A stretch of DNA of 64,000 bases, from contig OX419756.1 of assembly GCA_948567375.1 (NCBI GenBank), positions 33,308,333 through 33,372,332 of the forward strand. The letters run 5' to 3'. Made by a program: the position numbers and the translations under genes. Positions 1-64,000 of this stretch are shown here, one piece after another. The DNA comes from Lunularia cruciata. Its lineage: Eukaryota; Streptophyta; Marchantiopsida; Lunulariales; Lunulariaceae. Each line of letters opens with the position of its first letter. The first letter of the stretch is position 1. Below the pieces are notes generated by a model. It saw only the letters and a list, made by a program, of their open reading frames with translations. It was not told the DNA's origin and did not search any database.

Positions 1-1421
1 CACCATCTTGGTACCGGGTTGCTGCCATAAGCGAAGTAAAAACTGCTCCTTGATCACCTCTCGAAGTGCAATAGGCTCCAATCTCCAATGTCGCTCAAAA
101 ACATTCCACCTTGTGGCCCATGCAATCAGATCTGTATACCAACCGACAGATAGAGTGGCACAAAAAGCTTGGTAGGGAAGTCTCTCATGCTCCATGGACC
201 TCACCTTAGTGGCATATGTGATAGCTAAAAACAAAGCTTCAGCCTCAAGAGGTAAAAATCCTGTTTCAGCAAGCAGGAATACATAAGGAGTTTGAGTCCT
301 CACCCCAAGTTCATCACACAAAAACAATTTCTGAACTTTCTCCACCTTTTGCCACCATGTCTTCTTAGTACCTGGACCCCAAATCTGAGCACCATAGAGA
401 ACCACCGGCTGCACAAGAGATCTGAACAGCACCTTCTTCAACTCCCATGTGGTGAGGTGAGCAAGTCTACTACGGTTCATGAGTGAATACAAAGCTCTAA
501 AGCCTGCATTGATTCTCATCTTCACACAAGTAGACCAACTATAGTCATGAGAAAACTCAAGGCCCAAGTACTTATAAGAAGAAACCTGCTCCAATTGCTG
601 TCCATCAAAAAAGAAAGGTGTGACACCTTTAGAGCCCACCACAATCACCTTGGACTTGTCAAGGTTCACCTCCATCTTTGTTTCATTGCAAAAGCAAAGT
701 AGAGAATCCAACAGCTTCTGTAAACTCTGTGGATTTGTGGAGAGAAGCACTACATCATCTGCATAAAGGAGTGCATGTATCATCAAAGAGCCAACCTGTA
801 CACCTGTAGCTCCAGCTTCCATGAGTAGACTCTCTAGATCATCGATGAAGATTCCGAACAGAGTTGGAGACAGAGAGCAGCCTTGGATCACACCCATTGT
901 GCTAAGGACATCTTGAGAGCTCAAAGATGAAAGTTTCACAATCACTTTCTCATAGAGTCTAGAGATAGCACCAATCAGATCAGCTGAAACACCCACTTCA
1001 ATGAGTCTCTCACTTAGAGATTTCCTGAGCACCTTATCAAAGGCCTTCCTGAAATCAATAAAGGCAACATAGAGAGCTCTTCCAACCCCCTTGGATTTGC
1101 ACCACAAAACATGAAGTACCAATAGGTGGTCCAAAGTACTAAAGCCTAATCTGAAACCAGCTTGGCACTTAGCTCGAATTTTGTGCTTTTCAGCCCAAGT
1201 GCTCAACCTTGACTCCAAAATTCGACCATACAACTTGGCAAAGACACTACCAACAAGTATGGTACGGTAATTGGTGACAACATCTCTTTGGCCAGACTTG
1301 TGAATAGGAACTACCTTCTTGAAGCACCATCTATCCGGAAAGCCACACTTGATTGCCTCATTCAAATGAGAAGTGAGTATTGAAATCAGTTGGCTACCGC
1401 CCCACTTCAGAAGTTCAACAC
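1..1421 (-). mobile_element. LINE copy A, 5'-truncated, runs off window start
   Basis: A non-LTR retrotransposon fragment on the minus strand. It matches positions 7491-8911 of LINE copy B with only a few differences, so it covers the reverse transcriptase core (including the YADD-type catalytic box) and the following C-terminal region. The 5' truncation is at 1421, where the match to copy B stops and family 1 LTR sequence begins. The 3' end lies outside the window. Copy A keeps the extra base in the stretch near 347-353 that copy B has lost, so its frame is open where copy B is shifted. It inserted into the 3' LTR of the family 1 gypsy element. Protein product is partial and no start is visible. 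Confidence 0.9.
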
Positions 1422-1894
1422 AGTTATGAAATAGTTATACACCAAAGTTACCAATAACTAGAGTCACCTAAGTTACTAGGCTAAAAGTCAAGTAAAGTCA
1501 AAAAGTAGAAAGGAATATCAATTCACATGGGCATATTTTACTAGCATGTGATCTTATCTTGACCCAACCACTAAGTCAAGGATTCCTTCACATGGGCTAT
1601 CCTTGGACTAAAGAAGAATCCAAAACAAAAAGGCTTGCAGGCCCAAGAGTTCTCAACTCTTTCTTCAAAGCCAAACACCTAGAAATAATACCAAGTCAAC
1701 ACACTAAAATCCAAAATAGTGGTGCTAATCTTTTCTACTTGCTCATCTTTAAAGTAAGGTCTCCTCTATCTTAGCTATGACTAACTTTAGCTAACCATGA
1801 CTAATATAGAACCATTGTTTATCTCTATATAAATAATATCTCGTAAGTACTTGTAATATCACAATACCACACACATGCACAAATGGGTGTTACA
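1422..1894 (-). repeat. Family 1 gypsy 3' LTR, fragment
   Basis: This matches 37343-37820, the distal part of the family 1 5' LTR, with scattered differences. On the minus strand the LTR begins TGTAACACCC at 1894, directly after the pol reading frame. It is cut at 1421 by LINE copy A, so the LTR end is outside the window. Position and orientation identify it as the 3' LTR of the element whose 5' LTR is at 37125-37820. Confidence 0.85.
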
Positions 1895-1942
1895 TTTACC
1901 CACGGACTAAGTTTTCACTTTGTCCTCAAAGAGAAGGTCTCT

Positions 1943-3333
1943 CTACCTTCTATGGTACATCTTCAACTTATCATGGTTAATCCTATCAAAGTGTCTTCCT
2001 CCCAACTCCTTGAGATCATAGGTGTAATTGCCGCACACCTCCTCCACTATGAAAGGTCCAAAGTACTTAGGCAAAAACTTCTTTTGCACTCTCTTGAATC
2101 GAATGGAATCAAACAACATTGCCCAATCACCTTCTTTGAAAGGCTCCACCTTCTTTGAAAGGCTCCACCTTCTTCTTGCCTTGCCTCTTGTCATAGCTCT
2201 CCTTTTGTTTCCTTTGGGCTTGCTCCAATCGAACCATAGCAACTGCTCTTGCCTCTTCCAACTCCATGAGTTGATCCTTCCTTGACTTCTCTGCATCACC
2301 TCCTTATGCTTTCTTCAATCTCCTATGAATGCTTTGGAAGGTAGGAAGATCAAAGTGAATAGGTAAGGTAGACTCAATACCATTCACCAATTGAAATGGA
2401 GAATATCCGGTGGAAGTCTTCATGGTTGTCCTATACTCCCACAAAATTGCATGAATCCTCTTGTCCCAATGATGTTTAGCCTCCTCCATTTCTACATCTT
2501 TGGCCAACATCATGCACAAGGTCTGATTGGTTCTCTTTGCCAAACCATTAGAATTTGGCTTATAGGATGTAGTTACTCTATGTGTTATAGAGAAATATTG
2601 TAGCATGGCTGTAGTAATGCTTCTTGTAAACTCTCCTCCTCTATAAGAACCCAAGTCCAAAGGGCATCCAAACCTAGTGATAATGCGTTCATAAAGAAAT
2701 CTACCCACTTCATCTTCATTCTTGTCCCTCAATGGTCTAGCCTCAACCCACTTGGTAAGGTAATCAATAACTACCACAATATACCGATTGTTCCTTGGGG
2801 TTCTATTGAGAGGACCTACAAAATCAATTCCCCATTTCTCAAAAGGTCTTAGCAATGGGAATTGATCTAAGTGGTAGAGTGGATGTAGACTTTCTAGCAA
2901 AAGCTTGAAAAACATGACAAGTTTTGCAATAATCAAGACAATCCTTGAAAATTCCTCTCCAATAGTAACCTGCATCTAGAATCTTGAAAGTAGTCACCTT
3001 TCCTGCAAAGTGTCCTCCACATACTAAACCTTCATGAAACTCCTTTATGAGTAGGAAAGACTCTTCCTTACCCACTGCTCTTTGAAGTAGACCATCTATT
3101 CCTTGGTGAAAAAGAATATCGTCCACCATTGTGTAAGGTCTAGATCTTGCTACAAGGGCCTTCCTCTCCCTAGCATGCATCCCTTCTGGATAGTTACCTC
3201 TTGTCACAAAATCCACAATCTCCTTGGACTCCATTGGAACCTCTTGAGTGACTGAGATTGTCATGAGCTCCTCATCCGGGAAGGAATCGTCCACAGGCTC
3301 ATCTCCATCATGATCATAGGCTATAGATAACAA
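1943..3333 (-). pseudogene. Family 1 gypsy integrase (decayed)
   Basis: DDE integrase of a Ty3/gypsy element. It would join the cDNA ends to target DNA in the nucleus. Reading the minus strand from 3333, the zinc-binding region is followed by the core, with the first Asp in GIDFVGPL, the second near GSYRGGEF (normally SDRG, so the catalytic Asp is lost) and a Glu region at SNGLAKRTNQ, where the usual Glu is Lys. A C-terminal module (FGPFIVEEV and following) ends at 1943, about 50 bases before the LTR. No chromodomain is visible. The frame is split between two overlapping ORFs (2839-3333 and 2304-2975) and a third at 1943-2299, so it is not functional. Confidence 0.85.
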
Positions 3334-3354
3334 ATCAGCATTTGCATGTTTCTT

Positions 3355-4826
3355 TCATGGCCTATCCTCAATGGTGTAGTCATACTCAGACAAGAGTATC
3401 ATCCACCTTGCTAGTCTCCCTTCAACATTAGACTTGTTGAAGATGTACTTCAAAGCCTTGTGATCCATGACAATGGTGGCTTTCCTTCCAATCAAGTAGT
3501 GTCTAAGCTTCTTGAGACCAAAGATAATTGCCAGCCCTTCTTTGTCCGTGACAGAGTAGTTCTTCTCTGCTAAAACCATCTGCCTACTAGCATAAGCTAT
3601 TGGATGATCATGCCCATCTTGGTCTAATTGACTAAGAGTGCATCCTATTAGCTACATTAGAAGCATCAGTGTAGAGGATGAAAGGCTTATTCCAATCAGG
3701 TTTAGTAAGAATTGGAGCTATAACAAGGGTTTGCTTGAGCTCCTCAAAAGCTTTGAGAGCCTCCTTGTCCTCCAAAATCACCATGTAATCTACACCCTTC
3801 TTCATGTGGATGGTCAATGCATAAGCCTTGTTGGAAAATGAGAAGATGAACCTCCTATAGTATCCAACCAACCCCAAGAATTGGCATAACTTTGTCAAGC
3901 TTGAAGGGAATAGGTCTAAGATTTTCCTCACCTTCTCAAGATCAATTGCTATTCCATCCTTGGAGATGATGTGCCCCAAAAGTAGACCTTCTTCACATCC
4001 AAAAATGCACTTCTCTGAGTTGAGTGATGCATTTGCCTCATCCACGCATTGTAAGACCTTGATTAGGTGTTCAAAGTGCTACTCCTTGCTCCCATAGAGA
4101 CAAAAGTCATCAATAAAATCTCTCACAAATTTCCCAATGAAAGGTTCAAATACCTTGTTCATGAACCATTGGAATGTGGCTAGAGCATTGCAAAGCCCAA
4201 AAGGCATGACCTTGAAAGTGTAAGTTCCCCAAGGTGTGGTGAATGTGTTGAGTTGTTGATGCTTTGGAGCAATCTTGATTTGGTTATATCCACTATAACC
4301 ATCTTCTAAACTGTACCTCTCATGGCCTGCAACCTCCTCCAAGATCTCATCAATGAATGGAAATGAGTAGTAGTCCTTCTTGGTAACAACATTGAGCTTC
4401 TTGTAATCCACACATACCCAAAGCTTGCCATTCTTTTTCTTCACAATGACAATTGGAGACACCCATTCTGAATTCTCTACCTCAAAGATAAATCCAATCT
4501 CCTTGAGCTTATCAATCTCATCCTTCACAACCAAAAATCTTGGTGGGCTAATGCGACGTTTTTTTTTGGCAGATTGGTCTTGCATGTGACTCCATCTCTA
4601 TCTTGTGCTCTTGCAAGGTGACTTCCTTCAAATCCTTGTAACTGAAAGCAAAAACATGGATGAACTTGCGGAAAATCTCCTCAAATCTCACCTTCTTCTT
4701 CTTGGTAACATTTGGGCCATACTTGAGGGTAGCTAACCTTCTCTCTACCTCCTCAAGTGTCAATGGTGATTTATCAGGGTCCTTCAAAACCTCAAGCTTA
4801 GGTGAAAAATCCATAGCACACAAAGG
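3355..4826 (-). pseudogene. Family 1 gypsy reverse transcriptase and RNase H (decayed)
   Basis: Reverse transcriptase and RNase H of the minus-strand family 1 element. From the upstream side it starts with an acidic linker (4548-4826), then the RT fingers and palm: KKKNGKLWVCVDYKKLN, the GYSGYNQI box, MPFGLCNA and the catalytic FIDDFCLYGS near 4080-4110. The RT end (VGYYRRF) and RNase H follow, with TDASN near 3640-3660 and DHKAL near 3450. Frame breaks occur near 4550-4585, 4050-4078 and 3580-3631. The upstream edge at 4826 is where the family 2 element is inserted. The reading continues on the far side of that insertion at 33628. Together these show one original family 1 copy split by a 28.8-kb insertion. 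Confidence 0.88.
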
Positions 4827-4831
4827 ATACA
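4827..4831. repeat. Target-site duplication ATACA, left copy
   Basis: ATACA directly precedes the family 2 terminus TGTGACAACC. The same five bases occur at 33623-33627, directly after the other terminus (GGGCACCACA). Removing the element and one copy restores GGATACACATC, which matches on the opposite strand the intact family 1 copy near 48969-48979. Confidence 0.93.
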
Positions 4832-5670
4832 TGTGACAACCCAACAAATATCACTTTTGCGGTAATCGGGTAAGTAAAGTTCGTTCCAGCGGAGATATGA
4901 GTCAGAAATGTCCAAATACGAAGCAAAGTAATAGTTTCAGTTCTTCTTTAGTCTCTCAGGTAGAAACCACACCCAGAAGAGAGTAACAAGCACTGACTCG
5001 CAGTCTTGTCACAAATTCTCACTCCTTAATCACAAATCCTTCAATTCTTTCCAAACAATCTTGATTTTGATGATTCAGGCTCTCCCAAAAATGGCACTTC
5101 ACTGCAAAACGACCTCGCCTCAAAATTGTGTTCCACCCCTCCACTGAAGGCACAACTTCCTCGATAAAAATTTCTTCACATCAACCTCGCATTGTACTCA
5201 CAAATACAAAACTACCAACACTACAATTCCTCTTAGATCTGTCAAGGCATTGCTTCGATTGCACTTCACTCAGGATCAAACACACAAAATGAAGATCAAG
5301 GCTGTGGAATCCAACATCCAACAAGCACACTAACCTGCACTTCGAATTTCTCCAAACACTCACAAACACAATTGCAAAGCTGATACTCGGAATCAAGCTC
5401 AAGCGACGAGCACTGTTTCACAGCACTTCGCTTTATCTATTCTCAAAAATAATGAGCACTGAACAACATAATACTGCGAATGCCACTCTTAAATAGTGAA
5501 GCAATCGACAGTTCTAATAACTATACCGTTTCTACAACAACTGTTCTAACCTGCAAATCCAAAATGACAATGCACCTCTTCATATCTGCCCCTTCAAATC
5601 TCAAATCTGTTACTAATCCGATCCGATGTCTACTTCTTCCTCGGCTTTCAAACCCGAACCCAAAGTAATC

Positions 5671-7010
5671 TTACTTCCTACTATCTTTTTCCTCGGGTTT
5701 CAGATCTCCCACATCTTCTACCAGATCCAGCAATTCTCTTTCCTGATCTGAAATTGCACTAGTGGTTAATCTATCTAACTCCTCATCCTTCGACCCACTC
5801 TTCTCTAATTCTAACTCTTGAGCCCGTGTGCTCACCCCAGAGCAAACTATTATGTCGCCTTTACTAAAGAACACCGTGGGCTGGACGCAGAAGCGGTTTA
5901 TTCAATCTTATTCAATCTAATGTCTCTGAGGGCAACTCCAAAGACATTTGGATCCCTATGTTATCTACTTCGGGTTTTGCCTTAACATCCTGCCGAAGCT
6001 TTTCTAACTCTATTCTCACTAAGTCTAATCTAATTGCAATATTGTCTTCTACTTCTAAGATCTTCCTATCTACATGAGTTCTCAATTTAATCAACAAGGC
6101 ATTCAAATCTGTATCTTTCGCTTGTCTTTGCCTCGTTTCCTGCACCAACAGTTTTAACTCGTGCAATCTCGTCTCTTCGATTTGAACGCTGGCCTCTGTA
6201 CTCAACATCGCGTTTACTCTGAGGATGATTTCCTTCAATGGCTCCAATCTTGTCTTGCGTTCGTGTTCCCGATCTGCGAGCCGTTCTTCTCTGTACATCG
6301 CCAATTCTTCTTCTAATTTGGCCTACACCGCTTCCTTCTCTTTCTCCTTCTATGCAACCTTCTCTTCCTGATTATGAAGTAAGTCTTGTAATCTCTCTTC
6401 TTCTCTATATCTTGCAGCCAACTCTCGCTGCCAGAGTTGCTTCTTCTCCTCCATACTCTCCATCACTCGATCGAGCTCTTGATCCTTTGATGCTACCCTC
6501 GCCATAGCATGGATAAGTTTGACTCTTGAATCAGCAAACTGTTGCTTCAAGATTTCATGCGCCGCTACTTGTCTCTCCCTTGCAATGTCACTCTTCCTCG
6601 CAAGATCTTCTCAATAACTCACTTCTCTCTTCAGGTCTTTGATTACCTGACTCCTCTTGATTGCTTCCGCTTGCAATACTTCTCTCTCTTCCTCACCTCG
6701 GGTTATACTCTTCTTCAACTCCGAGTTCTCTTCTTCCAATCTTGATAAGACCTGCAACACAGTCTTTACCTCTGGACAAGTAGACTGCATCTCCTTCTTC
6801 TTCTTCTCCATCTTCACCAACAGCGGGCATACTACCATCTGCAGGTAATCTACTCCATTACTGACAACTTTGTCCTCCCGCAGAGTGGTCTCTCTTCTTT
6901 CCTTGTGTTCTCCCGATACTCGCCTTCTTCTCTGGAGTATTCATATCGGGATCGATGCCTCACTGCCCGAGCTTCCTTCTACCTCTTCCTTCACTCTACT
7001 TGGTCCCGCT
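5671..7010 (-). pseudogene. C-terminal coiled-coil half of the LTR-encoded protein (3' LTR copy)
   Basis: Minus-strand reading frames at 6611-6838, 6350-6550, 5912-6304 and 5671-5874 join end to end, with single stops or shifts between them. They correspond to the coiled-coil protein at 30635-31830 in the other LTR. The sequence is rich in Glu, Lys, Arg, Leu and Gln with heptad-like spacing, for example around LARRYREEERLQ-type segments and HELKLLVQETRQRQ. No enzymatic motif is visible. The protein's role is unknown; a self-associating or scaffold function is only a guess. The frame is broken by the insertion at 5810-5921 and by stops near 6311, 6345 and 6607. Confidence 0.7.
5810..5921. other. 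Extra ~106-bp insertion in 3' LTR with TCTAAT flanks
   Basis: Present in this LTR and absent from the 5' LTR near 30830. It is flanked by TCTAAT at 5804-5809 and 5916-5921. The right end has a short repeated TTCAATCTTATTCAATCT tail. The body has no ORF or tRNA-like promoter box that I could recognise. It looks like a small retroposed or transposed sequence, of unknown origin. Confidence 0.6.
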
Positions 7011-7102
7011 TCACAATGAACAATGAACAATGAAATATAAAGCCCGAAAGACCCAAAGAGTCAAAAGGCTGGAAACACAATACAAAACACATGAAATGTG
7101 AG

Positions 7103-7154
7103 CCTAGGCAAGGGCCTAGGGCATCGGACCAATTTGTAACAAATTGGTCCGATG
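7103..7154 (-). other. LINE copy B 3' stem-loops
   Basis: At 7122-7154, two 15-base arms (CATCGGACCAATTTG and its complement) are separated by three bases. At 7103-7120, two 7-base arms (CCTAGGC) enclose four bases. The same pair is found at the end of copies C and D. They span the ORF2 stop and the start of the 3' UTR, where LINE proteins commonly recognise their RNA. Confidence 0.75.
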
Positions 7155-10100
7155 TAAAGTAACTTCTGTCATGTACTTCCCTAATGCTAAAGCTTCAACC
7201 TGTAAGAGAGTTGAGAAGTCACTGCAAGTAATCTGATGTCTTACTCTAATCTGCATGTAACAAGGGCAATCAACAAACACATGATGCTCATCCTCAACTT
7301 TGCTCATAATACACAATTTGCAAAGTCGCATGGAGTGCTCTATCTGCTGCCAACGTCCTTGTTCTACTTCTAGTCTATGAGAACTAGTTCTATATTGAGC
7401 GATAACATGTCTCAATGAAGTAGAAATCCTAGCCAAGAGATAATCTTGCTCACAATACACCAACATAGGATTTACAAACTGCTGATAGAACACCATCTTG
7501 GTACCGGGTTGCTGCCATAAGCGAAGTAAAAACTGCTCCTTGATCACCTCTCGAAGTGCAATAGGCTCCAATCTCCAATGTCGCTCAGAAACATTCCACC
7601 TTGTGGCCCATGCAATCAGATCTGTATACCAACCGACAGATAGAGTGGCACAAAAAGCTTGGTAGGGAAGTCTCTCATGCTCCATGGACCTCACCTTAGT
7701 GGCATATGTGATAGCTAAAAACAAAGCTTCAGCCTCAAGAGGTAAAAATCCTGTTTCAGCAAGCAGGAATACATAAGGAGTTTGAGTCCTCACCCCAAGT
7801 TCATCACACAAAAACAATTTCTGAACTTTCTCCACTTTTGCCACCATGTCTTCTTAGTACCTGGACCCCAAATCTGAGCACCATAGAGAACCACCGGCTG
7901 CACAAGAGATCTGAACAGCACCTTCTTCAACTCCCATGTGGTGAGGTGAGCAAGTCTACTACGGTTCATGAGTGAATACAAAGCTCTAAAGCCTGCATTG
8001 ATTCTCATCTTCACACAAGTAGACCAACTATAGTCATGAGAAAACTCAAGGCCCAAGTACTTATAAGAAGAAACCTGCTCCAATTGCTGTCCATCAAAAA
8101 AGAAAGGTGTGACACATTTAGAACCCACCACAATGACCTTGGACTTGTCAAGGTTCACCTCCATCTTTGTTTCATTGCAAAAGCAAAGTAGAGAATCCAA
8201 CAGCTTCTGTAAACTCTGTGGATTTGTGGAGAGAAGCACTACATCATCTGCATAAAGGAGTGCATGTATCATCAAAGAGCCAACCTGTACACCTGTAGCT
8301 CCAGCTTCCATGAGTAGACTCTCTAGATCATCGATGAAGATTCCGAACAGAGTTGGAGACAGAGAGCAGCCTTGGATCACACCCATTGTGCTAAGGACAT
8401 CTTGAGAGCTCAAAGATGAAAGTTTCACAATCACTTTCTCATAGAGTCTAGAGATAGCACCAATCAGATCAGCTGAAACACCCACTTCAATGAGTCTCTC
8501 ACTTAGAGATTTCCTGAGCACCTTATCAAAGGCCTTCCTGAAATCAATAAAGGCAACATAGAGAGCTCTCCCAACCCCCTTGGATTTGCACCACAAAACA
8601 TGAAGTACCAATAGGTGGTCCAAAGTACTAAAGCCTAATCTGAAACCAGCTTGGCACTTAGCTCGAATTTTGTGCTTTTCAGCCCAAGTGCTCAACCTTG
8701 ACTCCAAAATTCGACCATACAACTTGGCAAAGACACTACCAACAAGTATGGTACGGTAATTGGTGACAACATCTCTTTGGCCAGACTTGTGAATAGGAAC
8801 TACCTTCTTGAAGCACCATCTATCCGGAAAGCCACACTTGATTGCCTCATTCAAATGAGAAGTGAGTATTGAAATCAGTTGGCTACCGCCCCACTTCAGA
8901 AGTTCAACACATAGTCCATCAAGGTCTTCAGCCTTACCATTGGCCAACTTCTTCAATTGGTACTTGACATCAGCTTCAGAGATGGTGAGAGCAGATCCAA
9001 GGCAAGGTGCCATGCTTGGAGCATTTGGGAAAAAGTACAAATCCTTCACATAGTCACAAAGCTCATTCAGGTCCAGCGATGGAGATGGAGATCTGATGGT
9101 TACTTTCTTCCAGAAAGCCTTGGGATTGCTCCTCAATTCAGTGCTCAACTCAACTCCTTTGAGTCTTAGAAATGCCCGCTTTTTGCACTTCACCAACTTT
9201 CTGTATAAAACAAAAGCTTGATTTTGTGCAATCTGATCAAGAGATCTATCCATAGCTTTGATCCTTGCCATTTTGCAATCAGCATCATACCATCTATTGC
9301 AAGGGAGACCAAGTCTCTTCCTGTGGGAGCCTCTTGGAAACAAAGAAGTTGATGTAGATTGAAGAAGTTCAATCAATTGATCACTACGTTGTTGAAAATC
9401 AGAACTCCACTCCATAGAACTCAATTTCTCTTGGACAGCTTGTTGGTACAAGTCTCTCTTGTGAAAATCTAGACGAAGTTTGCCTCTAAAAGCATGGTCT
9501 ATAGGTAATGTGGTTCTATTGAGGCAAGGAAAAAGGATGGTACAGGATAGAGGTGCATGGTCTGATTCTGGTTGAGGATCTAAAACAGCAAAATCTGAGA
9601 CAAGATGGATATCATTAGCTGAAGTGAGCATATAATCTATGGTGCTTGATCCACCTGAGGCAAAGCATGTGCTTTTACAAGTTTCTGGAAATTGAGAAAG
9701 GCCATTCAAGATCTTCAAGCTACAATTGGCACCAAAGCTCAAAAAGTGCTCACTCATGGAATTGGACATAGGATCTTTGGAAGAGCGTGACCAAGCACTG
9801 GAATGGTCTATCAAGCTGTGGAAAGGATCATTCTCAAGGTCGCTCAAGTCAGGGATCTGAGAGGCTTGGATCCTAGCATTGAAATCACCAAGAACAAGGA
9901 CTGCACCTTTACTTTGAAACTCTAACACATCCTTCGTCAAGGAATGGAAAGGCTGCATGGTGTTGAGAAGTCCACTTGAATAGATTGGTGATGTCAACGG
10001 GGCAAAGTAACAAACAGCAATGAAGCAAGGTGTGGCAACTCCTCCAATCCTCAGCCAATGGTATTGTCCACTTGAATCTTGACCTATCAAAGAGACTGAT

Positions 10101-10348
10101 TTCTCAAAGCCAAATCTGACGTAAGTAGCAATACCTCCAAAGCCCCTTCCTTTGTGTTGTCTCCGCTTGTTCCAGGTTGAACCAACAAGAGTGAATCCTT
10201 CAATGTCTTGAATGGTGTTTCCTTCATGTTCCCATGTCTCCACAAGATTGATCAGATCAGCATCATCCCACAAAGGCTTAGCGCTGGAGTACTTGGTATG
10301 TGTGAGCCCATGAACATTCCAAAACAGTACTCTAAAGGTCTGGAATTG
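7116..10348 (-). pseudogene. LINE copy B ORF2: APE endonuclease, reverse transcriptase, zinc knuckle
   Basis: This protein would nick target DNA and copy LINE RNA onto it. The N-terminal endonuclease shows FWNVHGL (upstream of the first Met at 10273), VLGDFNAR, SSTIDYMLTS and PESDHAPL. The reverse transcriptase shows the PIHKSGQRD region, FIDFRKAFDKV, GVIQGCSLSP and ALLYADDVVLLS, with the catalytic Asp pair present. A C-terminal zinc knuckle follows (CKLC, then H and C in VEDEHHVFVDC). One base is missing near 7830-7838 compared with copies A, C and D, shifting the frame before the C-terminal third (7116-7847). The frame upstream of the first Met is open back to the TAG at 10349 and is in phase with ORF1. 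Confidence 0.9.
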
Positions 10349-10662
10349 CTATGCAATAGCTGACAATTTCTTTTGAGTAATCACAGCTCTATTATCTCTC
10401 AAGAATGCAACAAAACCTGCTTGTTGAGCCTCCTTCACTTTTGCTAATTCTCCCTTCTTTGCTTGCCATTGGAGAGGTGTGAGATCAGGGTCCAACCAGA
10501 TACGCCGCCCCTTTAGTATAACTTTGTTCCCCATCACTGCATTCCTTTGAGTTTCTGAGCCAAACCTCACCAAAATGCTTCTTGGTTGTGCACCTTGTTG
10601 TCCCAATCTATATGCTTGCAAAATTTGAGGATCATGGACTCTCAAAGAATCAGCAATAAACT
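10349..10662 (-). pseudogene. LINE copy B ORF1, C-terminal part
   Basis: The C-terminal part of the LINE ORF1 protein, an RNA-binding partner in known LINEs. It has an RRM-like stretch (RSILVRFGSETQRNAVMGNK followed by ILKGRRIWLDPDLTP) and a basic tail ending KKLSAIA before TAG. The insertion is truncated at 10662, so the N-terminus is absent. Its reading frame happens to be in phase with the family 2 LTR protein upstream, producing a fused ORF from 11062 to 10349. The RRM assignment rests on pattern alone. The stop codon is followed in the same phase by ORF2 (see findings). Confidence 0.7.
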
Positions 10663-11987
10663 CACACTTTGCCTTACGTCTTGAGCAAATTCCTCGCTGT
10701 ACTGCAATCTTCTTCTCCTCGCACACTGGTACTTTGTCTTCCAGCGCCGCATTGTCTTCTGTTTCTACTTCAACTTGCATTTCTTCTTCGTATTCTTCAG
10801 CCGCTAGTACCGATGTCATCTCTCCTCCTTCCTCACTGTCACTACTTGTATCTCCGCTCTGCAGTGTCAGCTCAAGTTCCTCCTCACGGTCTGAGTCCTC
10901 CGTCTTGAGCTCGGCTTTGCCTTTTGAGTCTTCATCTTCCGACTCAATCACCACCATTCCTCGCCTCGGGTTTTTTTTCTGCATTTTCCAAGGTTTCTTG
11001 TTTTCTTTGGCTTCTGCTTGCCGAGTTCTCTTCTTCGTCGGGGTACTTTCAACGACCTTCACGTTCTTCCCTGTCTTCGCTTAATAATTGTCCGTGCTCC
11101 GGATTTGGAGAATGTATTGCTGCTCCTCCGCGTCGACTTCTCTTCTCAAATCAGGATGGAAATGAGACACCATTTGATTACGCTCCGCCAAATTGAGCAG
11201 ATTTAACCCGAGGTAAAAATGGGCCGCAAATGGTACGATGTAGTGTGGAGGCAACTTATCCCGCAGATTCCACACCATCTGCCTCGTTCTTCCGTGAAAG
11301 CACCTTGCCCAATTTATCGGTTCTCCTACAAATAACTTGTGAAAGAACACCGCTTGGTGTTTCATCACATAGGTAGTTCTCTCCGGCTTCAGGAGTGCTA
11401 TTAGTGCACTCACAATTCCTCTCCTCACAGGGTCTTTATAGCTCTCAACTTTATACCCATTCTTCATCCTCTTTGACAAGAAGGCATCTCTCACCTCATG
11501 TGTTTCTTGGGCTATCTCTCCTTTCCCCAAGAACATGGCTCCCTGCTCCAAGCCTGCCTCCTTCCCGAGTACAAGTCTCCAATCCAACTCTGTCCAGCGA
11601 GCCGGATTTCCTCTCTTCCCTTCTTCCTCGGGACCATCGAGACATTTACTCTAGATGATTTCTGTCATGAATCCTGGAAAACTTATGTTCAAATTCCATG
11701 CCAGAAAAGTGATCCGAAGTCGGCTCAAGACTTCGATCCTTGCTACTATATCTAATCTCCAAATTGCATGATTTCTCACTGCAAAATTCGGAGTTCTTCT
11801 TCCCTCCTCCCATCTCTTCTGCTTTCTTTCTGTCTCTTGATTTCTCTCTCTCGACTTCTCCCTTGCGCACTAACACAAGTCCAACTCTATTTCCCTTTCC
11901 CCGATCACTTGCAAGACGACTCCTCAACGGCAAAGGAAAATTGCTCGACATTTCATCGTTGCAGTTTCGATTTTTATAGAGTTGCAC
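10663..11987 (-). pseudogene. N-terminal half of the LTR-encoded protein (3' LTR copy)
   Basis: Minus-strand frames 11646-11987, 11081-11587 and 10663-11062 correspond in order to residues 1-400 of the intact version at 31841-33244. The globular region (LVLGKEAG, LLKPERTTYVMKHQAV, GEPINWARCF, LPPHYIVPFAAHF) is in 11081-11587. The basic then acidic, Ser/Glu-rich segment is in 10663-11062. Stops or shifts near 11065 and 11600-11645 break the frame, and LINE copy B cuts it at 10662. Both LTR copies keep the same architecture. Confidence 0.75.
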
Positions 11988-12365
11988 TTCTTTGTCTTCC
12001 GTTGCTTCGAGTGTCTACCGACAAATCACACCTCCGGCATGCACCTGTCACTGTCACTCAACCTTCGCGCCTATGAGCCGCCAATTTTGAAACAGCCCTT
12101 TCTTGAATTTCTCGCCCCGACGAAAGGTTGTTAGACTGTCTTTGCCTCAGGTTGAGCTCCCCCCAAGCCAAAGACAATTTAATTCGTATTTTATGCTGAC
12201 ACGGCATTTCAGAGTACTTCGCCTTATGACCCGAAGTCACTTTACTTCGGGTTTCACCCTGAAGACAATTTTCTTTGTCTTCTTCAGCCATACATGCGCA
12301 ATCCGACTTCTCTATACACTTCTTCTCCTTTATTTTGGAAAAAAACAAAAAATGTGGGCACCACA

Positions 12366-12380
12366 TACCCCCTCCCTCAA
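12366..12380 (-). other. Family 2 polypurine tract
   Basis: On the minus strand TTTGAGGGAGGGGGTA directly precedes the 3' LTR start TGTGGTGCCC. This is the expected site for priming plus-strand DNA synthesis and it fixes the element's orientation. Confidence 0.85.
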
Positions 12381-13120
12381 ATGTGAGCGTCCCCGCAAAC
12401 ATAGACCTCGGGTGTCTTAGAAACTTCCGAGTCTATGGTCCAATATCTCCAAACTCTCCACCCATTTACTCGAGTGGCAAAAGGATTACCTTCCAAATTG
12501 ACGAGTTGCATGGATCCATTTTTGTAAAGATGACGAACTCGATAGGGACCCATCCATCTCAAATGCAACTTGCCTGGAAAAAATATTTGGCGATTGTCAT
12601 ATAACAAAACCAAATCCCCTTCTCGTACAGTCATAGGCTTGATTCTTTGATCGTGCCTGACTTTCCTTTGTGCTTGTACTTCTTTCGTGGTTTGCATTGC
12701 ATCGTCTCTTTTCTCTTCTAACCACATCAGTTGATGAATCTGAAGATCCTGACTTTCCTCTTCCGACATTTGTTCTTCGCACAGAACTCGATAAGTCGGA
12801 ACTTCAAATTCAACTAGCAGTATGGGATGCAAGCCATATGTCAAGAAGTATGGGGTTTGTTTGGTTGTAATCTTCTCTGTCGTCCGATAAGCCCATAATG
12901 CGGCTAGTAATTTTGTATCCCAATCATAGGCATAATTGACAGTCACCTTATTCAAAATTTTACACAGTAACCCATTTGCTTTTTCCGTTAAGCCATTTGC
13001 TTTTGGGTTATAAGGAGTCGTCTTCCTATGTTTAATCTGAAAATACTTGGTTAACTCCTCCATTACAGGTTCAAAAAATGTGTTCCTCGGTCACTGACCA
13101 ATTCCAAAGGACACCCATAT
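12377..13120 (-). pseudogene. Family 2 integrase, C-terminal half
   Basis: The second half of a DDE integrase, separated from its first half (24449-25300) by family 3. At the upstream edge the frame reads RYGCPLELVSDRGTHF, giving the second catalytic Asp. It continues from the Met at 13063 through PYNPKANGLTEKANGLL, which supplies the Glu, then WAYRTTEK and the C-terminal MGPYRVRHLYKNGSMQLVNLEG module. The frame from 13063 to 12377 is open for 228 codons. Downstream lie only the polypurine tract and LTR. Reading across the family 3 insertion after removing one CGGG restores the expected ISRYG junction. Confidence 0.88.
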
Positions 13121-13124
13121 CGGG
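13121..13124. repeat. Target-site duplication CGGG, left copy of family 3
   Basis: CGGG precedes the family 3 terminus TGTCACGCC. The same four bases follow the other terminus at 24445-24448. The integrase frame of family 2 becomes continuous if one copy and the element are removed, so the duplication is real. Confidence 0.85.
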
Positions 13125-13565
13125 TGTCACGCCATTTGTAGTTCCGCATCTAGATGCTCAGAGTTCCAGTGATGGTAGTTAGAGTTATTCTAGCCGTTTC
13201 TCAAGGACTACTTTCCGACAGTTAGATTTTGTGTTCGGGGTACTGACTTCACGGTGGAGCCCACTGTCACTTTGCACCGTTTGCACCGTCGAGCGTGCCG
13301 TCAGCGGGATCGTTAGGGTTTGAGTGCTAGCTCAAGTCTAGGGGGTATAGTTCCGAAGTGAGCTCCAGAGAGCTCACTTCTCTGATGTTGAGCCTTCGAG
13401 TTCCTGGCTATGGTGGACAGAGGCCGGCAAGCGTCACCTGGATTCTCTATGCTTGAGTGGATGTGGCTTGACTGTAATCAGTGCCCAGTTGTTGGCAGTT
13501 TATAGAGTGACAGATCAAGTACTGATCTGAGTTGAGTTGAGTTGAAAGTGTAAAGCAATCTGATT
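13125..13565 (+). repeat. Family 3 terminal repeat segment A1
   Basis: Aligns with 23897-24338 (A2) from TGTCACGCC to CTGATTA with scattered differences. It lacks the following ~106-bp B segment that accompanies A2. Directly after it is a primer-site-like sequence, not B. Confidence 0.88.
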
Positions 13566-13580
13566 ACATCAGAGAAGTGA
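13565..13580 (+). other. Possible family 3 primer-binding site
   Basis: Directly after A1 the sequence ATCAGAGAAGTG shares the ATCAGAG core with the initiator-Met-tRNA primer site common in plant retroelements (TGGTATCAGAGC). The leading TGG is not conserved, so the match is weak. Confidence 0.35.
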
Positions 13581-14833
13581 AGTCAGGGGGAAATCGGGTG
13601 CATGAACGTTGAGTGTTGGTGGTATCTCCTTGGTGGATCGTGGTAGCTCGATTCAAGTTCTGTGTTTCCCTAGTGTGCAGAAGCTCGTTCAGTTGATGCA
13701 GATTTGGCAGTTAGGCGGATGGTGTGCGGAAGCGCTGGCCAAATTTCGAGCAAAGAAGGAGCAATTTTCTAGCAATGTTGTGATTTTGAGCTCAGGAGGT
13801 GAAGGCATGACCAATTTGCTACGAGTTGGGCTCAGAAAGTGAAATTGAAGGTGGAGTTGGAAAGCTCTTCTCATGAAATTGTGATTTGGAAAAACCCGTT
13901 TTGTCAATTTGGCTCGAGTGGAAAGTTAGTAGGGGATTTGGCGGACATCCATCTTTAGGGTTTACGTCAGATTTTACATCAGATTTAGGGCCAGAATTGG
14001 AGGAGTTTCGCTGTTTGGCCAGATTTGGAGAAGTTTGCTAGTTTGGAGGAGTTTCGCAGATTTGGAGAAGTTTCACCAATTTTGGAGGAGGTTTGAAGTG
14101 GCAACAATAAAGGCCTCATTTGGCTTTTAGAGGCTTTGAGGCATAGGGCTGTGGGCTATGAGAGGCTACGAAGGCCTAGAAGGGCCAGCAAGCCAGCTTG
14201 CTGGCGTGAGGCTAGCTAGTTTAGAGTAGATCTTGGTCATTGGTTGGCAAAATCTACCTTTCTTGCTAGATTGTGCGCAACAGGGTTTGACCCCTAGATC
14301 TCTTGTTCCTAGACTGGTGCCCTAGCCAACTGGTCCACCCTCACTTGTTGTCCTAGTGATTGCGCCATTGTTATCTATACACATGTAGCTTTGGCTAGGA
14401 GAGGCAGTTTGATCCCATTCTTGGTGATCCTGGTAGCTTAGGACTTAGATAAGATCTGCTCATATGTCAAATGCCAAATGGTGGCAAAGTCAATCCCGTG
14501 TTGTGTTATGAGATGGAGGGTTTTCTTTTAGATTTCTTGTGATTGGATCCCCTCCATTCTCTGCTTCCTGTTTGTGCACCATGTTTGTGTGAGGTGCCCT
14601 GACTTTTGAGCGTTGGTGCTCTGGTGTGCTCTTGATGGTGAGGCTGGAGTGATGACCAGTCAGACTACCTTTGTTTCTCTCCGGTGAGGCAGGAAATGAT
14701 GACCTTGCAGACCGTGAGAGTGCGTGTTATGATGGTAGGTTACAGGTTGCCCTTCCCCTAGTGTAGTTATCTCAGTTAGAGTTACATTAGTGGGTGGTGT
14801 CTAGTTGGTGTTGGCACGTGGTGGTGTTGGCAA
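13581..14833 (+). other. Family 3 5' leader, no convincing ORF
   Basis: About 1.25 kb between the first terminal repeat and the gag start. I see only short frames. It contains a tRNA-like promoter head on the minus strand (14282-14343) and a 9-base inverted repeat around 14190-14210. It may hold packaging or regulatory sequences, but nothing shows that directly. Confidence 0.5.
14282..14343 (-). repeat. SINE-like tRNA-derived head
   Basis: Reading the minus strand, CCAGTTGGCTAG resembles a pol III box A. About 30 bases later, GGGTCAAACCC resembles box B. Order and spacing fit a tRNA-derived SINE head. A complete body, tail and target duplication were not identified, so this is tentative; it could also be a chance match. 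Confidence 0.4.
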
Positions 14834-15628
14834 TTGGTGGGGCACTTGCGGATGCAGTTGGTGGTTCGGGTTTGCTGTTGCAGTTACTTGGTCACGACGG
14901 AGTTCTTTGGAGATTCCAGAGGAGTTAGCCCTGAAGTATGTAATGGGTTTACTCTGAGTGGTGCTCGGTATCAGCCTGTATCTCAGGTCCCAGTGAGGGA
15001 GGAGATTGACTCTGAGTTGGAGTTCGACACAGGAGCTGATTCAGTTGAGAGTGCACTTGGTGTGTCCGCACCGTTGTTGTGGGACATGGACGAGATTTAT
15101 GGGGCCTCCAAAGGCCCTAGGCGTTACTCTGGTATAGTGGGTACCATTGAGTTGGATGACTTCATCCAAGAGTTTGATAGTTGGTGTGATTTGCAACAGA
15201 TGCGGAACCCGACTTTGTTCGCACCCTTCATGGCATGGAAGGGGTTGTTTCAGCACTTGGAGGGTCCGCCGATGGATGATTACCATGAGTTCAAGGGAGC
15301 TCATTTGGAGGAGATTGAGTTATGGAGACAGTATTGGTCTCCACACTATGTCTCCATCACTTCAGGCTCGGTGGCCAGGAGTAGATCGGCTATACCTACG
15401 AGTTCTAGCTTGAGTAGTGTTGGTGGAGCTAGTGGAGGTGCACTAGCTGGAGATAGTGCTACTACGAGTGGAGGTACCGCTGCAGGAGGTGGTGTGGTAC
15501 CGGGGTTTAACCCCATGGTGGAGTTCTTCTTGTGTTTGAGGCAGAACTACCAGGGAGTGCGGATTTACAAGCTGAGGAGCTTGCAGGAGTTCCAGCGGAA
15601 GGCTGGAGAGAGCCTACGCAAGGCATAT
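14834..15628 (+). pseudogene. Family 3 gag, N-terminal part
   Basis: An open frame from 14834 that reads through a typical gag-like helical region: LDDFIQEFDSWCDLQQM, FAPFMAWKGLFQHLEGP and EEIELWRQYW. A Gly/Ser/Ala-rich linker follows, then a second helical stretch with FFLCLRQNYQGVRIY. The frame enters LINE copy C after RKAY. It resumes with matching sense (YTRMRRLIS) after the LINE pair at 19277. The true start is uncertain because several Met codons are possible and the N-terminus before residue 40 has no recognisable motif. This is the structural capsid precursor. Confidence 0.7.
15624..15628. repeat. Target-site duplication CATAT, left copy of LINE pair
   Basis: CATAT before LINE copy C and CATAT at 19275-19279 after LINE copy D. 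Removing 15629-19279 restores the gag frame across KAYTRMRR. One short duplication therefore flanks both LINE copies together. Confidence 0.8.
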
Positions 15629-17349
15629 GAAACAATGAAACAATGAAATATAAAGCCTGAAAGACCCAAAGAGTCAAAAGGCTGGAAACACAATACAAAA
15701 CACATGAAATGTGAGCCTAGGCAAGGGCCTAGGGCATCGGACCAATTTGTAACAAATTGGTCCGATGTAAAGTAACTTCTGTCATGTACTTCCCTAATGC
15801 TAAAGCTTCAACCTGTAAGAGAAAGGAGAAGTCACTGCAAGTAATCTGATGTCTAACTCTAATCTGCATGTAACAAGGGCAATCAACAAACACATGATGC
15901 TCATCCTCAACTTTGCTCATAATACACAATTTGCAAAGTCGCATGGAGTGCTCTATCTGCTGCCAACGTCCTTGTTCTACTTCTAGTCTATGAGAACTAG
16001 TTCTATATTGAGCGATAACATGTCTAAGTGAAGTAGAAATCCTAGCCAAGAGATAATCTTGCTCACAATACACCAACATAGGATTTACAAACTGCTGATA
16101 GAACACCATCTTGGTACCGGGTTGCTGCCATAAGTGAAGTAAAAACTGCTCCTTGATCACTTCTCGTAGTGCAATAGGCTCCAACTTCCAATGTCGCTCA
16201 CAAACATTCCACCTGGTGGCCCATGCAACCAGATCTGTATACCAACCGACAGATAGAGTGGCACAAAAAGCTTGGTAGGGAAGTCTCTCATGCTCCATGG
16301 ACCTCACCTTAGTGGCATATGTGATAGCTAAAAACAAAGCTTCAGCCTCAAGAGGCAAAAACCCGGTTTCAGCAAGCAGCAATACATAAGGAGTTTGAGT
16401 CCTCACCCCAAGTTCATCACACAAAAACAATTTCTGAACTTTCTCCACCTTTTGCCACCATGTCTTCTTAGTACCTGGACCCCAAATCTGAGCACCATAG
16501 AGAACCACCGGCTGCACAAGAGATCTGAACAGCACCTTCTTCAACTCCCATGTGGCAAGGTGAGCAAGTCTAGAGCGATTCATGAGTGAATACAAAGCTC
16601 TAAAGCCTGCATTGATTCTCATCTTCACACACGTAGACCAACTATAGTCATGAGAAAACTCAAGGCCCAAGTACTTGTAAGAAGAAACCTGCTCCAATTG
16701 CTGTCCGTCGAAAGAGAAAGGTGTGACACCTTTAGAACCCACCACCATCACCTTGGACTTGTCAAGGTTCACCTCCATCTTTGTTTGATTGCAAAACAAG
16801 AGAAGAGAATCCAACAACTTCTGTAAACTTTGTGGATTGGGTGAGAGGAGCACTACATCATCCGCATACAGTAGTGCATGTATCATCAAAGAGCCAACTT
16901 GTACACCTGTAGCTCCAGCTTCCATGAGCACCCTCTCTAGATCATCGATGAAGATTCCAAACAATGTTGGGGATAGAGAGCAACCTTGAATCACACCCAT
17001 TGTGCTAAGGACATCTTGAGAGCTCAAAGATGAAAGTTTCACAACCACCTTCTCATAGAGTCTAGAGATAGCACCAATCAGATCGGCTGAAACACCAACT
17101 TCCATGAGTCTCTCACTTAATGATTTCCTAAGCACCTTATCAAAGGCCTTCCTGAAATCAATAAATGCAACATAGAGAGCTCTCCCAACACCTTTAGATT
17201 TCCACCACAAAACATGGAGTACCAATAGATGATCCAAGGTACTAAAGCCTGATCTGAAACCCGCTTGGCACTTAGCTCGAATTCTGTACTTTTCAGCCCA
17301 AGTACTCAACCTAGTCTCCAAAATTCGACCGTACAACTTGGCAAAGATA
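15629..17349 (-). mobile_element. LINE copy C, 5'-truncated
   Basis: A minus-strand LINE whose 3' tail (TTCATTGTTTCATTG-type repeats on the minus strand) is at 15629 and whose 5' truncation is near 17349. Its ORF2 is open from the RT core to the stop at 15729-15731 with the YADD box, GVIQGCSLSP and zinc knuckle intact. It differs from copies A, B and D at roughly one base in 20-25, so it belongs to a related subfamily. The first 32 codons of the ORF starting at 17435 are antisense to LINE copy D and are not LINE protein. Confidence 0.9.
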
Positions 17350-17389
17350 CTTGATGGACTATGTGACAAAGACCTTGATGGACTATGTG
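17350..17389. repeat. 16-bp duplication at the LINE C/D junction
   Basis: CTTGATGGACTATGTG occurs at 17350-17365 and again at 17374-17389, separated by ACAAAGAC. Only the second copy belongs to the normal LINE D sequence. The first is filler between the two inverted LINEs. Confidence 0.85.
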
Positions 17390-19274
17390 TTGAACTTCTG
17401 AAGTGGGGCGGTAGCCAACTGATTTCAATACTCACTTCTCATTTGAATGAGGCAATCAAGTGTGGCTTTCCGGATAGATGGTGCTTCAAGAAGGTAGTTC
17501 CTATTCACAAGTCTGGCCAAAGAGATGTTGTCACCAATTACCGTACCATACTTGTTGGTAGTGTCTTTGCCAAGTTGTATGGTCGAATTTTGGAGTCAAG
17601 GTTGAGCACTTGGGCTGAAAAGCACAAAATTCGAGCTAAGTGCCAAGCTGGTTTCAGATTAGGCTTTAGTACTTTGGACCACCTATTGGTACTTCATGTT
17701 TTGTGGTGCAAATCCAAGGGGGTTGGGAGAGCTCTCTATGTTGCCTTTATTGATTTCAGGAAGGCCTTTGATAAGGTGCAGAGGAAATCTCTAAGTGAGA
17801 GACTCATTGAAGTGGGTGTTTCAGCTGATCTGATTGGTGCTATCTCTAGACTCTATGAGAAAGTGATTGTGAAACTTTCATCTTTGAGCTCTCAAGATGT
17901 CCTTAGCACAATGGGTGTGATCCAAGGCTGCTCTCTGTCTCCAACTCTGTTCGGAATCTTCATCGATGATCTAGAGAGTCTACTCATGGAAGCTGGAGCT
18001 ACAGGTGTACAGGTTGGCTCTTTGATGATACATGCACTCCTTTATGCAGATGATGTAGTGCTTCTCTCCACAAATCCACAGAGTTTACAGAAGCTGTTGG
18101 ATTCTCTACTTTGCTTTTGCAATGAAACAAAGATGGAGGTGAACCTTGACAAGTCCAAGGTGATTGTGGTGGGTTCTAAAGGTGTCACACCTTTCTTTTT
18201 TGATGGACAGCAATTGGAGCAGGTTTCTTCTTATAAGTACTTGGGCCTTGAGTTTTCTCATGACTATAGTTGGTCTACTTGTGTGAAGATGAGAATCAAT
18301 GCAGGCTTTAGAGCTTTGTATTCACTCATGAACCGTAGTAGACTTGCTCACCTCACCACATGGGAGTTGAAGAAGGTGCTGTTCAGATCTCTTGTGCAGC
18401 CGGTGGTTCTCTATGGTGCTCAGATTTAGGGTCCAGGTACTAAGAAGACATGGTGGCAAAAGGTGGAGAAAGTTCAGAAATTGTTTTTGTGTGATGAACT
18501 TGGGGTGAGGACTCAAACTCCTTATGTATTCCTGCTTGCTGAAACAGGATTTTTACCTCTTGAGGCTGAAGCTTTGTTTTTAGCTATCACATATGCCACT
18601 AAGGTGAGGTCCATGGAGCATGAGAGACTTCCCTACCAAGCTTTTTGTGCCACTCTATCTGTCGGTTGGTATACAGATCTGATTGCATGGGCCACAAGGT
18701 GGAATGTTTCTGAGCGACATTGGAGATTGGAGCCTATTGCACTTCGAGAGGTGATCAAGGAGCAGTTTTTACTTCGCTTATGGCAGCAACCCGGTACCAA
18801 GATGGTGTTCTATCAGCAGTTTGTAAATCCTATGTTGGTGTATTGTGAGCAAGATTATCTCTTGGCTAGGATTTCTACTTCATTGAGACATGTTATCGCT
18901 CAATATAGAACTAGTTCTCATAGACTAGAAGTAGAACAAGGACGTTGGCAGCAGATAGAGCACTCCATGCGACTTTGCAAATTGTGTATTATGAGCAAAG
19001 TTGAGGATGAGCATCATGTGTTTGTTGATTGCCCTTGTTACATGCAGATTAGAGTAAGACATCATATTACTTGCAGTGACTTCTCAACTCTCTTACAGGT
19101 TGAAGCTTTAGCATTAGGGAAGTACATGACAGAAGTTACTTTACATCGGACCAATTTGTTACAAATTGGTCCGATGCCCTAGGCCCTTGCCTAGGCTCAC
19201 ATTTCATGTGTTTTGTATTGTGTTTCCAGCCTTTTGGGTCTTTCGGGCTTTATATTTCATTGTTGTTCATTGTT
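17371..19274 (+). mobile_element. LINE copy D, 5'-truncated
   Basis: A plus-strand LINE head to head with copy C. It begins near the GACCTTGATGG that corresponds to about 8930 in copy B and ends with a tail of TTCATTG-type repeats at 19274. Sequence is nearly identical to copy B. ORF2 covers the RT core to the C-terminus (17373-19182). A TAG replaces Trp at 18427-18429, splitting it into 17338-18429 and 18463-19182. The RT catalytic box, the zinc knuckle and the terminal stem-loops are all present. Confidence 0.9.
19144..19195 (+). other. LINE copy D 3' stem-loops
   Basis: A perfect 15-base stem with a 3-base loop (19144-19176) and a perfect 7-base stem with a 4-base loop (19178-19195). The first overlaps the last ORF2 codons and the second overlaps the stop codon at 19180-19182. 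Confidence 0.75.
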
Positions 19275-20842
19275 CATATACTCGCATGAGGCGGCTGATC
19301 AGTTTCACTCAGTGAGTTACTGAGGCTCAGGCAGTCCATTTTTGGTATGGGATACTGGACAGGGAGTTGCGACGTAGAGTTCGTGATGCTATGTTGTTGC
19401 ATGCTACTTCGCTCACTTTGGCAGTAGTCTTTGGTTTGGCTGAGCGTATTGAGCTTAACATGGTGGAAGAGAGAGTGGTGACATCTGGATTTGGTAGGGA
19501 GACCTCATCCACGGCTGTGACTTCTTCTAGAGTGCAGTAGAGTGCACCACGCCGAGTTGGTTTCTGAGCACAGGGTGGACAGCCCAGATCCTATGGAGCG
19601 AGTGGAGGGCCTAGTGGAGTTAGACCCTTACCCTCATTTTCGGGTCAGCAACATCCAGTGAGTGGTGGTGTTGCTTGTTAAACTTGTGGTGGACCTCACC
19701 ATAGGAGAGAGTGTACTCAGAGCAGCGGACCTGATACCTCTGGTGCATCACAGCCAGCACAAAGGCAGTGTGAGCACTGCCACAGATTTGGTCACACTAG
19801 TGATCGGTGTTTTGACCTACACCCTGAGTTACGGAGTGGTAGGGTTGTTATGGCAGGTAGTAGAGGAGCTCCAGTTCATGGAGGACGAGGTGGTAGAGGA
19901 TCTACACCTAGTAGGGGTGCAGTACCTGCCCTTACTTCTGACACAGCTATGGCTACTCGGATTGAGCAGTTGGAGCAGAGATTGGCTAGTATGGCTATTG
20001 CTCAGAGGAGATCAGATTCGGGTGCTGAGGCTTCCACCTCATATGCGGGTGATAGAGATGCTTTGGACTTCATGTGCGGAGCAGCACAGGTGGATGCATC
20101 TGCAGCAGTGACTAGGAGTGCAATACGTGCTCCAAAGCCTAGAGGAGCATCAGTGGAGTTGGACCCACAGAGAGGAGAGGTTGGGAGACAGGTCAGACTT
20201 CCCCAATCTTTCATGCTATCTAAGGCATTGCAGACAACATCCATGGTTCCTAGACGTCCCAGTGCAGGTGTGGTAGGTGGTGATGGAGTACATGATGGAG
20301 TACTTGCTAGTCAGCCACCTACTACTACACAGACTGAGTCTAGCATGATGTTGGGGGCGGCTCAGCTGATTATGCGGCATCCTTTGTTTTCAGCCAGTGA
20401 TATGTTTACATTGGGAGTTGACCCAGCCCCAGTTTTCCGGTTGGCTGCCACATTGTGTGAGAGTAGGGATGGTGCAGTTTCTACTACTAGAGCAGAGGTG
20501 GTTGGTAGTGGAGCTGACTTGGTTGAGGAGCATGGGATCCGTTCAGCGACCAATGGTTTATGGCAGGCAGCAGCGGCTAGACTGGAGGAGTTGCCAGCTA
20601 GACCGGCCTTTGAGAGAGCGCGGTTTACACCTGGTGTTGTCCTATTGGATAACCAGAGGGGGATCTTTCATTTAGTGGGACCTTCAGGGAAGGTCTATAC
20701 ACCACAGAGAGTCTTGTTAGACTCTGGTGCGCAGCCCCTTATGTTGGGGAACGCTGCAGTTGTCGGTCTGGAGTTACGGAAGACCGATGTGGAGAGGTGT
20801 CCATTTCAGATCCAGACATCTCTTGGTGGTGGTTCAACATAG
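19275..20842 (+). pseudogene. Family 3 gag C-terminus and protease
   Basis: The gag frame resumes at 19277 (RMRRLISFTQ, then HFWYGILDRELRRRV) and breaks at about 19540. The following 300 bases hold a glycine-rich segment with remnants of a Cys-His knuckle. From 19850 an open frame of 330 codons runs through a linker into an aspartic-protease-like segment near 20700-20842. This has VLLDSGAQPLMLG, giving the Asp-Ser-Gly active site, followed by VGLELRK. The protease would cut the polyprotein. The frame ends at 20840-20842, where the flap region should follow. Stops seem to be mostly C-to-T changes. Confidence 0.7.
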
Positions 20843-21329
20843 TACATCACACATGGAGACCTTGTTGTCTAGGTTCAGCCTGGTCATCCGACTGATAGCT
20901 CGGTGGTGAGAGCTCAGGCTATAGCGACGATAGCTGAGTCATATGATGTGCTAGTTGGGGGAGCAGTGTTATATCCTATGGGTTTCAGCATTGACTATTG
21001 GGAGTAGACAGCCTCTTATAGACCTGGTTGGCAGTCTGGTGAGGGACGGGTATGTTGCCTACCAGTACATTTCAGTAGTGGCAGTCTTGGCTCACTACAG
21101 TCCGGGACCATGGCAGCATCAGTTTTGGCTTTCAGCGGTGCAGTTACTTGGCCTGGTGACTTGTTGGAGGGGAACGCCCATGCAGAGGATACTCCAGTAC
21201 CAGAGGAGATCACTCGACTTTGGAGTACGAGTGGGATTGTTCCATCCACCTTGGATGTTCCATTGTGGAGTTCAGAGGAGGCATTGTAGCAACATGCAGA
21301 TCAGTTGGTGCAGCAGGCTTGGAGTGGAG
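20843..21329 (+). other. Family 3 linker with broken frames
   Basis: Decayed continuation of the polyprotein between protease and methyltransferase remnant. Short frames only; the longest plus-strand frame (20955-21386) shows no motif I recognise. Part of the protease flap probably lies at its start. Confidence 0.4.
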
Positions 21330-21625
21330 CCTTCGTACCATCAGGGGATGAGTGTGAGGATGAGCCTCCAGAGGCGATTGCTTTGACACCTTTGGATACC
21401 ACACTCATTGCTTGGCAGTACCCAGTAGAGGGGATATGCCTATTGGAGTTGTTTGGTGGGATCAGCACCGGACTAGCTGTGGTGTTACAAGCGGGTATTC
21501 GAGTACAGAGGTACTTGTATGTAGAGAGAGATGAGACTGCTAGGCGAGTCTCTCTACATCATGTGGCACACTTGGCCTATCGGTATCCGGAGTTATTACC
21601 AATGTCAACAGTCAGAGGTTACCAG
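21330..21625 (+). pseudogene. Cytosine-C5 DNA methyltransferase domain remnant inside family 3 pol
   Basis: The frame reads GICLLELFGGISTGL, matching the S-adenosylmethionine-binding motif I of C5 cytosine methyltransferases (usual form DLFxGxGG). After ten or so residues comes YLYVERDETARRV, matching motif II with the acidic residue that contacts the cofactor. The catalytic Pro-Cys motif IV and the rest of the domain are absent. After YRYPELLP the sequence passes directly into the end of reverse transcriptase (NFYRRYVRGFS in another frame). A deletion has thus removed most of this domain and most of RT. In an intact element this enzyme would methylate cytosine in DNA. Assignment rests on motifs I and II and their spacing. 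Confidence 0.65.
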
Positions 21626-22182
21626 AAAACTTCTATCGCCGCTATGTTAGAGGATTTAGTGCCATTGCCAAGGCCTTGATGAAGCTGACCAAGCTTACAC
21701 AGGAGTGGTGTTGGGGAGATGAGCAAGAGAGAGCTTTTGTAGAGCTCAAGGAGAGGTTGACATCTGCTCCTATTTTGAGGAGACCAATCAGGGGACGACC
21801 ATTTCAGGTTCACACTGATTGGAGTATGTTGGGGCTTGGAGCGGTGCTCACCCAGCATGATGATGAGGAGAAGGAGTTTGTGGTGGCCTATGCTAGTCAC
21901 TCCAACAATTCAGCGGAGGCGAAGTATAGTTCATATGAGGGAGAGTGCTTGGCAGCAGTTTGGGCAGTAGCACATTTCCGATGTTACCTATTTGGTAACC
22001 CCTTCACTCTCATCACTGATCATTAGCCGCTGAAGTGGTTGATGGAGTTTGACAAGCTTTCAGGGAAGCTTGCACGATGGGCTCTGATTTTACAGGAGTA
22101 TGATTTCACGGTTGTTCACAGACCTGGAGTGGTGAACCGTGATGCAGATGGGTTGAGTAGAAACCCATGTCCCAGCCAGTAG
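21620..22182 (+). pseudogene. Family 3 RT end and RNase H
   Basis: Begins with the typical RT end (YRRYVRGFSAIAKAL), then WGDEQERAFVELKERL, and RNase H with VHTDWSMLGLGAVLTQ (Asp), ECLAAVWAVAHF (Glu) and TLITDH (Asp). A TAG at 22024-22026 interrupts the usual DHQPLKWLM motif, consistent with CAG to TAG. After it ARWALILQEYDF and GVVNRDADGLSR complete RNase H. The RT catalytic palm is missing because of the deletion. Confidence 0.85.
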
Positions 22183-22539
22183 GATCAGACCGGAGCACGT
22201 TGGCATGGTGAGACAGATGAGGAGATGGTGCCAAGTTGGCATGCATCGGCCTTTCTGTGTATATTTGTAGAGACTTTGGTGGTATCTCTCTCAGCGCATA
22301 CAAGAGGAGTTATTGAGGTCATAGATCCAGAGAGTGAAGATATTGGTATGGTTCAGCGAGACATTCATGATGATGTCTTAGTGATGGACTATCTTCGCAC
22401 TGGTGTTGTGGGTGGCACAGTTGGAGCTAAGGAGAGAGACCGTGTTCTTCAGCAAGCCAGACGGTTTAGATTGGAGGGTAGACACCTTTTGCGTGTATGG
22501 GAGGATGGTAGAGTGCGAGTAGTACCACTTCCATCACAG

Positions 22540-23395
22540 AGACCATAGTTGGTCCATCATGCTCATGAGGAGCTAGGACATTTTGGAGTAAAGCGTACGT
22601 ATAGCTTACTTCAGAGTCATTATTGGTGACACGGTATGCAGACCGAGGTACAGCAGTTTGTTGCCAGATGTATGGTTTGTGACCGAGTTAGAGCATCATT
22701 CAATGCTCCTACGCCACAGTTACATCCATTACCTATCATGGGATTGGGTTACCGTTGGAGTTTGGACTTTGCCGGACCTTTACCGCTGACTGTGAGACAT
22801 CATTGGTATGTTTTGGTGATGGTGGAGCACTTCTCCAAGTGGATTGAGTTGGTGGTACTTCCTGACAAGTCTAGTGAAGGGACGGCTTACTCGTTCCTGG
22901 ATCGAGTTCTTAGTCATTTTGGTGCACCAGCTGAGGTTTTGACTGATCAGGGTACAGAGTTCTTGGGGGAGTTTCAGGTCTTGTGTGACAAGGCTTTGAT
23001 TGATCATTGTACTACATCCCGAGATCACCCTGAGGCAGATGGCTTAGTAGAGAGAGTGGTTCAGACGGTGAAGAGAGGATTGCGAAAGTATGGTTTGCAG
23101 AGAGGCCACTTGGGAGATTGGGATCTCCAGTTACCTTGGTTGGCCATGGGCTATCGGTTCAGCCGGCAAGCCTCCTTAGCATCCTTCTCTCCATACTTTC
23201 TACTCTATAGACGAGATCCAGATTTACTTGCAGCCGTTCGTCGAGATACTACTGTAGTTTTGGACTTGGATGACCCCGATGTGTGGATGAGCGCATGTTC
23301 TCAATGGGCAGAGATCTTTAGGAGAGTGATGCCGATGGCCTTTGAGAACTTGGCGATTGCTCTATTGGATGTGATGGTGTTGTTTGGAAGGATCA
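22540..23395 (+). pseudogene. Family 3 DDE integrase
   Basis: A zinc-binding region HHAHEELGHFG with CMVCDRV forms the HHCC module, with stops at 22546 and 22627-22629. The core has SLDFAGPL (first Asp), VLTDQGTEF (second Asp) and HPEADGLVERVVQTVK (Glu), so the catalytic triad is present. The 281-codon frame from 22636 ends at 23478, but from about 23370 it no longer resembles integrase. The normal C-terminal beta-rich module seems deleted, since the frame jumps to the segment leading into the PHD finger. This is a Ty3/gypsy integrase, not a tyrosine recombinase, which matters because the split terminal repeats recall tyrosine-recombinase elements. Confidence 0.88.
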
Positions 23396-23396
23396 T

Positions 23397-23621
23397 GTGT
23401 GCAATTGTGCGCCATGCCACCTCCCAAACATTGATGGTACTATGGATCCAAGCTTGGCACTTGTACGTGCAGGCTTGAGGTGTATGTTATGTGGCTCTTC
23501 TGGTAGAGCTGCTACTATGTTAGTGTGTGATAGCTGTTTGAGAGGATGGCATATGGCATGTATGACTCCTCCCCTCACGGTGGTTCCTCAAGAATAGTGG
23601 TTATGTCCTAGATGTACTTGA
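23397..23621 (+). pseudogene. PHD finger at the C-terminus of family 3 pol
   Basis: A C4HC3 zinc finger of PHD type. It reads LRCMLCGSSGR, then LVCDSCLRGWHMACMTPPL, then a TAG at 23595-23597, then WLCPRCT and TGA at 23619-23621. All eight zinc ligands are present in canonical order: Cys-x2-Cys, Cys-x2-Cys, x4-His-x2-Cys, and Trp-x-Cys-x2-Cys. The TPPL and Trp positions are also typical. PHD fingers of this kind bind histone H3 tails. It lies after the integrase, with a frame shift at about 23395 caused by the apparent deletion before it. It sits where chromoviruses carry a chromodomain, so a targeting role is plausible but not shown. Confidence 0.8.
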
Positions 23622-23777
23622 CCTATAGCTAGTTCATTTTTTATATGGTATAGATTGCAGACATGCAACTAACGATGGGGCTCCATAGCACCCGGCCTCC
23701 TGATCTTTGCCCATTAGAGGGTATACCATATACTTAGAGTAGATGGCTATCTGGAGTTAGAGGGACCTAACCGCCAG
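23622..23777 (+). other. Family 3 3' untranslated segment
   Basis: Short noncoding stretch between the end of the pol frame and the polypurine tract. No ORF or repeat recognised. Confidence 0.5.
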
Positions 23778-23788
23778 CTAGGGGGCGA
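23778..23788 (+). other. Family 3 polypurine tract
   Basis: CTAGGGGGCGA directly precedes TTGTGGCAC, the start of segment B1. This is a classical plant gypsy polypurine tract, so plus-strand DNA synthesis would begin at B, not at the TGTCACG terminus found at the insertion edge. Confidence 0.75.
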
Positions 23789-23896
23789 TTGTGGCACTTT
23801 AGAGTCTATGTATGACTTATGTGTGAGTTGTGCTTCTATAGTGTATGATGTTGACAGCAATGTATGTTGTGTAGCGATGTATATACGCACGATAGC
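23789..23896 (+). repeat. Family 3 terminal repeat segment B1
   Basis: Nearly identical to 24339-24444 (B2) except for the last bases, which are CGATAGC here and CGACA in B2. It lies between the polypurine tract and A2. Confidence 0.88.
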
Positions 23897-24338
23897 TGTC
23901 ACGCCATTTGTAGTTCCGCATCTAGATGCTCGGAGTTCCAATGATGGTAGTTAGAGTTATTCTAGCCGTTTCTCAAGGACTACTTTCCGACAATTAGATT
24001 TTGTGTTTGGGGTACTGACTTCATGGTGGGGCCCACCGTCACTTTGCACCGTTCGCACCATCGAGTGTGCCGTCAGCGGGACCGTTAGGGTTTCAGTGCT
24101 AGCTCGAGTCCAAGTGGTATAGTTTCAAAGTGAGCTCCAGAGAGCTCACTTCTCTGATGTTGAACCTTCGAGTTCTTAGCTATGGTGGACAGAGGCCGGC
24201 GAGCGTCACTTGGATTCTCTATGCTTGAGTGGGTGTGGCTTGACTGTAATCAATGCCCAGTTGTTCGCAGTTTACAGAGTGACAGATCAAGTACTGATCT
24301 GAGTTGAGTTGAGTTGAAAGTGTTAAGCAATCTGATTA
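23897..24338 (+). repeat. Family 3 terminal repeat segment A2
   Basis: Aligns with A1 (13125-13565). It starts TGTCACGCC and ends CTGATTA, where it joins B2. Confidence 0.88.
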
Positions 24339-24444
24339 TTGTGGCAGTTTAGAGTCTATGTATGACTTATGTGTGAGTTGTGCTTCTATAGTGTATGATG
24401 TTGACAGCGATGTATGTTGTGTAGCGATGTATATACGCACGACA
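24339..24444 (+). repeat. Family 3 terminal repeat segment B2
   Basis: Second copy of B (23789-23896), ending GCACGACA at the element edge. It is followed by the CGGG target duplication. Confidence 0.88.
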
Positions 24445-24448
24445 CGGG

Positions 24449-25463
24449 AGATGATGTTTCGAAAGAAAAATTCCGCCACAATTTCAGCATCATCTCTGCG
24501 AGTTGCTTCCGCTTCAACCATCTTGGTAGCATAATCAGTGCAAACCAAAATGTAGCGCTTTCTTGTGACTTGGGTCACTGGTTGAATGGGACCCACAAAA
24601 TCAATCCCCCATTTCTCAAAGGAGGCCAAAGGCAAAATTGGTTTCAAAGGCCATTGAGAAGTGGCCGTCGGCTTCCCCGTTCTCTGACATGCATCATAGC
24701 TTCGGATATGAGCATGTACATCTTTGTACATTGTAGGCCACCAATACCCTGCCGAAAGAATTTTCTTTACAGTATTCTTTAGAGCATAGTGTCCTCCCGA
24801 TGCCTCGGAGTGTAAAGATTCAATTACTCTTCCTACTTCGTATGACTCCAAGCATCGCCGAAGTACTTCGTCTTCGCCCATCTTAAATAAAATGTTGTGT
24901 TTAAGCTGGTACGGCCCCATTTTCCAGAGAAAGATTGCCCGCTGTTCCGGATCCATCCCCTCAGGACAATGGAGAGTATTCAGATAATTATATTCATCTC
25001 CATACCTTGTACTACTCATTGCTGATAAGTGATACAACTCTTCGTCAGGGAACCGATCGTCAATTTCCCACTCCTGGTCTTGAGTGTCTAACCTGGACAA
25101 GAAGTCCACATTCGAATGCGAAGCTCCCTTCCTCACTTGTATAGTATACGTGAACTCTTGTAATAACAAGATCCATCTTGCAATTTGTCCCGATAAATCT
25201 GCCTTCTTGACCAGATGTTGCAATGCATAATGGTCAACATAGAAGACAAACTCATACCCCAACAAATAATGACAAAATTTCTTGCAAGCATACACCATTC
25301 CGAGTGCTTCTCTTTCAGTCGTCAAATAATTCTTTTCAGAAACTGAAAGTTGTCGGCTGGCATAATACACCGGGTAGTCCTTCTTCTTCTCGTCCTTCTG
25401 ATTAAGACAACCCCGATGGCCATGGACGAAGTGTCCACATACACATGAAAAAGGACGTCCCAA
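24449..25463 (-). pseudogene. Family 2 RNase H end and integrase N-terminal half
   Basis: Minus-strand frame, open from 25463 to the family 3 border. RNase H features are YYASRQLSVSEKNY, TEREALGMVYAC and YVDHYALQ, then the SNVDFLSR end. The integrase zinc region follows with SEASGGHYALK and SYDACQR, where the first Cys of the usual CxxC is Tyr. The core then starts with KWGIDFVGP (first catalytic Asp) and VCTDYATKMVEA. It stops at the ISR codons, where family 3 is inserted, and continues at 13120. The last residues of the ORF beyond that point, down to 24336, are translated family 3 repeat, not integrase. Confidence 0.88.
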
Positions 25464-26413
25464 TTTGGGGCCCTCATGACTGGTGCTTCAACCAGTTTCT
25501 TCTTCAACACCTGGAAGGCTTCTTCTTGATGTGCTTCCCACAGATAGTCTTCAGATTTCTTCAGAAGCTTTGTAAGTGGTGCAACAAGCACTGCGTAGTT
25601 TGACACGAAGCATCTGTAATATCCGACATGTCCCAAGAAGGCTCTCAGCTCCCGGATGTTCTTTGGGGATTCCAAAGTTGCGATTATCTTAACCTTCTCA
25701 ATGTCTACTTCAATACCTTGGCTTGATACCCGATGCCCCAGAAGAATTCCCTCCCTCATTGCAAAGAAGCATTTCTCCGGGTGTAATGACAAGCCGGCAA
25801 AACGACACCTTTCAAATGTTTGGCAAAGGTAATCTATATGTACATCCCTTCGCCCAAACACACAAAAGTCATCAATAAAAACTTTGACAAATTTGCGCAG
25901 GAAATCTTTGAAGATCAAATTCATCATCCGCTGGAAAGTAGCGGAAGCATTACACAACCCAAAGGGCATTTGATTGTAAGTGAAAGTGCCCCAATTGGTC
26001 GTGAATGTAGTTTTATCCTTGTCTTCTTCTCAAATGGATGCTTGATTGTACCCTGAAAATCCATCGAGAAAACTATAACAAGGATGCCCAGCTACCTGAT
26101 CTAAAATTGTATCGGTAAAAGGCAAGGGATGATGATCTTTCCTTTTGACTGCGTTCAATTTTTGGAAGTCTTGGCACACTCGGATCTTCCCTGTTTTCTT
26201 CTTCGGGACAATGACAATGGGGGAGACCCATTCACTGCTTAAGACAGGGAACATGATTCCGGCCCCTAAGTACTTATCGATTTCATCTTTTACCAAGAGC
26301 GAGTACTTTGGGTTCAGGCGGTATTGTCGCTGCCGAACCGGAACTGCACCTTCAATCAAATCAATCCGGTGTTCTCCAAATTCTCGTGGAATACCCGGCA
26401 TTTGATCAATCAA
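25322..26413 (-). pseudogene. Family 2 reverse transcriptase
   Basis: The first part (26030-26413) has EWVSPIVIVPKKKTGKIRVC, DFQKLNAVKRKDHHPLPF and FLDGFSGYNQ. The second part (25322-25969) has MPFGLCNASATFQ, the catalytic FIDDFCVFG, ILLGHRVSSQGIEV and FLGHVGYYRCF, then the start of RNase H with HVYVDTSSMAIG. A shift or stop at about 25970-26030 separates them. Catalytic Asp residues remain. The RT is followed by the RNase H/integrase frame with a shift near 25400. Confidence 0.88.
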
Positions 26414-26428
26414 CCAGGCAAATACATC

Positions 26429-27235
26429 CTAGAATTCTATAAACAGGGCAGTGTATCCTGCAAACTCCTCCGAAGTAACTGTCTTTGAGATTTTTAAAAA
26501 TTTTCCTTCAATGAGTAACACCTCTTGATAGTCATCGGGGTTGATGACTCCTTCAACGTGGCTTACTCGGCTTATCCCGAGGCGAGCAGCCATCAAACCC
26601 CCTTCCTCCAAGTCAGGTTCACCCGAGGCGAGGTCATATGGATCTTCATTGTCAGCCTCTACCTCGTAGCATTCCAAGTAATTAACTTGGACTTCTTCTT
26701 CGGATTTGTTTGAAGACGAAGACGATGAGTCTTCGGGCTCATCCTCCTCTTTTGACAAACTTGTTTCCCCGAGATGGGGAACCTTTGTCCAATTCACAGT
26801 CACTAGCTTCTGATCTTCGGACGAAATGTCCTTGAATCTTAACTTCTGCTGATGTCAATCCACTACAACTTGGGCACTATACAACCAGGGTCTGCCGATC
26901 AACAGAGGGTAACCAGTTTTTGTCACTGGCCGCAACACGATGTATTTCAACTTGAAGGGTACCCCTCCAATGATCGTGGTAATGTTCGACAGCATGCCCA
27001 AGGGCCATCTCCTGGTTTGGTCTGCAAACTTCAAAACTCGGGGTGTTGGTTCAAACGTATGATACCCAAGTCGATTCACAATATCTTCAGTCATGACATT
27101 CACACCGGACCCAAAGTCAATGGGTATCGATGTGATCATGCACCCTGCAGTCTCCGCGTCTACCTTGGGAGATCCCAAATCTTCTTGTTCAATACGATAG
27201 ATAGCAGGCAGGTCCTTCTTTGACATCAACCTCAC
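26429..27235 (-). pseudogene. Family 2 aspartic protease and linker
   Basis: Protease-like frame 26855-27235 with SIPIDFGSGVNVM, where the active-site Asp-Ser-Gly reads Asp-Phe-Gly, and the C-terminal GYPLLIGRPWLYSAQ typical of retropepsins. After a stop the acidic linker 26429-26803 (rich in Glu, Asp and Ser) leads into RT. The Ser-to-Phe change would abolish activity. A decayed relative is at 43581-44444. Confidence 0.75.
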
Positions 27236-27256
27236 CTTCTTGAGGGCTGAATTAAG

Positions 27257-28870
27257 CTATCTCTTGTACAGCTTGTTATCTTCCCACAATTGCTTAAATG
27301 TAACATTGGCATTTGTGGTGGCCAAGTCGGCTACAATATCATATTGGGGAACTCTTCCCAATTTGACCGTCTTCGTCTTCTGCTTTGAGTCCAAGGACTC
27401 TCCATGCTCCCTCTTGACTTCGGGACGCTTCAAAATGGTGACAGGCTTGCTAATGGTCTTAACCTGAGCTTCCTTGGGTTGGCCTACCTCGGCTTGAATC
27501 AGACCTTTTACTTCGGATCGGATGTCCACCGGAAAAATTGGAGACTTCGTCTTCGTCTCTTCTCCCAAACTCAGTTCTCGAGTCCTGAGTAATGCCTCCG
27601 TTAATTCTTTCTGCAAGGCTTTAGCTTTAGCTTTTGCGAGGATCTTTTCCTCCTTGGCCGAAAGAATTGCTTTTGGGCGCTGTCTCTTCGCCTTTCGGGA
27701 ACACGACGAGGTCGTACTCAGTTCTTTGGGATCACGCTTCTTCTTGGTGGAGCGTGTCTCAACTTTCAAAATTTCAAGGTCTAGCCATTCTCCTTCTGAG
27801 GCCGGACTCCCTTCTTGAGGTCTTTCTTCCTCAAGAGTTCTACAATTTACATTCGTATCTCCCTTCGCCTGAAGTGCTGCACGCTTAGCGGGGGTTTGTA
27901 CATATTTTACAAGAGGCTTCGGGTTTGGCGGGTGAGGGCATTGGTTGCCCGTATGCCCCGATCCTTTACAATTTCCACACAGGGGAATGTACCCAATTTG
28001 CCTTCTTGGCTTGGGACAATTTGGAGACCAATGTCCCATCGAGCCACAATTATAACAGGCTCCGGGTGCAACATTCTGAGAGCAATTTTGGTTGCTCATC
28101 GGTGGTCTTCGTGCAGGAGCATTGGGGTTATACTCCCGAGGTCCAAACCTCGGACCTTGATACAATGTGCTTGGTTGAGGCTGTACCTCTTGAGTTTGGT
28201 ACACCGCCTCTTCGTCCTCGTCTTGGTTCCATCCCGGAACCCAATCAATTTGTTGCACTGGGAATGCATTACGAGTATTGCATTCTGTGTTGGCGTGGCC
28301 GGATTTTCCACATGCGGTGCACCACACATTAGATCGTCCAAATGCTGGGGCCTTTCTTCCGTCCTTAGCCCCAATCATCTGGATCTTGAAATCCGAAAAC
28401 TCCTTGATGAGGGCATCCAGCTTCGTATCCGCCTTATGTACACTCTTGGCTGGTGGAGTCACTGGTTTCTTGCCTCCATGTCTTCTGACTTGTCTTGGCT
28501 TTGATTCTTTTTCAGATTCCAAAGAAGAGCTCAAAGACGTAGAGGATTCGTCCAAAGAAGGGGAGGTGATGCGCGAAGCTCTCCTTCTAGGCTTCTTGCC
28601 CTTCTTCTCCCAATTTCTCCGGTTACCGGTAGAGTAAGAGTGGGCCACTTCATAACGAGCGACATGTTTGAGTACTTTATCCAAGGAAGTTACGTTCCTC
28701 TCCTTGGCAAAGATTCGTATCTCTGGTGAAAGGCCCCCGAGGAACCAGGTAATGGCTTGGGCATCGGAGTATCCCACCACCCCCGATTGCTTGGGAACTC
28801 GGTTCAATAATGCCATGAACCGCTCAGAGTAGTCTCTCAACTCCTCCTTCTTGCTCCCGGTCCAAATCAT
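27257..28870 (-). pseudogene. Family 2 gag, C-terminal part with three zinc knuckles
   Basis: An open frame of 537 codons. Residues 1-80 are the end of the retrotransposon gag fold (LRDYSERFMALLNRV, ITWFLGGLSPEI). A basic Ser/Lys-rich region follows. Three CCHC knuckles appear at about residues 185-200, 270-285 and 295-310 (CTACGKSGHANTEC, CYNCGSMGHWSPNC, CGNCKGSGHTGNQC). The rest is Lys/Glu-rich and leads to the protease. The knuckles bind RNA during packaging in known elements. The N-terminus is in another frame at 28914 and above, so a shift near 28880 has broken gag. A decayed copy of this region is at 44448-46267. Confidence 0.85.
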
Positions 28871-28913
28871 TTAATGCCGCGAAGACATTCGTATCATAGT
28901 CAACCTCCCGGAA

Positions 28914-29753
28914 TCATTCCAAGAAGTTGTTTCTCAAGTCTGCCCAGTCCGATGGTACAAACTCCTTCTGAGTCACATGGGTGTACCTGCTCCGAGCTTT
29001 CTTGCGAAGCAGACTTGGAAAAATTCTTAGTTGATCCGCCGAGTCATGCTCCTTGTTAGCAAAGGAGATGACTTCAAATTCTTTGATGAATTCATCGGGG
29101 TCTTCGTCTTGTTCTGTCCCCTTATACTTCTGATAGGCGTGTCGGGTGACAGGAAGTGAAGTCATCATTCGATGCACTGGGATTGGCTGAGGTAATGTGG
29201 AACTTGACGGAATGGAAGAATTGGCTGGAATTGACGCCGTGTTGTCAGCCCAAGGATTCCAATTCGTCAAATTCAACGTAGGGTCTTCTTTGACAATTTC
29301 TACCTTGAGAGGGTCGACTTCAACCCGAGTGGAAGATTCAGGATCAACACCTTCAATAGGTTCTTCCAAATTCCTTCGGGACAACCAAGGAATCGTTCGT
29401 AGAAGATGTTGACACTCGTCTTCAATAAGTGTGCGTGCTGTCTTTTCTCGAACAAAGGTCTTCAAGGAAACAACTTCCTTTACAGCTCTAGGGGAAGTTG
29501 GTGTATTGGGCCGCAATGCATATGTTTGCCCCAAGAAGAAGAGGAAGATGCAAAGTAGCCTTGCCAACCACCTTCGCATTTCTTGTGATCAAGTTCTCGC
29601 AGGGCTTCTTGCACTTCGTGAAGGAGTTGAAACTCCAACGCCTCTCGCTCAGTTTCGTCAACGATGGATGGGACATTCAGACGTTTGTCTTCTTCATGCT
29701 GAAGTGCTCGTCTTCGAGCTCTCTCTTCCCGTTGTTCTTTCAATCCAGATATT
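28914..29753 (-). pseudogene. Family 2 gag, N-terminal part
   Basis: Frames 28914-29579 and 29480-29743 read a coiled, charged start (KEQREERARRR, EFQLLHEVQEALREL). A linker follows, then the gag core with YKGTEQDEDPDEFIKEFEVISF and RYTHVTQKEFVPSDWADLRN. This is the usual Retrotrans_gag type fold and it continues into 28870 after a frame shift. It begins shortly after the primer-binding site, as expected. The true start codon is unclear because the first 60 codons are split over two frames. Confidence 0.75.
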
Positions 29754-29814
29754 CATATTGCCTTGATACCTAGTTTCCAATTTGGCTTCGTATTCTTCCA
29801 CTTCCGAGACTTGT

Positions 29815-29833
29815 ATCCCAGGCAGCGGTGCCA
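29815..29833 (-). other. Family 2 primer-binding site
   Basis: On the minus strand, TTGGCACCGCTGCCTGGGAT follows the 5' LTR end after a few bases. It resembles the plant tRNA-Asp primer site (TGGCGCCGTTGCCGGGGA) with about three mismatches. The decayed copy near 46885 has the same start. Confidence 0.6.
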
Positions 29834-30634
29834 AAAATCATATGACAACCCAACAAATATCACTTTTGCGGTAATCGGGTAAGTAAAGTTCGTTCCCGCA
29901 GAGATACAAGTCAGAAATGTCCAAATACGACGCAAAGTAACAGTTTCAGTTCTTCTTGAGTTCTTCTTTAGTCTCTCAGGTAGAAACCACACCCAGAAGA
30001 GAGTAACAAGCACTGATTTGCAGTCTTGTCACAAATTCTCACTCCTTAATCACAAATCCTTCAATTCTTTCCAAACAATCTTGATTGTGATGATTCAGGC
30101 TCTCTCAAAAATGGCACTTCACTGCAAAACGACCTTGCCTCAGAATTGTGTTCCACCCCTCCACTAAAGGCACAACTTCCTTGATCGAAATTGCTTCACA
30201 TCAACCTCGCATTGTACTCACAAATGCAAAATACTACCAACACTACAATTCCTCTCAGATCTGTCAAGGCATTGCTTTGATTGCACTTCACTCAGGATCA
30301 AACACACATAATGAAGATCAAGGCTGTGGAATCCAACATCCAACAAGCACACTAACTTGCACTTCAAATTTCTCCAAACACTCACAAACACAATTGCAAA
30401 GCTGATACTCGGAATCAAGCTCAAGCAACAAGCAATGCTTCACAGCACTTTGCTTTATCTATTCTCAAAAATAATGAGCACTGAACAACATAATACTGCG
30501 AATGCCACTCTTAAATAGTGAAGCAATCGACAATTCTAACAACTATACCGTTTCTACAACAACTGTTCTAACCTGCAGATCCAAAATGACAATGCACCTC
30601 TTCATATCTGCCCCTTCAAATCTCAAATCTGTTA

Positions 30635-31830
30635 CTAATCCGATCCGATGTCTACTTCTTCCTTGGCTTTCAAACCCGAACCCGAAGTAATCTTACTTCC
30701 TACTATCTTTTCCTTGGGTTTCAGATCTCCCACATCTTCTACCAGATCCAGCAATTCTCTTTCCTGATCTGAAATTTCACTAGTGGTTAATCTATCTAAC
30801 TCCTCATCCTTCAACCCACTCTTCTCTAATGTCTCTAAGGGCAACTCCAAAGACATTTGGATCCCTATGTTATCTACTTCGGGTTTTGCCTTAACATCCT
30901 GCTGAAGCTTTTCTAACTCTATTCTCACTAAGTCTAATCTAATCGCAATATTGTCTTCTACTTCTAAGATCTTCCTATCTACACGAGTTCTCAATTTAAT
31001 CAACAAGGCATTCAAATCTGTATCTTTCGCTTGTCTTCGCCTCGTTTCCTGCACCAACAGTTTTAACTCGTGCAATCTTGTCTCTTCAATTTGAACGCTG
31101 GCCTTTGTACTCAACATCGCATTTACTCTGAGTACAATTTCCTTCAATGGCTCCAATCTTGTCTTGCGTTTGCATTCCCGATCTGCGAGCCATTCTTCTC
31201 TATACATCGCCAATTCTTCTTCGAATTCGGCTTTCACCGCTTCCTTCTCTTTCTCCTTCTGTGCAACCTTCTCTTCTTGATTACAAAGTAAGTCTCGTAA
31301 TCTCTCTTCTTCTCTATATCTCGCAGCCAACTCTTGCTGCCAGAGTTGCTTCTTCTCCTCCATACTCTCCATCACTCAATCAAGCTCTTGATCCTTTGAT
31401 GCTACCCTCGCCATAGCATGGATAAGTTTGACTCTTGAATCAGCAAACTGCTGCTTCAAGATTTCATGCTCCGCTACTTGTCTCTCCCTTGCGATGTCAC
31501 TCTTCCTCGCAAGATCTTCTCGATAACTCACTTCTCTCTTTAGGTCTTCGATTACCTAACTCCTCTTGACTACTTCCGCTCGCAGTACTTCTCTCTCTTC
31601 CTCACCTTAGGTTATACTCTTCTTCAACTCCGAGTTCTCTTCTTCCAATCTTGATAAGACCTACGACACAGTCTTTACCTCTGGACAAGTAGACTGCATC
31701 TCCTTCTTCTTCTTCTCCATCTTCACCAACAGCGGGCATACTACCATCTGCAGGTAATCTACTCCATTACTAACAACTTCGTCCTCCCGCGGAGTGGTCT
31801 CTCTTCTTTCCTCGTGTTCTCCCGATACTC
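30635..31830 (-). pseudogene. Coiled-coil C-terminal half of the LTR-encoded protein (5' LTR copy)
   Basis: Frame 30635-31375 is open for 246 codons. It is strongly helical and charged: EEKKQLWQQELAARYREEE, HELKLLVQETRRRQAKD, LDLVRIELEKLQQDV. It ends with an acidic tail. Between 31375 and 31830 the same protein continues toward the N-terminus with several stops (frames matching 6350-6838 in the other LTR). No known domain. Relatives with the same core sequence occur on the plus strand at 39214-40060 and on the minus strand at 40872-41135. Confidence 0.7.
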
Positions 31831-31840
31831 GCCTTCTTCT

Positions 31841-33244
31841 CTAGAGTCTTCGTATCGGGATCAATGCCTCACTGCCCGAGCTTCCTTCTACCTCTTCCTT
31901 CACTCTACTTGGTCCTGCTTCACACTTTTCCTTACGTCTCGAGCGAATTCCTTGCTGTACTGCAATCTTCTTCTCCTCGCACACTGGTACTTTGTCTTCC
32001 AGCGCCGCATTGTCTTCGGTTTCTACTTTGGCTTGCATTTCTTCTTCGTATTCTTCAGCCGCTGGTACCGATGTCATCTCTCCTCCTTCCTCACTGTCAC
32101 TGCTTGTATCTCCGCTCTGCAGTGTCAGCTCAGGTTCCTCCTCACGGTCCGAGTCCTCCGTCTTGAGCTTGGCTTTGCCTTCCGAGTCTTCATCTTCCGA
32201 CTCAATCACCACCATTCCTTGCCTCGGGTTATTTTTCTGCATTTTCCAAGGTTTCTTGTTTTCTTCGGCTTCTGCTTGCCGAGTTCTCTTCTTCGTCGGG
32301 GTACTTTCAACGACTTCCACGTTCTTCCCTGTCTTCACGTAGTAATCATCCGTGCTCCGGATTTGGAGAATGTATTGCTGCTCCTCTGCATCGACTTTTC
32401 TTCTCAAATCAGGATGGAAATGAGACACTATTCGATTACGCTCTGCCAAATTGAGCAGATTTAACCCGAGGTAAAAATGTGCTGCAAATGGTACAATGTA
32501 GTGTGGAGGCAACTTATCCCGCAGATTCCACACCATCTGCCTCGTTCTTCCGTGAAAGCACCTTGCCCAATTTATCGGTTCTCCTGCAAATAACTTGTGA
32601 AAGAACACCGCTTGGTGTTTCATCACATAGGTAGTTCTCTCTGGCTTCAGGAGGGCCATTAGTGCACTCACAATTCCTCTCCTCACAGGGTCTTTATAGC
32701 TCTTAACTTTATACCCATTCTGCGTCCTCTTCGACGAGAAGGCATCTCTCACCTCATGTGTTTCTTGGGCTATCTCTCCTTTCCCCAAGAACGTGGCTCC
32801 CTGCTCCGAGCCTGCCTCCTTCCCGAGTACAAGTCTCCAATCCGACTCTGTCCAGCGAGCCGGATTTCCTCTCTTCCCTTCTTCCTTGGGACCATCGAGA
32901 CATTTACTCTCGATGATTTCTGTCATGAATCCTGGAAAACTTACGTTCCAGTTCCATGCCAGAAAAGTGATCCGAAGTCGGCTCAAGACTTCGATCCTTG
33001 CTACTATATCTAATCTCCGAATTGCATGATTTCTCACTGCAAATTTGGAGTTCTTCTTCCCTCCTCCCATCTCTTTTGCTTTCTTTTGGTCTCTCGATTT
33101 CTCTCTCTCGACTTCTCCCTTGCGCACTAACACAAGTCCAACTCTATTTCCCTTTCCCCGATCACCTGCAAGATGACTCCTCAACGGCGAAGGAAAATTG
33201 CTCGACATTTCATCGTTGCAGTTTTGATTTTTATAGAGTTGCAC
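31841..33244 (-). CDS. LTR-encoded protein, N-terminal globular and acidic region, 467 codons
   Basis: The longest uninterrupted frame in the family 2 LTR. Residues 1-60 are basic and Ser-rich. Residues 75-300 look globular, with LAWNWNVSFPGFM, DWRLVLGKEAG, LLKPERTTYVMKHQAVFFHK, GEPINWARCF and LPPHYIVPFAAHFYLGLNLLN. Residues 310-440 are first basic (TPTKKRTRQ) and then strongly acidic (ESEDEDSEG, EEEPELTLQ). The LKPER...AVFF...GEPIN stretch resembles the plant transposon-associated domain called Transposase_32 in Pfam, but this is from memory of the pattern. The stop at 31841-31843 is one substitution away from the frame of the coiled-coil half, so the ancestral protein was probably about 870 residues. 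Function unknown. Confidence 0.6.
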   Translation of the reverse strand: MQLYKNQNCNDEMSSNFPSPLRSHLAGDRGKGNRVGLVLVRKGEVEREKSRDQKKAKEMGGGKKNSKFAVRNHAIRRLDIVARIEVLSRLRITFLAWNWNVSFPGFMTEIIESKCLDGPKEEGKRGNPARWTESDWRLVLGKEAGSEQGATFLGKGEIAQETHEVRDAFSSKRTQNGYKVKSYKDPVRRGIVSALMALLKPERTTYVMKHQAVFFHKLFAGEPINWARCFHGRTRQMVWNLRDKLPPHYIVPFAAHFYLGLNLLNLAERNRIVSHFHPDLRRKVDAEEQQYILQIRSTDDYYVKTGKNVEVVESTPTKKRTRQAEAEENKKPWKMQKNNPRQGMVVIESEDEDSEGKAKLKTEDSDREEEPELTLQSGDTSSDSEEGGEMTSVPAAEEYEEEMQAKVETEDNAALEDKVPVCEEKKIAVQQGIRSRRKEKCEAGPSRVKEEVEGSSGSEALIPIRRL

Positions 33245-33622
33245 TTCTTTGTCTTCCGTCGCTTTGAGTTTCTACCAAGAAATCACACCTCCGGCATGCA
33301 CCTGTCACTATCACTCAACCTTCGCGCGTATGAGCCGCCAATTTTGAAATGGCCCCTTCTTGAATTTCTCGCCCCGACAAATGGTTGTTAGATTGTCTTT
33401 GCCTCGGGTTGAGCTCCCCCCAAGCCGAAGACAATTTACTTCGTATTTTATGCTGACATGGCATTTTAGAGTACTTCGCCTTATGACCTGAAGTCACTTT
33501 ACTTTGGGTTTCACCCCGAAGACAATTTTCTTTGTCTTCTTCGGCCATACAGGCGCAATCCGACTTCTCTATACACTTCTTCTCCTTTATTTTGAAAAAA
33601 ACAAAAAAATGTGGGCACCACA

Positions 33623-33627
33623 ATACA
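33623..33627. repeat. Target-site duplication ATACA, right copy
   Basis: Matches 4827-4831 on the other side of family 2. Confidence 0.93.
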
Positions 33628-34185
33628 CATCTGAATCAAATCCAGATTCATCTTCCTCCGTGGAAGTCTCCTCTTCCATGCTTGTGTCCACACCTGAAGT
33701 TCCTTCTTCAAAATCTGATTCCTAATAATCAAAAGATGGTGTATCTAAATGTGAAGTGTTGGTGGTGTTAGTCACAAGAACTGTGACTCTATGGATTGAT
33801 GGCCCAATCCTCAAGTACCCTTTGTGCAATAGATCAGTTGTGCGTGCTGCTCTCAACCATGGCCTCCCAAGAAGTAAGTCATAGCTTGAATCCTTCAAGA
33901 CTTGGAACGTCATGAGATTTTGAACTCCCATGACTGAAACTACCACTTTATCCATCACCCCTATTGGTCAAACTTGTTGCTTGTTTGCCATGCTCGCCAA
34001 ATATATTGAAGGTCTTGAGGGTATCATACCCAACTTCTTCATTAACCTTTCTGACATGGCATTTACTATTGATCCTCCATCAACCATGCATCCTTGATAT
34101 TGTGACCATTCACTCTCACATCAATCTTGGAGGTATATTCACAAGCCTCCCATGGTGCTGGCTTGGCATCCACCACCCCCATTGA
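33628..34185 (-). pseudogene. Family 1 protease region
   Basis: Minus-strand frame 33722-33958 (VVVSVMGVQNLMTFQVLKD, DLLLGRPWLRAA) is the C-terminal half of a retropepsin. The N-terminal half ends the ORF at 34066, where KIDVRVNGHNIKDAW should run into the Asp-(Ser/Thr/Gly)-Gly active site; a shift there breaks it. The plus-strand copy at 48480 shows DGGSIVN at this point. After 33722 an acidic linker reads toward 33628 and continues at 4826 beyond family 2. Confidence 0.75.
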
Positions 34186-35061
34186 TACTGGAACTTTTGC
34201 CTTCTTCTTCCTCTTTCTCCTTGTTGAACTCAAACCACCTCTAAGCTCCTTTCTCAAGGAAGGGTTCAAAGCAATCAATTGGCCCACAATGATGTTAGCC
34301 TTGTGACTACCAACATCCTCCAACACATTGTAGTTCCATTGTTGCTTTGAGATCAAGAAGTCCTCCATCTTCAACTTCTTCCTTGGAGTCTTTTTTGTTG
34401 ATGGTGTTGAGGTGCGAGTGCTCCTAGTAGACATAGGAGTATCCTTGCTTGGAGTAAATCCTTGAGAAGAATGAACATCCTCTGCAAAACGAGCTCTCTT
34501 CTTCTCTTGTGCCAAAAGCTCCAAATTAAGACCCTTGGAGTTTGAGCACTCTCCCTTCTCATAATTGCTCTCAACCATATCTATGGATGCTATCACCTTA
34601 CCTTTGTTGGGATTATGAGCCACTTGGGTTGCACTACCTCCATCTTTCCCTCTATTGGCTCCCTCATAACCCCTTCCTCCATGGTAAGTGGAATTTGGGC
34701 AATTCCTTTGGATATGGCCTCTTCCTCCACAACCAAAACAATTTCTATCATTGAAATTGTTGGCTGGTTGGCCTCCTATATATGGATAGTTTCCATAACT
34801 CCTAGGCCCTCTCCCTACATTTTGATCCACCTCTTTCTTCTCCCATAGTAGCACCACATTGATCTTGAGATCCGCAAGTTGTTCTGTGATGGTTTGAAGT
34901 GGATCCTTTGGTAGAGGTGCAAGAATTGGAGCAACTACTACTTGTGGTGCAACCCTTGTCACCAAAGTATCAGAAGTTCCACCATACTTGTAGCTTTGAG
35001 GAGGATGCACAACCTCCTTCACCACCAAATCACTCTCATCTCCTTCCAAACTCTCCTCCAT
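34066..35061 (-). pseudogene. Family 1 gag C-terminal region with zinc knuckle
   Basis: A 331-codon frame with one CCHC knuckle (CFGCGGRGHIQRNC) at about residues 110-125. A Ser/Thr/Lys-rich segment and a conserved block (VLEDVGSHKANIIVGQLIAL, LRKELRGGLSSTRRK) follow. The same block appears in the plus-strand copy at 48220-48340. Upstream it is separated from the gag core (35215-35574) by stops and shifts. Confidence 0.8.
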
Positions 35062-35214
35062 ACAAATTGCAATCTTGATAGCTTCAACCTTGGAAGAAGG
35101 TTTCTCACCTTACTTCTAATTTGTGGTCTCAATCCTCCCACAAAATTTGGTGAGCATGGCCTCTATGCCAATCATAGTAGTCTCCACATCATCTCCACCC
35201 TTCCTCAACACTAT

Positions 35215-35574
35215 TCAAAATTTGGACTCTAACTTTTCCACCCTTTCCACATAGACTCTCACTTTCTCTCCATCTCCTTGCTTGAGAAATGTAACCTCAC
35301 TCATCAATCTCTCATAACTCTCATCAGGAAGAAAGTTCTCAATGAGTGATGAAGTCAAAGTCTCCCAAGACTCCTCTTCCCCATCTCTCCTCTCTCTCTT
35401 TTGGTATTTTGATTCATACCATGTAAGTGCTGCACCCTCAAAGAAATCTGGTAATAATGAGGCCCACTCGTTCTTCCTCCTCTCATTTTTTCCTATGCAA
35501 GCCCTCTTGAAGTCTCTCACAAAGGCCTCCACATCTTCTCCATCCTTGCCAAAGAAAACCGGAAGTTTCTCCAT
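35215..35574 (-). pseudogene. Family 1 gag core
   Basis: MEKLPVFFGKDGEDVEAF is followed by the gag fold with WASLLPDFFEGAALTWYESK, then SWETLTSSLIENFLP. This is typical Retrotrans_gag spacing. The frame ends with a stop at 35215 and relics continue to 35070. Confidence 0.8.
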
Positions 35575-35639
35575 CTTAACCTCTCACTATCTTTCTTTCT
35601 CTCAATTTTTTTTCTTTTTTTTCTCACTCCATAACTAAT

Positions 35640-37101
35640 AGAGTATGTACATGACTAACACTATTTGATATCCACCCTAGGGAACACAAAAGGCTCAGGT
35701 TGCTCCAAGATTTCTATAGCAACATCAAATCCTAGAGTGCATATTAATCAAACCCTCATGGATAGTTTATCCATAAGTTGGAAGATTATCTCCATCACTA
35801 ATCTTGAGAACTAGCTGATGAAGGTGGTAGTATTTTTGTAGCTGTACTAAGACTCTCTCCAAGATCCTTCACCAAAGTCTCCAAAAGTGATTATACTCCA
35901 CTACACTCGTGTCCTTTTGGAAGTCCTTCAACTCCACAAACCTCACACAACTCCTTGGTCTTAGATCTTCTCCCTCCCAATCTTGGTGAAGAAGGTCCAA
36001 CATGCAAACCCAAGTCACATATGCCTCTCCTTTCCCTCAATCTCCTGCTCTCAAAGGTCAATAGACATGAACTTGCCTTATGTCCCTTCTCTCCACATAG
36101 AAAGCACTTAGACTCACTCTTTCCTCCAAGTGGTGTAGGTTTTTGGATCCTCTCAACACTCTCTTCAAATTCTATTGTGAACTCTTTTTTCCTCAAATCC
36201 ACCCCTAAAATCACCTCAAACCCTTAGGGAACCTTACATAGTCTCAATTTCCACTCTTGGTGACACTCCATGTTCCCAAGATGAATCTAAACACTCAAAC
36301 ATAATTTTTGTTGCTCTCAAACTCCTCATGCATGAGATCTCCACTTTGCAGAATTGATCCTTCCTCACAATTTCACTCAGATCTCTCAACTAGTATGTGA
36401 CTCTGAAACTTTTCACACGTGATCACAAATCCAGGGTGTCCCTCCCTGCAAAATTTGAGATCTTTTCATCAAGCCATTTGGCCTAGACACCTTTCTATTC
36501 AGCACACATATTTCAAATTTGGTCTGAAAACCACCCCCTTCACTTCAAAAACTCAAAACTCCTTGCGCAAGAATGATCTCTCTCTGATTTTTGTGGCAGC
36601 AAGTGGGATACAATGCACTTAATTTTCTTGGAAAAATTCAGAAAAATTCACTGCAAATTGAAGAAATGGAAGACTCTGTACAATTTTCCAGAGAGCATGC
36701 AATTGAGGGAGCAATTACCCTATCAACTTTCAAAACTTCTAACCCTGTGTGCATAGTAGCTCTCACAATAATTCCAAGTGTGCTAACTGAAAGACAACCC
36801 AAGCTATCATGTGTAGAAATTTCAAGTTCAGATCTCAAACTTGAGATTTTGCCCAAAATCACCTTAATCCCCAAAATTTGCAATCCACCTCACACAATCT
36901 CTCCAAATCCTCTCATGTGTACAAGATGTACAAAATCATTTCAAAAACATCATACTGAACTAGAGGGTATACAAATGGATCTTGGTTCTCTAACATAAGT
37001 TCAGCCCTCTCCTCTCTTAATGTTCTCTCTAAGTGAGCTCTCATAGCCTCCTTCAGCCTAATGTAGAATTGAACGCAGAACATTATCTTGCCTTCTAGAG
37101 A
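35640..37101 (-). other. Family 1 leader between 5' LTR and gag
   Basis: About 1.4 kb. Near the primer site a helical frame reads LKEAMRAHLERTLREERAEL (36913-37146) and may be an upstream gag start. The middle (36220-36900) has only short frames without recognisable motifs. A separate small zinc-knuckle ORF lies at 35891-36214. Confidence 0.5.
35891..36214 (-). CDS. Small ORF with zinc knuckles upstream of family 1 gag
   Basis: A 107-codon frame. It has a good CCHC knuckle (CFLCGEKGHKASSC) at about residues 37-50 and a second Cys-rich cluster (CEVCGVEGLPKGHEC) near the end. The start is the first Met in frame. It lies upstream of the gag core rather than downstream, where knuckles normally occur. 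It could be a captured or duplicated nucleocapsid piece, or part of an older inserted element. No other copy is in the window. Confidence 0.4.
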   Translation of the reverse strand: MILGVDLRKKEFTIEFEESVERIQKPTPLGGKSESKCFLCGEKGHKASSCLLTFESRRLRERRGICDLGLHVGPSSPRLGGRRSKTKELCEVCGVEGLPKGHECSGV

Positions 37102-37120
37102 GGTCCCGATAACGGAACCA
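37102..37120 (-). other. Family 1 primer-binding site, tRNA-Glu-like
   Basis: On the minus strand TGGTTCCGTTATCGGGACC begins four bases after the LTR end. It matches the complement of the 3' end of plant tRNA-Glu (TGGTTCCGTTGCCGGGA) except at two positions. Confidence 0.6.
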
Positions 37121-37124
37121 AAAA

Positions 37125-37820
37125 TGTGAGCCGGCTTGTCTCTCACTCAAGATGAATCTCTGATGGCTATTATGGTAGTGCATTATGGACTAAGAAGGCA
37201 AGGAACCCCAACTCCATCATACTCCTCCAAGGCTAACACTCCAAGACTCAAGACATTGCTCACTAGAGAACTCAATTAGAGAGAGATAGTTGCAAATGAA
37301 AGGATGATGAGTACTTCCTCACCCCTTGTTTATATACTTCTGAAATAGTTACGCACCAAAGTTACTAATAACTAGAGTCACTCAAGTTACTAGGCTAAAA
37401 GTCAAGTAAAGTCAAAAAGTAGAAAAGAATATCCATTCACATGGGCATATTCCACTAGCATGTGATCTTATCTTGACCCCACCACTAAGTCAAGGATTCC
37501 TTCACATGGGCTATCCTTGCACTAAAGAAGAATCCAAAACAAAAAGGCTTGCGGGCCCAAGAGTTCTCAACTCTTTCCTCAAAGCCAAACACCTAAGAAT
37601 AATACAAAGTCAACACACTAAAATCCAAAATAGTGGTGCTCATCTTTTCTACTTGCTCATCTCTAAAGTAAGGTCTCCTCTATCTTAGCTATGACTAACT
37701 TTAGCTAACCATGACTAATATAGAATCATTGTTTATCTCTATATAAATAATATCTCTTAAGTACTTGTAATACCAAGCTAAATATCACAATACCCCACAC
37801 ATGCACAAATGGGTGTTACA
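37125..37820 (-). repeat. Family 1 5' LTR, 696 bp
   Basis: On the minus strand it runs from TGTAACACCC (37820) to CCGGCTCACA (37125), with TG and CA ends. Copies of parts of it occur at 1422-1894 and 50235-50481. A TATATAAAC motif near 37328-37336, about 200 bases before the primer site, is a candidate TATA box for the element's own transcript. Confidence 0.9.
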
Positions 37821-38862
37821 GTCTACATCTTGACAAAGATCCGGATGAAAATGTGACACTATCTTCTTTCTCTTCTTGGGGTTAAGTTAGTTCAAGCCCA
37901 AGTACAGATGCACTGCAAAGGGTACAAAGCAACAAGATGGCTAGTCATTTCTCTATTGCCAAATCATTTTGCATGTTTGAGTATAGAAATACCTTGCCCA
38001 ATTAACATTCTCTCTTGCAAACATCAAATGGAAGAATACAACCTTTTGCTTCATCATGTATGTAGTCCAATTTGGGTTAAACATTTCCATCATAGCTCCA
38101 ACTTTACTTCTCCATATTGGGTCTACATAAGTGTAGACTTACATAAAGTCATAGAAGGATGCCTTTAGTTCATCAATTTCTTCTACAAGATCACACTTTT
38201 GATCAAAGGTGATTCTTGTAAGCTTTCCTACATCTCTACCCAGCATGAGTCTCCAATCCAACTCAATCCATTGAGTTGAATTTCCTCTCTTCGATTTTGC
38301 CTCATGACACTCTATATAATTACTAGCTGCAATTTCTAACATGAAACTTGGAAAACTCAAATTCTAGTTCCATGCTAAAAATGTGATCAAAAGTTGGCTA
38401 AATACTTCAATCCTTGCTAGCATATCCAACCCCCAAATTGTAGGATTCTAGACCAAAAGTGTTGGAACCTATTTACTACATTTCATTGGCATCGGGTGTT
38501 TCCTTACTTCTAATTTCTCAAAAACCAAACTAACAACTCAACTTGTGATTCTAACTCTCTCAAGATAACTCTTTAGAGGGATAGGATATTTCTTTCACAT
38601 TGCATAGTGTCCTTGATGAACTCTTGAGTTTATACCCTTCTAATCCCCAATCATTCTTCAATCAATCCTTAGTCAATAATCACCTCCTATGCATGCATAA
38701 CTTATATCACTTTCCAATTTATCCACACAAAATTGCCATTTTGCTTAATGTACCTTCTTGGTTGGCATGGCCAATGTCAAATTGGTTAAAGCATCTTTGG
38801 ATTGGGTTGATCATTCCAATGTGAAGTAACCTTACTTTGGTTCTACCATCCTTCAAGTATTT
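37821..38862 (-). repeat. Diverged family 2 LTR fragment, minus strand
   Basis: Minus-strand translation matches the LTR-encoded protein: FPSFMLEIAASN, DWRLMLGRDVGK (38139-38360), and further down the segment ending near HFHPDL at 37821. The part at 38560-38860 resembles the LTR start as seen at 47830-47950. The family 1 LTR at 37820 cuts it, so family 1 inserted into this older LTR. Frames are heavily broken. Confidence 0.7.
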
Positions 38863-40076
38863 ACATTAGCAAGTAGGTCAGATGATTAATAGTTGGAGAA
38901 TAGACGTGCCACTCCATTACTTTGTACCCTATGCATCCCATTTCTACTTTGGATTAAACTTACTCAACTTGGACGAGAGAGGAAGGATGGTGTCCCACCT
39001 TCACCCCAATTTACAAAGGGTTGTAGATGGAGATGAGCAAGTCCATGAAGGCAATGACCACTACTTCAAGAGCAGGAATGAGAAGTAGTGTTGGTGGAAG
39101 AGATTATGTCTTTGGGGTAAGGCACCAACCAAAGTAGTGCCAACCAAAAACAAAGAAAATACAATGAAAGAGAGTGTGCTAGAGTTGAATAACTATCAAA
39201 GATTGTCTATCCTTTGTTAGTGCAACTACACAAAAAAAAAAGACAAGTTGAAGAAAGAGCATCACAAAGTGAAGATGAGCTGCAAGTAGTGAGATACTTG
39301 AGTGAAGAGACCTTGAAGTTGAGGAGTAAGTTAACCCAAGGAGAGAGGGAAGCCAAAGAACTTCAAGTTGAGCCAATTCTTTGTAAGAGAGTTTTGATGA
39401 CTTACATGAGGATTCCTTGAAGCACAGTGAAGAGTTGAAGGAGCAGAAAGTGTCATTCAAGAAGATGAAGAGTGAATTCACTAACACAAGGTTAGAAATT
39501 ATACACTTAAAAGCAATCACTATAATGATGGAGCAAGAGCTAGAGATTTTAAGAAAGAATGCAATGGAGAAGCCTAGCAATTAGAGCTGAGTTTTAGACA
39601 TCAAGAGGAAGAAAGATTGCAAGGTCTGATCAAAAGTGTGGAATCTCAACTAGTCTAGTATGTGGAGGAGAAGGAAGTGTTGAAGGCAGAATTTGAGGAC
39701 AAGTTGAAGATGTACTAGAACAAGTTAGAGGCAGACAAAAATAAGGAGAAGATAGTTCCAAGGAGTAAGTCGGGTTCAATAAAAGCTATCATTGTGGAGT
39801 TGAAGGTGATATTGAGTATTGACACCAAAGTTAAGTTGGAAGAGGCAAGATTGCATGAATTGAAGTTGTTGGTGCAGGAAATAAGGAAGAGAAAGGCAAA
39901 GGAGGTAGACTTGAACAATCTTTTAATTTTCTTATAAGATCGTGTAGACAAGAAGATGTTTGAGATAGGAGACAACATGAGTCTCAGATTAGATTTAGTC
40001 AAATCAGACTTATATAAACTTTATAGTGAGGTGAAAGTAAAGGCTAAGTGCAAAGTCACAAAAGTAGGAGTGCAAG
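38863..40076 (+). repeat. Diverged family 2 LTR fragment, plus strand
   Basis: Opposite orientation to the preceding fragment. The frame 38882-39088 (VPLHYFVPYASHFYFGLN, HLHPNLQRVVDGDEQ) matches the globular part of the LTR-encoded protein. Frames at 39214-39420 and 39840-39935 (LHELKLLVQEIRKRKAKE) match the coiled coil. It is interrupted at 40077 and continues at 41161. Confidence 0.7.
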
Positions 40077-41160
40077 TGTGACAACCCGGCAAATATCACT
40101 TTTGTAGTAATCGGGTAAGTAAAGTTTGTTCCCGTAGAGATACGAGTCAGAAATGTCCAAATACAAAGTCAAACAGTAACAATGTAGTTCTTCTTGAGTT
40201 CTTCTTTAGTCTCTCAAGTAGAAACCACACCCAGAAGAGAGTAACAAGCACTGATTCGCAGTCTTGTCACAAATTCACACTCCTTAATCACAAATCCATC
40301 AATTCTTTCCAAACAATCTTGATTGTGATGATTCAGGCTCTCCCAAAAACGGCACTTCACTGCAAAATGACTTTGCATCAGAATTGTGTTCCACCCCTCC
40401 ACTGAAGGCACAACTTCCTCGATCAAAATTGCTTCACATCAACTTCACACTGCACTCACAAATGCAGAATACTACCAACACTACAATTCCTCTCAGATTT
40501 GTCAAGGCATTGCTCCGATTGCACTTCACTCAAGATCAAACACACAAAATGAAGATCAAGGCTGTGGAATCTAACATCCAACAAACACTCTGACTTGCAC
40601 TTCAAATTTCTCCAAACACTCACAAACACAATTGCAAAGCTGATACTAGAAATCAAGCTCAAGCGACAAGCACTACTTCACAGCACTTTGCTTTATCTAT
40701 TCTCATAAATTATGAGCACTGAACAACATTTCTCTGTGAATGTCTCTCTTAAATAGTGAATCAATCGACAATTCTAACAACTATACCGTTCTACAACAAC
40801 TGTTCTAACCTGCAGATCCAAAATGACAATGCACCTCTTCATTTTTGCCTCTTCAAATCTCAAATCGGTTACTACTCCAATCCAATGTCTACTTCTTCCT
40901 CGGCTTTCAAACCCGAACCCGAAGTAATCTTATTTCCTACTACTCTGTCCTCGGGTTTCACAACTCCTAATTCCTCCACTAATTCTAACATTTCTCCTTC
41001 CTGATATGAAATTCCTATCATAGTTAAGCCTTCTAAATCTCTATCTCCCGACCCACTCTTCTCTAAAGTGTCAAATGTCAAATCCGAAGACACCTGCACT
41101 CCTATCTCTCTTACCTCGGGTCTAACTAATATCAATTATTTTGCTAATTCTATTATATCC
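40077..41160 (-). repeat. Family 2 LTR fragment, minus strand, inserted in the preceding copy
   Basis: Begins with a clear terminus TGTGACAACCCGGC at 40077 and matches 29841-30930 in order. It includes the acidic tail of the coiled-coil protein (40872-41135, ITSGSGLKAEEEVDIG). It stops inside the LTR near 41160. The flanking plus-strand LTR copy reads on from 40076 to 41161. Confidence 0.75.
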
Positions 41161-42008
41161 TCATCAAGAATTGTAATTGAAAGTGTAAGCTATACAAATT
41201 GAAGGTGTAAGCATGTAATATGAAGAGATGTTTGTCATTTTGGATAGATATGTTGGTAAAGTTGTTAAAAAATGGTATCTTAGTTCAATAACTATCAATA
41301 CTCTACCTATTTAAAGGAGACATTTGCATTGTGTTGTTATTTGGTATTGTAATTTTGAAGTTGAGTAAAGCAAAGTGTTGTAACCTAGTGCTCGTCATTT
41401 CAGCTTAATTTTGAGTATCAATCTAGGATGTGTGTTTGTGAGTGTGTAGAGAAATTCAAAGTGCAAGTCAATGAGCTTGTTAAATTGTGGATTTTGTAGT
41501 GCTAATTTCATTTTGTGTGTTTGATCCTAAGTGGATAGCAATCAAAGTAATGCCTGATAGATCTATGAAGAATTGTAGTGTTTGTAGTATTTTGTAATTG
41601 TGGGTACAACTCTGGATTGATACAAAGCAACTTTGTTCAAGTAAGTTGTGCCTTCAATGGGAGGAAGGAACACAATTTTGAGGCAAAGTCATTTTGTGGT
41701 GAAATACACTTCTTCAATAGAACTGAATCATCACAATCAAAGTTGAATTGGAAAGAGATTGAAGAATTGTGATTATGGGTGTTGTTTATTTGTGACAAGA
41801 CTATGATTAAATGCTTGTTACTCTCTTCTAAGTGTGGTTTCTACTCAAGAGATTAAAAGAGATTAAAGAAAGAAGAATTAAAGAAATCAAGAAGAATTAT
41901 TTGGTGAATTTTACTTCATATTTGAGCATTTTTTAAACTATGGGAAAAAACTGTTACTTGTTGATTACTTACTTATTGCAAAAGTGATACTTGTTGGGTT
42001 GGGACATT
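41161..42008 (+). repeat. Family 2 LTR 3' end, plus strand
   Basis: Continuation of 38863-40076. It shows the plus-strand equivalents of the LTR end, finishing CACTTTTGCAA-like on the other strand and GGGTTGGGACA at 42008. It abuts minus-strand family 2 coding sequence with no primer site in between, so a rearrangement has joined them. Confidence 0.7.
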
Positions 42009-43480
42009 TGTCTTTGCCCATTTTAAACAAAATGTTGTGCTTCAGCTGATACGGTCCTATTTTCTTGAGAAAGATTGCCCTCTGCTTTGGGTCTAGCTCC
42101 TCAAGACTGCCAAGTATGCAGATAATGATATTCTACAACATACCTTGTACTTTGCATTGCCATCAAATGATCAAGTTTTTCAGCAAGAAACCGGTCATCT
42201 ACCTCCAAATTCTGGTCTTGAGTCTCCAACCTGGACAAGAAATCTACATTTGAATGCAAAGCTCCCTTCCTTACTTGTACCATGGATGAGAATTGTTGTA
42301 ACAACAAGATCCACCTTGTAATTTGCCCAAAAATATCCACCTTCTTCACCAAATATTGTACTGCATAATGGTCTACATGGAACACAAACTCATATACCGA
42401 CAAGTAGTGGCAAACCTTCTTGTAGGCATACACCATTTTGAGTGCTTCTCTTTCAATCATAGCATAATTCTTTTTTGCAATTGAAAACTGTCAATTGGTA
42501 TGGTAAATAGGATAGTCTTTCTTCTAACTATCCAATTGCAATGGCAAAGTATCCACAAACATATGAAAAGGAATCTCCCAATTTGGATCCTCATAACCAG
42601 TGCTTCCACAAGTTTCTTCTTCAACACTGGAAATCATCTTCTTGTTTTGCTTCCTACAAATATCTTTAGATTTCTTCAAAAGATTTGTTAAAGGTGCAGC
42701 TTGCATTGCATAATTAGATATAAAATTTTTGTAATATTTAACATATCCCAAGAGGCTCTGAGCTCCCAAATTTTTTGGGAGATTCCAAAGTTGAGATTAC
42801 TTTGACCTACTTGACATCAAACTTCAATTCCTTGGCTTGAGATCCAATGCCCCAATAGAATTCCTTCCTTCATTGCAGTAAGCATTTCTCCAAGTGCCGG
42901 CAAAATGATATCTTTCAAATGTTTGGTGAAGGTAATCCAAACATACCTCTCTTTGGCCAAACATGCAAAAATTGTTAATAAACACTTCTACAAAGTTCCA
43001 CAAAAATTCTTTGAAAATTGCATTCATCATCTACTAGAAAGTAGTGGGAGCATTATCAAAATTTGGTTATATGAAAAGCTCCCCCAACTAGTAGTGAAGG
43101 TGGTAGTCTCTTCTCAAATGGACACTTGATTGTAGTTTGAAAATCCATTAAAAAAACTAAACAAGAATGACATGCTACTTGGTCCAAAATAGTATCCATA
43201 AAGGTAAATGATGATGATCCTTCCTTGTGATTGCATTAAGTTTGCAAAAGTCTTGGCACAACCCAAATCTTCCCTATCTTCTTCTTTGGAACAATGAAAA
43301 TTGTAGAAACCCATTCACTACTCAAGATTGGAAAAATCATTCCAACCCTCAAGTACTTATCAATTTTATCTTTCACCTAAGAGTGAGTACCTTGGGTTCA
43401 AGCAATACTCTCATTGCCAAATTGGAACTACACCTTCAATCAAGTCAATCCAATGTTCCTCGAATTGTCTAGGGATTCCT
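42009..43480 (-). pseudogene. Decayed family 2 RT, RNase H and integrase start
   Basis: Minus-strand frames 42101-42460 (VYAYKKVCHYLSVYEFVFHVDHY, RKGALHSNVDFLSR), 42524-42769 (LGYVKYYKNFISNYAM), 42824-43030 (FLWNFVEVFINNFCMFG) and 43114-43314 are diverged versions of 24900-26413. The catalytic FIDD reads FINN, so both key acids are lost. The integrase core and 3' LTR are missing. Confidence 0.75.
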
Positions 43481-43559
43481 AGCATTTGATCAATAGACCA
43501 GGCAAATACATCCTAGTACTCAATGAACAAGTGTATCTTGCCAACTCAACTAAAGTGAT

Positions 43560-44444
43560 TGTCTTGGATATTTTCAAATTTTAACCTTCTTCTAAGACCA
43601 CATCTTGACAATCATCAAGGTTAATGACTCCTTCAACATGACTGACTTGGCTCAATTGGAGTGGGATGGAGTTCAGATCCCCTTCCTCCAAATTTTTGCT
43701 ATTTGAGGTAACATCATATAAATCTTTTGCTTTGACCTCTACCTTGTAGCATTTCAAATAATTTACTTGGACTTCTTCATCCAAGTCTTTTGAAGATGAA
43801 GATGCCAAATCTTTGGATTCATCTTCATCCTTGACAAAGTAGTTTCCCCGAGGTGAGAAACCTTTGTCCAACTCATTATCACCAAATTCTGGTCTTTGGA
43901 TGAGATGTTCCTAAACCTAAGCTTATATTGGTGCTAATTGACAACAACTTTAGCATTGTACAACCAGTCTTCTTATCAACAATAGGTACATAGTTTTATT
44001 CACTGGTCTCAATAATATATAATATAATTTGAACAGTACTCCTCCAATGATCATGACTATGTTGGACAACATACTCAAAGGTCATTGCTTGGTATGCTCT
44101 GCAAACTTCAGGATTTGAGGCATTAGTTCAAAAGTATGATACCCCAATCTGTGCGTGGTATCTTCCAGCATGACATTCCTACTTGATCCCAAGTCAATAC
44201 GTATAGACATGATCATGCAACCTATAATCTCCACATCTACTTCTAGAGATCCCAAATCTTCTTGTTCAATATGATAGATAGGTGGTAGATCCTTCTTGAG
44301 GATTGTTCTCACTTCCTTGACTGCCAAACTCAATTGCTTCTTGTACAACTTGTTATCCTCCCACAATTTTTTAAATGTTATATTGGCTTGGGTGGATGCC
44401 AGATCTGCAGCAATATCATATTGGGGTACTCCTCCAAGTTTCAC
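43560..44444 (-). pseudogene. Decayed family 2 protease and linker
   Basis: Frames 43581-43871 (acidic linker) and 44082-44444 (KEVRTILKKDLPPIYHIEQEDLG, MSIRIDLGSSRNVM) correspond to 26429-27300. The active site reads Asp-Leu-Gly. Confidence 0.7.
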
Positions 44445-44447
44445 CTT

Positions 44448-46267
44448 CTAAGATTTTGTCTTTGGGTTTGAAGTCTCATCCCAATTTGTCTTTTCTTTGG
44501 GTTTGTTTTGCTTGGTTGCCGGAGTACTGGTGGTTTGAACCCAAGGTACTTTGGGTTTACCCACCTTGGCTTGAATTATATCCTTGACTTTGGTTTGGAT
44601 GTCAGCCACAAACATGGGAGGTTTTGTCTTTAATTCTACCTCCAAACTCATATCTCAAGTTCTCTACATTGCCTCTTGGATTTCTTTCTGCAATGCTTTT
44701 GCCAAGATTTTCTCATGTTTCCCAAATAATATTCCTTTGGGCTGAAGTCTCATTCCCTTGCTTAAGGATGATAAAGTGGTGCTTACTTCTTCAAGATCAT
44801 GCTTCTTCTTCCTCAAGCATGTTTCAACTCTCAACATGTCCAGGTCCAGCCATTCACCTTTTGAGGTCGAACTTCCTCCTTGAGGTATTTCTTCTTCAAG
44901 GGTAATACAGCTCACAAGGGGATCACATTTTGGCTGGAGTGTAGCTTGCTCAGCCAGAGTTTACACATACTTCACCAGAGGCTTTGGGTTTGGTGGTTCA
45001 GGACACAAGTTGCCAATATGACCTGGCCTCTTGTCCACAAAGTGGAATATACCCAATTTTCCACCTTGGTTTGGGAAAATTCAAGGACCATTGGCCTATC
45101 AAGCCATAATTGTAACATGCACTTGGTGCAACATTTTGAGGCCTATTTTGTTTACCCATAGGCATTCTCCTTTGGGAAGTGTTATTATTGTACTGCCTTG
45201 TTTATACATCAGACCTTGATAAGAGGTGTTGGCTTATAGTTATACCTCTTGAGTCTGGTACGCCGCCTCTTCCTCCTCACTCTAGTCCCAACTTGGAACC
45301 CAATCAATTTGTTGCTTTGGAAATGCAGTTTGAGTGACCAAGCACTCTATGTTGGCATGACCCAACTTGCCACATGTAGTACACCACACATTTGGTCTTG
45401 CAAATGAAGGGGGTTTTCTTCTATCCTTCATCCCAATCATTTGGATCTTGAAATCCAGAATCAATAAGAGTCTCTAGCTTAGCATCTATCTTGACACTTT
45501 TTGCTAGGGAAGTCCATACTTTCTTCTCTCCTTGTTGTCTATTTTTCCTTGGCTTTACATCTTTTTCTAATTCCAAAGAAGAACTTGATGAAGTGGAAGA
45601 TTCTTCCAACAAAGGGGAGGTACTATGAGAAGCTCCTTGTCTTGGCTTCTTGCCTTTCTTCTCCCAATTCAACTAGCTGAATGAGAGTGGGACAAGGGTA
45701 TCTAGCAACATGCTTGAGTACTTTATCAAGGGAAGTTACATTTCTCTCCCTCACAAAGATCCAAATCTCTTGTGACAAACCACCAAGGAACCATGTAATG
45801 GTTTGGGCATTGGAGTACCCCACCACACCGGATTGCTTAAGCACACAATTTAGCAATGCCATGAATTGCTTGGTGTAATCTCTCAACTCCTTATTCTTGC
45901 CCCAGTCCAAATCATTGCATGTAGCAAATACACTTGCATTGTAATCAACCTCACTGAATTGTTCCAAGAAGTTGTCCCAAAGATCTGTCCAATTGGTTGG
46001 CTTGAATTCCTTTTGGGTAACATGGGTATACCAGTTCCAAGCTTTCTTTTGGAGCAAACTAGGGAAAATTTGCAATTGGTCTGTGGAGTTATGCTCCTTG
46101 TTGGAAAAAGATATCATTTCAAACTCCTTGATGAATTCATTAGGATCTTCATCACATTCAGTCTCCTTGTATTTTGGTAAGCTTGTTTGGTAACAAGGAA
46201 AGATGACATGTTGTAAGTCTGATAAAATGGTTGTTGAGGTGCCAAACTTGGCTAAACCAAGGTACAT
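44448..46267 (-). pseudogene. Decayed family 2 gag
   Basis: Frames 45623-46267 (YKETECDEDPNEFIKEFEMISF, GVVGYSNAQTITWFLGGLSQEI), 45421-45672, 45282-45464 (one knuckle, CTTCGKLGHANIEC) and 44448-44915 match family 2 gag in order. The other two knuckles are damaged. Frames upstream of 46267 to 46779 are remnants of the N-terminus. Confidence 0.75.
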
Positions 46268-46896
46268 GCAAGTGATTGTGCTTTGGAATCAGGTTGGGTG
46301 TCCTAAGGTACCAAATTAAACATTGGGTGTTTGTCAAGAGGTACTTTGACTAGAGATACTTTGGCTTCAACCCCATTTTGAGGAAGAGAATCAATATCAT
46401 CAAATTTCTCTTCAAGATCTTGATGGATGATTTTGGGAGATTGTATGTTAGATGTATTAGCACTCTTCTTTAGTCAAAATTTTTATTTTCTTTTCACAAA
46501 TCAACTCCTTCAAATATTTGGCTCCCTTGAGAATTATGAAAGAAGTTGGTATGTTGTGTCACAATGAATATGTCTACCCACTTGCATCTTTCTTTCTTTT
46601 GGTATGAGATGGTTTAAAATAGTCTTTCCACCCAAATTTTTGTTTCTTTTGTTCAATTGCTCACAAGGCTTCTTGAACTTTGTAAAGAAGCTGCAAATCC
46701 AATGCCGCCCTCTCAAATTCTTTAGTAGTGAATTGACTCTTCTAGCTTTATTATTCTTCATATTGTTAAGTTTGTACATGAGCCCTCTCCTCTTGTTGTT
46801 CTCTCAATACAAACATTCATATTTGATGGACAATCAACTTACAATTTAGCTTTGTATTCTTCCACTCCCAAGATTTATATCCTTGGCAGCGGTGCC

Positions 46897-48108
46897 AACA
46901 ATCACATGACAACCTAGCAAGTATCACTTTTGTAGTAATTGATATGTAATCATTTGTTCTCATAGAGATATGAGTCAAGACTGGTCAAATACAAAGTAAA
47001 AGTAGCAAATCATTCTTCTTGGTTGTGTCTTTAGCCTCTTGGGTAGAAACCACACACACAAGAGAGTAACAAGCACTCAATTGCAGTCTTGTCACAAATT
47101 AGTAACACCTATAATCACAATTCATTAGATCCCTTCCAATTCAATCTTGATTGTGATAATTCAATTTTTCCCAAAGAAGGCTAATTCACCACTTGCAACC
47201 CATCCTTCACCTCTGGATGATCTTTCTTAAGCTCCTTCTTTTGCAACTACAATAGAAAGGGACAAACAACCTTTGACAAATACTCTAACCCTCTGAATTC
47301 TTCCGCTTGTCATCTTCAGCTTTGATAGGCAATTCTTCTATTGGTGTCTTACTCCAAAGTCACAACCCTCAACATAACTTCCCCCAAGCTCTCTTCATTG
47401 TCTTTGGCTCAGCTTGGTCATGCACTTGTAGATTGTAGAATCCTTCTTGACCTCACTCCCCTCTGAAATACCAATCTTGGTTCTTCCTTGTGCTCCTTTG
47501 GAATATCCACCTTAGGTAGCTCTAGGTATTGGCCATTTCCTCCTTCCATGCACTCAATCTCTACATGGAACTCTCAATACTCCTCTTCAGCCCCTTTTTT
47601 GCTGATTGCTTGACCTCAAATTCTCCTTCACATTCACTACTTGAATCACTTACACTATAGACTAAAATCTTCTTCCTCTTCAAAGTACTCATTCTTAGAC
47701 TCAGCTTCTCCTTCCAAATTTTGCTCCCAATGACATGTTCACTATTGTTATCACAACTCAAGTTTAGTCTTCAAGTAGTTCTTCTCTTTGGTGATGACAT
47801 GGTATCCTCAAGTTGACCTTGCTTCTTTGACTTTTGCTTAATGTACCTTCTTGGTTAGTATGGCCCGAGTCAAAGTGGTTAAAGTGTCTTTGATTGGGTT
47901 GATCACTCTGGTACAAAGTAACCTTACTTTGAGTCCACCATCCTTCAAGTTTGACCCAAGTTCTTCTTCCTCTAACATGAAGTCAACTTCCTTGAGTCAA
48001 ATCCAAACACATGATTCTTCTCTTCCTTCCTCCATTTGGTTCCAATTTAGCTTCAACAATACACTTCTTCTTTAAAACCCATCAAAAACAAAAAAACATG
48101 GGTACCAA
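46897..48108 (-). repeat. Decayed family 2 5' LTR with internal deletion
   Basis: Starts ATGACAACCTAGCAAGTATCAC (compare 29841) and ends near ACATGGGTACCAAAA (compare 33607-33622). It is about 1.2 kb instead of 3.8 kb, so most of the LTR ORF is deleted. The frame 47561-47761 keeps the acidic SSSECEGEFE part. The adjacent primer site at 46877-46890 matches that of family 2. It interrupts the family 1 copy at 48109. Confidence 0.75.
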
Positions 48109-49075
48109 AATATTCCTTTGCCTACTAGGAGCAATTACACGAGCACCTCAACACCATCAAAAACACAAACTCCAAGGAAGAAATTGAGGATGGAGACTTC
48201 TTAATCTCAAAGCAATCACGGAACTACAATGTGTTGGAGGATGTTGGTAGTCACAAGGCTACCATCACAATGGGCCAACTGATCACTTTAAATCCTACCT
48301 TGAAAAAGGAGCTTAGAGGTGGTTTGAGTTCTACAAGGAGCAAGAGGATGAAGAAAGCAAAAGAGAAAGCTCTAGTATCAATGGAGGTGGTGGATGCCAA
48401 ACCACCACCAGGGGAAGCTTTTGAATATGCCTCCAATATTGATATGAGAATGAATGATCACAACATCAAGGATGCACTTTTTGATGGAGGATCTATAGTG
48501 AATACCATGTCAAAGAGATTGATAAAGAAGTTGGATATGATAGCCTCTATACCTTCAACATTTGTGGTGAGCACAACAAATAAGCAACAAGTTTGACCAA
48601 TATGGGTGATAGATAAGGTGGTAGTTTCAATTATGGGAGTTCAATATCTCATGATTTTCCAAGTCTTGAAGGATTTAAGCTATGGTTTGCTTCTTAGGAG
48701 GCCATGGTTGAGAGTAGCATGCACAACTAATCTATGGTACAAAGGGTACTTGAGGATTAGATCATCAAACCATCAAGGTATACTTCCTATGATTGACACC
48801 ACTAACACTTCACATTCATATACACCATCTTTTGTTTATTGGGAATCAGATTCAAAAGAAGGAGCTTCATGTGTGGAAACAAGCATGGAGGAAGAGACTC
48901 CCATGGAAAAGGATGAATCTGAATTTGAATTTGAATTTGAATTTGAATTTGAATCTGAATCTGATTTAGATGTGTATCCTTTGTATGCCATGGATTTTGC
49001 ACCTAAGCTAGAGATTTTCAAGGACCCAAATAAATCACCATTGATACTTGAGGAGGTTATCTACCCTCAAGTATA
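48109..49075 (+). pseudogene. Decayed family 1 gag end and protease, plus strand
   Basis: Matches 33628-34430 in inverted orientation. The frame 48231-48596 has VLEDVGSHKATITMGQLITL, GGLSSTRSK and the protease site ALFDGGSIVN. The frame 48606-49076 has VVVSIMGVQYLMIFQVLKD and LLLRRPWLRVA, then an acidic linker enlarged by a hexanucleotide repeat at 48916-48966, then MDFAPKLEIFKDPNKSPL. This copy shows what the target of the family 2 insertion looked like. Confidence 0.8.
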
Positions 49076-50234
49076 GTCAAATGTTACCAAGGAGAAGGTG
49101 AGATTTGAGAAGATTTTTTGAAGGTTTATCCATGTTTTGCTTACAAGGATCTAAAGGAAGTCACCTTGGAAGAGCACAAGATAGAGGTGGAGTCACATGC
49201 AAGACCAGTCTGTCAAAAGCAAAATTGCATTAGCCCACCAATAGCTTTGGTTGTAAAGGAGTAGATTGATAAGCTCAAGGAGACTGGATTTATCTTTGAG
49301 ATGGAGAATTCAAAATGGGTATCTCCAATTGTGATTGTGAAGAAAAAGAATGGAAAGCTTTAGGTATGTGTGGATTACAAGAAGCTCAACATTGTTACTA
49401 AGAAGGACTATTATCCTTTGCCATTCATTGATGAGATCTTGGAGGAGGTTGCAAGTAATTGGAGGTATAGTTTTGCAGATGGTTATAGTGGGTAAAACCA
49501 AATCAAGATTGCACCAAAGAATCAACAACTCATCACATTCACCACACCTTGGGAAACTTATGCTTTAAGGGTCATGCCTTTTGGGCTTTGCAATGCTCTA
49601 GCCACATTCCAATGGTTCATGAACGAGGTGTTTAAAACTTTCATAAGGAAATTTGTGAGAGACTTCATTGATGACTTTTGTGTCTATGGGAGCAAGGAGG
49701 AGCACTTTTTGCACTTGATCAAGGTCTTGAAATTCTTGGATGAAACAAATGTATCACTCAACCTAGAGAAGTGTATTTTTGGTTATGAAGAAGGTCTGCT
49801 TTTGAGGAACATCATTTCTAAAGATGGAATAGCAATTGATCCTAAGAAGGTGAGGAAAATCTTAGACCTTTCATTCCCTTCAAGCTTGATAAAGTTATGC
49901 CAATTCTTAGGGATGGTTGGGTACTTAGGAGGTTTATCTTCTTATTTTCTCAACAAGAATTATGCATTGACCATCTACATGAAGAAAGGTGTAGAATACA
50001 TGGTGATTTTGGAAGACAAGGAGGCTCTCAAAGCTTTTGTGGAGCTCAGGCAATCCCTTGTTGCAAATCTAATTCTTGCTAAACTTGATTGGAGTATGCC
50101 TTTCATCCTTAACATTGATGCTTCCAATGAAGCTATAGGATGCACTCTTAGTCAATTAGACCAAGATGACCATGATCATCTCAAGAAGTTTAGAGACTAC
50201 TCAATTGGAGGGAAAGCCACCATTGTCACAGATC
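49076..50234 (+). pseudogene. Decayed family 1 reverse transcriptase and RNase H start, plus strand
   Basis: Has KWVSPIVIVKKKNGK, then PFGLCNALATFQWFMNEVF, catalytic FIDDFCVYGS (near 49670), LNLEKCIFGYEEGLLL and NIDASNEAIGCTLSQL of RNase H. The frame 49574-50239 is open for 221 codons. It ends abruptly at 50234, where a family 1 LTR fragment in the opposite orientation begins. Confidence 0.82.
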
Positions 50235-50481
50235 TGTGAGCCGGCTTGTCTCTCACTCAAGATGAACCTTTGATGGCTATTATGGTAGCACACTATGGAC
50301 TAAGAAGACAAGGAACCCCAACTACATCATATTTCTCCAAGGCTAACACTCCAAGACTCAAACCATTGTTCACTAGAGAACTCAATGAGAGAGAGATAGT
50401 TGCAAATGAAAGGATGATGAGTACCTCCTCACCTCTAGTTTATATAATTGTGAAATAGTTACACACCAAAGTTACTAATAT
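50235..50481 (-). repeat. Family 1 LTR fragment
   Basis: Starts TGTGAGCCGG at 50235 and matches 37125-37368. It is truncated at about 50481. Its exact LTR terminus meets the interrupted RNase H frame, which suggests an insertion followed by loss of the rest. Confidence 0.85.
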
Positions 50482-51343
50482 ACCAGAAGGTGAAGCTCTG
50501 GATTGATTTGTGAGGGGCATGAAGTCAAAACCCAAATTAGAGGTAACCATGCAAGAGCCGCAATACATAGAAGCTATGCGGTTGGCCAAACATTTTGATT
50601 CCTTGGTTGCAACAACTTGGTCTCGACCTTGATCTCCACAGAACCTACCGATACACTACATATGGGTAGAGGAGCCGGCACCAATGGAGATTGATGTCAT
50701 TCAATGGAGACCACTTGGCAATGCATATAAAGAGAAACTGTGATAAAATGAGGGTTTTTTTTATTGTCACCAATTGGGACATTGCATCACTGAATGTCCA
50801 CTCAAAAATAGGCAACCTCGACAAGCTGCCTAGGTGGAGTTTATGAAGCAGAACAATAAGGGAAACAAGGAATCCCAATAGGAGATTTCAAGCCACCTAT
50901 TGGGAGCTTGATTAGTTCCAATGGGATTGAAGGCTTGACCTATGCAAGTTTGCTTCACTTGCAAGGTATGATATCTAATCGGGGTTGTAGGATTTTGGTT
51001 GATTCTAGAAGTTCAAAGAATTGCATGTTTATGCAAGTAGCAAAGGAATTGGGTATTCCTATCAAGCTAGTAATTGGAAGTACATTGGCGGATGGTAGAA
51101 AGGGTTGCATTCCGTACCTCACATCCTGTTACCTTCAAGATTGGGAAGGAGTATTTGGAGTGTATGAGGTTTGTAGTGGCACCTCTATACTACAATATCA
51201 TTCTAGGACTACCTTGGCTTGAATGTCATAAGGTTCAATTTGATTGGAATCAACAAAAAATTCAAGTACAACACCAAGGTAGGAATTTTTTATTAGGTTG
51301 CCTGGAACTTCTAAGTAGGACACCTAAAAATAGTTTGTCCTAA
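50482..51343 (+). pseudogene. Chromovirus gag end and protease
   Basis: 5'-truncated. The gag end reads FVRGMKSKPKLEVTMQEPQ and EAMRLAKHFDSL with stops, then a knuckle (YCHQLGHCITEC) whose first Cys is Phe. The protease follows at 50960-51240 with ILVDSRSSKNCMFM (active site Asp-Ser, then Arg in place of Gly) and LGLPWLECHK in another frame. Typical of chromovirus-type Ty3/gypsy elements. Confidence 0.75.
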
Positions 51344-52760
51344 GATGAGAAGTTTGTTGAGAAAGTAGCCATAGAGCAAGCCTTGAAGGGAAATAAGTCC
51401 CAAGATGGGAAGTTGACCACAAAAGCAGCCATGGAGCAAACTTTGAAGAAAGATGAATCCCTAGATGGGAATTTTGTTAGTGAAGCAACCATAAAGCAAG
51501 CTTTGGAGGAAGAAAAGTTTGTTTCTATAGTGTGGATCAAACTAATTGCACAAGGAAAATTTGAGGAGATCCAAGAGCCTCATCAAGCAATGGTTGATCA
51601 AAGAGTTTAGGAGTTTGCGGACGTGTTTCTTGATGATTTGCCAAATGAATTACCCTCCGATTGTGGTATGCCCTTCAAGATTGAGTTATTGTGAGGGAGT
51701 AGACCAATCTATTGGCTCTCACCAAAGGAGTTGGAGTAGTTGCAAACAACACTTTTGGAGTTGTTGGAGAAGGACTTCATACAACATAGCATCTCCTCTT
51801 AGGGAGCACGGATACTATTTGCTTTAAAGAAGGATGGAAGACTTTGTTTATGTATTGATACCATGGGCTCAATAAGCAAATAGTGAAGAATGCATATCCC
51901 TTGCCTTGGATTGATGACTTGCTTGATCAATTGAGAAGAGCATGATACTTTTCCAAGTTGGATCTTTATAGCTACTATAGGCAAATCCTCATTGATAGAG
52001 AAGATGTACAAAAGACTACCTTTTGCTCAAGGTATGGGCATTTCAAGTGGAGAGTTCTACCTTTTGGGCTCACTAATGCTCCAACAATCTTCATGGATCA
52101 AATGCATTGGGTGTTGGATGGACTATTGGATTGGTACATGGTGATGTTCTTGGATGATATCTTAATCTATAGCAAGATAGGTAGAACACGTGAATCATGT
52201 GCATAAGTCCTAAGACAACTACAAAAATAGAAATCTTACTATAAGAAGTCAAAGTGTGCCTTTTGGCAAAAGTAAGTTACCTTCTTGGGTCACAAGGTCT
52301 CAATGAAAGGGATCAAGATGGAAGAGTAGAAAATCAAGGCCATTATTGATTGGCCTACTCCAAAGGATGTTCTAAAAATATGGGCATTTAATGGATTGGC
52401 CAATTTTTACTGATGGTTCATCCATTATTATGCTCATGTGGCTACACCGTTGACTGACCTCTTGGGGAAGAACTTGAGCTTCCAGTGGACCACCAAGCAC
52501 AAAGAAGCATTCCAAAAGTTGAAACATATGGTGTTTTTAAGGCCCATTCTTCAACCATATGATCATCAACAACCATGTGTGGTTGATTTTGATGCTTCTA
52601 ACTTTGCATTTGGAGTCATGTTGCAACAAGAATTCCCAAAGGAACTACATCCCATTGCCTTTGTGTCTCACAGACTAAATACGGCTGAAAAAAATTACTC
52701 TACTTGAGATCAAGAACAACTTTCAATGGTATATCTCACCAAGGTATGGAGCATTATCTC
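51344..52760 (+). pseudogene. Chromovirus RT and RNase H
   Basis: After an imperfectly repeated Lys/Glu-rich linker (51340-51540) come RT relics: FADVFLDDLPNELP, LDLYSYYRQ, FKWRVLPFGLTNAP and the catalytic MFLDDILIYSK near 52145. RNase H at 52438-52707 has ATPLTDLLGK, DFDASNFAFGVMLQQ and SHRLNTAEKNYS. Many stops. Confidence 0.8.
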
Positions 52761-54200
52761 TTGGGGAAATAAGTGATCATGCAAATTGATCACAAATTAT
52801 TGTTGCAGATCTTACACTTAGAACACATGAAGAGTTGACATCATCCATGGGAGGAATAACTCCAATTTTTTGACATCAAACTTGAGAACAAACCAGGTTG
52901 GTTTCATGTCATCCCTGATGCTCTATTACAATGACCTGAATTGAAGTCTCTTCCTCTCATCACGGTAGCAATTAAGATGGTGTCAATTGACTCCAAGGAC
53001 CAAAATGAGTTTTAGTTAGCTCTACAACAAGATCCCTTCTTCCAAATGGTACATGGTCATCTTACAGCATGCAACAAGGAATACAACACCTTCTCCTTCA
53101 CGAAAGGCCTTCTATTCCATGAGGATCTGATCTATGTTCCAACCAAAGGTAATCTCCAACTTGTGCGCCTTCAAGAATTCCATGATTTACCCATAGTTGG
53201 TCACATGGGTGTAGACAAGACCTTGGGTACCCTCCAACGCTGATGGTGGTGGCCCAATATGACACAAGATGTTTAAGAGTTTGTCCAATCATGTGAGAGC
53301 TACCAACGTAACAAGGCCAACAACCAAAAGCCAAGTGGACTCCTTCAACCACTCCCCATTCCATCCGCTCAATAGGAACACGTGAGCTTGGATCTCATCA
53401 CATCCTTGCCTAAGACAAAGCAAGGACACACAACAATCGTAGTGTTTGTGGATAAGCTTAGTAAGCAAATCCACTTGATACCAACCTTTGATATCGTGTA
53501 TGCTTCAACCTTAGCACAAATCTACTTTGACAATATCCTCAAGCATCATGGGATGTCACGTGTACTCATCTTCAACCGTGATCCTTGATTCACAAGGAAG
53601 TTTTGGCAAGCACTCTTCTAGATACTTGACACCAAGCTTGCTTTGTCCACGGCCTATCATCCTCAAACTAATGGAAAAACATGTGAAAATTGTACCTTGG
53701 AGGATATAATGCATGCCTTTGTCAATGTCCACCATACAAATTGAGATGAATGTCTTGCACTTTCAGAATTTGCTTATAATAATTCCAAACATGCAAGCAC
53801 CGGATTTTCTCCTTTCTTTCTCAATTTTGGACAAGATCCACTTGTTCTAAATTCTCTTCTTTCTTCTCCTCCATCTTAGGTCCCTCATACTTCAACCTTC
53901 TTGACCACCATCTCCCAATCTCTCCAACAAGCCAAATCTCACCTACTTGTTGCCCAAAATCATCAAAAACAATATGTAGACCACCATCATCATGACCTCA
54001 CCTTTGAAGTTGGTGATAAAGTCATGTTATCCTCTAGTAACCTACCCCTCCTACTTTATACACAAGTTTGTAAAATTTCCCCTAATTGGATAGGACACTT
54101 TGATGTGACCCACTTGTTGCTTATTGACTTGCCTTGCCTTGTCATAAGTGCATCCATCCTATCTTTCATGTTTCCAAGATGAAACCTGTTCCTCAATGTT
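52761..54200 (+). pseudogene. Chromovirus integrase
   Basis: Has LQEFHDLPIVGHMGVDKTL (zinc region), VSLDLITSLPKTKQGH (first Asp), HHGMSRVLIFNRDP (second Asp region, with Asn before Arg-Asp), and STAYHPQTNGKT, where the expected Glu lies in a broken segment. The C-terminal part 53901-54182 has FEVGDKVMLSSSNL and ends with HPSYLSCF. Stops and shifts throughout. Confidence 0.8.
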
Positions 54201-54249
54201 TTTTCCTAACCCCTCTTCTTTTTCCTCTTTAGTCCAACCTCCCCTCCCC

Positions 54250-54470
54250 CTCTCGTCCATATCAATGATCATGAGGAGTACAAAGTTGATCGTATCCTTG
54301 CATGTTGCCACATTTAACAAGGCCGTTGACAACATATAGAGTCCAAGTCCTTTGGAGAGGGTATCCCCTTCATGATGTCACATAGGAACCTCTTTCTCAT
54401 CTCTAGAATGCCCAATTGGCCCTTTAAGAGTTTGAAGCTTCATTGGCAACAAGGACGTCATCATCTCGCA
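54250..54470 (+). pseudogene. Chromodomain remnant at the chromovirus C-terminus
   Basis: In the frame at 54266 the sequence reads DHEEYKVDRILAC, the usual start of a chromodomain. About 30 codons later it reads HDVT-stop-EPLSHL, where the stop replaces the Trp of the TWEP motif. Chromodomains bind methylated histone H3 and guide integration in this clade. Confidence 0.65.
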
Positions 54471-54481
54471 GTGGAGGAATA
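54471..54481 (+). other. Chromovirus polypurine tract
   Basis: GTGGAGGAATA directly precedes the LTR start TGTAACAATATAG. Confidence 0.65.
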
Positions 54482-55016
54482 TGTAACAATATAGAGTTTA
54501 GCAATAAAGTTAGTAGGACTAATGAAGTAGCAAATAAGAAAATAAGCCAAGAATATTCTAGAAGTATCTAGAAAGCTTCTTGGGAAGCTTCTTGGCTATC
54601 TTAGCTAGCATTCCAAGTAGGTAGCTTCTAGAAAGAAGCTTCGAGAAGCTTCCAACTAACTTAGCTTGCACGCTAAGTAAGCTACTCCTAGAAGAAAGCT
54701 TCTTGAGAAGCTCCTCAATTAACTTGGCTTGCACTCCATGAAAGTGGCTCAAGGAAGCTTCTTGAGAAGCTTCTCAAGAACTTTGTATGATCCTTGTAAA
54801 AACAAGAGCCAAAGCTCATGCTAGGTATTCCAAGTTTTTCCACATTCAAGTATCCCAATGTGAGTTTCCATTCTCTTATTTCTCTCCTTGGTCTTGGTCT
54901 TTTACAACTACAAGTGGCATAAGCATTAGATTTTTTTGGGCATAATAATAATGGTGCTTGTATAGCAAGGAGAATGAACTTATGGGGAATTAGTGCAAGG
55001 TCCACAAGTAAATTTA
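54482..55016 (+). repeat. Chromovirus 3' LTR, right end uncertain
   Basis: Begins TGTAACAATATAG after the polypurine tract. Contains a dense cluster of AGCTTCT/AAGCTTC motifs at 54570-54780 in both orientations. The end is placed tentatively near TCCACA at 55008; no second LTR is available for comparison. Confidence 0.55.
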
Positions 55017-58000
55017 CAAAGAGTTATCTTTGCTATATTGTCCAATAATAAGAAGAAACAAAGTGCAATAGCCAAGGGTCTCAAAGAGGAGTAAAATTTT
55101 CTTTATATTTGCACATAAAAGATTTCTTGGGTGTGTTGGCCTAATAGACATACACTTTTTTCTTTGTCACAAATGCCCACTATTGGCAAAGAGTGTATTT
55201 CAACTAGAAGTGGAGTTACTCAATCAATGAGCAGGTGATATGTGATGACAAGTGGTGAATTATACACTTGTTGGAGGTGAGATAGAATCTATATTGAATG
55301 AATGCTTTATGAAAGTGTTGAACTAAGGGGTACTTGACTAGTGAAGGAATTAGTGACTTTATCATTAGTTTTTTGGAGGAAATTTGAGGTAGAGTTATAG
55401 ATGACTAAGGAAGAATTTGTGTTATGAAATTGTTGGGTTTTGTGTGGATGGCTGCCAAAGGATTAGGTTTGCATAGGGATGCATGGTTCATGTCATGATA
55501 AGACATGTTTAAAGAGATTAGATATTTAGTTGGACCTAACCTAAGAGGAGAATCTATATCACTTGATACAAACCAGTATTTATTAATGGATTTGTGCCTA
55601 TGCATCACTTGGTGCACTCTTTCAAACAAGAAAATTTTCAAGAGAGGAAGGACTTCAATTGATGTATGGCTAGAAAAAAGTCCTTAAATAAACAATGCAT
55701 TGGTATAATAAAATCTTGGTGGTATTTATTGAGTGTGTAGTTAAAAAAATAAAATTTAATGCATATTTTTGCATTGGATTTTTGATTGTGTTAAACTGCA
55801 AATCTGTCTGATCAGTAGGTCCAATCTATGGGAGGATTGAAGAAGGTCTGTCTAAACAAGAGGCCAAATCCATGAGTGAAGTTTGTGGAATCTATCATGA
55901 GTGTAGAGAAGAAACTAAGCAATATATAGTAGAAATGTGTTTGGCCTTCAGTAGAGCACCCAATGGTTGTTTGTATCAATCCCTAGTAGAGCAATAAAAT
56001 GCTAAAATTCATTTGATTGTGCACATGGAAATAGGTTCACTCCCATTTAATTGCATTGAAAATGAGTTTGCTCCCTTTTTGCATATAGATTTAGGAAAAA
56101 ATGGAATTGTTTGCATATAAATGCATATTGATGCATTTGCTCATAGATATTGATGAATTTTTTCAAAGATTTTGATGAATATGCTCACCAAATTGAGATT
56201 TGATGGTTTCACTCATAATTGGATTGCTCTCAAGTTTAGTTTCATTGAAATAGGATTGCTCCCATTTTAAATTTATACATCATTGGCCAATGCCCTGACG
56301 GCTAATTAAATGATGATTATGCTAGTATATGTCATTTACAAAGTTGTTCATAGCTGATATATGTGTCATTTATATAGTTATTGTGACTCTACTGATTATT
56401 GAATATTATAGTCCTTGACTTATTCTTTTATGATTCTAATTAGAGTTCACTTTGTGCATTATTTCATTATATCAAGAAAATCATTTCCTCATATGAAGAA
56501 ATCATTTCTTGGAATAATGAGGAAATTATTTTCCTAGAATGATAGAACTTTTGTGATATGTTATTAACTTTTGGAATGTTTGAGCCCTTGTAGTTTTAGC
56601 AAGTAGCAATTTAGCAGAAGATATGTCCAATGGGTTTAGCAAAGAGGATGTTTCAGAATAACTTTATGGTTTTAGAAGAAGATACAAGAGAGTGCCAATT
56701 GTACCAATAGGTGAGTTTGCCCAATTGTACAAATACCTGAGTTTGCCCATTGGATAGCAAAAGAATTCTAATACTTGAGTTTTTTAAGGAAAGCATTAAT
56801 TCAAATTAGTGAGCAAACTAAGGTGAAAGACTATATTTGTGTCATTCATTCAAGGGCAACTTACTTGTTTCAATCAGATTTAAATAAGCAAGGAGAGGAG
56901 GATTTTGGACAATTAGAGAAAGGTGTTTCCTTTGAGGTTCTTGTTTAATCATCAAGGTTTTTGAGCATATTTGGAATAGAGAATCCAAAAGTCTTGTTGG
57001 ATTAAAATTGCATATATTTAAAATAGAGGATCCAAAAGCCTTAAGGGGAGGATTTTGGAAAGGGGATATGAAGAATGGTTTTTGGAAGGAAAGGAAGATG
57101 CTTCAAGATTTTTGGAGGAAAAGGTTTCTAAAGTGAAAGGTTTTTGAAGCAGTATTTCAAAGATAAGTTTAGTTAACATGAGACATATAGAGGAGGAGAT
57201 GAGGATGAGAGATAGAAATGAGTAGAGAATCATATCACATTTGAATTAAGGTCCATAGTTCTCTCGGACTTTTGAATTTGCACCTCATAATGTGTGATGA
57301 GGAGATCAGAGTCAAAGAATGGGATTTCAAATTCAAAATGGCTAAAATTTTGGATTACCAGAAGTGTTGGGACTCCCCCAAAATGGAAGACATCAATGAA
57401 GGTTCATGGATAATAGATTATTACAATATCAAGGACAATATGACACTGATTAAATGGAGTTGGTTCAGCAAGACCTAGGTTTGTGCTTTGCTCAAAGGCA
57501 TTCATGAGGGAGATCTAGATTCACTAGGGTTGAAGGTTTTCCTAGGTCTCTAGTATCCTTGTCCCAAGGTCAATGTCTTGACCTGTTACACTTTTTGATT
57601 TCCTATTAATGTCTACATGCTTATGAATCCAAGTAAAATGTATTCTTTGAATGCTTGTAAATCAAGTACACTTACGTTTGAGTTGTCAAAAATCAGATTT
57701 AGGATTTTATTTTTTTCTATGCTCTTTTAGGATATATGGTTTTTGCTATGTTCTATTGTATTTTTTATTCTGATGTGTTTTCTACTAAAGAATTTTGGGT
57801 GATAATAACATCATAAAACATTACAATGTCTAATTACAACATTAAGCAATAGTATAAAACACAATAAACCACAAATCTGGGAATTTGCAGATTTTTTTCA
57901 TTTTTATTCATCCAGGTTTTTATCATGTTCTATTGTGGTTTGCATTTTAGTTTCTATGTTTAGTGTTCTTCAATGTTTTTCATTTTGGTTTTAGTGTTTT

Positions 58001-58825
58001 GCTATGTTCTACGTGTTGGTTTCTATTGTGTTTTGTGTCCTATGTTCTAGTTTGTGTTATGTTCCCCAAATTTGAAATACACAAGCACCTTGCAAGCAAA
58101 CCCTACATGGTGAGTCTTAAAATTATAGCCATGAGCAAACCCCAAAGTGAGTGAATCCCAAAATGGGGATTAAGGATGAATCACCTGATCAACCTATGAG
58201 GTTTCAGCTGCATTGTAAGCTATTGATCTTTTTCTCAAAAGACCACTTAACAATAGATCATTTTGATTCCTACAGAAGCCCTACAGGAAAATCCTTGAAA
58301 GCTCTTCAAAGAAATCTATTTATATCCTTTGGCACTCTTGTTCTAGCAAGGCCTCTTGGAGCTTGCCTTCTTGTTTTTCTTTTTGCCTCTTGGCTTTTTC
58401 TTTGACAGCCTGCATATATGAGTGAAAGCACCATGAGACATGATAGTGAGGGTGTATGAGAGTGAAAGCACCATGAGATAGACAGGTTGGTGAGGGTGAG
58501 AAGTTAAAATACAAGGGACAGTAAATTGAATACTCGTTTTCAATAAGCTCATTCTCTGGTTGTGTGCAATCTTTTGATTCACATGATTCATTTACTAAGC
58601 ACACTTCTTTTTTTGCAACTTCATTTGTTCTTTGTGCTAATTCTTCTTTGCCCCATATTCCTCAACTAGATGCCCTCATGTTGGATTTCATATGCTCCCT
58701 CTGTACAAGTTCAATAGCAATGGTTATCCATGTAATTTCAAAGAGTTTGCTTATTCTTAATCGCATATTAGTACTATCCAAAAAAATGTATGTGTACTAG
58801 TAGGTGAAAAAACCTTATACATACC
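55017..58825. other. AT-rich stretch without recognised genes
   Basis: Only short frames (largest 60-94 codons) without motifs. Apart from an inverted repeat at 56477-56532 I see nothing that marks a gene or a known element. Confidence 0.6.
56477..56532. repeat. Imperfect inverted repeat, 16-bp arms
   Basis: AAAATCATTTCCTCAT and its complement with one mismatch, 24 bases apart, with a smaller palindrome (GAAATCATTTC) in the loop. Confidence 0.55.
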
Positions 58826-59157
58826 TATATATGCACCATGAATGAATGAGACTAAGTGATTATTTTCTTCCAATATATGCACCATGAATAAATGAGACTC
58901 AAGAGTCTTTTCTTCCCGTATATATACCAATTTAGAATGAGATTGAGTGAGTATATGCTTCTAATATATGCACCATGAATGAATGAGATTGAATGAGTAA
59001 TTTCTTCTATTATATGCATGGTTGTACAATGAGAATTTGAGTGAGATTTTGGGATCCAATATATAAACCTGGAATGAATGAGACTGAGTAAGTCTTTTCT
59101 TCCAACCACCCAATATATGCACCTTGAATGAATAAGATTGATTGAGTTTTTTTTTGT
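58826..59157. repeat. Tandem repeat, about 47 bp, seven diverged units
   Basis: Units starting with TATATGCACC-like sequence occur near 58826, 58873, 58921, 58965, 59011, 59061 and 59113. Each is followed by a GAATGAATGAGA-type stretch and TTTCTTCC. Confidence 0.7.
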
Positions 59158-59174
59158 CCCTAAACCCTAAACCC
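59158..59174. repeat. Short telomere-like repeat
   Basis: CCCTAAACCCTAAACCC, two and a half copies of the plant telomere unit, between the tandem repeat and the LINE tail. Confidence 0.7.
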
Positions 59175-59175
59175 A

Positions 59176-59216
59176 CCTTTTGACTCTTTGGGTCTTTTGG
59201 GCTTTATATTTCATTG
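59176..59216 (+). mobile_element. 41-bp LINE 3' tail (extreme 5' truncation)
   Basis: Matches the end of LINE copy C (complement of 15639-15681): it has CTTTTGACTCTTTGGG and then GGGCTTTATATTTCATTG. No other LINE sequence precedes it, so this is a very short truncated insertion or a captured fragment. Confidence 0.75.
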
Positions 59217-62122
59217 TCAACCACTAACTTCAGCTTCAAGTGGATTCTCCAATTGATCTTCTATATAATCTTATTATGCTATCATGTTGACATGTGCACC
59301 ATGTTTGCATTGACTTGGGAGAAGTCCACCCATACAGGATCAGTTAAGGAAAGACCTTTCACCTTGATTCTTGCTGCCATATGATGTGCATTTTCATTGG
59401 CAAAAGGTGCAATAGGGAAAAGGAGATGTGTTCATCACCACCTGATTGAGGAGTGGTTTTCAATGTGGGACTTCTCTATGAAGAGATATCTTGCACACTG
59501 ATGTATCTATCCAACTTGTAAACTATTTTCCAGCTACTAAGTTCCTTTGTCATTCCCAATAGGTGGCCCAAGGTTTTATATGGGCATTCTATTCTCCATG
59601 TGACCACAAATATATATGGGACAACAAAGTATTATGATTGGGCAGGGCTTATGCTCCCCATAGTTGAAGTAGAGTTAGGGTTCTTGCATAAATAGTTGAT
59701 ATGTCTTGATGGTGAGAAATACAAGTTAAGTTTTGTAGGCCAGTTTTTTATCCATTCGCTCATGGAGAGCATACTAATTTGTGAGGACAAGGTCACCTAT
59801 GAGTAAAATAGTGCCTTGGATGTCTACATCCACCCCATCTACAACTTTGGAGGAGCAGATGAAGGATAACCATGTAGATGATGCAGCCATGGAGGAGGAT
59901 ATAGAGTCCAGGCATGTGGATGAAGTAGAGGGTGAGTAAGCACATGATTAAGGATGTATAAATGAATGACTGAACCTTATTTTTTCTTCTAAAGTATCCT
60001 TGTTGCCCAATGAGATCATTGATATACTCTTTGTATGTATGTGTGGGTTTGTGAATAAGTATTTGTGTTTAGTGTTTGCACTAGCATGAGACTATATCCT
60101 ATGAGCAGCCTTTAAAGGAAACACTCTCCCACACTAATCCTTATGAAAATGTCTTCCTTGATCAGCCTTTTGAAGATGCCTTTTGTCATGTGCAACCATT
60201 AGAGGGTGAGGTCTTTCGTCAATTTTAGCCTTTTCAGGATGGGCCAAGGAGAGCTTCTAGGAAAGAGTGAAGAAAGAGAGAGGGAGGCAGAATAGTTAGA
60301 AGGAAGGTGGCTATTCTTGAGAGGAGCATACTCTAGTAGAGCAAGAGGATTAGTTCTTGATTGAGGAGAGGAATTAGGGCCAAGCAATTAGATGATTTAG
60401 ATAGATTGTGCTTAGCAAGGAAGGCTAAGGAGGAGGAGGAGCTACTTGGGTTAGAGGTGTTTTACTAGAGGAGCTTTTGTATCACCTACAAGCTATTAGA
60501 GGAGGTACAAAAGAGACATGAACAGATTGAGTGTAAGAAGACTCTTTTGGACATTATATTGAGCTTCATCCATGCAACTCAGACAAACACTATCCCTAGT
60601 ATCACCCATGGGACTCAGACTAACACTATACCTCATATAACCCATGCTATAGATACTTAGATAAGCATGATACCTACTATCACCCATTCAACACAAATAG
60701 AGCCTCATATATAGGGTATACCTCAAGAAGAGCTAAGAGTGATCACCCAAGATGGTGAAATTATTCCTTAGAGACCTCAACTATCAAGTGACTTGGCCCC
60801 CATCCCTCTTTTACCCATACTCATGAGGAGTGAAAGTGGCTTGAGGAGAGGAAGATGGAACTCTTGGGTGAGATTAGTAGACTTACTCTTTGAAAAGGAG
60901 TATAACATTGTCTAGGCAATTCATTCCTTGTATTGTCTATGCTCAAGAAAGACAAAGCATGATCTTAATCTTAGATGGAGGTTGTGTAATAAACCTTATG
61001 TGGAACAACAGTCACCTCTTTGGTCAATGGTGTGACTTGGTAGTGTGGTGTGGATGGTCACAATATAGAGGTAGGATTGTGTTTAGATATGTTCTGCGTC
61101 TAAGGGTAGAGCATTTATGGAGTATTGTGTGCAATTCTTTGAGGTGATCATCTAGAAAAATGGAACTAAGACAAAGTTAGAGTACCTACTCTGGTCTATG
61201 TGGGAGGAGGGATTCTTACCTGGTAGAATACACATAAGAGATTGGCTCATGGCCTTGTTTAGTGATCATGATAGGTACATGGAGACATAGAGAAGGTACA
61301 TGGTTAGACCTTGTATAGCATTTATAGTGTTGGTTTTATCTTTGAAGGATACCCTCATAGTTGATAGTGTGGTGCTTTCTTATTTTAGGAACCACTCCAT
61401 GGAGCTATCCACCTTCCTCACTTCACTCCCTATATGCAGCTTATGATAGCCCGTCCTTCATTAGAGGGTATCTTGACCACTCCATTAATAGATTTAGGAC
61501 CAACTTCCACTCTACTATAGAGTTTCTTAACAAGGAGTGGACATCAAGGAGACTTAAGGACTATAATGCTAATCCATATCAATATTTAGCATTATCTTTG
61601 CATGATCTTCCTATGAAATATCATGAGTGGGAGAGTACGTGACAATAAAGTCTGGTATGGATCCATCTACCCATCATTAGATAGCTTGAAAATGCCCTAG
61701 AGCACACTAGAGTAGCCAACCTCTCCCTACTTCCCCTCCATCCACTTTAGAATAACCTACTTCTCTCTCCTCTCCTCCATCCTTGGAGTTAACACAATAG
61801 GTATCCTTTTTGATGTTATGTTATATCATATTCTTTTATGATAATTTGTTCATTTTGGCACATTTATATGAAATTTGGATTCATTTCTTCATTTTGGAAC
61901 CACATTTAATTAATATTTCATACTTAAGCAAATAACTAGGATCAATTGTACACTTCTATTGTATGATTATATCAATATTGTCCACTTCTTCTATACATAT
62001 ACACTTATATGAGTATTGTCTACTTCTTCTATACATGTATGGTCACATGGTGTTTCATTTTATATTTGTCAACCTCCAATCCAAAACCCCCATAGTATTC
62101 CTTCATGTTTGTTATTTGAGTT
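59217..62122. other. Stretch without recognised genes, possible decayed coding relic
   Basis: Short frames at 60890-61147 and 61361-61642. The plus strand from about 59820 to 61640 shows runs of codons with acidic and Ser/Thr/Pro-rich character broken by many stops, as in an old element-encoded protein. I could not match it to any family. Confidence 0.4.
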
Positions 62123-62710
62123 TTTCATGCCATTTGTAGTGTCACATCTAGATTGCTTGGACATTGGAGTTTGAGTGATAGTAGTTAGAGTTCTTTCAAC
62201 AGTTTCTGAGAGACTACTTCCCGACACTTAGATTTTGTGTTTGGGGAACTGATTTCACGGTGGATTCCACGGTCAATTTGCACCGTTTGCACCATCAAGA
62301 GTGCCGTCAGTAGGACTGTTAGGGTTCAGAGCTAGCTCAAGTCCAAGGGGTATACTTTTGAAGTGCAACTCCAGAGAGCTCACTTCTTTGATGTTGAGCC
62401 TTCGAATTCTTGGCTATGGTGGATAGAGGCCGGCAAGCCTCTATCCACCATAGATTCTCTTAGCTGGATTCTCACCTGGATTCTCTTAGCTAGAGTGGGT
62501 GTGGCTTGATTGTAATCAGTGCCTAGTTGTTGGCAGTTTATAGAGTGACAGATCAAGTACTGATCTGAGTTGAGTTGAGTTGAGAGTGGTAAAAAATCTG
62601 ATTATTGTGGCACTTTAGAGTTTATGTATCACTTGTGTGTGTGTTGTGCTTCTATAGTGTATGATGTTGACAGCAATGTATGTTATGTAGCAATGTATAT
62701 ACACACAATA
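62123..62710 (+). repeat. Diverged solo terminal repeat of family 3, permuted A-B form
   Basis: Matches A (TCATGCCATTTGTAG onward) and then B (TTGTGGCACTTTAG to ACACACAATA) in one block, in the same order as 23897-24444. The flanks are AGTT on the left and AGGT on the right, a possible 4-bp duplication with one change. Contains a new hairpin at 62414-62453. Confidence 0.8.
62414..62453. repeat. Perfect 17-bp inverted repeat in the solo repeat
   Basis: CTATGGTGGATAGAGGC and its exact complement around CGGCAA. The family 3 copies have only the left arm, followed by different sequence. Confidence 0.85.
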
Positions 62711-63279
62711 AGGTTTTTAGTGGATTGCAACTAACACATCAAAATAACATCATCACACCAAACCAAGATTTAGGACAAAAATACATAAGCTAGGTGCCTA
62801 CAAAACTTCATGCTTGACCAAGTTTCTAGAAAAAATTGTAGAAGCTTGGTGCAAAAAAATTCATGCCCCACCGAGCTTCTAGACAAAACAAAACTGAAAA
62901 GCTTGTTGCCCAAAAAACATGTAGGAAATTCTATTCTCCTAGGAAGGACCAAGAAAATTGCACGATGGTGTAGAAGCAAATACATTAGGTACATATATAG
63001 AGCCTAATGAAGCTGCACATTCACAAATTTTTTAAATATTTTGCTACATTGCAAGCAAACCCACATACCTTGTGAGCAAACTTTCCTAACTAGTGAGTAG
63101 ACCCACCTTGCTCCTCAAGAAAATGTGGGCAAACCTACTTCCTACACAAGTAAAGCCTGGTAATTTGTTGGCAACTTTGCACTATCTTAAAAAAATTACA
63201 AGCATTTTGGATATATAGATAAGTGAATCCATGAGAGATGCAAGCAAACCCATTCATTAGTGCAAACAAATCCATTCTA
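62711..63279. other. No recognised features
   Basis: AT-rich. The two longest frames (62770-62994 and 62810-63007) overlap on opposite strands and have no motif. Confidence 0.6.
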
Positions 63280-63450
63280 TTTGAGCATAACCCATTTCAT
63301 TCAAGCATAAAATCCATTCCAAGCCTCTTGACAATTGCACATACTTTCTATTCAAGCAAAAATTCATTTTAAACCTCTTGACAATTGCCCACACTTTTTC
63401 TTTGAGCATAAAATCCATTCTAAACCTCTTGATAATTGTGCATACTTGTA
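63280..63450. repeat. Three diverged tandem units of about 50 bp
   Basis: AAACCTCTTGACAATTG-like sequence recurs near 63323, 63373 and 63423 with TTGAGCATAAAATCCATT-like sequence between. Confidence 0.6.
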
Positions 63451-63511
63451 AAAATGAAGCACCATTAATGAAATCTTTCATTAAATCTTTGCATAATCAG
63501 TAACATAATCT

Positions 63512-63990
63512 TTACATATGCAAATTGTTGTCATCAATAGTAGAATTAGATCTAAGGTTTTCTGGAATATTTCTCCTTGTATCTACTTGGTTTGTTTTGG
63601 AAGAAGATAGCATACTCACAAGACTCTTGATTTCTAGTGTTGTTTTACCTGCTTTGGCTAATTCTATTGTCATTTTGTATTGATGCTTGGCTTTTGCAAT
63701 CATCTCCTTAAACTTAAATTCCTCAACTTTTCATCCTGCCTCATCCTCCACCTTCACCTTGATTTTTACAATTTTGGTGGTCTTGAGAGCCTCCACTTGT
63801 TCAATTTCCTTAGCTTTTGATCTTGCCTTAGCCTCCACCTTTACCTTGAATTTTTTCAATTTTAGTGGCTTTGAGAGCCTCAATTTGATCTATTCAACAC
63901 CTCTCTCTTGCTTTCATCAATTCAATTTTGTATAGTTATCCATGTCTTGGGCAAAAGCATTAGGTGTTTGGCAATTCTTTGGATTTGTTT
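63512..63990 (-). pseudogene. Lys/Glu-rich coding relic at window end
   Basis: A minus-strand frame reads through KPLKLKKFKVKVEAKARSK and TTKIVKIKVKVEDEAG, a stop near 63738, then KVEEFKFKEMIAKAKHQYK. Two imperfect ~93-bp units make up its first part. It probably encoded a charged helical protein. Not recognised. Confidence 0.35.
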
Positions 63991-64000
63991 TTGATGATGG

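Follow-up and report, generated by a model that had tools for sequence, protein, structure and literature searches.

A DNMT3-type cytosine methyltransferase remnant in the polyprotein of a gypsy-type retrotransposon with bryophyte relatives

What is a C5-cytosine methyltransferase doing in the polyprotein of a gypsy-type retrotransposon? The question is raised by a short segment of the window (the whole stretch of 64,000 nucleotides of DNA analysed here), in which the initial annotation had claimed motifs I and II of such an enzyme. Indeed, motif I (LLELFGGISTGL) and motif II (VERDETARR) share one reading frame (21440-21547) and belong to a DNMT3-type C5-cytosine methyltransferase remnant on the plus strand (21404-21628), whose single-frame reading is LIAWQYPVEGICLLELFGGISTGLAVVLQAGIRVQRYLYVERDETARRVSLHHVAHLAYRYPELLPMSTVRGYQK. 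The methyltransferase part proper starts at about 21404-21437, downstream of gag and protease; the remnant comprises motifs I and II and the stretch that follows, i.e. the first 75 residues of the domain, motif IV and everything behind it being deleted. Proteins that combine gag, protease and methyltransferase (gag-PR-DNMT proteins) show homology from gag across the methyltransferase as far as about 21628; the right end of this homology falls within 21598-21649 in the nine aligned proteins that span the site, and at exactly 21628 in four of them. The remnant shares 79.7% identity over 74 residues with one of these proteins (P0001; E 1.6e-35 among 180 proteins), 72.6% over 73 residues with a protein of Calypogeia fissa and 64% over 64 residues with a protein of Sphagnum fallax.

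The profile search suggested in the initial annotation succeeded for relatives and failed for the segment itself: PF00145 was detected by Pfam in six relatives, its best stretch starting just before motif IV and outside the span of the remnant, and the remnant matched no Pfam family at E≤1. This blank, together with a best E-value of only 0.011 for a 79-residue piece searched against the PDB, could be taken to mean that the motifs are a chance match or belong to another Rossmann-fold enzyme. However, all 29 of the 29 PDB matches at E≤10 are DNMT3A, DNMT3B or DNMT3C, and the protein with 80% identity carries a full DNMT domain; these matches and this identity rule the explanation out as extremely improbable. 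Equally hard to credit is the landing of a host DNMT3 gene fragment, by chance, in an already dead element. The window copy by itself does show just 75 residues within a decayed element, but proteins of several species have the same domain at the same position, in frame with gag and protease, which excludes a late insertion of this sort.

When the protease-DNMT piece was searched against 5.8 billion proteins, 23 matches were obtained at E≤1e-3, among which 16 are named as Marchantia polymorpha, one as Calypogeia fissa and one as Sphagnum fallax. An extension of captured methyltransferases to land plants, as put forward at the outset, is in keeping with these names, since the nearest named relatives of the window element are bryophytes. 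Motifs I, IV (PC), VI and VIII occur in their native order in 13 of the 23 relatives, so that the Pro-Cys, ENV and motif VIII signatures sought in fuller copies are present and the capture of a C5 methyltransferase by a gypsy polyprotein is supported; motif X was additionally found, with a loose pattern, in seven of these 13. The ten others miss one or more of these four motifs, being cut, deleted or too short, and the Sphagnum protein is without motif IV. The bryophyte relatives read gag, protease, DNMT domain and reverse transcriptase, in this order, which bears out the placement between protease and reverse transcriptase first proposed for the window copy, where most of the reverse transcriptase is deleted. 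In a tree of 148 DNMT segments, the remnant, which fills 20% of the columns, falls inside a 13-row bryophyte-type clade including Marchantia and Calypogeia (SH-aLRT 99). A wider clade of 24 rows (SH-aLRT 99), obtained with the long-branched P0064 left out, unites the bryophyte-type rows with P0049 and with the group P0024-P0034, i.e. DNMT-bearing proteins that do not themselves include a reverse transcriptase. Viral contigs, scanned twice for DNA of the relatives, gave no locus.

As for the class of methyltransferase, the relatives' domain ranked DNMT3 first by a wide margin among PDB sequences, ahead of DRM. In the fold comparison DNMT3 also came first, with HhaI 2.4 Z behind, a few DNMT3 rows scoring under HhaI. 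The structure model used has a moderate mean pLDDT of 63; 25 of the 34 ten-residue blocks in residues 341-680 reach at least 77, and the catalytic loop (442-449) lies below 50. The domain is thus predicted to be DNMT3-like in fold and, as judged from sequence, is closer to DNMT3 than to other methyltransferases with a solved structure, an assignment in which the ranking against PDB sequences and folds stands in for a tree with MET1, CMT and DRM. A DRM origin was rejected, given that motif I precedes motifs IV, VI and VIII in those relatives that possess them (the DRM order is permuted) and that the ranking also speaks against it. No DNMT1 or CMT chain was among the PDB matches listed, and absence from such a list is no proof.

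The element that carries the remnant spans 13125-24444 and has TG...CA ends, a 4-bp target-site duplication and split repeats in the arrangement A-coding-B-A-B; its exact borders, these repeats and a PHD finger are additions to the initial annotation. In brief, the parts of this structure, all on the plus strand except for the two unstranded copies of the duplication, are: the left copy of the duplication (CGGG; 13121-13124, from flank comparison); the left terminal repeat A1 (13125-13566), which starts with TGTCACG and is 93.7% identical to A2; an N-terminal part of gag (15086-15643; tblastn of P0004 residues 1-180, 60% identity); the continuation of gag (19274-20640), with CCHC zinc knuckles read by eye at about 19682-19830; a retropepsin-like protease (LLDSGAQPLMLG) with approximate borders (20650-21004), for which Asp_protease_2 was recognised in the relative P0001 with an E-value of 0.0012, below the curated cut-off; the methyltransferase remnant; the end of the reverse transcriptase and RNase H (21628-22182; RT_RNaseH_2 9e-34, RT_RNaseH 1.8e-25); a DDE integrase (22345-23361; rve 3e-13), whose H2C2 zinc-binding part is weakly recognised (E 0.12); and a PHD finger behind the integrase (23376-23615; PHD 5.5e-8), sharing 49% identity over 80 residues with P0036. 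They are followed by repeat B1 (23788-23892), placed by repeat comparison immediately after a purine-rich tract (AGGGGGCGA), by repeat A2 (23897-24338, likewise from repeat comparison), by repeat B2 (24338-24444), which is 98% identical to B1 over 105 bases and closes the element with ...CGACA, and by the right copy of CGGG (24445-24448, from flank comparison). The integrase shares 81% identity with Sphagnum fallax P0019 over 134 residues and 45% with P0036 over 339; it was left unplaced in the integrase tree, P0019, the closest by tblastn, being seemingly too partial to enter. The PHD finger lies in a frame different from that of the integrase and has an internal TAG stop. None was found in the 23 relatives, of which just two reach the integrase, and in that clade the module is seen solely in the window. 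An Rfam search of the window gave no match.

The A...B borders recur within the window, because a solo A-B copy without coding region is present on the plus strand (62125-62710); it has no clear ends or clear duplication of its own, and it is what recombination between A1 and A2 would leave. When the flanks of the element are joined with one CGGG kept, the minus strand reads RNIISRYGCPLELVSDRGTHF, the integrase of another gypsy element, with a frame shift a little further on. The 4-bp duplication is supported because the joined flanks give this continuous integrase-like reading; with duplication lengths of 0, 3, 5 and 8, the longest open stretch is 95, 96, 90 and 79 residues, respectively, so the length test alone does not single out 4. 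The DNMT element is inserted in the integrase gene of that minus-strand gypsy element (window positions 12377-13120 and 24449-29588). Since B1 follows a purine-rich tract and starts with (T)TG, the LTR used in replication may be B-A, and what is inserted may be a permutation of it, of the kind expected from a circular intermediate.

The gypsy domain order gag, protease, reverse transcriptase, RNase H and DDE integrase is found, with most of the reverse transcriptase deleted in this copy. A plain LTR element was rejected, as the left end has only A and the right end B-A-B, and direct LTRs at both ends are not found. DIRS elements have a tyrosine recombinase instead of a DDE integrase and are without target-site duplication; an element of this type was rejected as well, given that an rve integrase was found, that no tyrosine recombinase was detected in the nine pieces scanned and that the CGGG duplication is present.

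The copy in the window is dead. Motif IV onward and most of the reverse transcriptase were lost in a deletion near 21628 (junction at 21620-21635, plus strand), so that the methyltransferase homology and the reverse transcriptase and RNase H homology meet in different frames. At least 507 residues of P0009 (447-953) are missing at the junction, P0009 itself being without a reverse transcriptase stretch found in P0021. The frame 19682-21676 contains four stops, all TAG (20840 and 20870 within the protease, then 21005 and 21287, all upstream of the methyltransferase remnant), and gag is split by two LINEs. The latter form a nested insertion that does not belong to the element proper (15625-19279): they are two inverted copies with 1.7-kb inverted repeats, 95% complementary and 208 nt apart. 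A further LINE-like stretch is located on the minus strand of the window (7790-11650), with an 852-residue open frame and upstream ORFs. One LINE copy (17369-19277) is 99% identical to positions 7016-8928, which suggests recent LINE activity.

Between repeats A1 and A2 there are 24 transitions and 4 transversions. CG or CHG sites account for 19 of these transitions, compared with 84 of the 215 cytosines (Fisher p 3e-5). Between the solo copy and A2-B2, 45 transitions and 25 transversions were counted, and such sites account for 22 of the transitions, compared with 87 of the 251 cytosines; the lean is weaker here than between A1 and A2 and is given without a statistical test. Because their transitions lean to CG and CHG, the A repeats look methylated and then deaminated, i.e. 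they seem to carry a trace of past cytosine methylation, whichever enzyme was responsible.

The domain is not confined to bryophytes. With the DNMT region of Marchantia P0004 as a query, 63 proteins were retrieved, including polyproteins with reverse transcriptase, DNMT, integrase and PHD finger, and the integrase-PHD region of P0036 gave 405 matches; the names found among the matches listed include Haematococcus, Tetrabaena, Volvox, Pleodorina, Chlamydomonas and Scenedesmus. A DNMT domain was detected in 111 of the best 120 of these 405 (E≤1e-5; model built from P0001, P0004 and P0015), a proportion that is no census because the search started from an element that itself bears DNMT and only matches listed were counted; Haematococcus P0067 is among the nine of the 120 without it. 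With an iterated model, the domain was found in 170 of the 180 proteins collected. The order reverse transcriptase, DNMT, integrase and PHD finger is the one seen in 108 of the 180; DNMT stands ahead of the reverse transcriptase in four (three of Marchantia, one of Sphagnum), P0064 reads DNMT, reverse transcriptase, integrase and PHD finger, seven have reverse transcriptase, integrase and PHD finger without DNMT, and the remaining proteins are partial or differently ordered.

It is probable that the segment is what remains of a DNMT3-type de novo methyltransferase that belongs regularly to a gypsy family with DDE integrase, of the KnitGypsy-Dnmt3 kind, and methylates new cDNA or the insertion site. 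The methyltransferase would be made within the polyprotein and carried in the particle, where it could methylate CG sites of the fresh double-stranded cDNA, or else act on the insertion site. A new copy would then arrive pre-marked, with a lower chance that the host recognises it as foreign or is harmed by it, and the PHD finger on the integrase might read the histone H3 tail and steer insertion. The damage seen in many relatives (ten of 23 miss one or more of the four motifs) speaks against a methylating role, and the window copy is incapable of any step of the proposed mechanism.

To our knowledge, the Pro-Cys of motif IV is near-universal elsewhere. Motif IV was aligned in 147 of the 170 segments, namely those longer than 230 residues, the 23 shorter ones being dropped; the Pro position holds Pro in 58, Glu in 67 and another residue in 22. 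The Glu segments, which are algal-type among P0036-P0180 (e.g. Haematococcus P0141, P0114 and P0070), retain Cys, the ENV Glu and the motif VIII Arg in 65 cases each. The corresponding numbers are 57, 58 and 58 for the Pro segments, and 15 each for the segments with other residues. When motif IV is masked in the tree, 12 changes are required to account for Glu-Cys, at least four of them forced by supported branches, which implies repeated gains or losses. A Glu-Cys segment of Haematococcus searched against the PDB matched only DNMT3A at E≤10 (E 9.5e-4). Furthermore, Pro-Cys is replaced by QA, DE and CW in gypsy polyproteins with a DNMT-like domain from Chlamydomonas (P0133), Volvox (P0084) and Pleodorina (P0085); with Pro or even Cys lost in these related algal elements, methyl transfer appears dispensable in some members.

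These replacements could also mean that the integration complex retains the DNMT fold to bind DNA, to flip bases or as a scaffold, methyl transfer being unimportant or lost. The volvocine proteins named above keep the domain without its Pro-Cys, Pro is missing from motif IV in the Glu segments and in the 22 others, and the Klebsormidium nitens domain showed no activity in yeast, a result that its authors judged inconclusive (PMC5890265). However, the 24-row clade of the window element keeps the ENV Glu and the motif VIII Arg in 24 of 24 rows and the Cys in 23 of 24, and the conservation of the three residues in the Glu segments would be odd for a mere scaffold; we regard this explanation as rather unlikely. 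More doubtful still is that the domain serves otherwise, by methylating RNA or the chromatin of the insertion site, or by slowing the element and so sparing the host. The Discussion of PMC5890265 counts methylation of RNA (for the LINE type), an effect at the insertion site and slower transposition among the options, and the integrase PHD finger could bring the enzyme to chromatin, but no evidence obtained here separates such roles from cDNA methylation, and methylation of cDNA or insertion site by a DNMT3-type enzyme is the reading we prefer.

More tentatively, and as a possibility somewhat short of probable, a large green-plant gypsy lineage present in chlorophytes and bryophytes may regularly combine a DNMT3-type writer with a PHD reader on the integrase, the writer occupying one of two places (ahead of the reverse transcriptase in members of the bryophyte clade, after RNase H and before the integrase in those of the algal clade). 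The recurrent Glu-Cys form of motif IV, with Cys, ENV Glu and motif VIII Arg kept, could then reflect a changed C5 chemistry maintained by a mobile element. The recurrence of this active site among the algal relatives poses a chemical question that is open to direct assay.

Among known systems, chromoviruses are gypsy elements with a chromodomain behind the integrase. They resemble the window element in having a chromatin-reading module at the integrase C-terminus, and differ from it in that the window element has a PHD finger in place of the chromodomain, plus a DNMT domain. The methyltransferases captured by charophyte and dinoflagellate retrotransposons, to which the initial annotation had pointed, match those described in PMC5890265 (de Mendoza et al. 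2018). In Symbiodinium, as described there, SymbioLINE-Dnmt shares with the window element a C5 methyltransferase in a retrotransposon, but it is a LINE with the methyltransferase in an ORF upstream of the reverse transcriptase and from a Symbiodinium-specific DNMT lineage; SymbioDIRS-Dnmt3 has both a Dnmt3-type domain in Pol and A-coding-B-A-B repeats, but a tyrosine recombinase, in contrast to the DDE integrase and the 4-bp target duplication of the window element. Closest is KnitGypsy-Dnmt3, a gypsy element of Klebsormidium nitens with Dnmt3 in Pol, repeats structured as in DIRS and a Ka/Ks below 0.2 (PMC5890265), a name confined to one paper within the open-licence PMC literature.

In the open-licence PMC literature searched, no report was found of such elements in bryophytes or chlorophytes, of their PHD finger, of the two orders of domains or of the Glu-Cys form, and the figures and supplements of PMC5890265 may hold more. 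With a range comprising so far dinoflagellates and a charophyte, liverwort relatives with the full catalytic motif set extend it, and the copies of Marchantia polymorpha, among them Mp_4g09160, and of Calypogeia bring the question of the enzyme's purpose into genetically tractable plants. Compared by description, with no K. nitens sequence identified among the database matches, KnitGypsy-Dnmt3 and the window element both have a Dnmt3-type domain in a gypsy polyprotein, the gypsy domain set and DIRS-like A-coding-B-A-B repeats. They differ in that the nearest named relatives of the window element are bryophytes, whereas the host of KnitGypsy is a charophyte alga, and in the PHD finger after the integrase, the word PHD being absent from the main text of PMC5890265. 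The window element is a further member of the KnitGypsy-Dnmt3 kind, its kinship with the K. nitens element being one of make-up, and it is bryophyte-like by its nearest relatives.
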